Source: Fibrobacter sp. UWT2 (GTDB lineage Bacteria > Fibrobacterota > Fibrobacteria > Fibrobacterales > Fibrobacteraceae). Taken from it: 64,000 nt of DNA. Shown here one piece after another: positions 1-64,000 of the stretch. A program made the position numbers and the translations under genes. The stretch covers positions 124,001 to 188,000 of the forward strand of contig NZ_FRBF01000006.1 in assembly GCF_900142545.1 (NCBI RefSeq), written 5' to 3'. The notes beneath the pieces were generated by a model, which did not search any database, was not told where the DNA came from, and saw nothing but the letters and a program-made list of their open reading frames with translations. How positions within the stretch are numbered: position 1 is the stretch's first letter; each line of letters starts with the position of its first letter.

Positions 1-278
1 CGGCCTTTTTCGTCGCTTGCGGTGGTGACGATTCCGCGGGGCTTGTTCATGGCGAAGTAGACGAATTCGCTTGCGGTCACGGGGGAGCCGTCTATGAGAA
101 TTTCGTCGTTTTCGTAAGCGGGCGATTCAGGGTCGCGTACGGGCTTGCCTCTAAGAATCACGTGACCTTCGCGCACCAGCTTTTCGGCCTGGCTGCGGCT
201 ACAATAGCCGCGTTTGGAAATCACGCGGGCAACGCCGTGGGCGCCCTGCTTTTGGGGCTTGCGGTTATTGAATGCCAT
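1..278 (-). CDS. RsuA/RluB-family pseudouridine synthase, N-terminal part
   Basis: Only the first 92 codons lie in the window; the rest runs off the left edge. The translation starts MAFNNRKPQKQGAHGVARVI, has an S4-type RNA-binding segment (SKRGYCSRSQAEKLVREGHV, about residues 21-40) and then MNKPRGIVTT (about 78-87), a segment typical of the RsuA/RluB/RluE/RluF pseudouridine synthases just before their catalytic domain. These enzymes isomerise a single uridine in 16S or 23S rRNA. The catalytic Asp is beyond the window, so the target site cannot be assigned. The start overlaps the end of the upstream arginase-like gene by 14 nt, so the two are probably co-transcribed. Confidence 0.85.
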   Translation of the reverse strand, partial: MAFNNRKPQKQGAHGVARVISKRGYCSRSQAEKLVREGHVILRGKPVRDPESPAYENDEILIDGSPVTASEFVYFAMNKPRGIVTTASDEKG

Positions 279-1080
279 GGAGCCCCGCAAGAGTGAGGTA
301 AAGTTTCTCGTTTAGCGCGTTGTTGAGAGCGTCTGCTGCGGCGGTGTCTTCGAATCCCATGTCACGGGCGCGTTCGCCGCAAACGTCGATGCCTAAAATT
401 TTTCGGTTCTGTGCGAGCGTTTGGAGCGTGTCGGTGAGCTGTTCAAAAGTGAGTGAGCCTTGCTCCCAGTTGGTGGCTGCCTCGGCTGTAGAGAGGGCGT
501 CTTTGTCGATAGAAATATAGAGGCTTGGGGTATGGGGTCGGCACAGGGTGCCTTTGAGGTGTGAGGTAAGAGCCTCTAATTCACTTTCGCGGATGAAGGT
601 GACGCGGTTCAGAATTTCGGCGGCGTTTGCCTGCGAAAGGTCTTCGCGGATTTCTTCGACGAGATGGTCGGCGACTCCGATAACGATGACGTTCTGCACG
701 AATTTATTGTTGTCAAGAACTTCCTTGATCCAGCCGCCGCAACTGAGGATTCCTTCGAAACGGGGTGGTTGCATGTCGGGATGGTGATCGAATACGATAA
801 GGTCGAACGGTTCTTGAACGCGGTCCGTCCAGAGCTTACTCATGTAATGGTAATTGCCGTTATCGAAGAAGTGAATGCCGACGGTATCGCCGCGAGTGCT
901 TTCGATTTGCTGGCGGAGAATCGCTTGCGCCTCGTCGTCGCAGTAGCAGTCTGTGCTGTCAATTTGAGTGCAGTCAAACCAATGAATATTCTTGTCGGTA
1001 GCCGCAGATTCCCGCAACCCTTGCATAAAAGGCTGTTCGGCGTAAACGCCTGTGAAATCTTGAACGGTAACGATTGGCAT
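265..1080 (-). CDS. Arginase/agmatinase-fold protein
   Basis: A 271-residue protein with the metal-binding signatures of the ureohydrolase (arginase, agmatinase, formiminoglutamase) superfamily: FDHHPDM at about 97-103 corresponds to the DAHxD motif and SIDKDALS at about 190-197 to the SxDxDxxDP motif; His70 may be a further ligand and GIDVCGE follows near 231. This implies a binuclear Mn site and hydrolysis of a guanidino, amidino or related C-N bond in the cytoplasm. The sequence is shorter and more divergent than classical arginases, so the substrate is unknown. It follows a radical SAM gene by 18 bp and overlaps the pseudouridine synthase gene, suggesting one minus-strand transcript. Confidence 0.8.
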   Translation of the reverse strand: MPIVTVQDFTGVYAEQPFMQGLRESAATDKNIHWFDCTQIDSTDCYCDDEAQAILRQQIESTRGDTVGIHFFDNGNYHYMSKLWTDRVQEPFDLIVFDHHPDMQPPRFEGILSCGGWIKEVLDNNKFVQNVIVIGVADHLVEEIREDLSQANAAEILNRVTFIRESELEALTSHLKGTLCRPHTPSLYISIDKDALSTAEAATNWEQGSLTFEQLTDTLQTLAQNRKILGIDVCGERARDMGFEDTAAADALNNALNEKLYLTLAGLHGIQ

Positions 1081-1087
1081 ATTGACT

Positions 1088-1095
1088 CAAATATA
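1088..1095 (-). promoter_or_regulatory. Promoter -7 box upstream of the arginase-like gene
   Basis: Read on the minus strand this is TATATTTG, a perfect match to TAnnTTTG, ending 7 nt before the start codon at 1080. No Shine-Dalgarno lies in between, so a transcript from here would be almost leaderless. No clear -33 element is visible. Confidence 0.5.
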
Positions 1096-1098
1096 AAC

Positions 1099-2031
1099 TT
1101 ATTTGCCGAAGCGCTTGCAGAAGGAGCAACTTTGACAAAGCGGGTGGCGCAATTCGTGCTTCTCGAATCCTTCGCGGAGACTCTTGGCGGCGGGCGATTC
1201 GAGAATTTCGGCGAGGTTTTGTTCCTGAATGCGTCCGAGTGTGATTTGCCCGCTATGGTCGAGACAACATGCGACCACGCGCCCGTCGTGCAGAATCGCT
1301 ACATGGGTGTCGAGGGCGCGGCAAGTCCCTGCTGCAATTCTCTCGTCTCTCGTCTTTCTTCTCTCGTCTAATTCAGGCCATTCAAAGCGGCTGTCTTGAT
1401 GCAGGTAGATCCTTCCGGTGACATTGAAACTCTTGTGGCGGCTGCAGAAATGTTCCAGCGAAATTTGCGTGCCAGATTCAGTGTTGTCAGAATCGTTGCC
1501 GAATGTCTCGTTGACCTTGGCGAGCAAGGTTCGGTTCCAAGCGTCGCTGGCATAATCGCCTACATTCCAGAGCCTTAAATTGATGTAGAGGTCTGGGCGA
1601 ATGGCATTGGCCATCTTGCAAAAGTCGAGGACGTCTTGGAGGTGGCGGGTCGCATCGTCTTGCGGCAATTCTGCATAGGCGTGCGTTGAAAAATTCACCT
1701 GTCGTACCGCAGAGGAGGCTAGAATCAATTTGCCGGTGCGTGCAATCGTGGTGCCGTTCGTTGTCAAGTTCAGTTTGAGCGACGTCGCTTCCAGTTTTTT
1801 CAGGAAAAGGCCGAATCCCGGATGCAGCGTAGGTTCGCCGAGAACATGAAAGTAGACGTTCTCGGCAACGGTCGCTGATTCGGTAAGGCAACGCTCAAAC
1901 AGTTCCGTACTCATGAATTCGCGCGGCTTATTTGTCGAATGGGACGATGCCGATGAATTCGTCTTGCCGCAGGGACAAAAGCTGCAATTCAAATTGCAAA
2001 CATCCGTGATTTCGATATAAACCGCGTTCAT
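1099..2031 (-). CDS. Radical SAM protein with SPASM-like C-terminus
   Basis: A 310-residue protein opening with CNLNCSFC, the CxxxCxxC motif (Cys12, 16, 19) that holds the [4Fe-4S] cluster binding S-adenosylmethionine. The C-terminus has a second cysteine-rich region (CRALDTH, VVACCLDH, CQSCSFCKRF), as in SPASM/twitch proteins that carry extra Fe-S clusters. Such enzymes often modify peptides or act as anaerobic maturases, but no precursor peptide gene is visible next to it, so the substrate is unknown. An Arg/Glu/Asp-rich insert before the SPASM region (residues ~221-230) is encoded by a dispersed GAGACGA-type repeat. The start codon directly abuts another repeat (2032-2070). Confidence 0.88.
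   Translation of the reverse strand: MNAVYIEITDVCNLNCSFCPCGKTNSSASSHSTNKPREFMSTELFERCLTESATVAENVYFHVLGEPTLHPGFGLFLKKLEATSLKLNLTTNGTTIARTGKLILASSAVRQVNFSTHAYAELPQDDATRHLQDVLDFCKMANAIRPDLYINLRLWNVGDYASDAWNRTLLAKVNETFGNDSDNTESGTQISLEHFCSRHKSFNVTGRIYLHQDSRFEWPELDERRKTRDERIAAGTCRALDTHVAILHDGRVVACCLDHSGQITLGRIQEQNLAEILESPAAKSLREGFEKHELRHPLCQSCSFCKRFGK
1340..1370. repeat. GAGACGA-type dispersed repeat inside the radical SAM gene
   Basis: Reads TAGACGAGAG...GACGAGAGACGAGAG on the minus strand and is translated in frame as LDERRKTRDER. Related copies lie at 5471-5520, 5546-5579 and 35849-35880. Confidence 0.7.
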
Positions 2032-2070
2032 AGATCCTTCGACTTAGCTCAGGATGACACTAGGTGTCAT
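2032..2070. repeat. GATCCTTCGACTTAGCTCAGGA-type repeat plus TGACAC palindrome
   Basis: The whole gap between the radical SAM start and the ClC stop is repeat. It holds an imperfect hairpin (TCCT ... AGGA) followed by ATGACAC-TAG-GTGTCAT (2054-2070), a 7-bp perfect inverted repeat. The ClC stop codon (TGA, 2067-2069 on minus) is part of the palindrome. The palindrome recurs at the trmB stop codon (53184-53198). Confidence 0.7.
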
Positions 2071-3440
2071 TTTAGTCTCAGTTTTTTCTGGGCGTAAATG
2101 CTTTGGCCGCCGTTGCAAGCGAAAGCGAGTACGCAAACGATAAAGAATGCCGGCAATGTGTCGAATCCGAAGATTTCTGCACCGATGAAAATGGGGGCGA
2201 ACAGGGTGTTGGTGGCTCCGCCAAAGACAGCGGCGTAACCGAGGGCGGCTGCGAGCGGCAGGGGTACGCCCACCATAGCGGCAACCCAAGTGCCAAAGGT
2301 TGCCCCAATGGCAAACAACGGGGTGACTTCGCCACCTTTGAATCCGACTGCAATCGTCACGATGGTCAGCGCGAATTTCAGAATCCAGTCGCAGGCGTAA
2401 ATCGATGTGGCGTCTTGCGCAGAACCGGCGAAGCTCATATCAATCAAGTTGGTACCCAGGCCCGCATAGCGGCCCTGCCAGAACAGCAGCAAAAGAAGGC
2501 TTATGGCAATGCCAACGAAAGCGATTCGCTTGAGTGGGTTCGGCAACTTGTTTGCGAAAAGCTTCTTGGCGAGCGAAAGCAATTTTGCAAAGCCGCCACC
2601 GACGATACCGAATAGTATGCCGAGTAGCGCAAGCTTCAGCACAAATTGAATATTCAATCCGTTTTCGTTCCACAGAAGTCCGGCAACGTTCCAATCAGGG
2701 AAAAGCGTATTCAAGTCGACGGAGAATTTTTCAAGTCCGAGCATTTCGGAAACTTTGTAGGCCGTAAATGCGGCGACCGTGGCGGGGAGCAATGCCGACA
2801 GATTCAAGTATCCCACAAGTAGAACTTCGAGTGCGAGCGCAATGGCGGCAAGCGGCGTCTGGAAAAGTCCGGCAAAACCTGCGGCCATGCCTGCAATCAG
2901 CAGAATCTTGCCCGCGTTTTCGACATGAATCTTTTTACTGATGTTGTGCCCGAGAGTGGCGCCAATTTGAATCGCGACACCTTCGCGGCCAGCGCTACCG
3001 CCGAACAAATGCGTCAGCCAAGTGCTTACCGCCACCATCGGGATCATGCGCAGCGGAATTTCGCTTTCTTTACCATGGGCAACTCCGAAAACCATATCCA
3101 TGCCGCGTTCGGAGCCCTTGCCAAATTTCTGGTAACCGAGTACGATTGCGACACCGATCAGGGCTAGTCCCGGAATCCAGTAAAGTGGGTTGGCGTCGCG
3201 AAGGGCGCTGACGGCCAGTAAAACTTGCCCGAAAAAGGCGGTGAGGGCTCCAACAATTGCTCCAAGAACCAAGGCTACAGCGATAAGAATTGGTTGTGAA
3301 AGCCATTTTTGAATGAAGGCCTGAATTCGCATTTTCATCTGTTCCTTCGCCATGCGCATCATTTGCTCCTTCATTTCGGGAGACATACCGGCGAATTGTT
3401 CCTTGAATTGGTTGTATTTGCCAAAATCTCTAAAATTCAT
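2067..3440 (-). CDS. ClC-family anion channel or antiporter
   Basis: A 457-residue polytopic inner-membrane protein of the voltage-gated chloride channel (ClC) family. Visible signatures are GSAGREGVAIQIGA, matching the selectivity-filter/gating-Glu segment GxxGREGP but with Val after GREG, and GFKGGEVTPLFAIGATFG near residues ~370-390, matching GGxFxPxLxxGA. These non-canonical filters occur in the sycA-like ClC branch, which to my knowledge includes fluoride/proton antiporters; I cannot decide the ion. A charged N-terminal stretch (~residues 1-40) precedes the first membrane segment. It is the first gene of a minus-strand run and is divergent from the envelope cluster at 3509. The 68-bp upstream gap is too short for a fluoride riboswitch. 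Confidence 0.88.
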   Translation of the reverse strand: MNFRDFGKYNQFKEQFAGMSPEMKEQMMRMAKEQMKMRIQAFIQKWLSQPILIAVALVLGAIVGALTAFFGQVLLAVSALRDANPLYWIPGLALIGVAIVLGYQKFGKGSERGMDMVFGVAHGKESEIPLRMIPMVAVSTWLTHLFGGSAGREGVAIQIGATLGHNISKKIHVENAGKILLIAGMAAGFAGLFQTPLAAIALALEVLLVGYLNLSALLPATVAAFTAYKVSEMLGLEKFSVDLNTLFPDWNVAGLLWNENGLNIQFVLKLALLGILFGIVGGGFAKLLSLAKKLFANKLPNPLKRIAFVGIAISLLLLLFWQGRYAGLGTNLIDMSFAGSAQDATSIYACDWILKFALTIVTIAVGFKGGEVTPLFAIGATFGTWVAAMVGVPLPLAAALGYAAVFGGATNTLFAPIFIGAEIFGFDTLPAFFIVCVLAFACNGGQSIYAQKKLRLK

Positions 3441-3461
3441 GGATAATCCTTGTTTGCGCGG

Positions 3462-3469
3462 TAAATTTA
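3462..3469 (-). promoter_or_regulatory. Promoter -7 box for the ClC gene
   Basis: TAAATTTA on the minus strand, 21 nt before the start codon, with AGGATT as a possible Shine-Dalgarno in between. A leadered transcript, unlike the divergent gene at 3509. Confidence 0.4.
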
Positions 3470-3496
3470 GAAATTTAGCTTGAAAAGCAGATTTAG

Positions 3497-3504
3497 TATA
3501 TTTG
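3497..3504 (+). promoter_or_regulatory. Promoter -7 box abutting the AlgX-like gene
   Basis: TATATTTG matches TAnnTTTG perfectly and ends exactly 4 nt before the ATG at 3509; TTG lies 14 nt upstream. No Shine-Dalgarno can fit, so the mRNA is predicted to begin at or next to the start codon. Confidence 0.55.
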
Positions 3505-3508
3505 AATT

Positions 3509-5473
3509 ATGAAATTTCTTGAATCCCGCTATAAAAAGATTTCAGTAGCTGTCTCTGTTTTAGCTGCTTTGACCTGGACCCTTTCTTCTTGCGCTTCTAG
3601 CAAGCAGGAACCTGAAACGGCTCAGACCAATGTTGCAGCCGAAAGTCGTCCGCAGGCTCTTCCGCCTCAGCCCTCGACGCCAGTGACGGTGTTCGAAATG
3701 AAATTCTTAAGTGCAGACAAGCAGTTGCGCGTGGTCAACAAGCCCACGCTTGCAGCTTTGGATTTTGCAGCCTATTTCAACAATCCCATTCGCTTGGCGG
3801 GTAAAGAAGAAAAACCTGAAAACTACACAGGTAAAATGGCTTCGGCGAAGCTGACGGAATATCCGTTCCCGATGTTGGATTCGATTCAGGAATATGAACC
3901 GGCTGCGATTGAGGGCCGACAGCCTTTGGCTTGGGAACCGCTTGCGAAGATTCTTTATGCCCAGACGGGTAACGATTCTTTGGGCAGTGTATTGAATGCC
4001 GTTGAAGCGGTGAAGTGGGATGAACCCGATGTGTTCCGTGCTTTCCAGACTGTTTCTCGTATGTGGGGCGTACCCCTGAGCGATGGTTCCGTAGAATGGT
4101 GGGTCGAGGTGATGCCTGCTCATTGGACGGGACGTTCTGCTTTTTATGGCAAGCTGAAGTTGGCCTCTAGAGGTGAAACTGCTGAAATCTTGAATTACTA
4201 CTTGACCGGAGAAATGAACATTGACGATGCCATGAACTGGGCTCGTACTTTGTCTTCTTACTGGTATCCGACTTTGAATACGGACTTGGAACCCCATACG
4301 GCTGGTGCTCCGTGGGAAGGCGATGCCAATAGGCCTTTTGCCGTGATGCGCGGAAACCCGATGGGTACGCCGATGTGGATTGCTTTTGAAGTGCCTGCTT
4401 TCCGCTTGAGTGACGAAGCTTTGCGTGCCAAGCGTACGGCAGATTCCTTGGCCGAAGCGGGCGAAGTGGTGCCGGTCAATCGTACGCTCGATACGAATTC
4501 TGCGTTCAGACTCGAAACGCTTGCTTCGCTCGAAGGCTCCTGCCCCGAGAATGCCGCGACAAAAAAATTCCGCGATGTACTTGCGAAAAAACTCAAGAAA
4601 CTGCCGAAGGAACAGAATGCCTGGGCTGATGGCGATATGCTTTGGTTCAGACGCAACGCTAACTACTTGCTAGCAGATAAAATAACTAAGCAGGATTCCT
4701 TGCATAATCCGCTTCCGCGCTTGCTGGAACTCAAGAAGTATCTGGATTCCTTGAATGTGCAGCTCCTGGTGGTGCCGGTTCCGGTGAAAGAAGAAATTTA
4801 TGGTGAACGCCTAGTTAACGGTACGGCGGCTGACCTTTGCGTGAACCCCGCTGGTCGCGAATTTACCCGCGAAATGCTTGCCGCAGGCCTTGACGTGTTG
4901 GATCTTTACCCGGCCCTGATGGCGGCGAAGTCTGGCGATGAACCGCCGCATTACAGCTACCAGCGTTACGATACGCACTGGGCGCTTCCGGGAATGCTTG
5001 CTGCCATGGAACTCTTGGCTTCCCGCGTGACGCAGTATTCCTGGTACGCTGAATCGGGCGCTCAGCCGGGTTCGCTGAATATGCAAGAGACACAGACGCT
5101 TCGCGAAGGAGACTTGGTGGCTCATCTGCCCGATGCTGAAAAGTCGAAGTATCCGGCCGATACCTTGCCGGTCATGAAGATTTTCAAGGGCACCGAGGCT
5201 TACAAGGGCGGCAAGAATTCTCCGATCCTTTTGATGGGTGATTCGTTTACGGGTGTATTTGAATCCGTCGATCAAAAGAGCGGCGGTCCGGGCTCGCTTC
5301 TTGCTTACGCGACGGGGCTCGACGTGCAAGTGCTTACTAGCTGGGGCGGCGGCCCGGGCGTGTATCACCGTATGATGAAAATGAAGAAGGATATGCAGAG
5401 CAAGCGCCTCGTGATTTACATGATGACGGCTCGTGACTTCTGGCAATCTCCGATGGAGTGGGATGGTTTATAG
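3509..5473 (+). CDS. AlgX/AlgJ-like SGNH-domain lipoprotein
   Basis: A 654-residue predicted lipoprotein: the N-terminus ends in a lipobox (LSSC at about 25-28) followed by a Pro/Ala-rich spacer. The C-terminal ~300 residues resemble the SGNH-like domain of the alginate O-acetylation proteins AlgX/AlgJ: YDTHW near residue 488 supplies the Asp-x-His pair and GDSFTG near 577 the nucleophile Ser. Known members move acetyl groups onto exported polysaccharide in the periplasm. The N-terminal ~350 residues match nothing I recognise. It heads the plus-strand cluster whose next members are a transglutaminase-like protein and four lipoproteins that also end in SGNH-like domains. No MBOAT acyl-donor gene is visible nearby, so the acyl source, if any, is elsewhere. 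The stop codon is the first base triplet of a repeat. Confidence 0.75.
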   Translation: MKFLESRYKKISVAVSVLAALTWTLSSCASSKQEPETAQTNVAAESRPQALPPQPSTPVTVFEMKFLSADKQLRVVNKPTLAALDFAAYFNNPIRLAGKEEKPENYTGKMASAKLTEYPFPMLDSIQEYEPAAIEGRQPLAWEPLAKILYAQTGNDSLGSVLNAVEAVKWDEPDVFRAFQTVSRMWGVPLSDGSVEWWVEVMPAHWTGRSAFYGKLKLASRGETAEILNYYLTGEMNIDDAMNWARTLSSYWYPTLNTDLEPHTAGAPWEGDANRPFAVMRGNPMGTPMWIAFEVPAFRLSDEALRAKRTADSLAEAGEVVPVNRTLDTNSAFRLETLASLEGSCPENAATKKFRDVLAKKLKKLPKEQNAWADGDMLWFRRNANYLLADKITKQDSLHNPLPRLLELKKYLDSLNVQLLVVPVPVKEEIYGERLVNGTAADLCVNPAGREFTREMLAAGLDVLDLYPALMAAKSGDEPPHYSYQRYDTHWALPGMLAAMELLASRVTQYSWYAESGAQPGSLNMQETQTLREGDLVAHLPDAEKSKYPADTLPVMKIFKGTEAYKGGKNSPILLMGDSFTGVFESVDQKSGGPGSLLAYATGLDVQVLTSWGGGPGVYHRMMKMKKDMQSKRLVIYMMTARDFWQSPMEWDGL

Positions 5474-5520
5474 ACGAAAGAACGGCACTACGTGCCTACA
5501 GACGAAAGACGAGAGAGGAT
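5471..5520. repeat. GAGACGA-type repeat starting at a stop codon
   Basis: Begins TAGACGAAAG, where TAG is the stop of the AlgX-like gene, contains a small GGCACTACGTGCC palindrome, and ends ACGAAAGACGAGAGAGG just before the next gene. It fills nearly the whole gap and its last AGAGAGGA may serve as ribosome-binding site. Confidence 0.65.
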
Positions 5521-5530
5521 AAATTATAAA

Positions 5531-6295
5531 ATGAAAAGTCTTTTTTCTCTCTCGTCTCTCATCTCTCGTCTCTCGTCTAAATTTTTCTGGCCGGTGCTGA
5601 TTGTCGTTTTTGCGGCGTCACTAGCGCTGGTGCTTTGGAGCGGACAAGCCGAGAAAATGAGCTTCAAAGATGCGGCTTGTTCTTTCGAAGACAAGTTGCC
5701 GGGCTGCTTGGAGTCGGTGCCGGCGTGGAACGAGGGACTTGCTTTTTATGACAGTGCTTTGAAGGTCTCCGGTGATACCTTGCAGAGCTTGAAGGCTTTG
5801 CTTTGGGAACACTGGAGTCTGGAATTTGCCGGAGCGGGGAAGCCTGCGGTGGCGAAGAATTCCATATTGCCCTTACGCGTTCTTGAATCCCGAAAATCCG
5901 GTTGCATGGGCCTTTCTTGGCTTGCGATGATGGTGGCTGAATCTAGGCAGATTCCCCTCTCGGTTATCATGCTGCCGGGTCATGTGTTCCTGCGTTATGG
6001 GACGGAATCTACAACTGGAGTGAATTTGGAACCCAATCGAGAGGGGTATTCCTACACGGACGAAGAGTACCGCGAAAAGTATAAAAAGGGACCCTGGACT
6101 GGTCTTGAATTTAAACCGCTGACCCCCACGCAATTTGTGGGACTTGCCGCTTTTAACATGGGAAATTCCTATTTGGATAGCGATTTGCGTCGCGCCTTGA
6201 CATGGTACCGTATGGCCGAAGAATTCTTTTCGGAATATCCGGGGATAAAAGCCAATCAGGAAATCGCTAAAAGCCGCTTGCCAGACCACCTGTAG
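5531..6295 (+). CDS. Membrane-anchored transglutaminase-like protein
   Basis: A 254-residue protein with one N-terminal membrane segment (about residues 18-37) and an extracytoplasmic domain like the SirB1/Transglut_core2 group: SGCMGLSWLAMMVAESRQIP followed by LPGHVFLRYG and VNLEPNREG supply the Cys, His and acidic/Asn positions of a transglutaminase-type fold, near residues 132-175. The activity of this group is poorly known; a peptidase or cross-linking role in the envelope is possible. I chose the ATG at 5531 rather than 5492 because the earlier codons are repeat DNA and AGAGGA precedes 5531. Residues about 5-17 (SLSSLISRLSS) are themselves encoded by a repeat. It sits between the AlgX-like and TIGR02171 genes. 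Confidence 0.72.
   Translation: MKSLFSLSSLISRLSSKFFWPVLIVVFAASLALVLWSGQAEKMSFKDAACSFEDKLPGCLESVPAWNEGLAFYDSALKVSGDTLQSLKALLWEHWSLEFAGAGKPAVAKNSILPLRVLESRKSGCMGLSWLAMMVAESRQIPLSVIMLPGHVFLRYGTESTTGVNLEPNREGYSYTDEEYREKYKKGPWTGLEFKPLTPTQFVGLAAFNMGNSYLDSDLRRALTWYRMAEEFFSEYPGIKANQEIAKSRLPDHL
5546..5579. repeat. GAGACGA-type repeat (inverse orientation) in a signal anchor
   Basis: CTCTCGTCTCTCATCTCTCG-type sequence translated as SLSSLISRLSS at the start of the transglutaminase-like protein. It is the reverse complement of the unit seen at 5471-5520 and 35849-35880. Confidence 0.65.
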
Positions 6296-6318
6296 GCGAG
6301 AATTTTTCTTAAAAATAC

Positions 6319-6326
6319 TATTTTTA
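6319..6326 (+). promoter_or_regulatory. Promoter -7 box abutting the first TIGR02171 gene
   Basis: TATTTTTA ends 4 nt before the ATG at 6331. No Shine-Dalgarno is visible, so the four-gene TIGR02171 run could be started by its own leaderless promoter in addition to read-through from 3509. Confidence 0.45.
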
Positions 6327-6330
6327 GAAA

Positions 6331-9090
6331 ATGCGGATACTTGCATTTTTCTTTGTATCTTTAGTTCTTTTAGCGTGTTCGCAAGAGAGTGGATCTTCGA
6401 GCGCCATTGTCGTTGATTTTTCAGATGACGAATTAGAAGGCATGGTGCGTGTGACTGCACGAAATGCAAATGCCTTGCTAGGAACAAACGACCCTCTGGC
6501 CAAAACCGAAGAAACTCCTCAGATGAGGGTCAAAATCGACTATTCCTTTTCGATGGGAAAACACGAGGTCACCTGCGGCGAATTCAATAAGCTGATGAAA
6601 CCTCAGGGACTTGAGCTCCCGTGCGAAAACAAGAATATTCCGGCTACGGACTTGACTTATTATGATGCCGTTTTGTTTGCTAACGAAAAGAGTAAAGACG
6701 GTGATTTCGATACGGTGTACACTTATACAAGCAAGCAGATGGACACTGATGGCCATTGTACGTTCTTGGAAGGTTTTAATTTTCATCCGGATGTCAATGG
6801 CTACCGTTTGCCTACGGAAGCGGAATGGGTCTTGGTGGCGGGCCGCTACTGGAATCCTAAATCGGGGTGGCATTCCGAAAATTCGGGTATGAAACTACAT
6901 GAAGTCTGTACCCGCACAGAAAATAGCGAATTTTGCGACTTGGCGGGCAACGCCATGGAATGGGTGAATGACTGGCTTGGATTCTTTAGGGATACGACGG
7001 TTTACAATTATGCAGGTTCTCCAGACGGCGGAAACTTGGGCAAAAGAATCGTGAAAGGGGGAAGCTATCGCCAGCAGCCTTCTGCCATGCATCTCTATGG
7101 CCGTACTGACGTCTATACTATTACCTCTGCTAGCCGTGCCGATTATGTCGGCTTCCGTTTGGGCTTTGGAGCCATTCCTGATGCTGTATGGATGGACTAC
7201 AACGGCTTGGTGAATACGACGCGCGTGATTTCGTTGGTGAACCAACGTACGTTGAAATCTAAACTGGGTACCTACAAGGTTTTACTTGCGTTCAGAAACA
7301 ACGTCAGCGAAACTATGGCCTATCAGAACTATTCTGATGGTTCCATTTATACGGCAGAATTTCCGGATATCTATGAATCTTACCACCCTGAAATTTCTCC
7401 TAATGGCCGCTACATTGCCTATTGTTCGGGGCTTGAAGGTGTGTCGGGCAGTTCAAAGCTGTACGTAAGAGTGCTGACCTTGAATGAACACAATATCGTT
7501 GAATTGAATGTCAAGAGTGCGGCGATTCCCCGTTGGCGAGTCCTCGATAATGGGGATACGGTCATTGTTTATGTGACCGATGCCGGCAGTAACAAGAATA
7601 CTGAAACGTTCAAGTCTGCTTCGACTTGGCAGGTGAAGTTTGAAAAAGGCCGCTTTGGAGAGCCGAAAAAATTATTTGACGGTGCTTACCATGATGGTAT
7701 TAGCAGCGACAATAAATTGGCGGTTAGTGGTGCTCGCTTACTCCGTGCGAAGATGGCCGATTCCTCAAATACCTTGTCGAGTGGCCGCGATTCCGTATGG
7801 TACAACGGGGAACAGGCCTGCAACGCCTCCCTTGCTACGGATGGCTCCAAGAAAACGCTGTTCCTTGATTTTGGTAGCGAAACAGGAAAGAAGTTTGTAG
7901 GCGAATCTTATGGTGTTCATGAACGTTTGCTCGTCATGGATAGCACGGGTAAGCTGATCCATTCTGTCAAGGCTCCGGCGGGTTATTCTTTTGACCATAG
8001 CGAATGGGTTCGTGGCCGTTCGGATTTTGCCGTTGTGTCGCTCTCTGATGCTAACGGCATGCACAATAAGATTGCCCTTGTGAATGTGCTGGACAGCAGC
8101 ATTACGGAACTGGTGGAAGGTGAAGACCTGTGGCAACCGACTATGTGGATTCCGGATTCTTTCGACAAGTCTACTTCTGAACTCGATGAAGATAGTGCAG
8201 GCGTCTATATGCATATTGGCGATAAGCTGGAGGGCGTTTTGATGCGCTACAAGATGGAACTCCTGTGGCGTTATCGCGATACGGCCAATGTGGTCGTGGT
8301 GGGTTCTTCTCGTCCGTTACTTTCGGTATCTCCTAAATATTTTAGCTCCAAATATTTTGTCATCAATCTAGCGCAAACGCCTAATTCCATCTACATGACT
8401 AGGGATTACTTGAACAATTACATTTATCCCCATGTCCGTCGAATGAAATACATTATTCTGTCGCTGGATATCGACTTGTGGTACAAGGACAATGGTCCTA
8501 ACAGTGATAATTTCTTTGTGAAAGGTTATGAACAGTATGCCGGTTTTGTGTACGACAAGAATCACAACTACTGGCAGGATGGTTACCCGACAGGCCTTTT
8601 GGAATATACCGAAAACTACATTGGCGTCGAAGGGGAAGCCTATTATTTGGATGATCGTGGACGTTACCTCGCTTCGGATTGTAAGGCTTGGGGTGAACCG
8701 GACATTGAAATGGATTCGATGTATTATGACAAGCATCCTGAAGTCCTTGAAAATTCGATCGCCGTTTTGAAGGATATCTTGAAAAAGGCGGAAGAAAATA
8801 AGGTCTTTGTGGTCGGTGTGATTTTCCCGCAGAATCCCAAGTACAAAAAGACTGGTGCGTTTGGCCGTTATGGTGTTCGTAGAAGTCACGCAAAAAAGAT
8901 TATCCAGGATTTGATAGACCTTGAAAAAGATTATCCTCATTTTAAGGTGTTTGACCAGAACAAGATGGGCGACCACGATTACGATGATGACAAGGCGAAC
9001 GATTCCGACCATCTTTGCATGAAGGGTGCGGCAAAACTTTCGACTCGCGTTTATGAGTTTATTAAGACTTTGAAGGAAAAAGATGAATAG
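6331..9090 (+). CDS. TIGR02171-family tri-domain lipoprotein, copy 1
   Basis: A 919-residue lipoprotein (lipobox Cys16, ACSQESG). Three regions can be read. About 45-285 is an FGE/SUMF1-like fold (GKHEVTCGEFN, YRLPTEAEW, DLAGNAMEWVNDWLG, VKGGSY, DYVGFRLGFG). About 300-620 is a TolB/PD40-like beta-propeller (YHPEISPNGRYIAYCSG, STWQVKF near 430, FDHSEW near 553). About 645-919 is SGNH-hydrolase-like, with GSSR at 658-661 as the GDS-type nucleophile block and DHL at 893-895 as the DxxH-type block. The length, lipid anchor and sequence match what I know of the Fibrobacter paralogous family TIGR02171, function unknown. The FGE-type catalytic Cys pair is not evident, so that domain is probably for binding. 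The stop overlaps the next start by 8 nt. Confidence 0.85.
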   Translation: MRILAFFFVSLVLLACSQESGSSSAIVVDFSDDELEGMVRVTARNANALLGTNDPLAKTEETPQMRVKIDYSFSMGKHEVTCGEFNKLMKPQGLELPCENKNIPATDLTYYDAVLFANEKSKDGDFDTVYTYTSKQMDTDGHCTFLEGFNFHPDVNGYRLPTEAEWVLVAGRYWNPKSGWHSENSGMKLHEVCTRTENSEFCDLAGNAMEWVNDWLGFFRDTTVYNYAGSPDGGNLGKRIVKGGSYRQQPSAMHLYGRTDVYTITSASRADYVGFRLGFGAIPDAVWMDYNGLVNTTRVISLVNQRTLKSKLGTYKVLLAFRNNVSETMAYQNYSDGSIYTAEFPDIYESYHPEISPNGRYIAYCSGLEGVSGSSKLYVRVLTLNEHNIVELNVKSAAIPRWRVLDNGDTVIVYVTDAGSNKNTETFKSASTWQVKFEKGRFGEPKKLFDGAYHDGISSDNKLAVSGARLLRAKMADSSNTLSSGRDSVWYNGEQACNASLATDGSKKTLFLDFGSETGKKFVGESYGVHERLLVMDSTGKLIHSVKAPAGYSFDHSEWVRGRSDFAVVSLSDANGMHNKIALVNVLDSSITELVEGEDLWQPTMWIPDSFDKSTSELDEDSAGVYMHIGDKLEGVLMRYKMELLWRYRDTANVVVVGSSRPLLSVSPKYFSSKYFVINLAQTPNSIYMTRDYLNNYIYPHVRRMKYIILSLDIDLWYKDNGPNSDNFFVKGYEQYAGFVYDKNHNYWQDGYPTGLLEYTENYIGVEGEAYYLDDRGRYLASDCKAWGEPDIEMDSMYYDKHPEVLENSIAVLKDILKKAEENKVFVVGVIFPQNPKYKKTGAFGRYGVRRSHAKKIIQDLIDLEKDYPHFKVFDQNKMGDHDYDDDKANDSDHLCMKGAAKLSTRVYEFIKTLKEKDE

Positions 9091-11815
9091 GATCCTTTTA
9101 TTGCTGCTGGGCGTTTGTCTATTCGCCTGCTCCAATTCCGAAAGCGTGTATTCGCAGCATGATTCGGATCCTGTTCTTGCTGTTGATTCTTTAGACGGAA
9201 TGCTTTCTGTTCGATTGGAACAGAAGAAGTTGCATCTCGGTACAGACGAAACGGCGGCTAAGGCGAATGAACGCCCGCAAATGAAGGTCTTACTGAATTA
9301 CGATTTTTCAATTGGCAAGCATGAGGTGACTTGCCGTGAATTTAACGACTTAATGAAGTTGGCGGGCACTTCGCTGGATTGTGAAAGTGGAGATTTGCCG
9401 GCCACGAATTTGACTTACTACGATGCAGTCTTGTTTGCCAATGCCCGTAGCAAGGCCGAAGGCTTTGATACGGCTTACTCCTATACGGCTGCAGTTTTCG
9501 ATGCCGAAAAGCACTGCTCCAATTTGGAGGGCTTTGCATTCCACCCTGAAAAAGAAGGCTACCGTTTGCCGACGGAAGCGGAATGGACTTATGTGGCGAA
9601 TTTGAATTGGAGACCCGATTCTGCTTGGACTGCGGATAATTCTGGCTTTAAGCTGCATGAAGTTTGTCACTTTGCCTCTGCCGATGTGGATGTTTGCGAC
9701 ATGGCGGGTAACGCCATGGAGTGGGTAAATGACTGGCTTGGAGCATTCCGCGATACGACCGTGTCGAATTACGTGGGCGCTCCTGATGGCGGTTCGCTCG
9801 GCCAGCGCGTCGTGAAGGGTGGTAGCTACCGGAACGAGGCGCATTCCATTGCGCTTTATGCACGCGGAGACGTGTACACGGTGACTTCTTCGACGAAGGC
9901 CGACTATGTAGGCTTTCGTCTGGCCTTCGGTGCGATTCCCGATGCGACATGGATGAATTCCAATGGCGATGCTATGACAAGTCGAATTGTTCCCTTGGCG
10001 AATTCCTCTAGCATTCGCTCTCAAACAGGAACGTTCCGCTCGAAGTTGGTTTTCCGCAACGATTTAACAGGGAATCTGGCTTTTATCGATTATTCCAATA
10101 GCATTCTGTCGGTTGTTGAAATCGCCGATACGATTGATGCCTACCATCCTGAAATTTCTCCCGATGGCAAGAAAGTCGCTTTTTGCACCGGCCTCGAAGG
10201 TGTTTCTGGCAAGTCGTCGCTTTATGTCCGCGACTTGAATGGGGAAGGTTCGAATCTCGTCAAACTAGAGGTAGAATCTGCTGCGATTCCTCGTTGGCGC
10301 GTTCTTGAAAACGGCGACACGGTGATTGTTTATGTGACGAATGCCGGCAATAACAAGAACGAATCTTCTTTTAAGGAAACTTCGACTTGGCAGGTGAAAT
10401 TTGCTAAAGGCAAGTTCGGTAAGCCTGAAAAATTATTTGATGGCGCGTATCATGGCGGCATCAGTGAAGACGGCTCCTTGGCGGTGACCGGGGCAAGGCT
10501 ACTGCGTGCTCGAGTTTCAAGTCATGATACGGTGTGGTATAACGAAGAGCAGGCTTGCAATGCGTCCTTGGCGAAGGATAGTAGCAAGCGCACCTTGTTC
10601 CTTGATTTTGGCGGTAAGACCGGTCGTGACTACGTGGGTGAAGATTATAGTACCCATCAGAGGCTTTTAATTGCCGATAGCACAGGAAAGTTGATTGGCT
10701 CGGTAGAGGCTCCGGCGGGCTATACTTTTGACCATAGCGAATGGACTCTTGGTGGAAATGATCTTGCGGTAGCCACGTTGACCAATAGTGCTGGCGCTCA
10801 TACTAAAATCGTGCTGGTGAATTTGGCTAATGGGGAAGTGATGGATTTGGCCGAGGGTGACGAACTTTGGCATCCGAACTTTTGGTCTTTGCAAAATAGC
10901 GTGCTGAAAAACGTAACGCTGGATGTGGATAGCGCCGGCGTATACCTGGACGAAGACTTTGATGTGGGTGCCACCATATTGCGCTACAAGATTGAATTGG
11001 TGTGGACCTACCGAGATTGGGCGAATGTGGTGGTGCTTGGTTCTTCGCGCCCCCAGTCAGGAATTATTCCTGCAAAGATGCGTGATGAGTTCAAGACTAT
11101 AAATGTGACGAATGTGCCGAATATGGTCGCTTCTACGGAATTCATTGCGAAGAATTATGTATTCCCGCATGTGAAAAATTTGAAGTACCTTATTGTCTCC
11201 TTGGATATTGATTTGTGGCACAAGGATGAACATAGTGAATACAATTTCTTCTACCAGGATTACAAGAAGTATCCGGGATATGTCTACGACGAAAATCATG
11301 ATTTCTGGAAGAACGGTTACCCCGAAGGTTTGGCGGAACTGACCCAGAATACGTTAGGGCAGGAATACAACGAAAACTTGTTGCGCTCGACGTTGGGTTA
11401 TGTGCCCGGTGCCCCGGCCAATTGGGAAGAAAAACCTGCAGTGGAATTTGATAGCACCTGGATGGATTATTGGCCCGATCATTTCGAAGCGTCTCTTGAA
11501 CATTTGCAGAATGTTTTGAAAATGGCCGAGAATTACAATGTGAAGGTGATCGGCATTGTTTTCCCCCAGAGTCCGAATTTCAAGAAAACGGGCGCTTTTG
11601 GCCGTTATGGCGTTCGCAGAAGCGAGGCTCCGGCCTTGCTGAAACGAATCCAGAATCTAGAATCTGTCTACCCGAACTTTATTTTCTGGGATGAAAATAA
11701 AATGGGCGACCACGATTACGATGATTCAATGGCCAATAATAAGGACCATTTGAGCGATTTGGGGGCGCAACAGTTGACGGAACGGTTAAATTTATTGTTG
11801 GAAGGCTTGGAGTAA
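9083..11815 (+). CDS. TIGR02171-family tri-domain lipoprotein, copy 2
   Basis: A 910-residue paralog with lipobox ACSNSES. It has the same order of FGE-like region (GKHEVTCREFN, DMAGNAMEWVNDWLG, VKGGSYRN, DYVGFRLAFG), propeller (YHPEISPDGKKVAFCTG, AAIPRWRVLENGDTVIVYVT) and SGNH-like C-terminus (GSSR at 653-656, DHL at 888-890). The propeller is the best conserved part among copies; the 700-830 stretch has a copy-specific insert around NWEEKPAVEFDS. The start codon overlaps the end of copy 1 (ATGAATAG) with AAGGA upstream, indicating translational coupling. Function unknown; an outer-membrane or surface enzyme acting on glycan is an inference from the SGNH-like motifs and the neighbours. Confidence 0.85.
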   Translation: MNRILLLLLGVCLFACSNSESVYSQHDSDPVLAVDSLDGMLSVRLEQKKLHLGTDETAAKANERPQMKVLLNYDFSIGKHEVTCREFNDLMKLAGTSLDCESGDLPATNLTYYDAVLFANARSKAEGFDTAYSYTAAVFDAEKHCSNLEGFAFHPEKEGYRLPTEAEWTYVANLNWRPDSAWTADNSGFKLHEVCHFASADVDVCDMAGNAMEWVNDWLGAFRDTTVSNYVGAPDGGSLGQRVVKGGSYRNEAHSIALYARGDVYTVTSSTKADYVGFRLAFGAIPDATWMNSNGDAMTSRIVPLANSSSIRSQTGTFRSKLVFRNDLTGNLAFIDYSNSILSVVEIADTIDAYHPEISPDGKKVAFCTGLEGVSGKSSLYVRDLNGEGSNLVKLEVESAAIPRWRVLENGDTVIVYVTNAGNNKNESSFKETSTWQVKFAKGKFGKPEKLFDGAYHGGISEDGSLAVTGARLLRARVSSHDTVWYNEEQACNASLAKDSSKRTLFLDFGGKTGRDYVGEDYSTHQRLLIADSTGKLIGSVEAPAGYTFDHSEWTLGGNDLAVATLTNSAGAHTKIVLVNLANGEVMDLAEGDELWHPNFWSLQNSVLKNVTLDVDSAGVYLDEDFDVGATILRYKIELVWTYRDWANVVVLGSSRPQSGIIPAKMRDEFKTINVTNVPNMVASTEFIAKNYVFPHVKNLKYLIVSLDIDLWHKDEHSEYNFFYQDYKKYPGYVYDENHDFWKNGYPEGLAELTQNTLGQEYNENLLRSTLGYVPGAPANWEEKPAVEFDSTWMDYWPDHFEASLEHLQNVLKMAENYNVKVIGIVFPQSPNFKKTGAFGRYGVRRSEAPALLKRIQNLESVYPNFIFWDENKMGDHDYDDSMANNKDHLSDLGAQQLTERLNLLLEGLE

Positions 11816-11818
11816 GTC

Positions 11819-14557
11819 ATGAAACAAATTCTTTTTTGCATCACACTTTTGATGACGGCGTTCTTCGGAACGTCTTGCTCTAATTCGGAAAGTGTATCGT
11901 CATCTGGAGCTCCGGCGGAATTTAGCCAGGACACGCTTTCGGGCATGATTCGCGTTAAGGCGACAGACAAGAAAGTTTCCCTGGGCACGAACGAAGCTTC
12001 TGCGAAGGCGAATGAACGCCCGGTTATGCAGGTGAGCTTTGATTACGATTTTTCGATTGGTAAGCATGAAGTGACTTGCAGCGAGTTCAATGAACTGATG
12101 CCGTCTTCTACGGGGCTGACGCTTGCTTGCGAAAACGGTGATTTGCCGGCGGCCGATTTGACTTATTACGATGCGGTTCTATTTGCCAACGCTCGCAGCA
12201 AGGCCGAAAATCTCGATACGGCTTATACTTATGTCAACGCCTCTTTTGATGCTGAAAAGCATTGCACGAACTTGGAAGGTTTTGCCTATCATCCCGAGGT
12301 TGCAGGCTATCGCTTGCCGACAGAAGCTGAATGGATTTATGTGGCTTCGCTTGATTGGAATGTTAAAAAAGCGTGGCTCGCAGAAAATTCGGATTACCAG
12401 TCCCATGAAGTATGCTCCATCAAGGCGTCCGAAAATAGCCCCTGCGACATGATCGGTAACGTGATGGAATGGGTGAATGACTGGTTGGGCTATTTCCGCG
12501 ATACGACGGTGCAGAATTATGTGGGTGCCCCTGATGCCAATGCCGTTGGGCAACGTGTGGTGAAGGGCGGAAGCTTCCGCAATGCCGAAAAATCCGTTAC
12601 GCCGTATTCTCGCGGCGATGTGTATACGGTGACATCAGCCACTAGGGCCAACTATGTGGGCTTCCGTTTGGCTTATGGTGTTATTCCGAATGCGGTTTGG
12701 CTGAATTCTAGCGGAAACGCTGTTGTAAGCCGAATTGTGTCTTTGGTGAATTCTTCGACGATTCGTTCGCTGACGGGAACTTACCGCACAAAACTCGCTT
12801 TCCGTAACGATGTTTCTGGAAATCTTGCTTTTGTTGATTTTTCGGGCGGAACGAATTCGGTCGTTGAAATTAACGATACGCTCGAAGTATATCATCCCGA
12901 GATTTCTCCTAATGGCAAAAAGGTCGCCTTCTCTACGGGCTTTGAAGGTGTTGCTGGCAAGTCGGCGCTTTATGTTCGCGACTTGAATGCGAAGGGCTCG
13001 AACCTTGTCAAGCTTGAGGTAGAATCTGCCGCGATTCCCCGCTGGAGAATCCTTGAAAATGGCGATACGGTGATTGTCTATGTGACGGATGCCGGAAACA
13101 ACAAAGATGAAGCTTCCTTTAAATCGGCTTCGACGTGGCAGGTCAAATTTGCGGACAACAAGTTCGGAACTCCGGAAAAACTCTTTGACGGAGCGTTCCA
13201 TGGCGGCATTAGCGAAGACAATACGCTTGCTGTTACGGGTGCTAGACTTTTGCGGGCTCGCGTGGATGGCGAAAATGAAGTTTGGTACAATGGAGAACAG
13301 GCTTGCAACGCTTCTTTGTCTAAAGATAGCAGCAAGCGGACTTTGTTCCTCGATTTCGGCAGCAAGACCGGTCGCGCTTTTGTGGGTGCCAATTATGGAA
13401 CTCATGAACGCCTTTTGGTCGCCGATGCCCAAGGAAACTTGATCCAGTCGGTGGCGGCACCGGCGGGATATTCCTTTGATCATAGCGAATGGGTTAGCGG
13501 CGGTAACGACTTGGTGGTTGCGACGCTTACAAACGCCGATGGCGCTCACAAGAAGATTGTCGCCGTGAACTTGGCAGATAGCTCTGTTATGGAACTGACG
13601 GAAGGTGATGAACTTTGGCACCCCTGTTTGTGGCAACAGAAGAACGCTTCGTCCGGCGAAGACGATTTCTTGAATTTGGATAGCGCCGGTGTTTACCTGT
13701 CTGAAAATCATGAAATCGAACAAGCCCGTTTCCGTATCAAGTTGGAACTTTTCTGGAAGAACCTTGATTCCATAAAGGTGTTCTTTGCGGGAAGTTCCCG
13801 AATGGAAATGGGGGTGTATCCTGACATTTATCCTGAATGGGGAATGTTCAATTTTGGCGTTACCGGCATTGACCCGAAGCGAGACTTCTACTTCGTGAAA
13901 AACTACGCCTTGAATCATTTGAAGAATTTGAAGGCGATTGCAGTTTCTATTGATTTGGACGGCTGGCGTGGCAATGAAAACCATCTGGGCTTGGTCTTGA
14001 GTTCGGGAGTGGGGTATGCTTACGACGCCAATCATGATTTCTGGAAGGATGGTCTGCCTGCCGGCTTTATCGAGGCGGTAGAAAATGGATTCCCCGCCGA
14101 AGAAGAGGAAGTCGTCAACTTCTCGCCGCGTGGAGGATTGCAGCCGCTTTCCAATGGCTGGACATTTAATGGAATTGAAATCCTTGCGGATTCCGTTTTT
14201 AAAGAAACAGAAATGTCCTATTTGAATGAGCGCATTGATGAATTGAAAGAAATTGTCAAGATTGCTTCGGAAAGAAATATTTATGTCATCGGAATTATGT
14301 TCCCGCAGGCTCCGCAGTACAAGAATACGGGAGCTTATGGCCTGTATGGCATGCAGAGAAGTGTGGTGAAAAAAATTATTGCCCAGTTGAATACCTATGC
14401 CGATGAAGAACCCTACTTTATTTTGATGGACGAAAATAAAATGGGGGATCATGATTATACGGACGATATGGCGCAAAACCGCGATCACTTGAGTTATGCG
14501 GGGGCGCAACAGATGACGGCTCGTGTTGAATCTCTATTGAGATCACTTAAATGGTGA
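11819..14557 (+). CDS. TIGR02171-family tri-domain lipoprotein, copy 3
   Basis: A 912-residue paralog with lipobox SCSNSES. The FGE-like region (GKHEVTCSEFN, DMIGNVMEWVNDWLG, VKGGSFRN) and propeller (YHPEISPNGKKVAFSTG, AAIPRWRILENGDTVIVYVT) track copies 2 and 4 closely. The C-terminal domain is the most different of the four in the operon: GSSRMEMGVYP (GSSR at 658-661), IDLDGW where copies 1, 2 and 4 have DIDLW or DIDFW, and an acidic insert EEEEV near 760; the DHL block is kept at 889-891. Its start is 3 nt after the stop of copy 2. The split between a constant N-terminal two thirds and a divergent C-terminal third suggests a change of ligand or substrate. Confidence 0.85.
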   Translation: MKQILFCITLLMTAFFGTSCSNSESVSSSGAPAEFSQDTLSGMIRVKATDKKVSLGTNEASAKANERPVMQVSFDYDFSIGKHEVTCSEFNELMPSSTGLTLACENGDLPAADLTYYDAVLFANARSKAENLDTAYTYVNASFDAEKHCTNLEGFAYHPEVAGYRLPTEAEWIYVASLDWNVKKAWLAENSDYQSHEVCSIKASENSPCDMIGNVMEWVNDWLGYFRDTTVQNYVGAPDANAVGQRVVKGGSFRNAEKSVTPYSRGDVYTVTSATRANYVGFRLAYGVIPNAVWLNSSGNAVVSRIVSLVNSSTIRSLTGTYRTKLAFRNDVSGNLAFVDFSGGTNSVVEINDTLEVYHPEISPNGKKVAFSTGFEGVAGKSALYVRDLNAKGSNLVKLEVESAAIPRWRILENGDTVIVYVTDAGNNKDEASFKSASTWQVKFADNKFGTPEKLFDGAFHGGISEDNTLAVTGARLLRARVDGENEVWYNGEQACNASLSKDSSKRTLFLDFGSKTGRAFVGANYGTHERLLVADAQGNLIQSVAAPAGYSFDHSEWVSGGNDLVVATLTNADGAHKKIVAVNLADSSVMELTEGDELWHPCLWQQKNASSGEDDFLNLDSAGVYLSENHEIEQARFRIKLELFWKNLDSIKVFFAGSSRMEMGVYPDIYPEWGMFNFGVTGIDPKRDFYFVKNYALNHLKNLKAIAVSIDLDGWRGNENHLGLVLSSGVGYAYDANHDFWKDGLPAGFIEAVENGFPAEEEEVVNFSPRGGLQPLSNGWTFNGIEILADSVFKETEMSYLNERIDELKEIVKIASERNIYVIGIMFPQAPQYKNTGAYGLYGMQRSVVKKIIAQLNTYADEEPYFILMDENKMGDHDYTDDMAQNRDHLSYAGAQQMTARVESLLRSLKW

Positions 14558-17427
14558 TAGCTCTCCTCATATTGCTTCCTTTTCTGATTTGCTCTTGCTC
14601 CAATTCAGAGCAGGAAGCCGATATGGTTGAGCCCCTTCCGATTGCAGAAGAAATTACTCCCGATACATTGTCCGTTGATTCCTTGAAAACGGATTCTCTT
14701 CCGAAAGACACCCTTCTAAAAGACACCCTTCCAGAGGATTCTATTCCCGAAGAAACTGTTCTTGCAGATTCGCTTCAAGAGGAAGTTGAAAAAGTCGATA
14801 CTCTTGAAGGAATGTGGAGCGCCAAGGCGACTGGGGCTGTCGTTTCGCTGGGTACCGATGAAAATGTCCGCGCGATTGATCGCCCCCTGATGCAAGTGAA
14901 GTTGAATTATGACTTCTTTATTGGCCGTCACGAAGTTACCTGCGCTGAATTCAATGCCCTGATGAAATCGGCGACGGGTCTTTCGCTGGAATGCGAAGAC
15001 GCAAATTTACCGGTGACGAACTTGACTTATTACGATGCGGTGCTTTTCGCCAATGCCCGCAGCAAGGCGGATAGCCTAGATACCGTCTATACTTATTCGT
15101 CTGCAAAATTTGACGATGAAAAACATTGTATAAGCCTCGAAGGCTTTGCGTTTCGCCCAGAGGTAAAGTCTTATCGCCTGCCCACCGAAGTGGAATGGGT
15201 ATATGCGGCCCGCCAGAACTGGAACTTGCGAGAGGCTTGGACGGCCGAAAATTCAGGGTACAAATTGCACAATGTCTGTAGCAAGGCTGTTCCCAGTACG
15301 GCTGTTTGCGATATGGCCGGCAATGCCATGGAATGGGTGAATGATTGGTTGGGCTCATTCCAGAAAACGACGGTCAGTAATTATGTGGGCGCTCCCGATG
15401 GCGGTTTTCTGGGGCAACGCGTTGTAAAGGGAGGTTGCTATCGGAATGCGGCTTCGTCGATAACGCTGTACGGCCGCGGCGATGTCTATACGGTAACTTC
15501 TTCTACTCGGGCTGACTATGTTGGCTTTCGCTTGGCCTACGGGGCAATACCTGATGCCGTATGGATGGGCGACAATGGTAAGGCTGCATCTAGCAGAATC
15601 ATTCTCCTTGCGAATTCTTCGACGCTGGAAAGCTTGACAGGTACCTTCAAGGCGAAGCTTGCTTTCCGCAACGACATTTCGGGGAACTTGGCTTATGTGG
15701 ATTATTCTAGCGGCGTACAGTCGGTGGTTGAAATCGAAGACAGTATCGAAGTGTTTCATCCGGAGATTTCTCCTGACGGCAACCATGTCGCGTTCTGCAC
15801 CGGTTTAGAGGGCCTTTCTGGAAAGTCTTCTCTCTATGTTCGCGATTTAGATGCGACGGGTTCTCATCTAGTAAAGCTTGATGTCGAAAGTGCGGCTATT
15901 CCGCGCTGGCGGATTCTTGAAAGCGGCGATACTGCCATTGTGTATGTGACGGACGCTGGTAACAATAAAGATGAATCTGCATTTCACACGGCGTCTACCT
16001 GGCAGGTGGTTTTTGCAAACGGCCAGTTCGGAGTTCCGCAGAAACTTTTCGATGGCGCTTATCATGGGGGCGTTAGCAAGGACGGTAATCTTGCTGTAAC
16101 GGGTGCTCGACTTCTTCGGGCGAATGTCTCTGGCCAAGAGTCGGTGTGGTACAATGGGGAACAGGCCTGCAATGTTTCCTTGGCGAAAGATGGTAGCAAA
16201 CGTACCTTGTTCCTGGATTTTGCAAGTAAGTCTGGCCGCGACTTTGTCGGCAAACGATACGGCACTCACGAACGATTGCTTGTGGCCGATAGTACGGGAA
16301 AGCTGGTGCAGTCTGTAGGAGCTCCGAACGGGTTTACCTTTGACCATAGCGAATGGGCTGGAGACCTCAATTTGGCCGTAGCAACTCTTGCCGATGCCAA
16401 CGGGGCTCATCGCATGATTACTCTGATGAACCTGTCCGACAGCAGCTTTGTGGAACTTGCCGAGGGTGATGAACCCTGGCATCCGAGTCTGTGGGTGAAA
16501 CCCAAAGAATCACCTGTGAATTCGGGTTTGGACTTGGATAGTGCTGGTGTTTATATGTATCCCGATGATGATATGGGTTCCATTTTGATGCGCTATAATA
16601 TGGAACTTTTGTGGCGCTATCGTGATACGGCGAATGTTGCCATTTTAGGTTCTTCTCGTCCGTTAAATTCGTTGTCGCCGAGTCATTTGTCTCCGGAATT
16701 TTTTGCCATTAATCTTGCGCATATCCCAAATTCCATTTACTCATCTCGCGATTATCTAAAAAAATATCTCTTGGCTCATCTGAAAAAATTGAAGTATCTC
16801 GTTGTGTCGTTGGATATTGATTTTTGGTGGAAGATTGCTGGCGAATATAGCGATAATTTCTTTGAGGTGACTTATAAAAAATACCCAGGATATGTATATG
16901 ACGAAAATCATGGATATTGGAGTGACGGTTACCCTGAAGGCTTGCTGCAATGCACGCATAATTCCATTTCTGTAGCGGATAGCAAGCCGTTCTTGCAAGA
17001 TCGTGGACGCTATACGAATTCTTATTGCGTCGCGTGGGGGGATCCTCCTGAATTTTCAGTAGATTCAACTTATTTCGATGACAAGATTTATTTGATCAAA
17101 GATTGTCTTTCTGCATTAAAAGAAATAATAGAATTGGCTCAAGAACGAGGCATTTACGTTGTGGGGATGATTTTCCCTCAAAATCCGAGGTATAAGGAAT
17201 CTGGAGCCTTTGGCCGTTACGGAATGCGTCGAAGTATGGCGATGTCCTTGATTGAACAGTTCCAAAAGTACGAGACAGAGTATTCCAACTTTAGATTTTT
17301 TGATGAAAATAAAATGGGCGATCACGATTATTCGGATGATGAAGCTTTAGATACCGATCATTTGTGTTACAAAGCTGCCCCTAAAATTACCTCACGACTG
17401 GATTCGTTGCTGAAAACCTTGGAATGA
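14551..17427 (+). CDS. TIGR02171-family tri-domain lipoprotein, copy 4, with long spacer
   Basis: A 958-residue paralog with lipobox SCSNSEQ. It is longer because of an acidic spacer after the lipid anchor (about residues 30-85) made of imperfect short repeats such as LPKDTLLKDTLPEDSIPEE, which could push the folded domains away from the membrane. FGE-like and propeller regions match copies 2 and 3, but the SGNH-like domain (GSSR at 700-703, DHL at 936-938) is closest to copy 1: both share LLWRYRDTANV, SIY..RDYL and a DRGRY...C.AWG insert. This mismatch points to recombination between paralogs. The start overlaps the stop of copy 3 by 7 nt and the stop overlaps the next gene by 4 nt. Confidence 0.85.
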   Translation: MVIALLILLPFLICSCSNSEQEADMVEPLPIAEEITPDTLSVDSLKTDSLPKDTLLKDTLPEDSIPEETVLADSLQEEVEKVDTLEGMWSAKATGAVVSLGTDENVRAIDRPLMQVKLNYDFFIGRHEVTCAEFNALMKSATGLSLECEDANLPVTNLTYYDAVLFANARSKADSLDTVYTYSSAKFDDEKHCISLEGFAFRPEVKSYRLPTEVEWVYAARQNWNLREAWTAENSGYKLHNVCSKAVPSTAVCDMAGNAMEWVNDWLGSFQKTTVSNYVGAPDGGFLGQRVVKGGCYRNAASSITLYGRGDVYTVTSSTRADYVGFRLAYGAIPDAVWMGDNGKAASSRIILLANSSTLESLTGTFKAKLAFRNDISGNLAYVDYSSGVQSVVEIEDSIEVFHPEISPDGNHVAFCTGLEGLSGKSSLYVRDLDATGSHLVKLDVESAAIPRWRILESGDTAIVYVTDAGNNKDESAFHTASTWQVVFANGQFGVPQKLFDGAYHGGVSKDGNLAVTGARLLRANVSGQESVWYNGEQACNVSLAKDGSKRTLFLDFASKSGRDFVGKRYGTHERLLVADSTGKLVQSVGAPNGFTFDHSEWAGDLNLAVATLADANGAHRMITLMNLSDSSFVELAEGDEPWHPSLWVKPKESPVNSGLDLDSAGVYMYPDDDMGSILMRYNMELLWRYRDTANVAILGSSRPLNSLSPSHLSPEFFAINLAHIPNSIYSSRDYLKKYLLAHLKKLKYLVVSLDIDFWWKIAGEYSDNFFEVTYKKYPGYVYDENHGYWSDGYPEGLLQCTHNSISVADSKPFLQDRGRYTNSYCVAWGDPPEFSVDSTYFDDKIYLIKDCLSALKEIIELAQERGIYVVGMIFPQNPRYKESGAFGRYGMRRSMAMSLIEQFQKYETEYSNFRFFDENKMGDHDYSDDEALDTDHLCYKAAPKITSRLDSLLKTLE

Positions 17428-18899
17428 TAATAGCTGTTTTTGTCATACTGCTTGCGATTTTCCCGCTGACCGATACCGACATCTGGTGGCATTTGGCTTG
17501 TGCACGCGAGTGGGTGACAACATGGACTCCCGTCCGCACGCCTGTTGTGAATGTGCATGAATACTTTCAGCTGGTGGTAGGCTTTATCTATGGCTTAGGT
17601 GGTGCTCCGCTCTTGGTGGCCTTCAAGGCCTTTTTATGGGGCGTAGTTTTCGCCCTGTTCCTCCGCCCCCGTCATGCCGCACGTCATGCTGAACGTCACC
17701 CTGAACTTGTTTCAGGGTCAGCATCAGCTTTTCCTGCCCTAACCATTATTCTTCTTTTCATTTTCCGCTACCAGTTTGAGATGCGCCCGGTGCTTTTTTC
17801 TCTGTTGTTCCTCGGCGTTTATTGGAATGTGCTTCCGTGGCTAGCTAAAGAATGGCGCGAATCTCGGTTCAGCGTAAAGCTGATGGCTTGCACTGTGTTA
17901 ATTCTTGCGATTCAGTGGCTTTGGTGCAAGTGCCAGGGACTTTATATCTTGGGCCCGATTTTTGCAACATTAGTATTATGCGCCAATTTACTTGAATCTA
18001 AAAAGCATCGTGCGCTCCGTGTGAAATTTGCCTGGCCACAAGTGGCTTTTATTTTGCTTCTTTGGTTGATGCCGTTTTTGCATCGAGAAGGTTTGGCCTT
18101 GTTCCTGTATCCGTTTGGCCTGCTGGATCGTTTGCTTGGCCTTACGCCTTCTGCTGCAGTATTTGCAAGTCAAATCGCCGAGAACCGTTCTCCCATAACG
18201 CTTTTGGTGGCGGGGGAGAACAGGATCGTTTCGGCGGCAATGATTGTGCTGAGCTTTGCAGGAATGGGACTTGCTGCTTGGCGATTGTATAAGGCTCGCA
18301 GGCCCGATGTCTTGAATGTGACATTATTGGTAATGGCGAGTCTCGCCCTTATTGCCGAACGAAACTTTGTGCTGTTCTTGCCGGTGTTTTTGGCAATGTT
18401 GCCTACATTCTCAAAGCAACCGAAGGTTGCGACCTCATCCCTCATTCCTCGCGTCCATCTTCCTACTGTCTACTGCCTACTTCCTACCTTTTTCATTCTC
18501 GGTCTCTGGGCTCGTTCCCTTTCGGCTTACGATTATTCTATGGTCGCCTACCAGCGTGTACCTGTGCAAGCCGCAGAATGGATGGCGAAACACCCCCATT
18601 CGGGCAAGCTGTTTAACGACGACCGTGCCGGCGGTTACTTGGCGCTAATGAACCCGGCCGATTCCATTTACATTGATGGCCGATTCATCCTTAAAACGGC
18701 TGATTTCTTTGAGCGGTATCTAGATTACGCCAAAGATCCTGCCTTGTTTATGCGTGACGCTGATTCCTTAAGCATTGACCGCGCCTTATTCCCGCTGCAG
18801 TACTACGCTCGTTGGGATGAACTGATGCTCGCCCTTAATCAAGATTCCCGCTGGCATCTGGTTTACCGCGACGAATACTTCGTTGTGTTTGATAGATAA
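17424..18899 (+). CDS. Polytopic membrane protein, GT-C-like
   Basis: A 491-residue protein with roughly ten hydrophobic segments, an early DTDIWWHLACAREWV motif and a soluble C-terminal ~110 residues with GKLFNDDRAGGYLALMNPAD and YIDGRF. This plan (acidic motif in the first outer loop, many membrane segments, small C-terminal domain) is typical of uncharacterised GT-C-like membrane proteins related to lipid-phosphosugar-dependent glycosyltransferases; the activity is inferred only. ATGA overlap with TIGR02171 copy 4 makes it the last gene of the cluster. Two dispersed repeats are read in frame: one gives RHAERHPELVSGSASA (about residues 87-102), the other LPTVYCLLPTFF (about 346-357). Confidence 0.7.
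   Translation: MIIAVFVILLAIFPLTDTDIWWHLACAREWVTTWTPVRTPVVNVHEYFQLVVGFIYGLGGAPLLVAFKAFLWGVVFALFLRPRHAARHAERHPELVSGSASAFPALTIILLFIFRYQFEMRPVLFSLLFLGVYWNVLPWLAKEWRESRFSVKLMACTVLILAIQWLWCKCQGLYILGPIFATLVLCANLLESKKHRALRVKFAWPQVAFILLLWLMPFLHREGLALFLYPFGLLDRLLGLTPSAAVFASQIAENRSPITLLVAGENRIVSAAMIVLSFAGMGLAAWRLYKARRPDVLNVTLLVMASLALIAERNFVLFLPVFLAMLPTFSKQPKVATSSLIPRVHLPTVYCLLPTFFILGLWARSLSAYDYSMVAYQRVPVQAAEWMAKHPHSGKLFNDDRAGGYLALMNPADSIYIDGRFILKTADFFERYLDYAKDPALFMRDADSLSIDRALFPLQYYARWDELMLALNQDSRWHLVYRDEYFVVFDR
17671..17726. repeat. GTCATGCTGAAC...CAGGGTCAGCATC palindromic repeat inside a gene
   Basis: Contains CACCCTGAACTTGTTTCAGGGT, a hairpin with CCCTGAA/TTCAGGG arms, flanked by GTCATGC units. It is translated as HPELVSGS, a peptide often seen where this widespread bacterial repeat invades genes. 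Confidence 0.7.
18459..18487. repeat. TAGGCAGTAGACAGTAGGAAG-type repeat inside a gene
   Basis: CTTCCTACTGTCTACTGCCT followed by ACTTCCTAC, translated as LPTVYCLLPT in the GT-C-like protein. The same unit, in intergenic position, lies at 23379-23442 and 53932-53962. Confidence 0.7.
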
Positions 18900-18927
18900 A
18901 AAAAGGTCCGACCCGAAGGTCGGACCT
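18898..18927 (-). terminator. Rho-independent terminator of the GH5 gene
   Basis: Inverted repeat AGGTCCGAC (18904-18912) / GTCGGACCT (18919-18927), loop CCGAAG. On the minus strand it is followed by a run of seven T (18898-18904). It may also stop plus-strand transcription leaving the envelope cluster, although that side is not T-rich. Confidence 0.8.
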
Positions 18928-18953
18928 CTCATCTCTCTCTCGTTTGATTGGAT

Positions 18954-20441
18954 TTACTTAATCTGGAAGGCGCGAACCATATTGGTTGTCTTGTCGTGGA
19001 TTCGTGCGAAGTACTTGCCGGCAGGGAACTTGGCGAGCGAAAGCGAACCACTCACGTTGTCGATTGCCATAATCTTATTGCCCATCATGCTGTAAACTTC
19101 AACAGTCATGGGGGCTCCTGCGATATGCAATGCGTTGTCCGAGAAGCTCACGTTGAAGTTCACGCTAGCCTTTGCGAAAATCGGGACTTCGTTGCCACCT
19201 TGGTTGTTGTTTCCGTTGTTGTTACCTTGATTGTTGTTCCCGTTCTGATTATTGTTGCCGCCGTTTTGGTTGTTATTTTCGCCGTTATTATTGTTTTCGT
19301 TTTGATTCTGATTATTGTTGCCGTCGCCCTGGCTTTGATTGTTGTTGTTGACAGCGCACTTGGTGTAGCTGGCGGGGTTGGTAGAAAGGTAGCCCTTCAC
19401 CAGGTTGCCAGAGGTCGTGTACTGGAGCGAAGTCTTGGTAGAGGAACCTTCAAATGCGGCGGTACCTTCGCTGATCTTGGATGCAGACCAGTTTGCCCAA
19501 GAAAGCTGATACTTGTTCACGTATTCCTGCCAGCTCTGGTTGCGGCCCTGGTCCGGATTTCCGGCACCGCTTGCATCAGCCGTGCCCCATTCCGAAATGA
19601 ACACGGAGAGCCCTGCTTTGATCGCCTTTTCACCCTTGACGCCTTCGCTTTCGCCGCCCCAACTGTAATTGCCTGCCCAGTTGTGGCTGTTGGCGTAGTA
19701 GTGCAAGGTGTAAGCGGTATTTTTCTTGGGATCGTTCACTTCGTTGCCGATAGCGTCAGACGGGTTCTGGTCCCAAGAGGGGTTGCCCACGAGTACCAGG
19801 TTGTCGGAATACTGGCGAATGACTTCGATCACTTGGTTTGCGTAGTTCTTGACATCGCTCCAAGGAATCTGCTGTGGTTCGTTATAGACTTCGAAAATCA
19901 CGTTGTCGTACTTACCGTATGTCTCGGCCATTTCTTTAAAGAAATTCTTGGCCGCATCGGTCTGCTTGTGGGCTTCGTGGGAATGCCAGTCAATAATCAC
20001 GTAAATGTCGTTCTTGATAGCGGCTTCGACGACGGTCTTGACAAATTGCTTCTGGTGTTCGGAGTCAATGGCGTAACCCTTGAGCTGGATTCCGTTCCAT
20101 TCTCCCTTCCAGTCTTCGTTGCCGGTAGCCATGGCGGCGCGCACGATCTGGATTTTCATGTCGTTCACCATGGTGGAGATGCCTTCTTCGCTCCAGAATT
20201 CCAGTGCCTGGGGCATCAAGCTCCAGTAAAGGCTCATACCGCGCACCTGAACTTCGGCACCATCTTTAACACCTTCGCAGCTGCCGTAAATGCGGCCTTG
20301 TCCCTGCGAGTTCTTGCCGGTCATCAGCTGGCCATATTGGCTAACGGGGCCAACGCGGGTGGGGGTGATATCTTGGGCGGTGGCAAGCGTTGCGCACAGT
20401 GCCAAAGATGCCAATAGTGCGGATATGGATAAAGTTTTCAT
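18954..20441 (-). CDS. GH5 endoglucanase with Asn-rich linker and C-terminal tail domain
   Basis: A 495-residue secreted cellulase. Signal peptide about 1-22; GH5 catalytic domain about 25-362 with acid/base Glu188 in VYNEP, nucleophile Glu284 in FISEWG, and the usual HS(H) segment DWHSHEAH (151-158). It should hydrolyse internal beta-1,4-glucan bonds. A ~54-residue linker of Asn, Gln and Gly (about 365-418) joins it to a C-terminal domain (FNVSFSDNALHIAGAPMTVEVY ... GKYFARIHD, given here in part) that resembles type IX secretion tails. It is divergent from the GH8 gene with a shared 208-bp control region and ends at a strong terminator. Confidence 0.93.
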   Translation of the reverse strand: MKTLSISALLASLALCATLATAQDITPTRVGPVSQYGQLMTGKNSQGQGRIYGSCEGVKDGAEVQVRGMSLYWSLMPQALEFWSEEGISTMVNDMKIQIVRAAMATGNEDWKGEWNGIQLKGYAIDSEHQKQFVKTVVEAAIKNDIYVIIDWHSHEAHKQTDAAKNFFKEMAETYGKYDNVIFEVYNEPQQIPWSDVKNYANQVIEVIRQYSDNLVLVGNPSWDQNPSDAIGNEVNDPKKNTAYTLHYYANSHNWAGNYSWGGESEGVKGEKAIKAGLSVFISEWGTADASGAGNPDQGRNQSWQEYVNKYQLSWANWSASKISEGTAAFEGSSTKTSLQYTTSGNLVKGYLSTNPASYTKCAVNNNNQSQGDGNNNQNQNENNNNGENNNQNGGNNNQNGNNNQGNNNGNNNQGGNEVPIFAKASVNFNVSFSDNALHIAGAPMTVEVYSMMGNKIMAIDNVSGSLSLAKFPAGKYFARIHDKTTNMVRAFQIK

Positions 20442-20461
20442 AGAACATCCCTCTTTTTTAC

Positions 20462-20469
20462 CGAAAATA
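20462..20469 (-). promoter_or_regulatory. Candidate promoter box for the GH5 gene
   Basis: TATTTTCG on the minus strand, 20 nt before the start codon, followed by GAGGG as Shine-Dalgarno. One mismatch to TAnnTTTG. Confidence 0.35.
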
Positions 20470-20615
20470 GGTTTTAAAGGGCTAAAACGGGAAAAATCGG
20501 AACCTATTTCTGTTTACAGCTGTGTAACAGGCGAAAACGGGCTTTTTTGCGGCTTTAAAGCGTGATTTTAAGCACTTGGTATAAAAATAAAAGTTGTTTT
20601 TTTGCAAAAATCCAT

Positions 20616-20623
20616 TATCTTTG
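20616..20623 (+). promoter_or_regulatory. Promoter box for the GH8 gene
   Basis: TATCTTTG, a perfect TAnnTTTG match, with TTG 19 nt upstream (20594-20596), the spacing known for Bacteroidota promoters. It is followed by AAAGGAG before the ATG at 20650. Confidence 0.6.
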
Positions 20624-20649
20624 AGGTTAGAGTAAAAAGGAGTATATAT

Positions 20650-22098
20650 ATGGGATGTAAAGTTTGGACCGCGTCCTTGGCTTTGGCGTTTGGTCTTTCG
20701 CAGGCGACGGTGAATTTCCCGTTCCCCCAGATGTCCAATTACGGTGGAAATGCCACTTTGTTGAGTGACAAGGTTGCCGCTTCGGAACAGTTGAAAAAGC
20801 AGTTCCTGTACTGGAAACAGGCCATGTACAACGAATCGGGCGATATTGCGGGCATTCGTTCGGACCCCGGTTCCGATGCGTATTTTTCGGAAGGTGTCGG
20901 TTACGGCATGCTTCTGATGGTGTATTTTAGTGACAACACGACCAGTTACCAGGCTGAATTCGACAAGATTTGGAATTTCTACAAGAAGTTCCAGAACGAA
21001 AACGGACTCATGATCTGGAAAATCGGTAACCTTTCGGAATCTTGGGATGCGGGTAACGGTGCTGCTCTCGATGGCGATATCGATGCCGCTGCCGCCCTTG
21101 TGATGGCTTACTACCAGTTTGGCGACGAAAAGTACAAGGAAGACGCCAAAAAACTCATTCAGGCCATGAAGAAGTCCGAGTTCGAAAGCAACGGCTTGCA
21201 CATGCCGGGCGACAAGTGGGGCGATGCCGCATTCAACCGCAAGAATCCTGGCTACTTCGACCCGGCTTACATGCCCTTGTTTGCCGCAATCGATGAAGAA
21301 AATGCCGAATTCTGGAGTAAGACGGCCTACGATGCGAACATGAAGTTGTATGAATCGAGCTCTGACGAAGTCAAGACGGGCTTGGTGGACGACTGGACCG
21401 ACAAGAACGGCAAGAGCGAAGACGACTATTACAGCTACGATGCCTCGCGCGCCCCGTGGCGTAATGCGAAGGCTGTTTGCTGGCATGGCGACCAGCGTGC
21501 ACTCGCTATCGACAAGAAGATGGCTGAGTTCGTGTCAACGGTGAACGCTTCTAGCATGAGTGGCCCCGTGCTTCGTTCTTCGGGTAGCCTCGGCAATGAC
21601 CACAACAGTACGTTCGTGACATCTTTGATGACCGCACTCATTTCGGATTCCAAGTACCAAGCCAAGCTTGATGAATACTGGAAAGAAGCGGTGGCACTCG
21701 GCGACGAGAACTACTTTAACCAGTCTCTCAAGCTCTTGAACGGCCTCTTGGTTTCGGGTAACATGCCGAACCTCATGAACGCAAGTTCTAATCCGAATCC
21801 GGAGAGCTCCAGTTCCGTAAACCCGGAATCGAGTTCCAGTTCGCCGGCAGGCATTGTCGATAACAGAGTGGCTGCTGCTCCTAGAATTTCGCTGCAGGGC
21901 CGTACGCTCCAGGTTCACTTTGATGGCTCTGCACGCGTCGATGTGTTCAATGTGACGGGCAATGCCGTTAAGACTCTTTGGAATGACCGTGTGGCCGGAA
22001 GCAAGACTTTGGACCTCCAGGGAATCCCCGCGGGAGTCTATGTCATTCGCGCCCAGACGAAAAATGCGACCGTGATGCAAAAAATCAGCTTGCAATAA
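20650..22098 (+). CDS. GH8 endoglucanase with C-terminal tail domain
   Basis: A 482-residue secreted enzyme of glycoside hydrolase family 8. Start 20650 is preferred over 20602 because AAAGGAG sits 7 nt upstream and a signal peptide (to about residue 20) follows. GH8 landmarks are SEGVGYGM (Glu81, candidate acid), ALDGDIDAAAAL (the family signature, about 139-150) and YDASRAPWRNA (Asp264, candidate base). It should cut beta-1,4-glucan or related chains by inversion. A Ser-rich linker (SSSSVNPESSSSS, about 380-395) leads to a C-terminal domain ending LDLQGIPAGVYVIRA, close to type IX secretion sorting tails. The linker and tail mark it as extracellular or surface-bound. Confidence 0.93.
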   Translation: MGCKVWTASLALAFGLSQATVNFPFPQMSNYGGNATLLSDKVAASEQLKKQFLYWKQAMYNESGDIAGIRSDPGSDAYFSEGVGYGMLLMVYFSDNTTSYQAEFDKIWNFYKKFQNENGLMIWKIGNLSESWDAGNGAALDGDIDAAAALVMAYYQFGDEKYKEDAKKLIQAMKKSEFESNGLHMPGDKWGDAAFNRKNPGYFDPAYMPLFAAIDEENAEFWSKTAYDANMKLYESSSDEVKTGLVDDWTDKNGKSEDDYYSYDASRAPWRNAKAVCWHGDQRALAIDKKMAEFVSTVNASSMSGPVLRSSGSLGNDHNSTFVTSLMTALISDSKYQAKLDEYWKEAVALGDENYFNQSLKLLNGLLVSGNMPNLMNASSNPNPESSSSVNPESSSSSPAGIVDNRVAAAPRISLQGRTLQVHFDGSARVDVFNVTGNAVKTLWNDRVAGSKTLDLQGIPAGVYVIRAQTKNATVMQKISLQ

Positions 22099-22122
22099 AG
22101 CGGTATTTTGTTGATTCTTGCG

Positions 22123-22161
22123 AAAAACGCAGGTGCCCGTTGGGTGCTTGCGTTTTTTTTT
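22123..22161 (+). terminator. Terminator after the GH8 gene
   Basis: Stem AAAAACGCA (22123-22131) / TGCGTTTTT (22149-22157) with an inner GCCC/GGGT pairing, then a T run. It is immediately followed by the promoter box of the next gene. Confidence 0.7.
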
Positions 22162-22163
22162 CG

Positions 22164-22171
22164 TATCTTTA
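22164..22171 (+). promoter_or_regulatory. Promoter box abutting the propeller gene
   Basis: TATCTTTA, ending 4 nt before ATG 22176. The intervening GGGT leaves no room for a functional Shine-Dalgarno; predicted leaderless start. Confidence 0.5.
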
Positions 22172-22175
22172 GGGT

Positions 22176-23381
22176 ATGAATAAGTTTGTGAAGTTTTGTG
22201 CCTGTGCCGCTTTTGGCGTGACCTCCGTTTTTGCCCAGCAGGGCGCTCCGACGGGTGCCGCCGTTGATCCTACTGCCGATGAACAAAAGGCTCTTTCTGC
22301 CCTCAAGGGAAAACTTGAAGGTGCAATCGTGTGGGCGACTAGCCGCGCGAATAGCCATCACGACATTTGGATTATGAATGCCGACGGTACGAATGCCCGC
22401 GCTCTTACGCAGGGTGACAACGTGGACTGGTTCCCGCGCATTTCGCCGGATGGCTCGACGGTACTGTTTAACCGCAGCAAGGGCGGCTGGGTTCCCGAAA
22501 ACGACGCGAACTACCCGGAAAAGTGGGACCTTTGGATGGTCGACATCTCGGGCGAGAATGCCCGCAAGGTGGTCGACAACGCTACGTGGGGCACCTGGAG
22601 GCCCGACGGCAAGTCTATCGTCTTTAGCCGTGCAGGCAAGGTCTTTACCATGGATCTCGCTTCTAAGACCGAAAAGATGATTCTCGATGGCGACAAGGCT
22701 TTCAACAAGTCCGGCGTGATTCTGCAGGAACCGAACATGAGTCCCGATGGCAAGCACTTGGCCATTACGCTCCGCGGCTCTATGCGCGAAACGGGCGTGT
22801 GGGATTTGGAAAAATCCGTGTGGACCAAGTCCGGTGACGGTTGCCAGATCGACTGGAACTTTGACGGCTCCAAGCTTTACCGCGTGAATCCGACGGGTAA
22901 CGGTGGTACCGCTGCTCCGAGCGAAATCCTCTGGTTCAGCGCCAAGGACGGTAAGCAGATTGAAAAGGTGGGCTTCTTCGGCATTCCGAAAAACGTGAAG
23001 CTGATGGACTTGCCTGGCCGCCGCAGTCATGAATATTTCCCGCGTCTTTCTCCGGATGGCAAGTGGCTCGTTTGGGGTGCAACTGACAAGGGCCACGACC
23101 ACGACTTGTTCGACTACGAATTGTACATCTGGAAGATTGGCGAACCGGTGGAATCGGCAACGCGTATTACCTACCACAGCGGCAATGACCGCTGGCCGGA
23201 CATTTGGCTTGGCAAGGTTCCTGTAAAGGAAACGGTGGCTGACAAGGTCGCTTCTCAGGTGAAGGACGCTGTTAACGGTGCTGCAAATGCAATTCAGTCC
23301 GGCATTAGCGAAGCCAAGATGGACGAACTCATCAAGGCCATTGATCGCTTGACCGACGCTGTAAAGTCTCTGGCAAAATAG
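22176..23381 (+). CDS. Exported TolB-like beta-propeller protein
   Basis: A 401-residue protein with an N-terminal signal peptide (to about residue 20, VFAQ) and several PD40/TolB-type blades: DIWIMNADGTNARALT, FPRISPDGSTVLFNRS, WGTWRPDGKSIVFSR, NMSPDGKHLAITL, FPRLSPDGKWLVWG. After the propeller a ~60-residue Ala/Lys-rich, probably helical tail (DKVASQVKDAVNGAANAIQ) follows. No Tol-Pal genes are nearby, so this is a stand-alone periplasmic propeller of unknown ligand. Its blade motifs resemble the propeller of the TIGR02171 proteins, one of which starts 0.8 kb away. The stop codon is the first triplet of a repeat. Confidence 0.75.
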   Translation: MNKFVKFCACAAFGVTSVFAQQGAPTGAAVDPTADEQKALSALKGKLEGAIVWATSRANSHHDIWIMNADGTNARALTQGDNVDWFPRISPDGSTVLFNRSKGGWVPENDANYPEKWDLWMVDISGENARKVVDNATWGTWRPDGKSIVFSRAGKVFTMDLASKTEKMILDGDKAFNKSGVILQEPNMSPDGKHLAITLRGSMRETGVWDLEKSVWTKSGDGCQIDWNFDGSKLYRVNPTGNGGTAAPSEILWFSAKDGKQIEKVGFFGIPKNVKLMDLPGRRSHEYFPRLSPDGKWLVWGATDKGHDHDLFDYELYIWKIGEPVESATRITYHSGNDRWPDIWLGKVPVKETVADKVASQVKDAVNGAANAIQSGISEAKMDELIKAIDRLTDAVKSLAK

Positions 23382-23442
23382 TAGGCAGTAGACGGTAGAC
23401 AGTAGGAAGGATTTTAAGACTGTTTACTTCTAACTTCCTACT
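23379..23442. repeat. TAGGCAGTAGAC-type repeat filling a convergent gap
   Basis: TAGTAGGCAGTAGACGGTAG, AGTAGGAAG (23401-23409) and the inverted CTTCCTACT (23434-23442) form a 9-bp stem. The stop codons of both convergent genes (TAG at 23379-23381 plus; TAG at 23438-23440 minus) are inside it. Confidence 0.75.
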
Positions 23443-24202
23443 TCGAACTGTTATCAGAACGAATCTTAAAGCACATAATGGCGTAGGCGCCGGCGACATT
23501 CATGCTCGCCTTGCGGCCAGCCATCGGGATTGTCACCTTCATTGTCGCTTCCGCCATCAGCTCGGGAGCGATTCCTAATTCTTCGTTGCCGAGAATGATG
23601 AGCCCCTTTGCGGGCCATTTGACGTCATTGATGCTAGGAATATCTTCGCCGGTTTCAAGAGCGATGATCTCGTAGCCGTTTTCCTTGTGCCACTTGACGC
23701 AATCGAATGGCGATTCCCAACGCTTGATCGGAATCCATTCCTGGCAGCCGCGGGCGGCACTCTTGACCGTCACGTGGTCAGGCCCGCAACTGTAACCGCT
23801 CAGGTGGACTCCTTCGAGTCCGAAGCAGTCCGTGCTGCGGATGATGGAACCGACGTTAAAGGCGCTGCGCAAGTTGTGCACGAGTACGGCGAACGGAAGC
23901 GGAGCTTCGTTTGCAACTTCGCGGTCCCCCGGTTCCTGCTCCAGGTAAACGTCACGTTCGAACCCGAGTCCCGCACGAGTACGGAAGGTCTTGTACAAGT
24001 CGATCATCTGGGCTTGATTCTTGCCGGTAAGACGCTCGCTTTCGGGGAGTTTCATCCATTCGGCGTAGGTCTCGAATTCACGCTTGGCGCGGGGGACATC
24101 GTCGCCCAATTGAAGGATGATGACGCGCAAAAGTTCGGCCATGCGCTTGGCCTTGGAAGTGTCTTTAGTGGCCAGAAATTTTTTCTCGGAAAACATGACC
24201 AT
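23438..24202 (-). CDS. SpoU/TrmH-family RNA 2'-O-methyltransferase
   Basis: A protein of 254 residues from the preferred start at 24202 (MVMFSEKKF). The knotted SpoU-fold motifs are clear: LVHNLRSAFNVGSIIRSTDC, IILGNEELGI and IPMAGRKASMNVAGAYA, which build the AdoMet site and dimer interface. It should methylate a ribose in tRNA or rRNA; the target cannot be told. A longer start at 24292 would add a hydrophobic leader unlike the family and would overlap the divergent TIGR02171 gene by 80 nt. The last codon and stop come from a dispersed repeat. Confidence 0.88.
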   Translation of the reverse strand: MVMFSEKKFLATKDTSKAKRMAELLRVIILQLGDDVPRAKREFETYAEWMKLPESERLTGKNQAQMIDLYKTFRTRAGLGFERDVYLEQEPGDREVANEAPLPFAVLVHNLRSAFNVGSIIRSTDCFGLEGVHLSGYSCGPDHVTVKSAARGCQEWIPIKRWESPFDCVKWHKENGYEIIALETGEDIPSINDVKWPAKGLIILGNEELGIAPELMAEATMKVTIPMAGRKASMNVAGAYAIMCFKIRSDNSSK

Positions 24203-24209
24203 AATGTAG

Positions 24210-24217
24210 AAAATGTA
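24210..24217 (-). promoter_or_regulatory. Promoter box for the SpoU methyltransferase
   Basis: TACATTTT on the minus strand, 7 nt before ATG 24202. It lies on the start of the divergent lipoprotein gene, so the two genes share or overlap their promoters. Confidence 0.4.
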
Positions 24218-26909
24218 TATTGTGAATGTGAAGAATATTGTTTGCTTATTGTCTGTTCTTTTCTTTTGCCTTTGGGGCGTAGGCTGCTCCAATTCGGAAT
24301 CGCTTTCTTCCGCTCAAGAAAATTCAATGCAAGATGTCCTTGCGCAGAAAGGCTTTGTGCTTGTCCAGGCAAGCGGTAATCCGGTGACGCTCGGAACAGA
24401 CGACGAATCGGCTTCGGTGAAGGACCACCCTTCGATGGTTGCTAGCTTCGATTACGATTTCTGGATCGGCAAGCATGAGGTGACTTGCGGCGAGATGGGG
24501 CTGGACTGCGATGATTCCTTGCCGGCAACGGATGTGACTTATTTTGATGCGGTCTTGTACGCGAATAAATTGAGCAAGGCAGAAGGCTTCGATACCGCCT
24601 ATACTTATTCGAAGGCGACATTTGACGAAAACGGAGCCTGTACGGGACTAGAGGATTTGCTTTTCTGGTCGTCCAAGGAGGCGTTCCGTTTGCCGACAGA
24701 AGCGGAATGGTCGTATGTGGCAAATCAAGGTTGGAATCCTGACGATTCCTGGAATTCGAATAACTCCAATTTCAAGCTTCATAAAGTTTGCTCGTCGTAT
24801 GTAGATGAACTTGGCTTGTGCGATATGGCCGGAAATGCGAAGGAATGGGTCGAAGATGCGCTTGTGCCGTTCGTTTCCATGGAAATTCTTGACTATATCG
24901 GCGTGCAAGGGAATAGCCTGTTGGATGAACGCGTTGTAAAGGGCGGAAGCTATCGTGACGGCCCTTCCGATATGAAAATTTTCAAGCGCGGCGATATCTA
25001 TACGGTTACCTCGTCATCGAAGGCGGATTATATCGGCTTTAGGCTTGCGTTTGGCGCTATCCTGAATCCCGGCAAGCTTGATAATGAAGGCCACATGAAC
25101 AGTGCGGCGGTCTCGATTCTGGCACAGTCTAAAGATGTGAATCACTTTAATGCGGGCCTCCGTTCGAAACTCGTGTTCCGTAACGATGTGACCCATTCGC
25201 TGACGTATCTGTATTACCCGGCTGTCGGTGCGCCGATAACGGCGAACTTGAATTTTGGCATTTCCGCTTACCATCCGGATATTTCTCCTGATGGAAATTG
25301 GCTTGCGTTCTGCACGGGGCTAGAAGGTGTCTCTGGACAATCGAAGGTGTATGCGTATCCGCTTGATGGAGGCAACCTTGTGGAATTGAATGTGGAACAA
25401 GCGGCAATTCCGCGGTGGCGCGTGCTTCCGGGCGGCGATACCGTATTGGTGTATGTGACGAATGCTGGCAACAACAAGATTGATTCGACCTTCTTTGCCT
25501 CTAGCACTTGGCAGGTGAAGTTCGCGAATGGCAAGTTCGGTACTCCTGAAAAACTTTTTGATGGCGCTTATCATGGTGGCGTTTCCGAAAACGACGAATT
25601 GGCTGTGACGGGTGCAAGGCTGTTGCGCTCTCGCGTTAAAGGCGAAGATGGAATTTGGTACAATGGTGAACAGGCTTGCAATGTGTCCTTGAGCAGGGGA
25701 GGCGCAAATCGCACCTTGTTCCTTGATTTTGCAAGCAAGACCGGGAAGGCTTTTGTTGGAAGTACTTACGGCGTGCATGAACGTGCCTTTGTGGCAGATA
25801 GTGATGGCAAAATGGTGCTGTCTGTCGCTGCTCCGGAAGGCTATGCATTCGACCATACGGAATGGGTGCTTGGCTCGGATTCCGTGTTCGTGGCAACGCT
25901 GACAAATGCAAATGGCGCTCACAAGAAAGTGGTCTTGGTAAATGCGTACACGGGAGAAATCCTCGACCTTGCCGAAGGTGATGAACTTTGGCATCCGGTA
26001 ATGTGGCGCGATATTGCAGGTCGCGATTCCCTTGATCCGCTGCTGGATTTGGACAGTGCCGGTGTTTACTATACTGCAGGCGCTCCATTCTTTGTACTTG
26101 AATTGCGTGTGCAGATGGAAAACTTCTGGAAAATGCGCGACTCTGTCACGGCAGTTGCTCTCGGGAGTTCACGTACGATGTATGGTGTTCATGCTCCGTG
26201 GGTGAAATCGCAGAAACTGTTGAATATGGCTTTTTCTTCGGGTGACATTTATGGAATCGATTACCTTGCCCGAAATTACGTCTTGCAACATCTGCCGAAA
26301 CTCAAGTATCTTGTACTGGAAACATCGATCGACTTTTTGTGGGTGAATGAGACCGCATCTTGGCAAATCGTATTCGGAAGTGTCCCGGGTTACCGCTACG
26401 ATGAATCACATGATTTCTGGAAAGACGGCGTGCCGAAGGGCCTTGAAAAACTGGTAAGCGATGTTCCTAAGCCGCAGTCCGAAATGACAAGCCCCGCCAA
26501 GTTAGGGGAGTTCCTATTGCCTACAAATGGGTGGGGCTCGCCGAACGTGATGCACGATACGACATTTATGCGCGCTACGGATCCGATCGTGGTGACCAAT
26601 CTGGAAAAGTACAGAAACCTGGTGGAATTGGCCAAGAGCCAGGGCGTGACGGTGGTGTTCTTGATTCCTCCGCAGAACCCGGAATACGCCAAGACGGGAT
26701 CGTTCGGAATCTATGGTGCTCTTCGCTCCGATGTGCAGAAAATTATAGACGAACTTTCGTCGATGGGGGCGGTCGTTTTTGATGAAAATAACATGGGAAA
26801 ACACGCCTATACAGACGACATGGCATTCAATGAGGACCACCTGAGTAAGAAGGGTGCGGAAAGGCTTTCTGCACGTCTCGATTCGCTGTTTGTTGACCTC
26901 GAAAAATAG
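24213..26909 (+). CDS. TIGR02171-family tri-domain lipoprotein, copy 5 (stand-alone)
   Basis: A member of 898 residues outside the operon, lipobox GCSNSES. The FGE-like region is shortened at its start (GKHEVTCGEMGLDC lacks the FN.LM stretch of copies 1-4) and keeps DMAGNAKEWVEDA and VKGGSY. Propeller motifs are intact (AAIPRWRVLPGGDTVLVYVT, STWQVKF). The SGNH-like domain has GSSR at 651-654 and DHL at 875-877, but GKHAYTDD replaces the GDHDY found in the other four. The C-terminus resembles copy 3 most (SNGW/TNGW insert). GTG at 24228 is an alternative start: it gives a tidy signal peptide (MKNIVCLLSVLFF) and lies 4 nt after TATATTGT. It probably forms its own transcript. Confidence 0.83.
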   Translation: MYIVNVKNIVCLLSVLFFCLWGVGCSNSESLSSAQENSMQDVLAQKGFVLVQASGNPVTLGTDDESASVKDHPSMVASFDYDFWIGKHEVTCGEMGLDCDDSLPATDVTYFDAVLYANKLSKAEGFDTAYTYSKATFDENGACTGLEDLLFWSSKEAFRLPTEAEWSYVANQGWNPDDSWNSNNSNFKLHKVCSSYVDELGLCDMAGNAKEWVEDALVPFVSMEILDYIGVQGNSLLDERVVKGGSYRDGPSDMKIFKRGDIYTVTSSSKADYIGFRLAFGAILNPGKLDNEGHMNSAAVSILAQSKDVNHFNAGLRSKLVFRNDVTHSLTYLYYPAVGAPITANLNFGISAYHPDISPDGNWLAFCTGLEGVSGQSKVYAYPLDGGNLVELNVEQAAIPRWRVLPGGDTVLVYVTNAGNNKIDSTFFASSTWQVKFANGKFGTPEKLFDGAYHGGVSENDELAVTGARLLRSRVKGEDGIWYNGEQACNVSLSRGGANRTLFLDFASKTGKAFVGSTYGVHERAFVADSDGKMVLSVAAPEGYAFDHTEWVLGSDSVFVATLTNANGAHKKVVLVNAYTGEILDLAEGDELWHPVMWRDIAGRDSLDPLLDLDSAGVYYTAGAPFFVLELRVQMENFWKMRDSVTAVALGSSRTMYGVHAPWVKSQKLLNMAFSSGDIYGIDYLARNYVLQHLPKLKYLVLETSIDFLWVNETASWQIVFGSVPGYRYDESHDFWKDGVPKGLEKLVSDVPKPQSEMTSPAKLGEFLLPTNGWGSPNVMHDTTFMRATDPIVVTNLEKYRNLVELAKSQGVTVVFLIPPQNPEYAKTGSFGIYGALRSDVQKIIDELSSMGAVVFDENNMGKHAYTDDMAFNEDHLSKKGAERLSARLDSLFVDLEK

Positions 26910-26931
26910 CCCGTTTTTCGTTATTTTTTCT

Positions 26932-26939
26932 ATCTTTTA
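26932..26939 (+). promoter_or_regulatory. Promoter box for surE
   Basis: TATCTTTT, ending about 6 nt before ATG 26946, without a Shine-Dalgarno. Predicted near-leaderless transcript for surE-gyrA. Confidence 0.45.
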
Positions 26940-26945
26940 TCTTAC

Positions 26946-27749
26946 ATGTTAGAAGACCAAAAAACACGCGTTCTCATCGCAAACGATGATGGGATAAAAA
27001 GCGGCTATATGCTGGCTTTGGCGTGTGCCCTTGCACCTATCGCAGAAGTGTATGTTTTTGCACCCGATGAGGAACAGAGTGGGGTCTCTCACGCCTTTAC
27101 GGTACGTAAGGCTTTATCCGTCAAAAAAGTGGATGTAGACGCAGCTGTAGAAGCCTATTCTATGTCCGGAACTCCGGCCGATTGTGTGAAGTTTGCATTG
27201 GGTCATTTTGCCATGCATGGGCTTACTACCGAGGGGGCCGGTCCGGGTGCTTTTGACGTGTGTTTTTCGGGCGTCAATCTCGGCGAAAATTCCGGCGTGT
27301 CGTCGCTCTATTCGGGAACGGTCGCTGGTGCTCGCGAAGCAGCCCTTTGGGGAGTGCCGGGCATTGCTCTTTCGCTCCGTGGCACAACCGCAAATATGCT
27401 CGAAACTGCAAAGGAATTTGCAGTGAAGGTGGTGAAGGAACGCCTGTTCGAACGGATTCCTGTAGGTGTTTTCTGGAACGTGAATTTTCCAAAGGCTACC
27501 GCCGAAACCTTCAAGGGGTTCAAGGCGACCAAGATGGCTCTCGGAATGTTTACGGACCACTATACCCACGAAGGGAACATGTGGCAGCTGGACGGCGATA
27601 AACTGTGGGACGAACAGCCCAAGGATAGTGATGACTATCTGTTGAACCAGGGCTATGCGACGATTACGCCCCATCGCATCGACCAGACCGACGAAGAAAG
27701 TTTAAATGAGATAAACGAAATGCTGGTGGAAACACCGGTGGATAATTAG
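26946..27749 (+). CDS. surE: 5'-nucleotidase SurE
   Basis: A 267-residue protein with the SurE fold: IANDDG near the start (Asp14, Asp15, metal ligands), FAPDEEQSGVSHAFT, SGTPADCVKFAL, and SGVNLGENSGVSSLYSGTVA, the family's longest signature. SurE enzymes dephosphorylate nucleoside 5'- and 3'-monophosphates and some other phosphate monoesters in a metal-dependent way. It lies 10 bp upstream of gyrA on the same strand, probably in one transcript. Confidence 0.93.
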   Translation: MLEDQKTRVLIANDDGIKSGYMLALACALAPIAEVYVFAPDEEQSGVSHAFTVRKALSVKKVDVDAAVEAYSMSGTPADCVKFALGHFAMHGLTTEGAGPGAFDVCFSGVNLGENSGVSSLYSGTVAGAREAALWGVPGIALSLRGTTANMLETAKEFAVKVVKERLFERIPVGVFWNVNFPKATAETFKGFKATKMALGMFTDHYTHEGNMWQLDGDKLWDEQPKDSDDYLLNQGYATITPHRIDQTDEESLNEINEMLVETPVDN

Positions 27750-27759
27750 AGGAAAAAGA

Positions 27760-30462
27760 ATGTCAGAAGAATTGGTACCAGGTTCGCAAATCAGGTCCTT
27801 GATTGAAAAGGACATGCAGGATTGCTACTTGCGCTATTCCATGAGCGTGATTGTTGCGCGTGCCTTGCCTGATGCGCGTGATGGCTTTAAGCCGGTGCAC
27901 CGCCGTGTGATGTACAGTATGCACAAGTTGGGCGTGGTGCCCAACAAGCCGACGGTGAAGTCTGCCCGTATCGTGGGTGACGTGATCGGTAAATACCACC
28001 CGCATGGCGACTCTGCCGTGTACGAAACCTTGGTGCGTATGGCGCAGGACTTCTCGCTGCGCTACCCGCTGGTGTTCGGTCAGGGTAACTTCGGTTCTAT
28101 CGACGGCGACGGCGCTGCTGCAATGCGTTATACCGAAGCCAAGATGAACAACATGGGTGCCCTCATGCTCGAAGATCTTGAAAAAGATACCGTCGACATG
28201 GGTCCGAACTTCGACGAATCTTTGGAAGAACCGAAGGTGCTGCCTTCCGCTCTCCCGAACATGCTGGTGAACGGTACTACCGGTATTGCCGTGGGTATGG
28301 CGACCTCGATGGCTCCGCACAACCTCCGCGAAATTGCAAATGCAATCCATGCAGTGGCTGAAAATCCGGATATCTCCGGCGAAGACCTTTTGCAGTATGT
28401 GTCCGGTCCGGACTTCCCGACCGGCGGCGTGATTTGTGGCCGCGCTGGCATCCGTGATGCATACCTCACGGGTCATGGCCGCGTGCGTGTGCGTGCCCGC
28501 ACTGAAATCGATGTAGATAGCCGTGGCAAACCGCGCATCTTGGTCTCTGAAATTCCTTACATGGTCAACAAGGCCGAACTCTGTAAGAAGATTGCAGAAC
28601 TCGTGAAGGACAAGCGCGTCGACGGCATTACCGACATCCGCGATGAATCTAGCCGCGAAGGTATGCGCATCGTGATTGAAATGCGCAAGGATGTGGTCGC
28701 CGAAGTCGTATTGAATAATTTGTTCAAAAATACACAGCTGCAGACGACGTTCAGCATCTATAACCTCGCTCTCGTCAACAACCTGCCGAAGCTCCTGACC
28801 CTCAAGGACCTCATCCAGGTTTACGTGGATCACCGCTTGGAAGTGATTACGCGTTCTACGCAGTTTGACTTGAACAAGGCCGAAGCTCGCCTCCACATTA
28901 TCGAAGGCCTGCGCATTGCAACGCAGAATATCGACGAAGTGGTGCAGATTATCAAGTCGAGCCCGACGACCGAAGCCGCAAAGACTGCTTTGCAGGATCG
29001 CTTCAACCTGGACGACATTCAGTCCCAGGCTATCGTGGACATGCGTCTTGCTCAGCTCACGGGCTTGAACTTGGAAAAGTTGGAAAACGAATACAACGAA
29101 CTCGTTGCAACCGTTGCCGACTTGAAGGATATTTTGGAAAAGCGCGAACGCCGCGTGAAGATCATGCTCGACCGCCTCGATGCCATCGTGGACAAGTGTG
29201 GCGATGACCGCCGTACTTCTATCGAAGACGCTGTCGATGACTACGATTACGAAGACCTGATTGCCGAAGAAGAACAGGTGATTACGCTCAGCCGCGAAGG
29301 CTACATCAAGCGTTTGCCGATCGATACCTTCAAGGCTCAGAACCGTGGCGGCAAGGGCATTATCGGTGCTACTCTCAAGGAAGAAGACAACGTCGAACAG
29401 ATCTTTACCGCAAGCACGCACAGCTACTTGCTGGTGTTCACGAACAAGGGTCGTGCTTACTGGACCAAGGTTTACCGCTTGCCCGAAGGCACTCGCAACG
29501 GCAAGGGCCGCCCGATTATCAACTTCATCGGTCTTACCGAAGGCGAAAAGGTGCAGGCGATTGTGCCGGTGCGTAAGTTCGGTGGCTACTTCTGCCTCGT
29601 ATTTGCAACCAAGAAGGGTGTCATCAACAAGATGGACCTCACGTTGTTCAGCCGCCCGCGTAAGGCCGGCGTGAACGCCATCAGCCTCGACGAAGACGAT
29701 GAATTGGTGAAGGTCCAGCTCGTGGGTATGTCTGCCGAAGACTTCAAGGCTAGCGAAGCCGCCGAAGGCGACGAAGTAGATGCCGAAGCCGAAACACAGG
29801 CTGCCGAGGCCGCCATCGCCGAGGAATCCGAAGACGCCGAAGATATCGAAGGTCGTCCGATTCCGAAGGACTTGCTGATGCTTGCGACCAAGAACGGTCA
29901 GGCCGTGACCTTCCCGATCAGCTGCTTCCGCGCCATGGGCCGCGGCACGCACGGCGTGAAGGGCATTACCTTGGCCGAAGGCGACGAAGTGATTTCTCTG
30001 TTGTGGCTCAAGGCCGGCAACAAGATTGTGACCATTACCGAAAACGGCTACGGCAAGCGCAGCGAACCTTCTACCTACCGCATTACTCGCCGCGGTAGCA
30101 AGGGCGTGCGCAACTTGAATGTGACCGACAAGGTGGGCGCCGCCGTGTTCGTGGAAAGCGTCGCTGACGACTACGACTTGATCATTACCAGCCGCGAAGG
30201 CCAGGTGATTCGTATCAAGGCCGCCGATATCCGCCTCACGGGCCGTAACGCCCAGGGCGTCAAGGCGATTAGCCTGCGCGAAGGCGATGTTGTGCAAGAT
30301 GCTACCGCACTTCCGAGTGTCGAAGATATCGAACAGGATAGCGCCGAGGCGAAGGAAACCTTCGACAAGGTGGAAGGCGTCGAAGTTGATGACGATTCTG
30401 TCGAAAAGATCGAAGACAAGCCGGAACAGCAGATTGGAGTTCCTTCTTCTGACGAAGAATAG
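27760..30462 (+). CDS. gyrA: DNA gyrase subunit A
   Basis: A 900-residue type IIA topoisomerase breakage-reunion subunit. Catalytic Tyr124 lies in AAMRYTE; the quinolone-resistance region reads HPHGDSAVYETLVRMAQDFS, with Ser85 and Glu89 at the E. coli 83 and 87 positions, so no classical resistance change at the Ser. QNRGGKG near residue 528 corresponds to the GyrA box (QRRGGKG) needed for DNA wrapping, which favours GyrA over ParC. The C-terminal pinwheel is interrupted between blades by an acidic Glu/Ala-rich insert (about 655-700) and ends in a ~45-residue acidic tail. No gyrB lies in the window. AGAGGAAAA precedes the start. Confidence 0.93.
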   Translation: MSEELVPGSQIRSLIEKDMQDCYLRYSMSVIVARALPDARDGFKPVHRRVMYSMHKLGVVPNKPTVKSARIVGDVIGKYHPHGDSAVYETLVRMAQDFSLRYPLVFGQGNFGSIDGDGAAAMRYTEAKMNNMGALMLEDLEKDTVDMGPNFDESLEEPKVLPSALPNMLVNGTTGIAVGMATSMAPHNLREIANAIHAVAENPDISGEDLLQYVSGPDFPTGGVICGRAGIRDAYLTGHGRVRVRARTEIDVDSRGKPRILVSEIPYMVNKAELCKKIAELVKDKRVDGITDIRDESSREGMRIVIEMRKDVVAEVVLNNLFKNTQLQTTFSIYNLALVNNLPKLLTLKDLIQVYVDHRLEVITRSTQFDLNKAEARLHIIEGLRIATQNIDEVVQIIKSSPTTEAAKTALQDRFNLDDIQSQAIVDMRLAQLTGLNLEKLENEYNELVATVADLKDILEKRERRVKIMLDRLDAIVDKCGDDRRTSIEDAVDDYDYEDLIAEEEQVITLSREGYIKRLPIDTFKAQNRGGKGIIGATLKEEDNVEQIFTASTHSYLLVFTNKGRAYWTKVYRLPEGTRNGKGRPIINFIGLTEGEKVQAIVPVRKFGGYFCLVFATKKGVINKMDLTLFSRPRKAGVNAISLDEDDELVKVQLVGMSAEDFKASEAAEGDEVDAEAETQAAEAAIAEESEDAEDIEGRPIPKDLLMLATKNGQAVTFPISCFRAMGRGTHGVKGITLAEGDEVISLLWLKAGNKIVTITENGYGKRSEPSTYRITRRGSKGVRNLNVTDKVGAAVFVESVADDYDLIITSREGQVIRIKAADIRLTGRNAQGVKAISLREGDVVQDATALPSVEDIEQDSAEAKETFDKVEGVEVDDDSVEKIEDKPEQQIGVPSSDEE

Positions 30463-30510
30463 CTTCAAATTCCGCTAAATTACGCCGGATTCGGCATTTT
30501 GTAAATCTTT

Positions 30511-30542
30511 TGCCGTTGTTTCTCGGAACAACGGCATTTCTT
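30511..30542 (+). terminator. Terminator after gyrA
   Basis: Stem TGCCGTTGTT (30511-30520) / AACAACGGCA (30527-30536), loop TCTCGG, followed by TTTCTT. Ten perfect base pairs. Confidence 0.85.
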
Positions 30543-30574
30543 ATATATAAAGTCTGAATCGTTTTGTATGGATA

Positions 30575-30582
30575 TAATTTTA
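30575..30582 (+). promoter_or_regulatory. Promoter box upstream of xynC
   Basis: TAATTTTA inside ATGGATATAATTTTA. A near-identical ATGGATATAACTTTG occurs upstream of the next xylanase gene (32721-32728), suggesting shared control. AGGAG precedes the ATG at 30614. Confidence 0.45.
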
Positions 30583-30613
30583 ATCCTAGGGAATATTTTG
30601 ATAGGAGTCTAAA

Positions 30614-32506
30614 ATGAAAATTCCATTCAAATCGGGTGTCAAAGTCGGGGTGGCTTTGACTTTGTGTGCAACTTCAGGGGCTTTTGCTCAGGATTTCTGT
30701 AGCAATGCTCAACATTCCGGTCAGAAAGTGACGATTACCTCGAACCAGACTGGTAAAATCGGCGATATCGGTTACGAGCTCTGGGACGAAAACGGTCATG
30801 GCGGTAGTGCAACTTTCTATAGCGACGGTTCCATGGACTGCACTATCACGGGAGCCAAGGACTATCTTTGCCGTGCGGGCCTTTCTCTTGGCAGTAACAA
30901 GACTTACAAGGAACTTGGTGGCGATATGATTGCCGAGTTCAAGCTTGTGAAGAGCGGTGCGAGTAATGTGGGTTACTCCTATATCGGCATTTATGGCTGG
31001 ATGGAACAAGTTTCCGGTGCTCCGAGCAACCTGGTTGAATACTATGTGATTGACAATACTCTCGCCAATGACATGCCGGGTAGCTGGATTGGTAATGAAA
31101 GAAAAGGGACCATTACGGTTGATGGTGGTACCTATACCGTTTATCGTAATACTCGTACCGGTCCTGCAATTAAGACCTCCGGCAACGTGCAGTTCTATCA
31201 GTATTTCAGCGTCCGCGACAAACCGCGCGATTGTGGTACCATCAATATTTCCGAGCACATGAGACAGTGGGAAAAGATGGGCATGACCATGGGTAAGCTC
31301 TACGAAGCCAAGGTACTTGGTGAAGCTGGCAACGTCAATGGTCAGGTTAATGGCGGCCATATGGATTTCCCGCATGCCAAGGTGTATATTTCTAACGGTG
31401 ATACACCGAAGTCCAGTGCTTCTGTTGCCAAGTCAAGTTCTTCGACTGCGGTTGCAAAGTCCAGTTCTTCTAACGGAGGCTCGAATGTTTCGGGCACAAT
31501 TGACGCCTGTAAGGATAAGATGGGTCACGAAGGCTCTAGCAAGACGACTCAGGGTCAAAACAACTCCAGTGTGACGGGTAATGTCGGTAGCTCTCCTTAC
31601 CACTATGAAATCTGGTACCAGGGTGGCAACAACTCCATGACCTTCTATGACAACGGTACGTACAAGGCCAGCTGGAACGGCACTAACGACTTCCTTGCTC
31701 GCGTTGGCTTCAAGTACAACGAAGACAAGTCTTACAGTGACCTCGGTCCTATTGATGCTTACTTCAACTGGAGCAAGCAGGGTAGCGCCGGTGGTTATAA
31801 CTATATCGGTATCTATGGTTGGACGGTTGATCCGCTCGTAGAATACTACATCGTGGATGACTGGTTCAATAAGCCGGGTGCAAACCTCCTTGGCCAGAGA
31901 AAGGGTGAATTCACGGTTGACGGTGATACCTACGAAATTTGGCAGAACACTCGTGTAAACAAGCCCTCCATTAAGGGGGATCAGACTTTCCCGCAGTTCT
32001 TCAGCGTTCGTAAGAGTGCTCGTTCTTGCGGCCATATCGACATCACGGCTCACTTCAAGAAGTGGGAAGAACTCGGTATGAAGATGGGTAAGATGTATGA
32101 AGCCAAGGTGCTCGTTGAAGCCGGCGGCGGTTCGGGTTCCTTCGACGTTTCTTACTTCAGGATGACCGACAAGAAGCATCCTCTTGAAACTCCGGCTGAA
32201 TCTAGTTCTTCTGAAACTCCGAAGTCCAGCTCCAGCAAGGACGAAAAGAAGTCCAGTTCCTCGGGACATCATAGTTTTGGAGACCGTAGCAGTAGCAGCA
32301 CCGATGCAATTCTTACGGAAATCCCGAGAATGCAGCTCATGAGTGGCTCTTTCCAGGTGCTCGATATGCAGGGCCGTTACCTGGGTACCGTGGAAATGCA
32401 GGCCGGCAGCAATATGAAGGATGTGCTGTTCGCCAAGTTCCACAAGCCGGGTGTGTACATGGTCAAGCAGGGTAATTACTTGAACACGGTTAGGGTCAAC
32501 CGCTAA
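30614..32506 (+). CDS. xynC: Endo-1,4-beta-xylanase with two GH11 domains
   Basis: A 630-residue secreted xylanase. Signal peptide to about residue 26 (AFAQ). First GH11 domain about 28-259 with nucleophile Glu142 (LVEYYVID) and acid/base Glu237 (VLGEAGN); Ser-rich linker about 264-290; second GH11 domain about 297-518 with Glu410 (LVEYYIVD) and Glu502 (VLVEAGG). A second Ser/Lys linker leads to a C-terminal tail (SFQVLDMQGRYLGTVEMQAG to the end). The two-domain plan matches XynC of Fibrobacter succinogenes as I remember it, of similar length. It should cut xylan backbones outside the cell. Terminators on both sides make it monocistronic. Confidence 0.93.
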   Translation: MKIPFKSGVKVGVALTLCATSGAFAQDFCSNAQHSGQKVTITSNQTGKIGDIGYELWDENGHGGSATFYSDGSMDCTITGAKDYLCRAGLSLGSNKTYKELGGDMIAEFKLVKSGASNVGYSYIGIYGWMEQVSGAPSNLVEYYVIDNTLANDMPGSWIGNERKGTITVDGGTYTVYRNTRTGPAIKTSGNVQFYQYFSVRDKPRDCGTINISEHMRQWEKMGMTMGKLYEAKVLGEAGNVNGQVNGGHMDFPHAKVYISNGDTPKSSASVAKSSSSTAVAKSSSSNGGSNVSGTIDACKDKMGHEGSSKTTQGQNNSSVTGNVGSSPYHYEIWYQGGNNSMTFYDNGTYKASWNGTNDFLARVGFKYNEDKSYSDLGPIDAYFNWSKQGSAGGYNYIGIYGWTVDPLVEYYIVDDWFNKPGANLLGQRKGEFTVDGDTYEIWQNTRVNKPSIKGDQTFPQFFSVRKSARSCGHIDITAHFKKWEELGMKMGKMYEAKVLVEAGGGSGSFDVSYFRMTDKKHPLETPAESSSSETPKSSSSKDEKKSSSSGHHSFGDRSSSSTDAILTEIPRMQLMSGSFQVLDMQGRYLGTVEMQAGSNMKDVLFAKFHKPGVYMVKQGNYLNTVRVNR

Positions 32507-32564
32507 GAGTTTCCACAATTTTCAGGAAAATCCCGGAAAATACTCCAAATTTTGTGGAAAAAGG

Positions 32565-32595
32565 CGCCTCACACGATGTTGTGGGGCGTTTTTTT
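32565..32595 (+). terminator. Terminator after xynC
   Basis: CGCCTCACA (32565-32573) pairs with TGTGGGGCG (32580-32588, one G-T pair), followed by seven T. Confidence 0.8.
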
Positions 32596-32720
32596 GCGAT
32601 AGAAAATTTGGCTTTTAACCTTGAAAAAGGGCTTTTTTGTGTAAAAATTGTGAATTCGGTGTTGTTTTTTACAACAACGCCATTTATATGGGGGCTATTC
32701 CAAATTGGACTAAATGGATA

Positions 32721-32728
32721 TAACTTTG
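32721..32728 (+). promoter_or_regulatory. Promoter box upstream of the second xylanase
   Basis: TAACTTTG, perfect TAnnTTTG, inside ATGGATATAACTTTG, nearly the same as upstream of xynC. AAGGAG at 32755-32760 precedes the ATG. Confidence 0.55.
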
Positions 32729-32766
32729 GAGTAGAGGTAAAACGGGATTTTCTTAAGGAGTATATT

Positions 32767-34272
32767 ATGAAAACCAATCTTTTAGTTAAAACGGGCTTGG
32801 TGCTTGCCTTTGGGCTTGCAACCAGTGCTTTCGCACAGACTGAAAGTTTCTGCAGCACCGCTGCACACTCGGGTCAGTCTGTGAAGGTCTCTTCGAACAA
32901 GACCGGTCAAATCGGTGATATCGGTTACGAACTTTGGGACGAAAACGGCTATGGTGGTGATGCAACCTTCTATAGCGACGGTTCCATGGAATGTAACATT
33001 TCCGGTGCTAAGGACTATCTCTGCCGCGCGGGTCTTTCCCTCGGCAGTAACAAGACCTACGATCAGCTTGATGGTGACATGATTGCCGAATTTAAGCTCA
33101 TCAAGAACAATGCACAGAATGTGGGTTATTCCTACATCGGTATTTACGGCTGGATGGAAGGCGTTCCCGGAACGGCTAGCCAGTTGGTGGAATACTACGT
33201 GATTGACAATACCCTCGCCAATGATATGCCGGGTAGCTGGATTGGTAACGAAAGAAAGGGTACTATTAATGTTGACGGCGGTACCTATACGGTTTATCGT
33301 AACACTCGTACGGGTCCGGCTATTAAGAACTCCGGTAACGTCACGTTCTATCAGTATTTCAGCGTGCGTACTTCTCCGCGCGATTGCGGTACCATCAATA
33401 TTTCCGAACACATGAGACAGTGGGAAAAGATGGGCCTGACCATGGGTAAGCTTTACGAAGCCAAGGTGCTCGGTGAAGCTGGTAACGTGAATGGTGAAGT
33501 TCGCAGCGGTCACATGGACTTCCCGCATGCTAGGGTTTATGTGGGTTCCTATGTTCCGCCTGAACCGCCGAAGCCGATCGAACGCAAGGCGTTTGGTGGT
33601 ACCCCGGCTTCTATTCCGGGCACCATCGAAGCCGAAAACTTTGACGAAGGTAACCAGGATTCTACTTACGGTGGCTCTAGTGTTCCGAGCACTGCAGAAG
33701 GCATTGATGCATCCTATCGTGGCTCTGATTACAGCAATATCGGTATTGTTTCTAGCGGTACTGGCAAGGTTCTCGGTTACACGACTGCTGACCAGTGGAT
33801 GGAATATACTGTGAATGTTGCTGAAGATGGCGAATACGATATTGTGGCTTCTGTTTCGAATGGTTCCGGTGCTGGCAAGTTGAACCTCGCTATCGATGGC
33901 AAGCAGATAGCTTCGCTCTCCTTCACGGGTACAAGCAACGATTGGGATGCCTATGAAGACGCTACCGGTAAGGCTACGCTCACCAAGGGTCAGCATGTTC
34001 TTCGCATCACGATTGCCAACGACAACACCAACGTTGACTACGTGAAGTTCAGCAAGGAAGGTGGTGAACCGCTGGCTATCGCAGCCGATCTTCGCTTGAA
34101 CGCTGCTGGAAAGACCTACCAGGTGTTTGACATGCAGGGTCGCGCGCTCGGCAAGGTTGAAGTTGCCGCTGGTGCTTCCATCGCTGACGCTCTCTTTGCT
34201 AAGTTCCAGCAGACCGGTGTCTACATGGTCAAGCAGGGTAGCAAGCTGACTCAGGTGCGTGTGACTCGCTAA
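32767..34272 (+). CDS. GH11 xylanase with CBM6
   Basis: A 501-residue secreted xylanase; the start at 32767 is chosen because AAGGAG lies 7 nt upstream and a signal peptide (to AFAQ, residue 24) follows, whereas an upstream in-frame ATG (32554) would lie in the xynC terminator region. GH11 domain about 28-258 with Glu142 and Glu237, very similar to the first domain of xynC; a short Pro-rich linker; a CBM6-type beta-sandwich about 277-405 (GTIEAENFDEG, DQWMEYTVNVAEDGEYDI, NVDYVKF) that should bind xylan or cellulose; and a C-terminal tail (YQVFDMQGRALGKVEVAAG) nearly the same as in xynC. Probably a tandem duplicate that gained a binding module. Confidence 0.93.
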   Translation: MKTNLLVKTGLVLAFGLATSAFAQTESFCSTAAHSGQSVKVSSNKTGQIGDIGYELWDENGYGGDATFYSDGSMECNISGAKDYLCRAGLSLGSNKTYDQLDGDMIAEFKLIKNNAQNVGYSYIGIYGWMEGVPGTASQLVEYYVIDNTLANDMPGSWIGNERKGTINVDGGTYTVYRNTRTGPAIKNSGNVTFYQYFSVRTSPRDCGTINISEHMRQWEKMGLTMGKLYEAKVLGEAGNVNGEVRSGHMDFPHARVYVGSYVPPEPPKPIERKAFGGTPASIPGTIEAENFDEGNQDSTYGGSSVPSTAEGIDASYRGSDYSNIGIVSSGTGKVLGYTTADQWMEYTVNVAEDGEYDIVASVSNGSGAGKLNLAIDGKQIASLSFTGTSNDWDAYEDATGKATLTKGQHVLRITIANDNTNVDYVKFSKEGGEPLAIAADLRLNAAGKTYQVFDMQGRALGKVEVAAGASIADALFAKFQQTGVYMVKQGSKLTQVRVTR

Positions 34273-34311
34273 TACTTAACATCCAAATGCTCCTATATTG
34301 TGGATGAAAGG

Positions 34312-34337
34312 CGCCCCGCGAATGCGGGGTGTTTTTT
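34312..34337 (+). terminator. Terminator after the second xylanase
   Basis: CCCCGC (34314-34319), loop GAAT, GCGGGG (34324-34329), followed by TGTTTTTT. Confidence 0.8.
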
Positions 34338-34450
34338 GTCATGCTGAGGACACTCAGCATCGGCATCGTTTGCCTACTGTCATGCTGACGAAAGTCAGCA
34401 TCAGCATTGTTTGCTTACTGTCATGCTGACGAAAGTCAGCATCAGCATTT
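34338..34450. repeat. Tandem 41-bp repeat with palindromic core
   Basis: Three units begin with GTCATGCTGA at 34338, 34379 and 34420, an exact 41-bp period. Each holds ATGCTGAC-GAAA-GTCAGCAT (or a variant in the first unit), a hairpin, followed by CAGCATYGTTTGCYTACT. It directly follows the terminator. Confidence 0.85.
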
Positions 34451-34459
34451 CATAAATAC

Positions 34460-34467
34460 TATATTTC
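34460..34467 (+). promoter_or_regulatory. Promoter box for rfbD
   Basis: TATATTTC, 18 nt before ATG 34486, with CCGAGG as Shine-Dalgarno in the leader. Confidence 0.45.
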
Positions 34468-34485
34468 TCCCCGAGGTTTATACGT

Positions 34486-35400
34486 ATGAAATTCTTTGTG
34501 ACAGGTGTTGGTGGCCAGCTGGGCCATGATGTAATGAATGAACTTGCAAAGCGCGGCCACACGGGCGTTGGTTCCGACATGGCGCCTGCCTATAGCGGTG
34601 TCGCCGACGGTTCTGCCGTCACGACCATGCCGTATGTGCAGCTCGACATTACAGATTCTGCCGCGGTCGACAAGGCTCTTTCTGAAATCAAGCCCGATGC
34701 AGTGATTCACTGCGCCGCATGGACTGCAGTCGATATGGCCGAAGACGATGCCAACGTGGCGAAGGTTCGCGCGGTCAACGCCGGCGGTACCCAGAACATC
34801 GCCAACGCCTGCAAAAAGCTCGGCTGCAAGATGACCTACATCAGCACCGACTACGTGTTCAACGGTCAGGGCACGGAACCCTGGCTGCCCGACTGCAAGG
34901 ATTACAAACCTCTCAACGTTTACGGCCAGACCAAACTCGAAGGCGAACTCGCCGTCGCCAATACGCTTGATAAGTACTTCATCGTGCGAATCGCTTGGGT
35001 GTTCGGCCTGAATGGCAAGAATTTTATCAAGACCATGCTGAACGTGGGTAAGACTCACGATACCGTGCGCGTGGTGAATGACCAAATTGGCACGCCGACC
35101 TATACGCTCGACCTTTCGCGTTTGCTCATCGACATGAACGAAACCGAAAAGTACGGCTATTACCATGCCACCAACGAAGGCGGATTCATTAGCTGGTATG
35201 ACTTTACTTGCGAAATTTACAAGCAGGCAGGTCTCTCTACCAAGGTGTTGCCGGTAACCACAGCCGAATATGGCTTGAGCAAGGCCGCGCGCCCGTTCAA
35301 CAGCCGCCTCGACAAGAGCAAACTCGTTGCAAACGGTTTCAAACCGCTCCCGACGTGGCAAGATGCCCTCGCTCGCTACCTCAAGGAAATCGGAGGCTAA
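34486..35400 (+). CDS. rfbD: dTDP-4-dehydrorhamnose reductase
   Basis: A 304-residue short-chain dehydrogenase of the RmlD type: N-terminal NAD(P)-binding VTGVGGQLGHDV, DAVIHCAAWTAVDMAE, the STDYVFNG segment and catalytic YGQTKLEGE (Tyr-xxx-Lys). It makes dTDP-L-rhamnose, a precursor for surface polysaccharides, in the cytoplasm. No rfbA, B or C gene is adjacent. A 46-codon zinc-ribbon gene starts 2 bp after the stop, so the two are likely co-translated. Confidence 0.9.
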   Translation: MKFFVTGVGGQLGHDVMNELAKRGHTGVGSDMAPAYSGVADGSAVTTMPYVQLDITDSAAVDKALSEIKPDAVIHCAAWTAVDMAEDDANVAKVRAVNAGGTQNIANACKKLGCKMTYISTDYVFNGQGTEPWLPDCKDYKPLNVYGQTKLEGELAVANTLDKYFIVRIAWVFGLNGKNFIKTMLNVGKTHDTVRVVNDQIGTPTYTLDLSRLLIDMNETEKYGYYHATNEGGFISWYDFTCEIYKQAGLSTKVLPVTTAEYGLSKAARPFNSRLDKSKLVANGFKPLPTWQDALARYLKEIGG

Positions 35401-35402
35401 CG

Positions 35403-35543
35403 ATGGAAGAAAAGAAAACTTACCGCGAAGTCATGCCGGGCGAGCTCCCGTGCGAAGTGCCGGAATGTGACGGCGTGATGGTCGTTGATCCCGATAACAG
35501 CTACAAGCTGACCTGCGACAAGTGCGGACACATAAAGGAGTGA
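35403..35543 (+). CDS. Small zinc-ribbon-like protein
   Basis: A 46-residue protein starting MEEKKTYREVMPGELPCEVP, with Cys-x4-Cys (CEVPEC) and Cys-x2-Cys (CDKC) separated by about 22 residues, fitting a zinc ribbon. GGAGG ends 5 nt before the ATG. Its tight spacing after rfbD supports a real gene. Function unknown; such mini ribbons may bind RNA or protein partners. Confidence 0.65.
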   Translation: MEEKKTYREVMPGELPCEVPECDGVMVVDPDNSYKLTCDKCGHIKE

Positions 35544-35570
35544 GCACGCTCCTTATCGTCGCTTTGAGCA

Positions 35571-35677
35571 ATGAGGTCGCTTCGCTCTGGGCGAATCATA
35601 CAGAAATTATTTTAAACCTCAAAGGGAGCCTTTGGCGACCGAGCCCATAGCCGAAAGCAGCGTAGCTGCGACCTCAT
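35571..35677. repeat. Element bounded by a 10-bp perfect inverted repeat
   Basis: ATGAGGTCGC (35571-35580) and GCGACCTCAT (35668-35677) bracket about 87 bp that also hold TCGCTTCGCTC and GCAGCGTAGCTGC motifs. The element lies between the zinc-ribbon gene and hrpA, ending 7 nt before the hrpA start. Confidence 0.55.
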
Positions 35678-35684
35678 AACCAGA

Positions 35685-38600
35685 ATGCAAATAACCGACT
35701 TGAAAATCACATACCCAGACCTTCCCGTCGTTGAACATCGGGAAGAATTTTTTGAGATGCTCGAAAAGCATCAGGTGGTGATTCTCAAGGCAGACACCGG
35801 TTCCGGAAAGTCGACGCAGCTCCCGAAATTTTTGTTAGAGTGGTTTGACAGACGAGAGACGAAAGACGAGAGACGAGAGGATGCGCCGGGCTTCAAGATC
35901 GGTGTCACGGAGCCGAGGCGTTTGGCGGCTATCTCGATCGCAGACCGCCTGCGTGAAGAACTGAAGGATGAAACTCTCGTCAGCACCAAGATTCGTTTCT
36001 GGGAGCAGGGGCAGAGCGATGCACCCATCAAGGTGATGACCGACGGTATCCTGCTGCAGGAATTCCGCCGCGATAGACTTTTCCGCCAATATTCGGCGGT
36101 CGTGATTGACGAAGCGCATGAACGCTCGTTGAATATCGACATCTTGCTGGGCATTTTCAAGACGGTTTTGCAGGCGCGCCCCGAATTCAAACTGATTGTG
36201 GCCTCGGCAACGCTCGATGCCAAGCTTTTCGAAGAATTTTACGACAACAGCTGCGTGCTCGAAGCCGAGGGCCGCATGTACCCGGTCGACATCGAGTATT
36301 ATTTTGATGCCGACGGTGGCGTGCTCGGTCGCGATATTTCGGGCAAGGGCGACTCGGGCTTGATTGAAGAAGCCCGCGACGCGATTCTCGATTTGGAATC
36401 CCGCCACCGCGACCATTTGCTTTGTTTTTTGCCGACCGAGCGCGATATTCAGGATTTAGCGGGGGAACTTGCGCACGAACTCGATAGCGCGACTTTCGAT
36501 GTGCTCCCGCTTTTTGGGCGCATGAGTCCCGAAGAACAACGCCGCATTTTCAAGAATTCGGGCAAGACTCGCGTGGTGCTTGCGACAAACATTGCTGAAA
36601 CTTCACTCACGATTCCGGGAATCGCGTACGTGGTCGATACGGGCATGGCCCGCATCTCGCGATACAATGCGCAGTCGAGAATCCAGGGGCTCCCGGTCGA
36701 AGAAATTTCGAAGGCGAGTGCCCGGCAGCGCACAGGGCGCGCGGGGCGCGTCAAGCCTGGCGTATGTATTCGACTTTATTCACCCGAAGATTTCGAAAAA
36801 CGTGACGAGTTTACGGAGCCGGAAATCCGGCGTAGTAATCTCGCGAACGTCGTTTTGCAATTGCGTAGCCTCGGGCTTGAACTGGAAAATTTTCCGTTCC
36901 TGCAATCGCCGCCGCATTCGGCTTTCCGTGGCGCCTACAAGACGCTTTTTGAACTCGGCGCGTTGACTGCGGATAATTCCAGCGGTCATGTGACTAAGCT
37001 TGGCCGCGAAATGACTCGGCTTCCGATGGACGTTTCGCTTTCGGCAGTGCTTTTGCGGGCCCGAGAATCCGGCGTTTTGCAGCCGGCGCTCATCGTCTGC
37101 TCGGCCCTTAGCATTCAGGACCCGCGCGTTGTCCCCGGCGAAGAGCCGGAACGCACCCGAATCCGCCAGTTGCACCGCAAGTTTGCGGGCCACAAGAGCG
37201 ATTTTCTGACTTTTGTAAGTATGTGGAATGCCTTCTGCGCCGAATGGGATGGCAAATCCTGGAACAAGCTTCGCAAATTCTGTGACAAGTTCAGCATGCA
37301 TTTCTTGCGTTGTCGCGAATGGATTGACCTTTACGAACAATTTGGCCGCATTCTCGACGTGAAATATGAAAATCGAGTGTGCCCGCTCGACAGTTTCCAT
37401 GCGGATAACTTGCACATTGCGCTTCTTTCGGGATTTTTAGGTGGTATTGCCCGCCGCGATATCGAAAACGGCTGCTACCGACTGGTGAGCGGTCGCGAAA
37501 CGCACGTGTTCCCCGGCAGCGATTTGTACGGCAAGAGTGTGGAATGGCTCTTTAGCGCCGAAGTTCGCGAAACGAGTCGCATCTTCCTGAATAAAGGTGC
37601 CGAAATTAAGCCCGAATGGATTATGCAAGTGGCGGAACCGTTCTGTACCCGCCGTTGGTATTCGCCGATGTGGAACCAGGAGCGCGGTTTTGTAGAAGCG
37701 GTGGAAGAAGTGAGCTTCAGGGGGCTCGTCATCAGTCGCGGTCACCGGGTGGATTACGCCCGCGTGAATCCGGACGAATGTGCCGAAATCTTCTGGCGCG
37801 AGGCGGTGGTGCTCGGGCAAATGGCCCGTCCGTTCCCCTTCATGAAGCAGAATGACCGTGTGGTCGAAGACCTGCATGGCCTCGAAGCCCGCAAACGTCA
37901 ATTTGGCCTTGCTCCCAGCGAAGACGCCCTGGTAGATTATTATGTGCGCATCGCTCCGCGGGTGAATTCCATCAAGACCCTCCGCGACTATATTGCCGAA
38001 CATACCGACCAGTTCCTGAAATTCGACGCCAAGTTCTGGCTGGATCAATTAGACGAGAAAACGGGCGCTGCCCTACAGACGAATGGCGAGAAGGGCTTCA
38101 ATAAGATTGTCTTGCCCGAGAGCTCAAAGGCGCAACGCTCTGCCCTCAAACCTCAAACCCCATCCCTCGGCGGTTCTATAGAACAGTTCCGTGTCGAAGG
38201 GCTTGACGGCTCCAGTCGCATGGTCGTGGGTGAGATGGTCTTCGATGCCACCAAGGAATACGACGGCATCACCTTGGAACTGCCTTACGACTTGCTCCCG
38301 CAGCTGACGCCTGCGAAACTAGCCCTTTCGATTCACCAATGGCGCGAATGGATGGCCGAATCGATTATCCGCGAAATGCCCAAGGCCGCCAAGAAGCAAC
38401 TCGAAAATCGCCGAACCTTTATTGATGACGCCTTCTGCGACAAACTGAAGGCGAATCCGCACAAGGCTCCGCTCCTGCTCCTGTACGAAGTTTTTGCCGG
38501 TATCAAGCAGCTGGATTGCGATATTCCGACGGTCACGCCCGACAAGGAAAATCACCTGCGCCTGCACGCCAAGATTTTCAAGCAGGGTTTCCCGGAAAAA

Positions 38601-39551
38601 TTTGCCGTCGAACTCAATCCCGAGTGGGGGAGCTTCAATTTGTTTGCCGCGGTTCGCCCGGTGGTGGTGACTTTTGGCATTGATTTTGCTTTAGACGAAA
38701 TGCGTTTCGGCTGGCGTCTCGGCGAATCCGCCCTCATGACTTCGGCAGAATCCGCCTTCTGGCAAAGTTTCCGCAAGAGGGCCGAGGTTCCGGCCGAGCC
38801 TGATACGCTCATTACTGATCGACTGAACCTGCTCGAAACCGGCGGACTTTATGCTGACGGGTTCAAGACGGCCCTGAAGGCTTGGGTGCTCAAGTCTCTC
38901 GCAGCAGACAAATTGGATGCGAACCGCTGCGTGCGTTTTTCGGGCCTCGAATTCTCCCGCGGCAAGAAAATCAACGATTTCAAGAATTTGGCGGTGTCTT
39001 CCCGCAGCGAAGATGACGAAGTGCGCCTCGCCCTGGTACGGGCGACTTATGAGTCGTCCCTGCTCGGCGCCGAATCCTTTGTCGCTTTCTGGGACATTCT
39101 CCGCGAATTCTCGGTTGCCATGCGCCAAGGGGGCGACCATGCCCGCGACGCCCTCGGTGTCATCACGGCGAACCACAAGTCTATCAGTAAAATCGTTGCC
39201 CTCTATACTTCCGACAAGGAGACGACCCTGTTTGAACGCCTTTGCGTTCTGGGCGATATGATTCCGCCCTCAAGGCCCGAACTGTCGGTGCGCACGCTCC
39301 GTGAAAAGTTCCGCCCCTTCCTCAAGGCCCGTTTCATGAAGGACCATGAGCTTAAAAATGCCCGCGAAATCCTTTCTAAGATAGAGCGGCTGTCGCCTGA
39401 CGAAGAGGAATTCCCGGAACTGTACCTACAGGCCTGCGCCCTGCTCGAAGACTTCGAAATCCTCAAATTCAAGCGAAAAGGTGACGATTCCGAAGAAATC
39501 ATCGAAGACGATGCTCTGAAAAAACTGAAGGGACGCTTCGGCCGACTCTAA
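35685..39551 (+). CDS. hrpA: ATP-dependent RNA helicase HrpA
   Basis: A 1288-residue DEAH-box helicase, the normal size for HrpA. Motif I GSGKSTQLP, motif II DEAHERSLN, motif III SATLDAKLF, and QRTGRAGRVKPG (motif VI) are clear in the first ~370 residues; the long C-terminus corresponds to the helicase-associated, OB-fold and DUF3418 regions. HrpA unwinds RNA and in E. coli helps rescue stalled ribosomes. An Arg/Glu/Asp-rich stretch DRRETKDERREDAPG (about 56-70), between motif I and the TEPRRLAA motif Ia, is encoded by a dispersed repeat and has no counterpart in E. coli HrpA. No Shine-Dalgarno or promoter box is evident before the start. Confidence 0.93.
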   Translation: MQITDLKITYPDLPVVEHREEFFEMLEKHQVVILKADTGSGKSTQLPKFLLEWFDRRETKDERREDAPGFKIGVTEPRRLAAISIADRLREELKDETLVSTKIRFWEQGQSDAPIKVMTDGILLQEFRRDRLFRQYSAVVIDEAHERSLNIDILLGIFKTVLQARPEFKLIVASATLDAKLFEEFYDNSCVLEAEGRMYPVDIEYYFDADGGVLGRDISGKGDSGLIEEARDAILDLESRHRDHLLCFLPTERDIQDLAGELAHELDSATFDVLPLFGRMSPEEQRRIFKNSGKTRVVLATNIAETSLTIPGIAYVVDTGMARISRYNAQSRIQGLPVEEISKASARQRTGRAGRVKPGVCIRLYSPEDFEKRDEFTEPEIRRSNLANVVLQLRSLGLELENFPFLQSPPHSAFRGAYKTLFELGALTADNSSGHVTKLGREMTRLPMDVSLSAVLLRARESGVLQPALIVCSALSIQDPRVVPGEEPERTRIRQLHRKFAGHKSDFLTFVSMWNAFCAEWDGKSWNKLRKFCDKFSMHFLRCREWIDLYEQFGRILDVKYENRVCPLDSFHADNLHIALLSGFLGGIARRDIENGCYRLVSGRETHVFPGSDLYGKSVEWLFSAEVRETSRIFLNKGAEIKPEWIMQVAEPFCTRRWYSPMWNQERGFVEAVEEVSFRGLVISRGHRVDYARVNPDECAEIFWREAVVLGQMARPFPFMKQNDRVVEDLHGLEARKRQFGLAPSEDALVDYYVRIAPRVNSIKTLRDYIAEHTDQFLKFDAKFWLDQLDEKTGAALQTNGEKGFNKIVLPESSKAQRSALKPQTPSLGGSIEQFRVEGLDGSSRMVVGEMVFDATKEYDGITLELPYDLLPQLTPAKLALSIHQWREWMAESIIREMPKAAKKQLENRRTFIDDAFCDKLKANPHKAPLLLLYEVFAGIKQLDCDIPTVTPDKENHLRLHAKIFKQGFPEKFAVELNPEWGSFNLFAAVRPVVVTFGIDFALDEMRFGWRLGESALMTSAESAFWQSFRKRAEVPAEPDTLITDRLNLLETGGLYADGFKTALKAWVLKSLAADKLDANRCVRFSGLEFSRGKKINDFKNLAVSSRSEDDEVRLALVRATYESSLLGAESFVAFWDILREFSVAMRQGGDHARDALGVITANHKSISKIVALYTSDKETTLFERLCVLGDMIPPSRPELSVRTLREKFRPFLKARFMKDHELKNAREILSKIERLSPDEEEFPELYLQACALLEDFEILKFKRKGDDSEEIIEDDALKKLKGRFGRL
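35849..35880. repeat. GAGACGA-type repeat inside hrpA
   Basis: GACAGACGAGAGACGAAAG followed by ACGAGAGACGAGAGG, read as DRRETKDERRE. Same unit as at 5471-5520 and, inverted, at 1340-1370 and 5546-5579. Confidence 0.75.
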
Positions 39552-39566
39552 TGCAGACTATATAAT

Positions 39567-39574
39567 TATATTTC
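39567..39574 (+). promoter_or_regulatory. Promoter box for the NIF3-like gene
   Basis: TATATTTC, 27 nt before ATG 39602; GAGGTG lies between as ribosome-binding site. Confidence 0.4.
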
Positions 39575-39601
39575 AAGAAGAATTTCCCAATGAGGTGCCC
39601 G

Positions 39602-40366
39602 ATGCAAATTTCCGAATTCTCGACATGGCTTGATAACCTGCTTGAACCGAAAATGTTCAAGGATTACTGCGTTGACGGTCTTTGCGTCGAAGCCTCCGAC
39701 AAGGTTACGCGGATCGTCACGGGAGTCTCTTTCCGTGACCGCCTCATTGATGCCGCCATTGAAAATAAGGCCGACTGCATCATTGTCCACCACCCGAACG
39801 GCTTCTGGAAGGGTGAAAACTGCAGGCTGGTGGGCAAGTTCGGCGAAAGAATGCGCCGCCTCATGCAAAACGGGATTTCCCTTTACGGCTTCCACCTGCC
39901 GCTGGACGGCCACATGGAAGTGGGGAATAACATCTTGATTGCGAATGCCTTTGGGCTCCAGAATGTGGAAGGGTTCCTCCGCGAAGGGGAGCGTACCATC
40001 GGGGTCGTGGGGGAGTTTGCCGAACCTGTATCGAGTCAAAATTTCGTGGACCAGGCAAAAGCCGTGTTCGAACACGGCGTACAGCATGCCCTGATGTACG
40101 GGAAACCTTCCATTAAAAAGTTGGCAGTCTGCAGCGGTTCGGCAGGAGCCCCTGCCATTGAAGAAGCGATGGCTCTCGGCTGCGATGCCTTCGTCACCGG
40201 CGAAATCAAGGAAGCCGTTCCCATCGCCTGCGAAGAGCTTGGCTTCAACTTGATCAGCTGCGGCCACCACCGTACCGAAATCTTCGGCGTTCGGGCGCTG
40301 GCTGCCAAAATTCAGGCCGAACTGGGTATCCCGGCCACCTTTATCGACATTGATAACGAAGTGTAA
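39602..40366 (+). CDS. NIF3-family dinuclear metal protein
   Basis: A 254-residue member of the NIF3/YbgI (GTP cyclohydrolase I type 2 homolog) family. Metal-site motifs are IIVHHPNG (His-His), FHLPLD (His, Asp; usually SHTNLD) and CGHHRTE near the C-terminus (His, Glu). Such proteins form hexamer toroids with a two-metal site; their true reaction is uncertain. I chose ATG 39602 over 39590 because GAGGTG lies at a proper distance before it. It follows hrpA by 50 bp but has its own candidate promoter. Confidence 0.85.
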   Translation: MQISEFSTWLDNLLEPKMFKDYCVDGLCVEASDKVTRIVTGVSFRDRLIDAAIENKADCIIVHHPNGFWKGENCRLVGKFGERMRRLMQNGISLYGFHLPLDGHMEVGNNILIANAFGLQNVEGFLREGERTIGVVGEFAEPVSSQNFVDQAKAVFEHGVQHALMYGKPSIKKLAVCSGSAGAPAIEEAMALGCDAFVTGEIKEAVPIACEELGFNLISCGHHRTEIFGVRALAAKIQAELGIPATFIDIDNEV

Positions 40367-40522
40367 AAACAGCCCTGTTTACACTTTCTGTAATGTTACT
40401 TTTTACTTTCGCCCGAGCGAGAAATTTTGCGATTTTGGGCTAAAAATGGCGATTTTGGAGCAGGAAGGCCGTTGAGTGTGCCTCATCACACTATTTTACA
40501 TTGCCATCTGAGACCTTTTTGC

Positions 40523-40530
40523 TATCTTTC
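40523..40530 (+). promoter_or_regulatory. Promoter box abutting the M23 peptidase gene
   Basis: TATCTTTC, ending 5 nt before the GTG start at 40536, with TTG 19 nt upstream (40501-40503). Predicted near-leaderless GTG-start transcript. Confidence 0.5.
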
Positions 40531-40535
40531 CGCTC

Positions 40536-41456
40536 GTGAATTTTTATAAGACAACCATACACTTCCAGAATTCCTCGAAGTCCATGACCGTCCACATGCC
40601 GGTGTTCTTGTTTAAGGCATGGCCCGTGCTTAGGATCTTTGTCTTCATCGGTGTAGTGTTGTTTGTCATCCAGATGGTTTCGACCACCATTTATGACGGG
40701 ATCCTGAACCACCAGTTGAACGAGCGTCATAAGCTCGACAAGGAAATGTCCCAGATTCAGGGAACCCTCGATTACCTGTCCAACACCACGGCTTCTTTCT
40801 TCTCGGACGAAAACCGCTTGTATGCAAGCTTTGGACTGCCTGTGCAGGATAAAGAGTCCCGTGAACTCGGTACGGGTGGTTCTGTAAGTCCGAACTCGCT
40901 TTTGTTGCGCAAGACCTCCCCGGTCTATGAACGCATGTCCATCTTGAATGAAACCGCTCAGCGCATTCAGGGCAAGCTTGCGAACAACGATTCCTCTTTC
41001 CGTACTCTGAACAAGTTCATGGATCAAAAGCACTACATGTGGCGCTTTATTCCGTCCATTTCTCCGACAAACGGCCGTTATGCCTCGGCATTTGGCCCCC
41101 GTATCCATCCGGTCACGGGTGAAGTCGGCAAAATGCACCAGGGTGTGGATATCGCAAACGAACGCTGGACTCCGATTTACGCCCCCGCCGATGGTGTGGT
41201 GGAAGTCGCCCAATTGAGTTCGACCTTCGGTAACTTTGTAACGATTGACCACGGAAACGGCATCAAGACCCGCTTTGGCCATATGCAGTTGTCCATTGTG
41301 CATCCGGGTCAGTACTTGCATCGCTACCAGGTGATTGGTTATATGGGTAACACCGGCCGCTCCGTGGGTCCGCACCTCCATTACGAGGTCTGGGTCCGCA
41401 ACAGCCCTGTGAACCCGCTTGCCTATATGTTGCCCAACGGATATACCGTCGACTAA
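40536..41456 (+). CDS. M23-family (LytM-type) peptidase, membrane anchored
   Basis: A 306-residue protein starting with GTG. One membrane segment (about 25-52, VLRIFVFIGVVLFVIQMV) is followed by a ~90-residue helical region and a LytM domain: AFGPRIHPVTGE, HQGVD (His, Asp Zn ligands) and GPHLHYEVW (HxH), so the metalloendopeptidase site is complete. The family cleaves peptide cross-links in peptidoglycan or acts in cell division and shape. No EnvC-like or sporulation gene is adjacent. Confidence 0.88.
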   Translation: MNFYKTTIHFQNSSKSMTVHMPVFLFKAWPVLRIFVFIGVVLFVIQMVSTTIYDGILNHQLNERHKLDKEMSQIQGTLDYLSNTTASFFSDENRLYASFGLPVQDKESRELGTGGSVSPNSLLLRKTSPVYERMSILNETAQRIQGKLANNDSSFRTLNKFMDQKHYMWRFIPSISPTNGRYASAFGPRIHPVTGEVGKMHQGVDIANERWTPIYAPADGVVEVAQLSSTFGNFVTIDHGNGIKTRFGHMQLSIVHPGQYLHRYQVIGYMGNTGRSVGPHLHYEVWVRNSPVNPLAYMLPNGYTVD

Positions 41457-41536
41457 CGGTTCCGGGTAACGCCCTGCCCCTAAAATATGGCGCCGGCTTT
41501 GACTGGCTAAGGGCAGCAACCCCTTAGGGGGTCATC

Positions 41537-42331
41537 ATGTCAAATAAGGAAAATCGCTCGGGGCGCCTTATGGGCGTTCTTCTCTGCTTTTGTGGCTTCG
41601 CGTTTTGCGCCGAGGTACCGGAGCTTTATTTTACTGAAATCCATCATTGCCCTGCAGAACCGGAGCCCGAATGGGTGGAAGTCTACAATGCGTCGGGCAG
41701 ACCGCTGCCCATAGAAGAATACCGTTTTTGCAACCGGAGCAAGAACTGGAGCGTGGGCAAGACCCGCGGCCGCGACTCCATTGCCCCATACGAAACGGTG
41801 CTTTTTTCCAGGGATACGCTCCTTTTGCGGGAGTACATCGGGTTCAAGGATGTGCGGCTGATCCAGTATGCCATGGGGTACTTGAACAATACGGCTGGCT
41901 CTCTTGCCATTTGCAAGGGGGATTCCGTCATTGACAGTGTGGCATGGGACAAGTCGACGGTTACCTGCCCCGCGGGGTTCAATCCACGTACCGGCAGGGC
42001 CGAAAATACGCCGGGTTTCCAGAAGACGCTGGATAGTCGGGGGTCTCACGGGGCCGGAACCGAATCTCGGAATGCTCCCTTTACCTTCAAGTTGTCGACT
42101 CGGGTGGTGCGGCTGAATAAGACGCCCTTGCGGGTTTATGTAGAAAGCGAACAGTCGGTGGAGCTGAAATTGCTGGATTCGGCTGGTCGGGAACAATGGA
42201 AAACGGTTGTGCCTCCCTATTCCAATGCTTGGCTGAATATACCACTCCAACATTTTGATATAGGCGTAGCCTATATCTCGCTTTCTTCCGGGCGCTATGA
42301 AAAGTTGGTGGGATTCTTGTTGAGGCCGTAG
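41537..42331 (+). CDS. Secreted lamin-tail-domain protein
   Basis: A 264-residue protein with a signal peptide (to FAFCA, about residue 25) and an Ig-like lamin tail domain about 28-150: LYFTEIHHCPAEPEPEWVEV, VYNASGRPL, NTAGSLAICKGDSVIDSV. The C-terminal ~90 residues look beta-rich (LRVYVESEQSVELKLLDSAG). Such domains occur in secreted nucleases and adhesins, but no nuclease motif is present here. It is first in a run of four tightly packed genes (lamin-tail, beta-rich, PAS, rhodanese); the next gene starts after 1 nt. Confidence 0.7.
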   Translation: MSNKENRSGRLMGVLLCFCGFAFCAEVPELYFTEIHHCPAEPEPEWVEVYNASGRPLPIEEYRFCNRSKNWSVGKTRGRDSIAPYETVLFSRDTLLLREYIGFKDVRLIQYAMGYLNNTAGSLAICKGDSVIDSVAWDKSTVTCPAGFNPRTGRAENTPGFQKTLDSRGSHGAGTESRNAPFTFKLSTRVVRLNKTPLRVYVESEQSVELKLLDSAGREQWKTVVPPYSNAWLNIPLQHFDIGVAYISLSSGRYEKLVGFLLRP

Positions 42332-42332
42332 T

Positions 42333-43097
42333 ATGCGAAGAGCGATTCTTGTCTTTGTTTGGCTTGCGAGCCTTGTCTGTGCGATGGACTTTCCCGGAGA
42401 ATTTGTCCAAAATCCCGGAGGTTCCCTTGCTCTTTCGGGTTTGCCCGGGTATAAGTCAACTCCGGTTCGCTACTTGGAAGAGGGGGCCGCTGCCGGATTT
42501 GGGGTGGCCTACGCCCGAATGCCTGGGGCCGATATTCAAGTGGCGGGGGCTGCGGTCGAAATCGGTTTGGCGAAAAGTCGACTTGCGGTTTCCAGTTCCT
42601 ATACAGAAATGGATTCTCTTTATAGGCGGGTATATTCCGAGGTGGATCTTTCGTTGACCCGTTTCTGGTTGATGGGGGGAGCGGGTTATGGCGTTTCGGT
42701 GGATTGGCTTCCTGGCGAAGAATGCTGGACCTTGAACCGCTATAAGGCGGGGCTTGCGATTGTGAAAAGGCCTCTGGCTCTTTCCGGATTGATTTCCCTG
42801 GTCAATTCCGGTTCGGTTTTCCAGGTGGATTATGGAGTGTCCCTTCGGTTTGATGGCGAAACTTTCGGGGCGTTCGTGGAATATGATGGAAATTCCGTTG
42901 ATGTCGGGAACTACTTGAAATTTTCGCATTTGTCCGTAATATCCGCTTATCGTTTCCCGGAGTTTGCCCTTTCGGTTTCGCTAGTTGTTTCGGTTGGGGG
43001 GTGGTCTCTTTCGGGGGCTTATGGCGATGCTTACCCCTTATGGGATTGGTTTGGGTTTACAGCATCTAAGACAATCCGAAAAAAGACTATATTATAG
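42333..43097 (+). CDS. Secreted beta-rich protein of unknown function
   Basis: A 254-residue protein with a signal peptide (to VCA, about residue 17) and many alternating hydrophobic stretches (AAAGFGVAYARMPGADIQVA, WLMGGAGYGVSVDW, FGAFVEYDGNSVDVG, ALSVSLVVSVGGWSLSG), fitting an outer-membrane beta-barrel or porin-like fold. I do not recognise the family. It starts 1 nt after the lamin-tail gene and ends 2 nt before the PAS gene, which suggests co-expression, although a promoter box lies over its last codons. Confidence 0.6.
   Translation: MRRAILVFVWLASLVCAMDFPGEFVQNPGGSLALSGLPGYKSTPVRYLEEGAAAGFGVAYARMPGADIQVAGAAVEIGLAKSRLAVSSSYTEMDSLYRRVYSEVDLSLTRFWLMGGAGYGVSVDWLPGEECWTLNRYKAGLAIVKRPLALSGLISLVNSGSVFQVDYGVSLRFDGETFGAFVEYDGNSVDVGNYLKFSHLSVISAYRFPEFALSVSLVVSVGGWSLSGAYGDAYPLWDWFGFTASKTIRKKTIL
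43088..43095 (+). promoter_or_regulatory. Promoter box abutting the PAS gene
   Basis: TATATTAT, ending 4 nt before ATG 43100, inside the end of the upstream gene. One or two mismatches to TAnnTTTG; the spacing is the same as at 3497, 6319 and 22164. Confidence 0.35.
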
Positions 43098-43099
43098 AT

Positions 43100-44356
43100 A
43101 TGCAGGTATCTGTAGGTCTTTTAATCGCGCTTTCTTTTGTCTGTTTCCTCGTGACAACGGCGTTTGTGATTTCGGTCCTTTTGATTAGGGACCTGCTTCA
43201 CAAGCAGAAAATCTATTCCAATTTTTCTGGATTCCTGAGTGATTTTCTGGCCATTATTTCTAAAGAAGGCCGACTGATTGACGCTTCCCCCTCTTATATT
43301 TCGGATCCCCTTTATAACCTGATTATGCGCAAGAAGTCCTTCAAGAAGGTCTTTTCGGCGCCGGAGTACAAGCGTTTCTCGGAATACATTAGAGGCTTGG
43401 ATGCCTATCCTGATATTCCCTTCGTTTTTTCTCAAGATGCGGGCGATGGCTTGAACTGGTACGAAATCCGTGCCCGACAAAAGCAGGAAGGTGATGTCCA
43501 CATGGTCCTTTTGCTGAAGAATGTGACCTTGGATGTGGAATCCCGTACGCAGCGCGATGAGTTGAAGGAAAAAGTCGACATGTTGCTCCAGAACACTGGC
43601 GATTTTCTGTGGTCGATGGATGTGGACTCCCGTAAGTTCACCTTCTTGACCCCCCTTGTAGATGACGAAGGCCGTGCGATTCCCAGAACCCAGGGGGTTC
43701 AGGATATTCGTGCCATGATGCCTGAAGAAGATTACGCCTTTTTCGACAAGCATTTGAATGCCCGTATTGTGGAATTCCGCGCCAAGGGCCAGGATTTTAG
43801 TGAAACGCGCGGCGTGAGACTGCGCCTGGAAGGTGAAAACGGCAAGCTGGACTGGTATGCGTTTTGCGGTCGCCTTTATACCGAAGAAAACGCAAAGATC
43901 GTGTTCCGCGGTTCTGCCCGTAGGCTGGACTTGCAGCTAGAAACCCCGGTCGTGGAAACGTCGGCTATGAGCGAGTCGACCCAGGTGGCTGCGTTGGCAT
44001 TCCCGGATATTCGTCTGTTCTGGATCGACCGTGAATACAAGATTTGTGGCTGTAACCAGGCCTTTTCGCTTGCCTTTGGAAGTCCGATTCCTGAAGAAAT
44101 CGAAGGCAAGCGCCTGCTCGAAGTGGTTCGCCCGCGTTATTTCTCGCTGTTCCATGGCGTTCTTTCGGAAGTGTTCGAAAAAGGGCTTTCCAAGTCTTGG
44201 AAAGGTCCCTTTGGAGTAGGAAAGCGTTTGCTGTGGTTCAATGCGGTGCCCTTGAAGCGCCCTGATGGCTACACTTACCGCGTTTTGGGCGTGTATTTGC
44301 AGCTGGATGAAAATGACTTTAGTTCCGTAAAAAATCTAACAATGGAGAAAAAATGA
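43100..44356 (+). CDS. Membrane-anchored PAS-domain protein without output domain
   Basis: A 418-residue protein: one N-terminal membrane segment (about 5-27), then three PAS-like regions (about 45-140, FLAIISKEGRLIDASPSYIS; about 150-275, DFLWSMDVDSRKFTFLTPLV; about 295-410, IRLFWIDREYKICGCNQAFS). No histidine kinase, GGDEF, EAL or phosphatase motif follows, and the protein ends just after the third PAS. It may be a sensor or scaffold that works through a partner. A rhodanese lipoprotein gene overlaps its stop (ATGA). Confidence 0.65.
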   Translation: MQVSVGLLIALSFVCFLVTTAFVISVLLIRDLLHKQKIYSNFSGFLSDFLAIISKEGRLIDASPSYISDPLYNLIMRKKSFKKVFSAPEYKRFSEYIRGLDAYPDIPFVFSQDAGDGLNWYEIRARQKQEGDVHMVLLLKNVTLDVESRTQRDELKEKVDMLLQNTGDFLWSMDVDSRKFTFLTPLVDDEGRAIPRTQGVQDIRAMMPEEDYAFFDKHLNARIVEFRAKGQDFSETRGVRLRLEGENGKLDWYAFCGRLYTEENAKIVFRGSARRLDLQLETPVVETSAMSESTQVAALAFPDIRLFWIDREYKICGCNQAFSLAFGSPIPEEIEGKRLLEVVRPRYFSLFHGVLSEVFEKGLSKSWKGPFGVGKRLLWFNAVPLKRPDGYTYRVLGVYLQLDENDFSSVKNLTMEKK

Positions 44357-44793
44357 AAAAATTGATGTTGCTTGCTGTTGCTTCGCTGCTCGTGTTTGTC
44401 GCTTGCGAAGGAAAGAAGGAAGAACAGGCCCAGGTTCAGGCTCAGCCCGCTCCTGTTGCTGAACAGGCTGTTGCAAAGCAGGCTCCGGCTGAAGAACGTC
44501 CGGCAATGCAGTCCATTGACTGGGACAAGGCTCTTGAAATGAACAAGAACGGTGCCATTTTTGTGGATGTCCGTAATCCGCCGGAATTGAATGAAGGCTA
44601 TGCCCCGGAAGCAAAGAATGTTCCTCTTGGCGAATTGAAGGATCGCTTGGCCGAACTTCCGAAAGACAAGGACTTGCTGATCTATTGCCGTTCCGGCCGT
44701 CGCAGCGAAGCCGCAACCAACTACTTGTTGAGCCAGGGTTATACCCGCGTGTATAACGTTCTCGGCGGTTACCTCGCCTTCCCGCAGAAGTAG
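44353..44793 (+). CDS. Rhodanese-domain lipoprotein
   Basis: A 146-residue protein with a lipobox (FVACEG, Cys18), an Ala/Gln/Pro-rich spacer and a rhodanese domain about 50-146: IFVDVRNPPELNEGYAPEA and the active-site loop CRSGRR, whose Cys can carry a persulfide. It would act in the periplasm, in sulfur transfer or as a redox sensor. The start overlaps the PAS gene by 4 nt, so both are made together. Confidence 0.85.
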   Translation: MKKLMLLAVASLLVFVACEGKKEEQAQVQAQPAPVAEQAVAKQAPAEERPAMQSIDWDKALEMNKNGAIFVDVRNPPELNEGYAPEAKNVPLGELKDRLAELPKDKDLLIYCRSGRRSEAATNYLLSQGYTRVYNVLGGYLAFPQK

Positions 44794-44800
44794 TCTGTTG

Positions 44801-44846
44801 AGTCATTCCGACGAAGGTCGGAATCAGCTTCTTGAATCAGCATCCT
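44801..44846. repeat. GTCATTCCGACGAAGGTCGGAATC hairpin repeat
   Basis: ATTCCGAC-GAAG-GTCGGAAT (44805-44824) plus CAGCTTCTTGAATCAGCATC fills the gap between the rhodanese and ribD genes. It is related to the GTCATGCTGA repeats at 34338-34450 and may double as a terminator. Confidence 0.65.
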
Positions 44847-44850
44847 GAAA

Positions 44851-46095
44851 ATGAATTACCTGCAACTAGCATTTGAGAATTCCCTCTTTTCTGTCGGCAT
44901 CAGTCGGCCGAATCCTGCCGTGGGTGCCGTCGTCGTTCGCGATGGCATCGTCGTCGGGAAGGGGCGTACACAGCGCCCGGGGAATGCTCATGCCGAGGTA
45001 ATGGCGCTGCGTGACGCGGGCGAACTCGCCCGCGGGGCGGCCATATACGTGACGCTGGAACCTTGCTGTCATTATGGCCGCACGCCCCCTTGCACCAAGG
45101 CTATCATCGAGGCCGGCATCAAGGAAGTCTACTTCGCTCACGCCGACCCGAATCCGCTGGTACGCGGCAAGAGCCGTAGCATTCTCGAAGAAGCTGGAAT
45201 CAAGGTCTTCGAAGGTCAGGATGCTTGCGAGCGTGCGATTGTTGAAAGCGGCTGGGACGATTCTTGTTCTCATGACGGCTGCAAAGTGCTTTCTGGAAAT
45301 TCAGCTGCCATGGGGGAGCCTGAGACTCGCGCCGAGGCACTTGCCGAAGCCCGTATGCTCTTTCACGAAATCGAACGCTTCTTCGAAGCCTACGATTTCT
45401 ATGTTCGCAATAAGACAACCTTTGTCGAAATTAAGTCAGCCATTTCGCAAGAAGGCTTTATGGGCGCATGCCAGCCTGACGGCTCGCATGCCCCGCTTAA
45501 AATCACCGGTCAAGGAGCCAACTGCTGGAACCATGAACTTCGAGCCATGAGCGACGCGATTCTCGTGGGAGCAGGTACCGTACTTGCCGATAACCCCTCG
45601 CTCGATGTACGCCTTGCTCAAGGGAACAATCCCGTCAAAATCATTTGGGCGGGGCATCATGAATTTACCGCCGCCGAGGTTGAAAATCTGCGCGTTTTCC
45701 AAGCGCCTGTAGAAAAGGGCAAAGCGCCCATCGTCTTTACTTGTGTGCCGCAGCCCGCGCTTGAAAAGAAGAATGTGGGTGAGGCGCCGGCTGTTGAAGT
45801 GGTCGCTTTAAGTAACGCCTCTTTTGTTGCCAACTGGCACGAAATGCATGCGAATCTCTCCGCTCGCGGCATGCACCGCCTGATGGTAGAACCCGGTGCA
45901 CGCCTTGCTGATGAAATCTTTAAATGCGGTCTCTGGAACCGCCTCGATTTGTGGCAATCTTCCGATCCTGCGGTCGACCGTGCGCTTGAATCCAGCGGCG
46001 CCGACGGCCTTACTTATCCTGAGTTGCCGACGGCCCTCGTCGCCCGCGAATCCTTCATGCTCGGGCCCGACGTCCTGACCGTATACTCCCGCTAG
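44851..46095 (+). CDS. ribD: Riboflavin biosynthesis deaminase/reductase
   Basis: A 414-residue bifunctional enzyme. The deaminase half has NPAVGAVVV, the Zn ligands in GNAHAEVMAL and EPCCHYGRTPPC; the reductase half has FVEIKSAISQEG, ILVGAGTVLADNPSL and a C-terminal LMVEPGARLADEIF. It performs two early steps from the GTP-derived pyrimidine toward riboflavin. About 45 extra residues (around 135-180, with HDGCKVLSGNSAAMGEPETR) separate the halves. The stop codon overlaps the convergent sufD stop by 4 nt. No FMN riboswitch fits in the short upstream gap, and other rib genes are not in the window. Confidence 0.92.
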   Translation: MNYLQLAFENSLFSVGISRPNPAVGAVVVRDGIVVGKGRTQRPGNAHAEVMALRDAGELARGAAIYVTLEPCCHYGRTPPCTKAIIEAGIKEVYFAHADPNPLVRGKSRSILEEAGIKVFEGQDACERAIVESGWDDSCSHDGCKVLSGNSAAMGEPETRAEALAEARMLFHEIERFFEAYDFYVRNKTTFVEIKSAISQEGFMGACQPDGSHAPLKITGQGANCWNHELRAMSDAILVGAGTVLADNPSLDVRLAQGNNPVKIIWAGHHEFTAAEVENLRVFQAPVEKGKAPIVFTCVPQPALEKKNVGEAPAVEVVALSNASFVANWHEMHANLSARGMHRLMVEPGARLADEIFKCGLWNRLDLWQSSDPAVDRALESSGADGLTYPELPTALVARESFMLGPDVLTVYSR

Positions 46096-47066
46096 AGCGC
46101 CTGCATCAGCCGTTTCTTCGCGGCCCCATCGGGCAATTCCAGGAACAATTCCTTCGCGAATGCCTTAGTGAGCATTTCGCGGGCCTTATCGGCCGGAATT
46201 CCGCGGCTCGTCAAATAGAACATCTGATCCTTGTCGAGTTCGCCCACGGTATTGCCGTGCGTACATTCCACATCGTCGTGGTAAATCTTGAGCACCGGCT
46301 TCACCGAAACGCTCGGGCCGTCGCTCAAAAGAATCGTATTCACCAGCTGGCTCGAATTCACCTGGCTGCAGTTGTTGCCCACGACCACCTGGCCGTCGTA
46401 GCTGGCATAAGCGCTTTCGTCGAGAATGTTACGCACGAACTGCGTGCTCACCGTGCTGGGAGCGTTGTGCAAAATTGTCAGGCGCTGGTGCTTAGAGGCT
46501 GTGCCCTTCAGAATATTCAGGCTGCGGTAATCGAAGTTCGCGCCTTCGCCGTTCAATTCTACGCGCGCACTGATGCGGCCAATGCCGCTGTCTTGCAAAA
46601 CGTTCGCAAAATGCACCGTAGAATTTGCGTCCTGCTTGATGTCGAAATGCCTAAAGGTTAGCGGCAAGTCGTTGGCGGGGTTCGCAAAAAAGATTTCGAG
46701 TTCGGCGCCTTCAGCGACATTGATATCGAAGCGTTCTGCGCAAATTTCATGCATCACCTTGTTGTCAAGGATTTCAATGCTCGCCTTTGCGTTCTTGCCG
46801 ATGTTCAAAACGGTACGACCGAAGTCGTTGTTGCACTTGAGCATCGCCATTTCGTTTTCGCCATCGGCAATCGTCTTCACCAACTGGCGGGCGTTGCAGG
46901 CAATGGGCAAAAGGGCGGCAAAGTCATCTTCGCTTGCGAAGTCTTCATCGCAAGTGCATTCACTCGGAAATTCAGGAGCCTGAATCTTGTTGACCGGGAA
47001 AAACGTCCACAATTCGTTATTGCGACGCGGCATTCCCAATTGTTTAATGCGGGTAATGGCGTCCAT
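46092..47066 (-). CDS. sufD: Fe-S cluster assembly protein SufD
   Basis: A 324-residue SufB/SufD-family protein with a right-handed beta-helix core; the C-terminal part has HDDVECTHGNTVGELDKDQM and YLTSRGIPADKAREMLTKAF, the family's best conserved segments. SufD works with SufB and SufC as a scaffold for [Fe-S] cluster building. It is shorter than E. coli SufD (about 420). It is joined to sufC by a 1-nt overlap; no sufB, sufS or sufU is in the window. Confidence 0.9.
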   Translation of the reverse strand: MDAITRIKQLGMPRRNNELWTFFPVNKIQAPEFPSECTCDEDFASEDDFAALLPIACNARQLVKTIADGENEMAMLKCNNDFGRTVLNIGKNAKASIEILDNKVMHEICAERFDINVAEGAELEIFFANPANDLPLTFRHFDIKQDANSTVHFANVLQDSGIGRISARVELNGEGANFDYRSLNILKGTASKHQRLTILHNAPSTVSTQFVRNILDESAYASYDGQVVVGNNCSQVNSSQLVNTILLSDGPSVSVKPVLKIYHDDVECTHGNTVGELDKDQMFYLTSRGIPADKAREMLTKAFAKELFLELPDGAAKKRLMQAL

Positions 47067-47812
47067 TAGTTTTCCTCGATCCAGTCGTAACCTTGTTCTT
47101 CGAGCTTGAGGGCGAGTTCCGGACCGCCCGAAAGAATAATCTTGCCGTGGCGCAGCACATGCACGTAAGTCGGCTTGATGTAGTCCAAAAGTCTCTGGTA
47201 GTGCGTCACCAGAATCACCGCCTTCTCGGGCGACATAATCTGGTTGATGCCATGAGCCACAATGCGGAGAGCGTCAATGTCGAGGCCCGAGTCCGTTTCG
47301 TCGAGGAACGATACCTTCGGATCCAAAATAGCCATCTGCAGAATTTCGTTGCGCTTCTTTTCGCCACCGCTAAAGCCGTCGTTCACGCCGCGGTCGCGGT
47401 AACGGTCATCCATTTCGAGCATGGCCATCTTTTCTTCGCAGAGCTTCTTGAAGTCTGCATCGGCGAGCGGTTCAAGCCCCAGGTAGGCGCGCTTGGAATT
47501 CAGCGCCATCTGCAAGAATTCCACATTGTTCACGCCCGGAATTTCGGTGGGGTACTGCGTGCTGATGAACAGACCGGAATTCGCGCGGTCGCAAATTTCC
47601 ATCGAGAGCAGATCCTTGCCATCAAGCGTCACGGAACCGTCATTCACGGTGTAGGCGGGGTGGCCTGCAATCACCTTCGAAAGCGTACTTTTGCCGGAAC
47701 CGTTGGGGCCCATAATGGCATGGACTTCGCCCGGTTTGACTTCCAGGTTGATTCCCTTCAAAATTTGGGTTCCGTCTTCGATACTAGCTTTCAGGTTCTT
47801 GATGGACAGCAT
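47066..47812 (-). CDS. sufC: Fe-S cluster assembly ATPase SufC
   Basis: A 248-residue ABC ATPase of the SufC group: Walker A GPNGSGKSTLS, signature DGFSGGEKKRNEI, Walker B VSFLDETDSGLD, and the SufC-type VTHYQRLLDYI. It powers SufB-SufD remodelling in the cytoplasm and is not a transporter. GGAGGAA precedes the ATG. A TAnnTTTG promoter 43 nt upstream starts a sufC-sufD unit. Confidence 0.95.
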   Translation of the reverse strand: MLSIKNLKASIEDGTQILKGINLEVKPGEVHAIMGPNGSGKSTLSKVIAGHPAYTVNDGSVTLDGKDLLSMEICDRANSGLFISTQYPTEIPGVNNVEFLQMALNSKRAYLGLEPLADADFKKLCEEKMAMLEMDDRYRDRGVNDGFSGGEKKRNEILQMAILDPKVSFLDETDSGLDIDALRIVAHGINQIMSPEKAVILVTHYQRLLDYIKPTYVHVLRHGKIILSGGPELALKLEEQGYDWIEEN

Positions 47813-47855
47813 AATTCCTCCGGCGCTATTGCGCTAGAACATTTTTTTTACGGCT

Positions 47856-47863
47856 CAAATTTA
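47856..47863 (-). promoter_or_regulatory. Promoter box for sufCD
   Basis: TAAATTTG on the minus strand. The 14-mer TAAATTTGAGCCGT is identical to the dnaG promoter at 50132-50145. The leader contains GCGC-AATA-GCGC, a small hairpin, then GGAGGA. Confidence 0.55.
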
Positions 47864-47916
47864 GAAAAACTTGCGGCCTGTGTCTTATCAATTTTTTTTA
47901 TAATCAGATGAACGGA

Positions 47917-50133
47917 TTACCCGAAGTCATCAAAGTCGTTGCCCATGTTGTCATCGCCGCCGTAAGAATATTCTTCGTCGTCTTCGGGCGGTGGGGGCTC
48001 AAAGCCCTCGGGCGGTTCGTCGGCAGGCATTTGCTCTTCGGAATAATTTTCAGACGCAAATTCTGCAGGGGATTGCGGCACATTTTCTGCAAATGCAGGG
48101 GCACTCGGTTGTAGGCTCTGCGGTGCGGGTGCGGCTTGAACCGGGGCCGGGGCGATGGGGGCTGCGACAACACTCGGCGCGGAATGTGGCGTAGAAATTG
48201 GTGCCGCAGGCATCGGGGCGCCTTGAATCACCGACTGGAACATTATCAGCTGAGCCTTGCTGCGTACCACCTGGTCGGCAAAAGCATCGATGGTGATCTT
48301 TTCGGCGTTGAACAGGGCGTTCAACTTTTGCATGCCCTGCGTAAACTTGGACATCTGCATACGCGTTTCAACCGCTTCGTTGCTAGTCAGCGGAATCAGG
48401 TGCTTTTGCCGGTCGCAAAGCTTTTTCGAAAATTCAGTAAGCGTCTGGTAGAATTCGATAATTTCTTGCGGCGTTTTCCACTGTTCTTCGGAAAGGCCTT
48501 CCAAAAAGAGTCGCAGCGTGGGTGAAACGTTGTCGTAGAGCAACTGTGGCGATACGGCTCCCGTTTCGGCATACAAGGCAATCGCCGAATTCACGAATTC
48601 TTCAACGACCGGAGATTCGAACATATGGATTCCACTGGCGGCCCAGTCCATGTCGAAGTATTCCAGCGCACGGTCCATCAGCGTGGGATTTCTGAGAATC
48701 AAGTTCGCAAAACGGATTTCCATGGGAGGAATGGCGGCCCAGTCCAGGCTGGCTTCCTGTTCCAGCTGCGGAATCGTTTCGGGTGCGCCGGGGGCGGCTG
48801 CGTTTACAGCCATCTGTCGACGTTCTGCGAAATTTTTCTGAGGCTTCAGGGGTTTTACCTGTGCCAGCGAACGGTCCGTGTTGAATCGTTCCGAAATCAG
48901 CTTTACATACTGGTTTCTCAGTTCGTGGTCGGGAATGCTTTTGACCAGCGCCTTGGTAAAGTTGATCAGCTTGGCGCGGTCTTCGGGACTTTCCATGTCG
49001 CGAATTCGCATCAGGTACGAAAGCCAGTCTTCAGCTCCCTTGAGGGCGCTTCTAAAGGCGTCTGCGCCAAGTTCATTGACAAAGTTGTCCGGGTCGATCT
49101 TGGTTCCATCGGGGCGCGAAAGAGCGAACACCCTAGCGGCGATTCCTTTGGGTAACACCACCTGGAGACTGTTAAAGGTTGCCTTTCTGCCAGCTTCGTC
49201 GCCGTCAAAAACAAGGTAGGCCTTTTCGGCGTAGCGGGCGAGAATGCTGGCATGAGTTTCGGTAAGAGCGGTTCCGCAAGCGGCGACAACGTTGGTGACT
49301 CCGCTCTGGAAGAGGCTAATCATATCGAAATAGCCTTCTACAACAATGACGGCGCGTTCCTTGGCGATGCTTTGACGGCTTTGGTGAAGACCGTAAAGAA
49401 TGTCGCTCTTATGGTACATGGGCGATTCAGGACTGTTCATGTACTTGGCGCGCTTGACGTCCTTGTTCTCGCTCAGGTCGCGTCCGCCGAATGCGACGAT
49501 AGCTCCCGTAAGGTTCTGGATGGCGATCATCAGGCGGTCTCGGAACTTGTCCGAAACACCTCCGTTGTCTCTTTGAACGGCTAGTCCCGCTTTTACGCAG
49601 TCCAGGGGAGAAAAGCCTTTCTTTACGGCATAGCCGATAAATCCTTCGCGACCATCGGGCGCGTAGCCAATGTGGAATTTCTTGCGCGTTTCGTCGGTAA
49701 TGTGGCGGCTTGAAAGGTATTGCAGGGCTTTGGGCGAAAGAGCAAGCTGTTCTTCGAACCATTCGCAGGCCAGTTCGTTCAGTTGCCGAACCATCGTGCG
49801 TTCTTCGTCTTGCTCGTTATTTTCGGGACCACCGAGTTTAGGAAGCGGGAATCCGGTAAAGTTTGCCACCCATTCCACAGCATCTTTGAAACCGAGCTTT
49901 TCGTGTTCCTGTACGAACTTGAATACATCGCCTGCGGCACCGCAAGCGAAGCACTTATAAATGCCCAAGCTAGGGTTCACGTTCATCGAAGGACTGCGGT
50001 CGTCGTGGAAAGGGCAGACGCCAAGATAGCGCCCGTTACCCGAACGTTTCAGCGGAACAAAATTCTCGATGACCAATGCAATATCTGCATGGGCCTTGAG
50101 TTGCTGAATGATTTCGTTAGAGTAAAACGCCAC
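47917..50133 (-). CDS. dnaG: DNA primase
   Basis: A 738-residue primase starting with GTG. Zn-binding domain: Cys40, His43 (CPFHDDRSPS) and Cys61, Cys64 (CFACG). The catalytic TOPRIM part has VVEGYFDMI and YLVFDGDEAGRKAT. It makes RNA primers at replication forks. The C-terminus beyond about residue 640 is a long Pro/Ala-rich linker ending in an acidic aromatic tail (EEYSYGGDDNMGNDFDDFG), which looks like the protein-binding tip of SSB and is not usual in primases. The start is set by a TAAATTTG box 4 nt before the GTG. Confidence 0.95.
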   Translation of the reverse strand: MAFYSNEIIQQLKAHADIALVIENFVPLKRSGNGRYLGVCPFHDDRSPSMNVNPSLGIYKCFACGAAGDVFKFVQEHEKLGFKDAVEWVANFTGFPLPKLGGPENNEQDEERTMVRQLNELACEWFEEQLALSPKALQYLSSRHITDETRKKFHIGYAPDGREGFIGYAVKKGFSPLDCVKAGLAVQRDNGGVSDKFRDRLMIAIQNLTGAIVAFGGRDLSENKDVKRAKYMNSPESPMYHKSDILYGLHQSRQSIAKERAVIVVEGYFDMISLFQSGVTNVVAACGTALTETHASILARYAEKAYLVFDGDEAGRKATFNSLQVVLPKGIAARVFALSRPDGTKIDPDNFVNELGADAFRSALKGAEDWLSYLMRIRDMESPEDRAKLINFTKALVKSIPDHELRNQYVKLISERFNTDRSLAQVKPLKPQKNFAERRQMAVNAAAPGAPETIPQLEQEASLDWAAIPPMEIRFANLILRNPTLMDRALEYFDMDWAASGIHMFESPVVEEFVNSAIALYAETGAVSPQLLYDNVSPTLRLFLEGLSEEQWKTPQEIIEFYQTLTEFSKKLCDRQKHLIPLTSNEAVETRMQMSKFTQGMQKLNALFNAEKITIDAFADQVVRSKAQLIMFQSVIQGAPMPAAPISTPHSAPSVVAAPIAPAPVQAAPAPQSLQPSAPAFAENVPQSPAEFASENYSEEQMPADEPPEGFEPPPPEDDEEYSYGGDDNMGNDFDDFG

Positions 50134-50137
50134 GGCT

Positions 50138-50145
50138 CAAATTTA
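50138..50145 (-). promoter_or_regulatory. Promoter box abutting dnaG
   Basis: TAAATTTG on the minus strand, then AGCC and the GTG start. TTGACA lies upstream (TTG 14 nt from the box). No Shine-Dalgarno fits; predicted leaderless mRNA with a GTG start. Confidence 0.6.
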
Positions 50146-50180
50146 GCAAGAAAGACTGTCAAGATTTTGACAATCATAAA

Positions 50181-50216
50181 AAAAGAACCCGTCCTTTATA
50201 AGGACGGGTTTCTTTT
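50181..50216 (-). terminator. Terminator after the initiator tRNA gene
   Basis: AACCCGTCCTT (50186-50196) / AAGGACGGGTT (50200-50210), an 11-bp stem, followed on the minus strand by a T run (50178-50184). Confidence 0.85.
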
Positions 50217-50218
50217 AG

Positions 50219-50292
<74 letters not shown>

Positions 50293-50342
50293 TCGAGGTT
50301 GCACCATATATAGTAAATTTTTATAGCCCTGTCAAGGGTTTT

Positions 50343-51500
50343 TTACACGAATTTTTTCAGGATATGCTTGCTGGCGACGAAATAATCAATACCGCTAATA
50401 ATGGTAATTGCGGTGATGACGCCCATCACAGCCTGCGGGAAAATGGCCCAGAATGACTCGTAATTGGGAATAATGGCACCCATGGGGTCCAATGCTCCCA
50501 ACAGAATGGCAACGATGCCGATTCCCTGGAGGGCGGTTTTCCACTTGCCGCTACGGCGTGCCGGCATAATCAGGCCTTCGCTGGCTGCTAGCGTACGGAG
50601 TGTTTCAACGCTAGATTCGCGGAAGTAAATGAGAGCGACCATCCACACCGGAGCATAACCCGTGGCGATAAAGCACATGAAAATCGTCATGTTCGAAATT
50701 TTGTCGCTGAACGGGTCCAGGTACTTACCAAGTGTGCTCACTTCTCCGAGTTTGCGGGCGAGATAACCGTCCAAAAAGTCGGTCAGCATAAAGCCGAGCA
50801 CCATCACCAGTGAAAGACTCTTGAAAACGAGGCTGTTGTTGCTGTAATCCAGATCGTTATCGTAGAAGAAAACCCACAAGAAGAACGGCGTCAGCACAAT
50901 GCGGCTCATCGTGAGCTGGCTTGCAATCGAAAGCGGCTTGCGGTGTGCCGGATCGCGGTAATACCAATAAGCGTAGGCAACGGTCGAGGCTATAATCAAG
51001 AGAATCGAGGTCACCATGCAAATTTGCTGGTAGTCTTCGAGATTCAGCAAGTACACACCCATAGTAACTGTAATCGCGATGTTCGACATCTTGCTCCAGC
51101 GGCGTTTGCGGGGGAGCGATTTACCTTCGCGAAGCACACCGAGGCTGAACAGCGTGTGGGCCACAAGGCGGGCAAGCAAGAATACGCAACCGACAGCGAG
51201 TAACTTTTCGGCTTGGTCATTTTGCAATAAGTCGCGCACGAAAATGCTGGTCATCACGGCAAATGAAAGGAATCCGTCAATCACGTTCAGCCAAAGTCGG
51301 TAATAAGGCTTTTCAATTTCTTGCGAACGGAGTTGGTACAAATTAACCCAACCCATAATCAGGGCGATTGCGACTAGGGCGGTGGCGGTCTTGGCCATGC
51401 CCATCCAGATAAAGACAATGACAGCTATAAAAACCATCGCTCTTAAAACACTCCAAACGCGTGAGCGAAGTCTAATATCGGATGTCTGTTCTTGTGTCAT
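50343..51500 (-). CDS. CDP-alcohol phosphatidyltransferase with N-terminal membrane extension
   Basis: A 385-residue membrane protein. The catalytic signature DFLDGYLARKLGEVSTLGKY followed by LDPFSDK (about 242-270) fits D-x2-DG-x2-AR-x8-G-x3-D-x3-D of the family that includes PgsA and PssA. It joins a CDP-linked lipid to an alcohol; glycerol phosphate is the most common acceptor. Typical members have ~180-220 residues; here ~185 extra N-terminal residues hold about five or six membrane segments of unknown role. It ends 50 bp from the tRNA gene and starts 13 bp after recN, so it may be co-transcribed with recN. Confidence 0.83.
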   Translation of the reverse strand: MTQEQTSDIRLRSRVWSVLRAMVFIAVIVFIWMGMAKTATALVAIALIMGWVNLYQLRSQEIEKPYYRLWLNVIDGFLSFAVMTSIFVRDLLQNDQAEKLLAVGCVFLLARLVAHTLFSLGVLREGKSLPRKRRWSKMSNIAITVTMGVYLLNLEDYQQICMVTSILLIIASTVAYAYWYYRDPAHRKPLSIASQLTMSRIVLTPFFLWVFFYDNDLDYSNNSLVFKSLSLVMVLGFMLTDFLDGYLARKLGEVSTLGKYLDPFSDKISNMTIFMCFIATGYAPVWMVALIYFRESSVETLRTLAASEGLIMPARRSGKWKTALQGIGIVAILLGALDPMGAIIPNYESFWAIFPQAVMGVITAITIISGIDYFVASKHILKKFV

Positions 51501-51513
51501 TATAAAGCCTCTG

Positions 51514-53157
51514 TCAAACTTCTAATAGTTGCCTTGCGTGTTCGCGGATGGTGTCAGATTCGCCACCGAGCATGCGAGAAATTTCCTTTACGCGGCCTTC
51601 GTAGTCGAGTTCGACCACGTGCGTGTAGGTGCGGCCATCGATTTCTTCCTTGCTGACAGCAAGTTGGTTCTTGGCGCGGCTTGCCACCTGGTGCAAGTGC
51701 GTAATCGTAAGCACTTGGTGGTGCTGGCCCAAATTCTTGAGTGCTTCGCCGATGCTGTTGCCGACTTCGCCGCTGATCCCGGAATCCACTTCGTCGAATA
51801 TCAAGAGGGGCACGCGGTCGAGGTCGGCCATCACGCTCTTGATCGCAAGCAGTACGCGACTGAGTTCGCCGCCCGAAACCGCTTTTTGCAGGCTCTTGAA
51901 ACCTTCGCCGGGGTTTGGGGCGAGCGTAAATTCAATCTTGTCGGCTCCGTTCGGCGACAAAGTTTGCATGTTAATCGAAGTCTCGAAAATCGCCTTCGGC
52001 ATGCCGAGCGTATGCAGGATGTCGCTTACTGCCTTGTCGTAGCGGGCCGCCGCATTCTGGCGAGACGTGGTCAGCTTGAGGGCGGTCGCCTGCAGTGCTT
52101 CGTGTGCCTTCTTGGACTGTCTGGAAAGTTCTTCCAAATCGGCGTCCAAGTTTTCGAGGCTCGAAAGTTCTTCCTTGCGTTGTTCGGTCAAGGCAATCAG
52201 GCCCGCAACATCGGTGCGGTACTTGCGCTTGAGTTTTTGAATCGCTGCGATGCGGGCATTGGCGCGGTCAATGTCTGCTGCGCTCATGGCTGCAGACGGA
52301 CGCAAACGCAGCAGGTCCTTGCAAACGCTTTCGTAGGGGTCTGTCACTTCTTCAAGCGACTTCAAGTAATCTTCGTAATCCGGCAACTTTGTGGCCAGCG
52401 AACGCAACTTGGCCTGCAAAATCTGTACCTGGTCCAAAAGGCCGTTTTCACCACCGAGCATTCCCTGAATATCGTTCAGGTAGCGGGTTTCGGCTTCCTG
52501 CTTGCTTGCGCTGTTCACCTTTTCTTCGAGGGCTTCTTCTTCGCCTTCTTTCAGGGATGCCTTCGAAAGTTCGTCGAACTGGAATTTCAAGAAATCCTTT
52601 TGGGCGGCCAGGTTCTTGGCACGTTCTTCGGTTTCTTTGATTTTGTCCTGGATTTCATTCCAGGCGGCCCATTCCTTTGCATATTGGGCGGTGAGTTCGC
52701 CGTTGCCGGCGAAGTCGTCGAGCATTTGCGTATGCGTGCGAATGTCGCGCAGCAAAAGCTGCTCGCTTTGACCATGCATCTGGATCAGTTCTTCGCCCAG
52801 GCGCTGCAAGTCGGGGAGCGTTACAATCGCTCCGTTGACTCTGGCCCTGCTTTTGCCGTTTTCGGCAATTTCGCGACGCAGGATCAATTCGTCGTCACTG
52901 TCAATTTCCAGTTCTTCGAGAACTTTCTTGACTTGCGGCTCATTCGCAATATCGAATGTAGCTTCGACGACGGCTTTTTCTTCTCCGGTGCGCACCATGG
53001 TGGATTGCGCCTTGTCGCCGCATACAATGCGGAGCGCCTTTAAAAGCACCGATTTTCCGGCACCGGTTTCGCCGGTAATCGCAGTAAAACCATCGCGGAA
53101 CGGAACTTCCGCTTGAGCAATCAAAGTAAATCCACTAATCGACAGGTGCTTTAACAT
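51514..53157 (-). CDS. recN: DNA repair ATPase RecN
   Basis: A 547-residue SMC-like protein: N-terminal Walker A GETGAGKSVLLKAL (29-42), a central coiled coil (about 150-370, rich in Lys/Glu/Ala), and C-terminal VSGGELSRVLLAIKSVMAD, LLIFDEVDSGISG and a switch-type ITHLHQVA. RecN helps hold and repair DNA double-strand breaks. No LexA box is recognisable in the short upstream gap. Its start lies 4 nt from a TTTATTTG box. Confidence 0.95.
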   Translation of the reverse strand: MLKHLSISGFTLIAQAEVPFRDGFTAITGETGAGKSVLLKALRIVCGDKAQSTMVRTGEEKAVVEATFDIANEPQVKKVLEELEIDSDDELILRREIAENGKSRARVNGAIVTLPDLQRLGEELIQMHGQSEQLLLRDIRTHTQMLDDFAGNGELTAQYAKEWAAWNEIQDKIKETEERAKNLAAQKDFLKFQFDELSKASLKEGEEEALEEKVNSASKQEAETRYLNDIQGMLGGENGLLDQVQILQAKLRSLATKLPDYEDYLKSLEEVTDPYESVCKDLLRLRPSAAMSAADIDRANARIAAIQKLKRKYRTDVAGLIALTEQRKEELSSLENLDADLEELSRQSKKAHEALQATALKLTTSRQNAAARYDKAVSDILHTLGMPKAIFETSINMQTLSPNGADKIEFTLAPNPGEGFKSLQKAVSGGELSRVLLAIKSVMADLDRVPLLIFDEVDSGISGEVGNSIGEALKNLGQHHQVLTITHLHQVASRAKNQLAVSKEEIDGRTYTHVVELDYEGRVKEISRMLGGESDTIREHARQLLEV

Positions 53158-53161
53158 ACGA

Positions 53162-53169
53162 CAAATAAA
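53162..53169 (-). promoter_or_regulatory. Promoter box abutting recN
   Basis: TTTATTTG on the minus strand (first position TT instead of TA), ending 4 nt before ATG 53157; no Shine-Dalgarno. Confidence 0.35.
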
Positions 53170-53183
53170 TTAGCAATTTAGCT

Positions 53184-53198
53184 TGACACTAAGTGTCA
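53184..53198. repeat. TGACACTAAGTGTCA palindrome at the trmB stop
   Basis: TGACAC / GTGTCA arms around TAA. On the minus strand its first triplet is the TGA stop of trmB, exactly as at the ClC stop (2055-2069). Confidence 0.7.
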
Positions 53199-53927
53199 TT
53201 TCTCGAATTCGACAACGCTTCGGTAGATGGGGCGACCTTCCTTGCGGTACTTCTTTTCGAAACCGGTCATGATTCCTTCAGTAGGTTCTGCGGTGTTTCG
53301 TTCCAGAATTTTGCAACCCTTAAAGTTGTCGAAAACTTCGAGTGCGACTTCGTTGTATTCCTGGTGGTCGGTACCCCAGTAGAAAATGCGCTTGCCCGGC
53401 TTCAACACGCGGGCGACTTCAACCAGAAAATCCGGGCGCAAAAGGCGGTTCTTGTGGTGGCGTTCTTTCGGCCACGGGTCCGGGAAATACATGTGGAATG
53501 CATCTACCGTATTGTCTTTCACGCAGTCGCGCAAAAAGAAGAATACATCGCCGCGAAGCATGGTGGCGTTGGCGAGAGCGCCGGCCTTGTCCATCTTGCG
53601 CTGGGCAAATTTTGCCCAGGTGTAATCCCATTCGCTGCCCATGATGACGGTATCGGGGTGCTTGGGTGCATATTCCGAAAGGAATCCGCCCTTGCCGCTT
53701 CCGATTTCAACTTCCACGCGGTCGCCCATGTTCGGGAACATGTCTTTCCAGTTAAAGTCCAACTTGTGGGGGAGTCCGTCAGGCGTTGCGATCGGCTTAC
53801 GGTCGCCGTGCGTGCGGAACACGTAATGCCAAAGTCCCTTCGATTCCGGGTCTTCTTTCAAGTCGCGGTAAAATTCAGGAATGACGACTTCTTTTTCAAC
53901 TTCTTCAATGTTTTCGATATCGCTCAT
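53196..53927 (-). CDS. trmB: tRNA (guanine-N7-)-methyltransferase
   Basis: A 243-residue AdoMet-dependent enzyme: VEIGSGKGGFLSEYA (AdoMet loop, about 70-84), GSEWDYTWAKFA, and the diagnostic YFPDPWPKERHHKNRLLRP (about 150-168), followed by YWGTDHQEY. It makes m7G46 in tRNA variable loops. A ~60-residue N-terminal stretch with EEVEKEVVIPEFYRDLKEDP precedes the fold. It follows the MBL-fold nuclease gene by 32 bp, all repeat. Confidence 0.93.
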   Translation of the reverse strand: MSDIENIEEVEKEVVIPEFYRDLKEDPESKGLWHYVFRTHGDRKPIATPDGLPHKLDFNWKDMFPNMGDRVEVEIGSGKGGFLSEYAPKHPDTVIMGSEWDYTWAKFAQRKMDKAGALANATMLRGDVFFFLRDCVKDNTVDAFHMYFPDPWPKERHHKNRLLRPDFLVEVARVLKPGKRIFYWGTDHQEYNEVALEVFDNFKGCKILERNTAEPTEGIMTGFEKKYRKEGRPIYRSVVEFEK

Positions 53928-53931
53928 AAAA

Positions 53932-53962
53932 CTTCCTACTGTCTACTGCTTACTTCCTACTA
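53932..53962. repeat. TAGGAAGTAAGCAGTAGACAG-type repeat between two minus-strand genes
   Basis: On plus it reads ACTTCCTACTGTCTACTGCT then TACTTCCTACTA. On minus the TAG at 53960-53962 is the stop of the MBL-fold gene. Same unit as 18459-18487 and 23379-23442. Confidence 0.75.
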
Positions 53963-54847
53963 AACAAACACCACCACTCTATCTAAAAACTTCTCAGGGA
54001 TTTCCTTTGCGACCATTTCACGAATATACTTGTCTGAATATTTCATGGAAAAATGGGAGAGGATAATCTTTTCGCATTTCACCTGGTCGCCCATGCGGTT
54101 CAAGGCATCAGCAATCTGGCTAATGTGCGTGTGGCCCTTCTTGTGGCTCATCTCGTAGTCTTCAGGGGCAAGGAAGGTGCATTCCGTAATCAGCACTTTT
54201 GACTGGAATACGCGCTGGTTTTCCAATAGGCTTTCGCCCATGCAGTCGCCCATAAAGCTCACCAGCGGATCGTACACTTCGCGGGTGATTTCGGCACCGC
54301 TTTCGCGTAGCTGGATGATTTCGTTGGGAGTCTTTCCCAGGTATTCATCCTTGAGTTTTTTCTTGTAATGGTAAATGGTTCCGCCCATGGCGTAAATGGA
54401 ATGCTTGACTTCGAACGCTTCGAATGCCAAGTCCTTGCGGTATTCCAGGAACTGCAATTCACCTGCGTTTACGCCGGCAATTTCGGGGTAACGGAACTTG
54501 GTTTCGGGCACGCCTTCGAACATGGCCTCGGAGCGAATCCAGTCGCGGGCCCCGTCGCAAATGCGTTCGGGCATGTAGTAGATGCTTTCGCGTTCCACGC
54601 CCATCATCTTGCGCAAACTGTGATGACGCATCAGGCAACGGGCATGGTCGCCGTGGGCATGAGTCAAGAATACATGGTTCAGCGATGTCGCTGAAAGCGG
54701 GCATTCGCCCATATCAATGCAAAAATCAAGTTCGGGGAGCTGTATATAGGTCGCAAGTCCCGAAATCGAGAAGCCGACAACGGAGGTGCACGAAGTGTCC
54801 ACGTGAACTTGCTTTAGGGCGTTATGAATGAATCTGCTTTCTGCCAT
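53960..54847 (-). CDS. RNase Z-like metallo-beta-lactamase-fold protein
   Basis: A 295-residue MBL-fold protein: FLTHAHGDHARCLMRHH carries the HxHxDH zinc motif, with later ligands in FMGDCMGES, LITECTFL and KKGHTHISQ, and LSHFSMKYS as the final His block. This layout matches RNase Z, which trims the 3' end of tRNA precursors, and its plant/bacterial relatives; the order with trmB fits a tRNA role. RNase Z is the best guess. A TACATTTG box lies 13 nt before the start. Confidence 0.78.
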   Translation of the reverse strand: MAESRFIHNALKQVHVDTSCTSVVGFSISGLATYIQLPELDFCIDMGECPLSATSLNHVFLTHAHGDHARCLMRHHSLRKMMGVERESIYYMPERICDGARDWIRSEAMFEGVPETKFRYPEIAGVNAGELQFLEYRKDLAFEAFEVKHSIYAMGGTIYHYKKKLKDEYLGKTPNEIIQLRESGAEITREVYDPLVSFMGDCMGESLLENQRVFQSKVLITECTFLAPEDYEMSHKKGHTHISQIADALNRMGDQVKCEKIILSHFSMKYSDKYIREMVAKEIPEKFLDRVVVFV

Positions 54848-54860
54848 GGCGTTTCTGCGC

Positions 54861-54868
54861 CAAATGTA
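54861..54868 (-). promoter_or_regulatory. Promoter box for the MBL-fold gene and trmB
   Basis: TACATTTG on the minus strand, perfect TAnnTTTG, 13 nt before ATG 54847. Confidence 0.5.
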
Positions 54869-54870
54869 GA

Positions 54871-54903
54871 AAAAAATAAAGGTTCCTTTCAGGAACCTTT
54901 ATC
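54871..54903 (-). terminator. Terminator after the 54934 lipoprotein gene
   Basis: AAAGGTTCC (54878-54886) / GGAACCTTT (54892-54900) with a T run on the minus-strand side. Confidence 0.8.
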
Positions 54904-54933
54904 ATTGCTCATACTTAAGAGGCTTTATGCAAC

Positions 54934-55518
54934 TTATTTCGTCTTTGCGTTTTCTGCAACAAGACGGTCAAAGTCGGCGCAGCTCAAAGCTTCAATGTGG
55001 TTACCCATAGCGACGCTACGGGTACGGGCGTTACCCTTCTTTTCGGGAATGCGGAAGCAGAAATCGTAGCTGTTGCCCTTGTCGGTGGGGATGCCCATCT
55101 TGAAGATGCGAATGCGTTCTGCACCCTTATTGTAAATTTCGTGATAATCGTAGGTATTCTTGATCTTTTCGAGACGCTTTTGCTGGGAAAATTCAAGTTC
55201 TTCGGTAATAGGGCCTTCCAACAGGAGCGGCAGGGAGTTCTGGAAACGAAGTTCAAGCTTGCCGTTGCTCTTTACAATAGAAGTTTCTTGAGGCTTAATC
55301 AGGTAACGCTGCTGCGGAATGTTCTTATAGGCCATGGTACGCACAGTACGGACCCCGCACATTTCACGCATGTCGGGCTGTTCCACAAAATCGATATCGC
55401 GGCAGATGGGAGGAAGATTCGTAGGGACATCCAGATTTTCGCCAGAGTTTGAACCGGCACAGGCGGAAAGGAGGGTAGCAATAGCGAAACCAGAGAAAAG
55501 CAAGATTGAAGATTTCAT
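54934..55518 (-). CDS. Lipoprotein of unknown function
   Basis: A 194-residue protein with a signal peptide and lipobox (LLSACAG, Cys20). The mature part has several Cys (ICRDIDF, REMCGVRTV, YDFCFRIP, LSCADFD), so up to two disulfides are possible, and a charged middle segment (EELEFSQQKRLEKIKNTYDY). I do not recognise the family. It stands alone between its own promoter box (4 nt from the ATG) and a terminator, so it is monocistronic. Confidence 0.7.
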   Translation of the reverse strand: MKSSILLFSGFAIATLLSACAGSNSGENLDVPTNLPPICRDIDFVEQPDMREMCGVRTVRTMAYKNIPQQRYLIKPQETSIVKSNGKLELRFQNSLPLLLEGPITEELEFSQQKRLEKIKNTYDYHEIYNKGAERIRIFKMGIPTDKGNSYDFCFRIPEKKGNARTRSVAMGNHIEALSCADFDRLVAENAKTK

Positions 55519-55522
55519 GCCT

Positions 55523-55530
55523 TAAATATA
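55523..55530 (-). promoter_or_regulatory. Promoter box abutting the lipoprotein gene
   Basis: TATATTTA on the minus strand, then AGGC and ATG 55518: again exactly 4 nt. Predicted leaderless. Confidence 0.5.
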
Positions 55531-55686
55531 ATTTTATTATTTCGAATTGCATTTTTTTTCTTAAGAAAGTGTGATTTTTTTATCCTAGGATTGTAAACTT
55601 TCGTTTTCTTTAGTCGGTTTTTAGGCCAGAAAGAGGCTGTTGCGGTTTTAAAAAATATCTTTCATGTTTGTGCAGAGAAAAAAATG

Positions 55687-55694
55687 TATTTTTG
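55687..55694 (+). promoter_or_regulatory. Promoter box for the exonuclease III gene
   Basis: TATTTTTG, perfect TAnnTTTG, 25 nt before ATG 55720. It overlaps an earlier in-frame ATG (55684), which argues for the later start. Confidence 0.5.
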
Positions 55695-55719
55695 CCGCGG
55701 ATTAAGAATTGGGTATAAC

Positions 55720-56523
55720 ATGAATATTTACAGCTGGAACGTGAACGGGTTGCGCTCAGCCCTTAAGAAGGGTTTTGCGGACTGGTTCTCTGCGACAAAG
55801 CCCGACATCCTGTGCTTGCAGGAAGTCCGTGCCGAAGTTGACCAGATTCCCGAAGAAATTGCAAACCCCGAAGGTTATTTTGCCTACTGGAATCCTTGCC
55901 GTCGCAAGAAAGGTTATAGCGGGGTAGGCATTTATACCCAGATTGAACCCGATCGCGTCAACTATGGCTTCGATATCGAGGAATTCGACGAAGAAGGCCG
56001 TGTGCTCCAGCTCGTGTTTCCGGATTGGGTCCTGAATAGCATTTATTTCCCGAATGGCGGCCAGGGTGACGATCGCCTTGACTACAAGCTGCGCTTTTAC
56101 GATGCTTTCCTTGAAAACAGCAAGCGTTGGGTGGCCGACGGTAAGCACGTCGTGACGGTTGGCGACTACAATACCTGCCACAAGGAAATCGATATTGCCC
56201 GTCCTAAAGAAAACGAAGACGTGAGCGGCTTCTTGCCGATTGAACGTGCGTGGATGGACAAGTACGTCGAAAACGGCTTTGTGGATTCTTTCCGCAAGCT
56301 GCACCCTGATGAACGAGACCGTTATTCCTGGTGGTCGAACCGTTTCGGTGCCCGTAGCCGTAATGTGGGTTGGCGCATTGACTACGCCTTTGTAGACGAA
56401 GGTCTTGTTCCCAATATCGTGAGTGCCGAAATCCACTCCAGTGTCATGGGTTCGGACCATTGTCCCATCAGTATCGAGCTGGAACCCCCGTTCGCCCCGT
56501 TACCGATAAGTCACGAAGCTTAA
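55720..56523 (+). CDS. xth: Exodeoxyribonuclease III (AP endonuclease)
   Basis: A 267-residue EEP-fold nuclease: SWNVNGLRSALKKGF (Asn7), LCLQEVRAE (metal-binding Glu35), GDYNTCHKEIDIA, WWSNRFGARSRNVGWRIDYA and MGSDHCPIS (catalytic Asp-His). The sequence is of the ExoA/ExoIII class that cuts DNA at abasic sites. Start 55720 is chosen because the earlier ATG lies in the promoter box and the family begins MxxxSWNVNG. Confidence 0.93.
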   Translation: MNIYSWNVNGLRSALKKGFADWFSATKPDILCLQEVRAEVDQIPEEIANPEGYFAYWNPCRRKKGYSGVGIYTQIEPDRVNYGFDIEEFDEEGRVLQLVFPDWVLNSIYFPNGGQGDDRLDYKLRFYDAFLENSKRWVADGKHVVTVGDYNTCHKEIDIARPKENEDVSGFLPIERAWMDKYVENGFVDSFRKLHPDERDRYSWWSNRFGARSRNVGWRIDYAFVDEGLVPNIVSAEIHSSVMGSDHCPISIELEPPFAPLPISHEA

Positions 56524-56528
56524 TTTGA

Positions 56529-57596
56529 TTAACGAGATTTGACGATTTCCCAAGCGTCGTCAAAGAGCTTGGCTGCAACACCCGGATCACGCAAGAAGAC
56601 CATGCGGTCGATTTCTTCCCTCGTGGGGTTGATTACGCGGTTTTGCTTGAACTTGTCGTCAATGATTTTTATTGAAGCCCTGTTGGGTGTTGCAAAGTTG
56701 GTTGATTGGGCTAACCTTGCTCCGTTCTGGGCGTCAAGAATATAGTTCATGAAGGCGTGGGCACCGTCGGCATTTTGGGCGTGACTGCTGAGCGTCATGG
56801 CATCGACCCACATAAAGCTTCCTTCAGTAGGGATCGCGTATCGAAGAGTCGGGTCTTCAGATATGGCGCTCATGGCTTCACCGTTGAAAACAATGGCTGC
56901 ACTGATTTCGCCTTTTAGAACTTTGTCTTTAGCGCTTACGGAACCTTCAAAACCGGCGAAATGTGCGTCGCGTTTTGCTTCACGAATCAAATCAATGGCT
57001 TCGTTGATATCTTCAATCTTCACGCTGTTGGCGTTCAAGCCTTTAGCTTGCAAAGCCATCGAAAGCATCGAACGGGATTCGTCGAGCAGGCTGAATTTTC
57101 CTTTGACTTGCTGGGGGTTGAAAAGAATGTTGTAGCTGACCTTGTTTTCGTTAAGGGTCGTGTCGCGGTAAAGGATGCCGGTGGTTCCCCACAGGTAAGG
57201 AAGCGTAAATGTGTTGCCTGGATCATAAACCGGATTCTTGAACTGATCAGCGACATTTACTTTGTTTGGAATCTTGTCCATGTCAATTGGAATAATGAGT
57301 CCCAAGTGAATCATTTGCTGAATAACAACATCCGAGGCAATCACCACATCGTATTGTTTTTCGATGGCCTGCTGGAGCGTGCTAATCATTTGTTCCTGGG
57401 CTTCGTATTCTTCCAACTGCAGCTTGTAACCGGTCTTCATTTGAAAATCGGTAATCATTTCTGGGGCGATGTATTTGCTGTACGTAAGTACGGTGACTGT
57501 CTGGGGAGTCTGTTGCGATTTTTGGTCGCAACCACAGAACACCCCTGTTGCAAGGAGGACCATCGCAACTACAATGTAAGAAACCAAATTTTTCAT
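56529..57596 (-). CDS. PotD-like polyamine-type binding lipoprotein
   Basis: A 355-residue extracytoplasmic solute-binding protein. Start 57596 is preferred over 57632: GGAG precedes it and a signal peptide with lipobox (VFCGCDQ, Cys23) follows. TVLTYSKYIAPEMITDFQMK, YDVVIASDVVIQQMI, LPYLWGTTGILYR and FMNYILDAQNGARLA match the spermidine/putrescine-binding PotD/PotF group. No PotABC transporter genes are in the window, so partners are elsewhere or it is a sensor-type binding protein. It follows an aminotransferase gene on the same strand. Confidence 0.85.
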   Translation of the reverse strand: MKNLVSYIVVAMVLLATGVFCGCDQKSQQTPQTVTVLTYSKYIAPEMITDFQMKTGYKLQLEEYEAQEQMISTLQQAIEKQYDVVIASDVVIQQMIHLGLIIPIDMDKIPNKVNVADQFKNPVYDPGNTFTLPYLWGTTGILYRDTTLNENKVSYNILFNPQQVKGKFSLLDESRSMLSMALQAKGLNANSVKIEDINEAIDLIREAKRDAHFAGFEGSVSAKDKVLKGEISAAIVFNGEAMSAISEDPTLRYAIPTEGSFMWVDAMTLSSHAQNADGAHAFMNYILDAQNGARLAQSTNFATPNRASIKIIDDKFKQNRVINPTREEIDRMVFLRDPGVAAKLFDDAWEIVKSR

Positions 57597-57640
57597 ACCA
57601 TCTCCTTCTTTGACAGTCCTCCCAATCCCCATTGCTGCAA

Positions 57641-58942
57641 CTAGCTGTGCAGGTATTCCACAATTGCGTCGTGAATCGTGGTGAACACACTGCGCAGTTC
57701 GTCTTCGTCTTCTTCCAGAAGCGTCACACGGAATCCCTTCAAGTCCGTGCAGAAGCTCGTGCTAGGCACAACACAAATCCCCTTTGCGCCCAGCAGGTAG
57801 TAAACGAAGCGGTAGTCCAAGTTCGTGGTCTTGCTGCACCATTCTTCCACTTTCTTCTTGATAATCGGGTTGTCGATCTTCAAGTTTTGGTGGCTGTTCA
57901 GCGTTCCTTCGCGGAAGATAATGGTGTTGTAGAATGCACCGTAGGTCGGGTTGAAATACAGTTCCGGAATGTCGGAAAGGATTTCATTGATGATGGCGCT
58001 ACGGCGGCCAATCTTTTCGTTCAGGGCGGTGCGGTGTTCCATGAAGCGCGGATCACCCAGCACGCGAGGAATCGTCATCTGCGGGAGCGTGGTCGAGCAG
58101 ACTTCCACCATCTTGGCGTTGTCGATCGCACGGCAGAAGGCGTCGAACTGTTCGTCCTTGTCGCGGTTGTAGTATTCAGCCCAGCCGCAACGAGCGCCCG
58201 GCCACGGGTATTCCTTGGAAATGCCCTTGAGGGCGATACCCGGAACGTCGCCGATGTATTCGGCGAGGGCATAGGCGTGAGCTCCATTGTACGTAATCTT
58301 GTTGTAGATTTCGTCGCAAATGATGAATAGGTTGTAGCGCTTGGCGATGTCTACAATCTTTTGGAGAATGTCGAGCGGGTAAACCATGCCCGTCGGATTG
58401 TCCGGGTTCAAGATCAAAATGCCCGCAATGCTCGGGTTATACTTCACCTTGTTTTCAAGTTCATCCAAATCCGGATACCAGTGGTTTTCCGGTTGCAGGC
58501 GGTAGGTAATCGGGGCCGTGTGGGCGTGAGCCGCTTCGGCAGAGCTGTGCGTGCTGTATGCCGGGGCAGGTCCGATAATGCGGGTGTTCATAGAGAGCAG
58601 GCTGTAAATGGTGGCGATAGCGTCACCCAAGCCGTTAAAGAACACGATGTCGTCTACGTTAATCTGCGTGCCGCCGAGCTTGTTGTTTTCTTTTACCAAG
58701 AATTCGCGTGTTTCGAGCATGCCCTTGGAGGGGCAATAGCCGTAGCTGCGGTTGGTGCGGGCAAGATCAACTACAATATCCTTAATCCAGTCGGGGACTT
58801 GGCACTTCTTTTCAATCGGGTCGCCGATGTTTTCCCAATGAATCGGCAAGCCGAGTGCCTTGAGCTGGTTTGCCTTCTTCACGATCTCGCGGATTTCGTA
58901 AGAAAGTTCCTTGGCACCTTCGCTCAATAATCTTCTGCGCAT
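57641..58942 (-). CDS. PLP-dependent aminotransferase, class I/II
   Basis: A 433-residue fold-type I aminotransferase: ILNPDNPTGMVYPLD, IICDEIYNKITYNG, and GISKEYPWPGARCGWAEY, whose Lys should bind pyridoxal phosphate. It is longer than AspC-type enzymes, with a distinct C-terminus (CSKTTNLDYRFVYYLLGAKG). Substrate unknown; AlaA-like alanine/glutamate use is one possibility. AGGAG precedes the ATG. The PotD-like gene follows 44 bp downstream. Confidence 0.88.
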   Translation of the reverse strand: MRRRLLSEGAKELSYEIREIVKKANQLKALGLPIHWENIGDPIEKKCQVPDWIKDIVVDLARTNRSYGYCPSKGMLETREFLVKENNKLGGTQINVDDIVFFNGLGDAIATIYSLLSMNTRIIGPAPAYSTHSSAEAAHAHTAPITYRLQPENHWYPDLDELENKVKYNPSIAGILILNPDNPTGMVYPLDILQKIVDIAKRYNLFIICDEIYNKITYNGAHAYALAEYIGDVPGIALKGISKEYPWPGARCGWAEYYNRDKDEQFDAFCRAIDNAKMVEVCSTTLPQMTIPRVLGDPRFMEHRTALNEKIGRRSAIINEILSDIPELYFNPTYGAFYNTIIFREGTLNSHQNLKIDNPIIKKKVEEWCSKTTNLDYRFVYYLLGAKGICVVPSTSFCTDLKGFRVTLLEEDEDELRSVFTTIHDAIVEYLHS

Positions 58943-59103
58943 TTTTAGCTCCTAAAAGGGGATTTTTTCGTCTTTTTTTGAAAATAATAGAAAAAAGCTG
59001 GCTGTTCATATGTCGTAGCGCCTTAAAATATTCCAAGTTGGACTGTTTTGTTTTGGACTAGTGATTTGTGACTTTTTTTGTTTCATAAAAGTTACAAGCG
59101 ATA

Positions 59104-59111
59104 TAGATTTA
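59104..59111 (+). promoter_or_regulatory. Candidate promoter box for the giant surface protein
   Basis: TAGATTTA, followed by GGAGG and ATG at 59147. Two mismatches are not excluded; moderate support only. Confidence 0.3.
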
Positions 59112-59146
59112 AAAGCATATAACCCCCTTAACCCCGGAGGCACCCC

Positions 59147-62100
59147 ATGAAAACCGCAATCTTTAGCTCTATTTTGACCGTCGGCTTGGGCGCTTCCGCT
59201 TGGGCCGCGACTCCCGTAGAAATCCCCATGGGTGGGACTCTTGTTATTGACAATTTTGCCAATGCAGATGCTAATTCAGCTCTTGGACCGTGGGACATTT
59301 ACCCGGATGCCAGCGGAAAGACGACGTTAGATACGTCTTTCGTTTCTAATGCCGGAGTTAACGGAACCTCCAATGCGTTAAGGCTAGATTATTCCTTGGA
59401 TGGTTCTAACGTCTTGGGATACGATCCGTTTGTAGAGGCCGCTGTCTATGTCGATAAAAATTCGGCAGCAGCGGACTTTTCTAATTGTAACGAGATTCAG
59501 TACGAATATCGTGGCAACTATGGACATTCTTTCAGGGTCATTGGCGATGTTGACGTGGCAAGCGATTATCACCATACGATGCTCGATGGTGAATATACCT
59601 GGCAAACGGCAACAATCCATTGGAATGATCTCTATCAAGCAGGATGGGGAATTGACGGCGATATCGATTACGTGAAAAAGAATTTACTTGCCTTCTCGTG
59701 GCAGGTTCAGAATGAAGACGGAACGGAGGGCTACCTTGAAATAGCGAACATCCGTTGCAAGCATGCGGCTGCATACACGGTTAGTTTCTATTGGGGTGAT
59801 TCACTGCTCCGTAGCGAAGAATTTTTCGAAGGAGATTGGCCGAACTACAATGGTTCGTACTCATTCTCGACCGAAAAATATGAATATGAAATTAATGGCT
59901 GGACTCCTGAAAGGGATGTCGTTACGGCAGATGCTTCTTACCATGCGGTTTTGGATAGCTCTATCCGTCATTATGAGGTCCGTTTCATGAATCAGTTTGG
60001 GGATGAATTGATGTCCCAAGAACTGGAATATGGAATGATTCCAGCTTATGTTGGGCTGAATCCCGAAAAAATTCCCTCTGTCGGTTATTCCTATACCTTT
60101 AAGGGTTGGGGAAAGCGAGTGTGCGAAGAGGTTGAACATGAGTATTGCTATGATTACGGTAAAGGCGAGTATTGTGACTCCTGGACTGAAAATGAGTGTA
60201 AAATTGTTTACGAGGAATCTTTAGCGCCTGTAACGGAAAATGCTTGGTATTATCCGGCTTATGATTCGACCTTAAATAGCTATACGGTCAAGTTTGCCGA
60301 TTACAACGGCGATTCCATCAGCGAAAAGATGTACACTTATGGTACGAAGGGCATCGAGATTCCTGCCGCTCCGACTCGTGCTGCTGCTGGTGATACGACT
60401 TACACCTTTAAGGGGTGGATGCCTTACATTGATGAAGATACGGAAGTTGATGGAAATGCGGTGTATGTGGCGACCTACACAGCGACGGTTACAAATGGCG
60501 AAGACACCGTAGACGTTGAACTCTATACGGTCACCTTTGTCAACGGTTCCGAAATTTTGCAGACGGGAGAATATGCCTGGGGCGAAACGCCGGAATATAC
60601 GGGTGTAATACCGTCCAAGGATTCTACCGCAGAATATGTCTATACCTTTAGTGATTGGAGAGATCCGGAAGGATGGTACGGAACCCATGAAACATATGGC
60701 AATACCATATACATGGCGCTGTTTGATGAACAGTACCGTAAATACTGGATTGTATTCCGTAATGACGACGATACCGTAATTGATTCAATCCAATTTGATT
60801 ATGGAAGTACGATTGGTATGTATGATCTCATGTATTACTATAATCTTAAGGTAAAGTCGATTGAAGATGGGTATAGCCAGGACTACTATAGTGGTGCTTG
60901 GACTCCTGAGCTCAAGCGTGTAACGGGTCGTGCCGAATACAAGGCCATTTACAGCTATAGGGTACGCTTTGCCGATGTCGATGGAAGGGTCATCAAAGAT
61001 CAATGGCTCAAGAAGGGTGAAATCCCCGATTGCAAGGACTGCAATACGAAAAAGGATCCGACGGCTGAATACACGTATGAGTTTGTCGGCTGGAATAAGG
61101 AATATGCTCCGGTGACCGATACCACGACTTACATCGCTGTCTATAGGGCTGTTCCTGTGCCGAAGCCGACAGTTCAGGAAATTGCCGTGGGCGAGTCTCT
61201 GTTGATTGATGATTTCGAGGACGGAGACGAAATCTCTACTCTGGGAACAGGGTGGTTCGTGTATAACGACAACGATGCCATCTACGATATCAATGGTAAT
61301 GATACGTTGTATTACAACTCCCAGATTTCGAAGATGGTCACAATTGCTGGCGATAAGGGCAACGTGATGAACCTTTTGTATAAAGGCGATTGCGAAATAG
61401 ATGACGATAAGGGTAGACTCTATTGCCGTGGTTGGCTTGGTGCCGGATTGATGCTTGCACCTGAAGACCAGTCGCTTGACTTGTCGCAGTGCAATGCAAT
61501 CCAGTACGATTACCGTGGTGGTGCGCATAACTTTAGAATTCAGAGCCTTTATGACAAGAATGATCAATACTTAGAAACGCATGTTGTGGGAAGTGATACC
61601 TTTACAACCGCAACGATTTTGCGCAGCAGTTTCGGTTATGATTATTGGTTTATGGGCAGTAGCGTTTCTGCGGATCTCGCGTTTACTCATGCAACCGCTT
61701 TCGTATGGAACAATATGCAAGGCGAAGGTACATTGGAAATAGACAACATCCGTTGCCTGCATAAGCCTAGCTATATCGTAAAGTTCTACGATGGTGAAAC
61801 GTTGCTGGATAGTGCTGAATTTGTAGAAGGTGAAATGCCTGAATACAATGGCGAAACGGACCTGTGGTGGCTTGCGTATAATCGTGAAGACCCGCAGTAT
61901 TCATATTCGTTCGATGGATGGACTCCGGAACTTGCTCCGGTACAAGCTGATGTTTCGTACCAGGTTGCATTCGAAAAGTCTCCCAAGACCTATGACATTT
62001 GCTTCTATGGGGATAAGGGATATGGCTTTGATGGTTACTGTCAAGAAGTGGAATACGGTCAAGTGCCTGTATTCGAAGGCGAATTGACTATCGACCCGGA

Positions 62101-64000
62101 TGAATCGTGCAATGAATACGAGTTTACCAAGTGGCGCTCTTGTGAATACAAACTTGTTGCCGATGGCGGTTATCAGTATGTGTGTGTCAATGAACTGGTT
62201 CCGGTGACCGGCCGCAGGACTTACTATGCAGAATTTGACTGTAAGGATCCGAGAACGTTCACGATTACCTTCTTGAACGATAATGGCGATACGCTTTCTT
62301 CAAAGGAATACGGTTACGATGAGTATGTAGACGAACCGTATGCAGAAAAGGAAGCGACGGAACAGTATGTCTATAGCTTTACTGGCTGGTCTCCGGACGT
62401 AGAACGATGGGTCTATGAAGATGCTACCTATACGGCGCAATACGAAGCGTATCCCAGAGAATATAATGTGCGCTTTGTAAACAGCTGGGGAAGCTCGGTG
62501 TATGTTAACGACGAGTATGAAATTGCGTATCCGTATGGAACCCCGTATAGTGATATCGCTTTGCCGACAGAGGTGCTTGATGATGATCAATACTGGGATA
62601 CGATATTTGTGTTTGCCGGTTGGGATATTGATCAGACGGGTGACGGTATCGTGAAGAGCGATATGGTAATCAAGCCTAAGTACAACAAGAAGTACGCCGT
62701 GCGCTTTGAAAGTTACGATTGGAATGGAACCTTTACGATTCCTGTGGGTGATAGTGAAGTTGTTTATTACCCTGAGGGCATGTCGCTTAGCCAGATTGTA
62801 AAGCCCGCAGATCCTACGCGTAAACCTTGGCATGACTATGAAACGGATTCAATTGTCAAATATGAATTTGCCGGCTGGTTGCCGACCTTTGGCGAAGACG
62901 ATGTCTTGACGGGCCCGATGACCTTCAGGGCGAACTATAAGACCTCTGACAATAAATATACGGTGACCTTTATGGCGGATGATGAAGTCATTTACCAGAT
63001 AGAAGTTGCTAAGGACTCTGTTCCTAAATATGATGGTTGGATACCTTACAGATCTTCGACTTCGGAATTCAGCTATGTCTGGGATAGCGAAGACGGCTGG
63101 GAACCGGCACTTTCTGCCGTGACGGGACCGGTGGTTTATCATGCCAAGTTTAAAGCTGTTCCGCAGCAGTACGAAGTGGTATTCGTGACTGAAGCTGGAG
63201 ATACGATTTCCCGCAAGACGTACGGCTATGGTGCTACGATTACAGATGCTCCTGCCATGGCAACTATTGTCGCCGGCAAGACGGGTGAATTCGAGTATAG
63301 CGAAGACTGGTGTACATTAGGAACCGGTTGGCGTTGGTATGATAATGATGGCGATGAAATTTGGGAAGAATATCATTACATAAATTGCGGTAATCCTGGA
63401 TTGGAACCGGTGACGGAAAATGTAACATATGTTCCCAATATTCGCTACCAGGTCGGTTTCTACGATGGTGATGGCAAATTGATGAACGATGAGTTCTGGT
63501 CCGACTTTGGTTGGTATCGCTACGGGGAAGAGCCTGAATACTACTGTGAAAAGGGATATTGCTACGGATATCAGATCCCGACCAAGACGTCTTCTGTCGC
63601 GTATGATTACGTATGGAATGGCGGCTGGACTCCGGCTCTTGATACTGTAAGGGGCTCCACCGGTTACACGGCTACATTCGACAGTACGCTCCGTCAGTAT
63701 GAGGTTGTTTTCGAAGACGAAGACGGTACCGTGCTCAAGGCCGCAATCCTCTATAATTACGGTACATTGGTCAATGATATCATGCTTCCGCCTGACCCGA
63801 AAAAGAACCCGACGGCAACGACGGTCTACACCTTCAAGGGTTGGTCTTTGAAGCCGGTGACGGGAGATGTGACATACAAGGCTTCTTACGAAGAATCTCC
63901 CAGAATGTATCTGGTGACCTTTGTGGGTGATGACGGCAAGACCATTGTTGATACGGCAAGCTACGAATACGAAACCGATGTGTCTAAAATCGTGGTGCCC
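59147..64000 (+). CDS. Giant InlB-B-repeat surface protein (3' end outside window)
   Basis: An open frame of at least 1618 codons to the window end. A signal peptide (to ASAWA, residue 20) is followed by a beta-sandwich like carbohydrate-binding domains (TLVIDNFANADANSALGPWD ... EIANIRC, about 28-205), about six B-repeats, a second such domain (LLIDDFEDGDEISTLGTGW ... EIDNIRC, about 685-870) and about ten more repeats. Each repeat is ~70-100 residues with a pattern such as YEVVFEDEDGTVL ... YTFKGWSLKPVTGDVTY, as in Listeria-Bacteroides (InlB B-type) repeats. Such repeats form stiff stalks on secreted adhesins. Role inferred: cell-surface or fibre adhesion. GGAGG sets the start. Confidence 0.85.
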   Translation, partial: MKTAIFSSILTVGLGASAWAATPVEIPMGGTLVIDNFANADANSALGPWDIYPDASGKTTLDTSFVSNAGVNGTSNALRLDYSLDGSNVLGYDPFVEAAVYVDKNSAAADFSNCNEIQYEYRGNYGHSFRVIGDVDVASDYHHTMLDGEYTWQTATIHWNDLYQAGWGIDGDIDYVKKNLLAFSWQVQNEDGTEGYLEIANIRCKHAAAYTVSFYWGDSLLRSEEFFEGDWPNYNGSYSFSTEKYEYEINGWTPERDVVTADASYHAVLDSSIRHYEVRFMNQFGDELMSQELEYGMIPAYVGLNPEKIPSVGYSYTFKGWGKRVCEEVEHEYCYDYGKGEYCDSWTENECKIVYEESLAPVTENAWYYPAYDSTLNSYTVKFADYNGDSISEKMYTYGTKGIEIPAAPTRAAAGDTTYTFKGWMPYIDEDTEVDGNAVYVATYTATVTNGEDTVDVELYTVTFVNGSEILQTGEYAWGETPEYTGVIPSKDSTAEYVYTFSDWRDPEGWYGTHETYGNTIYMALFDEQYRKYWIVFRNDDDTVIDSIQFDYGSTIGMYDLMYYYNLKVKSIEDGYSQDYYSGAWTPELKRVTGRAEYKAIYSYRVRFADVDGRVIKDQWLKKGEIPDCKDCNTKKDPTAEYTYEFVGWNKEYAPVTDTTTYIAVYRAVPVPKPTVQEIAVGESLLIDDFEDGDEISTLGTGWFVYNDNDAIYDINGNDTLYYNSQISKMVTIAGDKGNVMNLLYKGDCEIDDDKGRLYCRGWLGAGLMLAPEDQSLDLSQCNAIQYDYRGGAHNFRIQSLYDKNDQYLETHVVGSDTFTTATILRSSFGYDYWFMGSSVSADLAFTHATAFVWNNMQGEGTLEIDNIRCLHKPSYIVKFYDGETLLDSAEFVEGEMPEYNGETDLWWLAYNREDPQYSYSFDGWTPELAPVQADVSYQVAFEKSPKTYDICFYGDKGYGFDGYCQEVEYGQVPVFEGELTIDPDESCNEYEFTKWRSCEYKLVADGGYQYVCVNELVPVTGRRTYYAEFDCKDPRTFTITFLNDNGDTLSSKEYGYDEYVDEPYAEKEATEQYVYSFTGWSPDVERWVYEDATYTAQYEAYPREYNVRFVNSWGSSVYVNDEYEIAYPYGTPYSDIALPTEVLDDDQYWDTIFVFAGWDIDQTGDGIVKSDMVIKPKYNKKYAVRFESYDWNGTFTIPVGDSEVVYYPEGMSLSQIVKPADPTRKPWHDYETDSIVKYEFAGWLPTFGEDDVLTGPMTFRANYKTSDNKYTVTFMADDEVIYQIEVAKDSVPKYDGWIPYRSSTSEFSYVWDSEDGWEPALSAVTGPVVYHAKFKAVPQQYEVVFVTEAGDTISRKTYGYGATITDAPAMATIVAGKTGEFEYSEDWCTLGTGWRWYDNDGDEIWEEYHYINCGNPGLEPVTENVTYVPNIRYQVGFYDGDGKLMNDEFWSDFGWYRYGEEPEYYCEKGYCYGYQIPTKTSSVAYDYVWNGGWTPALDTVRGSTGYTATFDSTLRQYEVVFEDEDGTVLKAAILYNYGTLVNDIMLPPDPKKNPTATTVYTFKGWSLKPVTGDVTYKASYEESPRMYLVTFVGDDGKTIVDTASYEYETDVSKIVVP

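Follow-up and report, generated by a model that had tools for sequence, protein, structure and literature searches.

What does a run of seven genes in Fibrobacter sp. UWT2 do that encodes an AlgX-like lipoprotein, a transglutaminase-like protein, four large TIGR02171 lipoproteins and a polytopic membrane protein? The run occupies positions 3509–18899 of the window, the 64,000-nucleotide stretch of DNA analysed here, and an initial annotation had read it as a Fibrobacter-specific system for tailoring a surface glycan or glycoprotein. Fibrobacter is a leading cellulose degrader whose surface sugars and glycoproteins are believed to take part in cellulose binding, and the question bears on how it makes and decorates them. 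We propose, with a probability of about 0.6, that most of a dispersed MBOAT–SGNH O-acylation system lies in this run, and that the system is coupled to a GT-C glycosyltransferase and acts on a glycan or glycoprotein that is exported. What is described below about protein families and folds, conserved residues, linkage and co-loss rests on sequence or structure prediction.

Composition of the gene run

All seven genes (AlgX1, TG, T1–T4 and GTC, each on the forward strand) were recovered at the positions originally assigned to them, and matches to Pfam and TIGR02171 confirmed the AlgX-like, transglutaminase-like and TIGR02171 identities. The close packing of the last five genes was likewise borne out, with junctions of −8 nt (T1/T2), +3 nt (T2/T3), −7 nt (T3/T4) and −4 nt (T4/GTC). 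The genes of the run are co-transcribed in this gut Fibrobacter. Rfam and tRNA scans of the run gave no match, and promoter-like matches were not in excess (20, against 17.8 expected from shuffled sequence). Genes for GH5- and GH8-like cellulases directly follow the run.

The first gene, AlgX1 (3509–5473), encodes a lipoprotein with an LSSC lipobox and a C-terminal AlgX/AlgJ-type SGNH domain. Residues 389–617 match the Pfam family ALGX (PF16822; 1.6e-18), and profile matches in the PDB include AlgJ (4o8v; 3.2e-10), PatB1 and AlgX. The motifs DTH and GDS(F/Y)TG are invariant in 21 orthologs, as are Asp488, His490 and Ser579, so that the Ser-His-Asp catalytic residues are present. The N-terminal stretch of about 380 residues matched nothing when searched alone against Pfam and is a region of no known family. 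TG (5531–6295) is a membrane-anchored, SirB1-like protein matching Transglut_core2 (5.2e-10), in which Cys126, His152 and Asn166/Glu168 (numbered from 5528) are invariant in 14 orthologs; the ATG at 5531 is better placed as its start than the GTG at 5492.

The TIGR02171 lipoproteins

T1 (6331–9090), T2 (9083–11815), T3 (11819–14557) and T4 (14551–17427) match TIGR02171 at 1201–1289 bits, against a cut-off of 544 bits. The genome holds six full genes of this family: the four in the run, a fifth lipoprotein outside it, T5 (24213–26909, forward strand), and one on contig C19. Our literature search found no reported function for TIGR02171, a large Fibrobacterota lipoprotein family, and the consulted parts of the F. 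succinogenes proteomics and genome papers do not discuss the proteins of the cluster.

These proteins combine an FGE-like domain that is non-catalytic with a TolB-like propeller and, at the C-terminus, an SGNH domain; the initial annotation mentions neither of the first two. In an AlphaFold model of T2 (pLDDT 89.5) the three domains span residues 31–285, 303–604 and approximately 620–910, respectively. The nearest solved structure to the FGE-like domain is Treponema denticola TvpA (2y3c; E 7.1e-25, Z 27), a structure in which the solved chain comprises a domain of this type alone; the match to PorK is weaker (Z 20.7). The catalytic cysteine pair of FGE is absent, with the corresponding T2 segment (KGGSYRN...GFRL) lacking cysteine altogether, and across T1–T5 this segment holds just one cysteine, in T4 (KGGCYRN).

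Profile comparison assigns the C-terminal domain to the SGNH superfamily, as originally suggested from the GSSR and DHL motifs, which are present in the four lipoproteins of the run and also in T5. Alignment with standalone SGNH (DUF1574/GDSL-like) proteins, which are encoded beside MBOATs, gave an hhalign probability of 98.6% (E 6.6e-16 over 241 columns), compared with 0.3% for an unrelated control. TIGR02171 C-termini are also among the best DltD matches in the phylum, some of them above the Pfam cut-off. The SGNH domain of T2 is confidently modelled, and the matches ranked for the whole T2 structure all went to the FGE-like domain and the propeller, with no SGNH fold listed. AlgX1-type identity was considered for these domains and rejected: comparison with the AlgX1 family profile was negative, and the two therefore represent separate SGNH types.

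The SGNH serine and histidine are invariant in all 49 sequences compared. Aspartate precedes the histidine directly in 44 of 44, and the position three residues before it holds Asp in 18, Asn in 24 and Gly in 2. The replacement of the DxxH aspartate by Asn or Gly in more than half of these domains counts against the proposed acylation system. T1 and T4 keep the aspartate. Because T2, T3 and T5 carry Asn in its place, whether they are active is uncertain. The SGNH domain is the most divergent of the three (mean identity 39%, against 53–55% for the others), which makes it plausible, as the initial annotation had supposed, that the copies differ in specificity.

The polytopic protein GTC

GTC (17424–18899; 491 residues), a polytopic protein with a C-terminal soluble domain, matched nothing in Pfam, NCBIfam or the PDB sequences, and its structure model (pLDDT 88, pTM 0.88) alone was informative. 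Foldseek aligned the model to DPY19 (1.5e-5) and AglB (5e-5). A structure ranking gave matches to STT3B (Z 15.7) and AglB (Z 15.1), and ranks 1–46 are all GT-C enzymes or oligosaccharyltransferase domains; a wide gap separates these from the first unrelated fold (Z 5.8). Residues 373–491 align to the C-terminal domain of AglB-S2 (Z 8.8, rmsd 2.8), and the protein also aligns to ArnT (Z 10.8). The structure model thus recovers the previously proposed GT-C-like character, with a confident GT-C glycosyltransferase fold and the greatest likeness to oligosaccharyltransferases and DPY19.

With the catalytic subunits STT3, AglB and PglB and with DPY19, GTC shares its best full-length structural matches, C-terminal domain included, and an acidic D-x-D motif (TDTD) near its start. 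However, it is shorter than the oligosaccharyltransferase subunits, has no match to PF02516 (STT3), of which the genome also holds none, and lacks WWDYG in both its sequence and the alignment. Comparison with a true STT3 of the phylum detected no sequence homology (hhalign 0.2%), and because this comparison was negative we dropped GT66 membership and do not claim it. A by-eye resemblance of FNDDRAGGYL...IDGR in GTC to WWDYGSWI...IDGH in STT3 found no statistical support and was not used.

The structural likeness allows a tentative and rather unlikely variant, in which GTC would be the catalytic enzyme of an unrecognised oligosaccharyltransferase-type pathway of bacterial protein glycosylation, and the MBOAT, AlgX and TIGR02171 SGNH proteins would acylate the protein-linked glycan en route to the outer membrane. 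If true, this variant would account for the reports of glycosylated proteins that bind cellulose in F. succinogenes, namely the 180-kDa glycoprotein of Gong et al. 1996 (as cited in PMC6851124).

Linkage to an MBOAT and the proposed system

An AlgI-type MBOAT gene lies on contig C6, 5.1–6.5 kb before the window and 8.6 kb upstream of the run, and a second AlgX gene, AlgX2, on contig C5. That both are outside the run in this genome counts against the proposed system. The MBOAT matches PF03062 (1.2e-26) and has a WHG motif and a terminal FLYFQF hexapeptide, as do five in-operon orthologs; an FxYxxF C-terminal motif is the acyl shuttle of MBOAT–SGNH pairs (PMC12148441). It is 52–57% identical to the in-operon MBOATs, and the two MBOATs of the genome are only 34% identical to each other. 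In deep-branching Fibrobacterota (for example, L088 and L067) the order MBOAT–AlgX2–AlgX1–TG–GTC forms a single run, and in several more genomes MBOAT, AlgX2 and AlgX1 are neighbours on one contig.

A TIGR02171 gene directly precedes the polytopic gene in 41 of 53 loci and directly follows it in 3 more, in a one-species-one-genome collection in which many genomes are congeneric and hence not independent. The linkage, which the initial annotation had anticipated in other genomes, is beyond chance. In a survey of 80 Fibrobacter genomes, the presence of MBOAT, AlgX1, GTC and TIGR02171 coincides. On a gyrA tree, with two incomplete genomes set aside, GTC was lost about three separate times and MBOAT, the presence of which was called from a bimodal split of E-values, was lost each time; the co-loss comprises no more than three independent events (sign test, 0.25). 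Two genomes of a loss clade, G066 and G132, retain a TIGR02171 gene without the rest of the system, which counts against the proposal. The core of AlgX1, TG and GTC together with MBOAT and AlgX2 is phylum-wide, including lineages outside the family. The proposal of a glycan or glycoprotein tailoring system thus gains an orthologous AlgI-type MBOAT, co-loss and the GT-C fold of GTC, and its restriction to Fibrobacter falls away.

In the system that we favour, the MBOAT would draw on acyl-CoA in the cytoplasm and load an acyl group (probably acetyl) onto the tyrosine of its own C-terminal FLYFQF, and AlgX2 and AlgX1 would accept it on their periplasmic SGNH serines and transfer it to the glycan. 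GTC would build or transfer that glycan from a polyprenyl-linked donor to a periplasmic acceptor, which could be a growing glycan or a protein. The TIGR02171 lipoproteins, probably in the outer membrane, would bind the product or partner proteins through their FGE-like and propeller domains, and copies with an intact triad may add or move acyl groups through their SGNH domains. TG would process or link a protein component. Grouping TIGR02171 with a GT-C enzyme and a scattered MBOAT as one system would give a block of uncharacterised envelope genes a testable function. A literature search turned up no experimental demonstration of acylation in Fibrobacter.

MBOAT–SGNH acylation is already described (PMC12148441, PMC4148444), and the earlier view that no such system was known holds for the gene combination and the TIGR02171 architecture, which are all that is new here. 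The alginate system AlgI/AlgJ/AlgF/AlgX likewise combines an MBOAT with two SGNH proteins of PF16822 that carry DTH and GDS, and shares the AlgJ/AlgX profile match. However, no alginate synthesis genes were noticed in the neighbourhoods inspected here, AlgX1 has its long N-terminal region, and TG, the GT-C protein and TIGR02171 are additional partners. The pairs PatA/PatB, DltB/DltX/DltD and WssHI share an MBOAT with WHG and FxYxxF, SGNH partners and, for some TIGR02171 C-termini, likeness to DltD, whereas the present genes are spread over three loci and encode several SGNH proteins of two types, one of them fused to FGE-like and propeller domains.

SGNH domains serve both directions, and the lipoproteins could instead act as deacylating esterases, whether on plant cell-wall polysaccharide at the cell surface or on a glycan of the cell itself. 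The adjoining cellulase genes would suit such a role, and acetyl esterases of other families are known in F. succinogenes (PMC3079729). We consider it improbable, because the linkage and co-loss of the cluster connect it with two biosynthetic proteins, a GT-C enzyme and an MBOAT bearing an acyl-shuttle peptide. In addition, the TIGR02171 SGNH domain has its nearest identified homologs in the MBOAT-adjacent proteins, and the core extends to lineages outside the family.

It is also quite improbable that the TIGR02171 lipoproteins have a chiefly structural role in a complex for secretion or surface assembly, with the SGNH domain a degenerate binding module. They resemble the type IX lipoproteins PorK, GldK and GldJ in having an FGE-like domain without catalytic cysteines (PMC12421860), and their TolB-like propeller has a fold used for protein docking. 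A type IX system has been inferred in F. succinogenes (PMC6851124), and the frequent loss of the DxxH aspartate would fit. However, TIGR02171 adds a propeller and an SGNH domain and has another gene neighbourhood, between AlgX1–TG and GTC; the SGNH serine and histidine do not vary among the sequences compared, and the FGE-like domain matches TvpA better than PorK.

Very unlikely, finally, is a simple O-acetylation module for peptidoglycan or LPS, comparable to PatA/PatB or AT3–SGNH proteins, with GTC an ordinary ArnT-like transferase of lipid A or O-antigen sugars: GTC gives better alignments with oligosaccharyltransferases and DPY19, its C-terminal domain included, and we know of no peptidoglycan or LPS system that uses several SGNH proteins of different types. 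Consistent with it are the ArnT alignment, the AlgX1 profile match to PatB1, which is an SGNH enzyme that acetylates secondary cell-wall polysaccharide, and an O-antigen that varies with growth substrate in F. succinogenes (PMC6851124).

A seven-gene run closed by a predicted GT-C-fold protein

The seven-gene run described in the initial annotation is present in the window in full, and the tight spacing reported for its last five genes is borne out, with junctions of -8, +3, -7 and -4 nt. An AlgX/AlgJ-like SGNH lipoprotein (AlgX1; 3509-5473, plus strand), with a Pfam ALGX match at its C-terminal end, is followed by a transglutaminase-like anchor (TG; 5531-6295, plus strand) matching Transglut_core2, four lipoproteins (T1-T4) with TIGR02171 matches far over the cut-off, and a polytopic protein (GTC; 17424-18899, plus strand) with no family match in Pfam or NCBIfam. 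The genome carries six full TIGR02171 genes, of which a fifth, T5, outside the run, is located at 24213-26909 (plus strand) in the window.

The AlgX1 profile picks up the structures of AlgJ, PatB1 and AlgX. All 21 orthologs compared preserve the Ser, Asp and His motifs of AlgX1 unchanged, and no family matches the first 380 residues of the protein. Because Cys126, His152 and Asn166/Glu168 of TG are kept in 14 orthologs, cysteine-type catalysis by this protein is possible.

The AlphaFold model of GTC (pLDDT 88, pTM 0.88) has the C-mannosyltransferase DPY19, archaeal AglB and eukaryotic STT3 as its top Foldseek matches (E 1.5e-5 to 9e-4). In a second structural comparison, rows 1-46 are all GT-C enzymes or oligosaccharyltransferase domains, spanning Z 15.7 to 7.1; unrelated chains start at Z 5.8. 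The C-terminal part alone matches the AglB-S2 globular domain (Z 8.8, rmsd 2.8). Residues conserved across the phylum include D19 (in TDTDIWWH), H45, Q49, R121, Q171, E253-N254, R313-N314, G403-G404 and D418/R420. GTC has no Pfam STT3 match, lacks the WWDYG motif and shows no homology to an STT3 in profile comparison. We therefore call it, from its predicted structure, a putative GT-C-fold glycosyltransferase, oligosaccharyltransferase-like above all, rather than an STT3.

Linkage and co-loss with an MBOAT acyltransferase

We compared GTC neighbourhoods in 40 stretches from this and related genomes and at 53 loci from a one-genome-per-species collection. The gene order is AlgX1-TG-T(1 to 4)-GTC in Fibrobacter and AlgX1-TG-GTC-T in the F. 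intestinalis type. Beyond these groups TIGR02171 genes are mostly missing from the locus, but many genomes still keep AlgX1, TG and GTC together. Several of these genomes have an AlgI-type membrane acyltransferase (MBOAT, PF03062) and a second AlgX gene (AlgX2) directly 5' of AlgX1. From this linkage, the ancestral unit across the phylum appears to be MBOAT-AlgX2-AlgX1-TG-GTC, into which we infer that TIGR02171 genes were recruited in Fibrobacter and its near relatives.

In the genome studied here, an MBOAT gene lies 8.6 kb upstream of AlgX1 on the same contig (L106:9498-10916), and AlgX2 is on a different contig (L107). The upstream MBOAT shares 52-57% identity with the MBOATs encoded inside the operon in deep lineages, compared with 30-36% for the second MBOAT of the genome. 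The upstream protein has a WHG motif, and its C-terminal end, FLYFQF, fits the acyl-shuttle motif (FxYxxF) known from MBOAT-SGNH systems (PMC12148441).

Across a set of 80 congeneric genomes, MBOAT, AlgX1, GTC and TIGR02171 co-occur (Fisher p ~1e-11 to 1e-17, kinship ignored). A gyrA tree that leaves out two incomplete genomes shows about three losses of GTC, and MBOAT is gone each time; because three events are too few for significance, we treat this co-loss as supporting evidence only. Elsewhere in the genus, searching with AlgX1 recovers AlgX2 as well; in most genomes lacking GTC this search gave zero matches, so AlgX2 has probably been lost from them too. The gyrA frame of two sister genomes, G108 (L200) and G073 (L202), contains one in-frame TAG.

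The TIGR02171 lipoproteins

The T2 model (pLDDT 89.5) divides into three domains. The first (residues 31-285) matches TvpA (Z 27), FGE (Z 21) and PorK (Z 20.7); the second (residues 303-604) matches TolB (Z 22). The FGE-like part lacks the catalytic cysteine pair, as does that of PorK (PMC12421860), and its role is therefore probably binding or docking. Over 241 columns, the C-terminal part can be aligned with standalone 300-330-aa proteins (hhalign 98.6%, E 6.6e-16; control 0.3%), which adjoin MBOAT genes in the same phylum and have weak DUF1574 and GDSL family matches. Of the phylum's top DltD matches with a checked reading frame, most are TIGR02171-type C-termini, some exceeding the Pfam cut-off for DltD; another, L175, is a different, GDSL-like protein.

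TIGR02171 copies differ most from one another in this SGNH part. Ser655 and His889 (T2 numbering) are present in all 49 sequences compared. Of 44 sequences, 18 have Asp at the DxxH aspartate position, 24 have Asn and two have Gly; in the window, T1 and T4 have Asp there, and T2, T3 and T5 have Asn. An Asp immediately precedes the His in all 44. Judging from these residues, either the adjacent Asp would serve or many copies would be inactive as enzymes. Six TIGR02171-like paralogs (L173, L174, L176, L177, L179 and L181) show the reverse of the main family, with Asp at H-3 and Asn, Ser or Gly at H-1.

A predicted acylation pathway and its surroundings

Periplasmic O-acylation of an exported or protein-linked glycan is the best-supported reading of these families, folds, residues, linkage and co-loss, all established computationally, from which we infer substrate, acyl type, location and activity. 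MBOAT would deliver acyl groups, AlgX2 and AlgX1, perhaps also the TIGR02171 SGNH domains, would pass them on, and GTC would make or transfer the glycan. AlgJ and AlgX exemplify two SGNH proteins sharing out such work (PMC4148444). MBOAT-SGNH acylation and GT-C glycosyltransferases are of known kinds; in the literature searched, we found no account of a system joining both to a transglutaminase-like protein, and none of FGE-propeller-SGNH lipoproteins.

A strong 13-pair hairpin (18901-18930), terminator-like on the minus strand, separates GTC from a convergent GH5 gene. Directly 3' of the run, at 18954-22098, are cellulase genes, GH5-like (minus strand) and GH8-like (plus strand), whose products both have a C-terminal domain resembling a type IX sorting domain. 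A standalone TolB/PD40 propeller protein is encoded at 22176-23381, and several other genomes have similar single-propeller genes adjoining GTC or TG. At 30614-34272 lies a tandem pair of secreted paralogs that are probably glycoside hydrolases of the xylanase type; the second has a carbohydrate-binding-like region.
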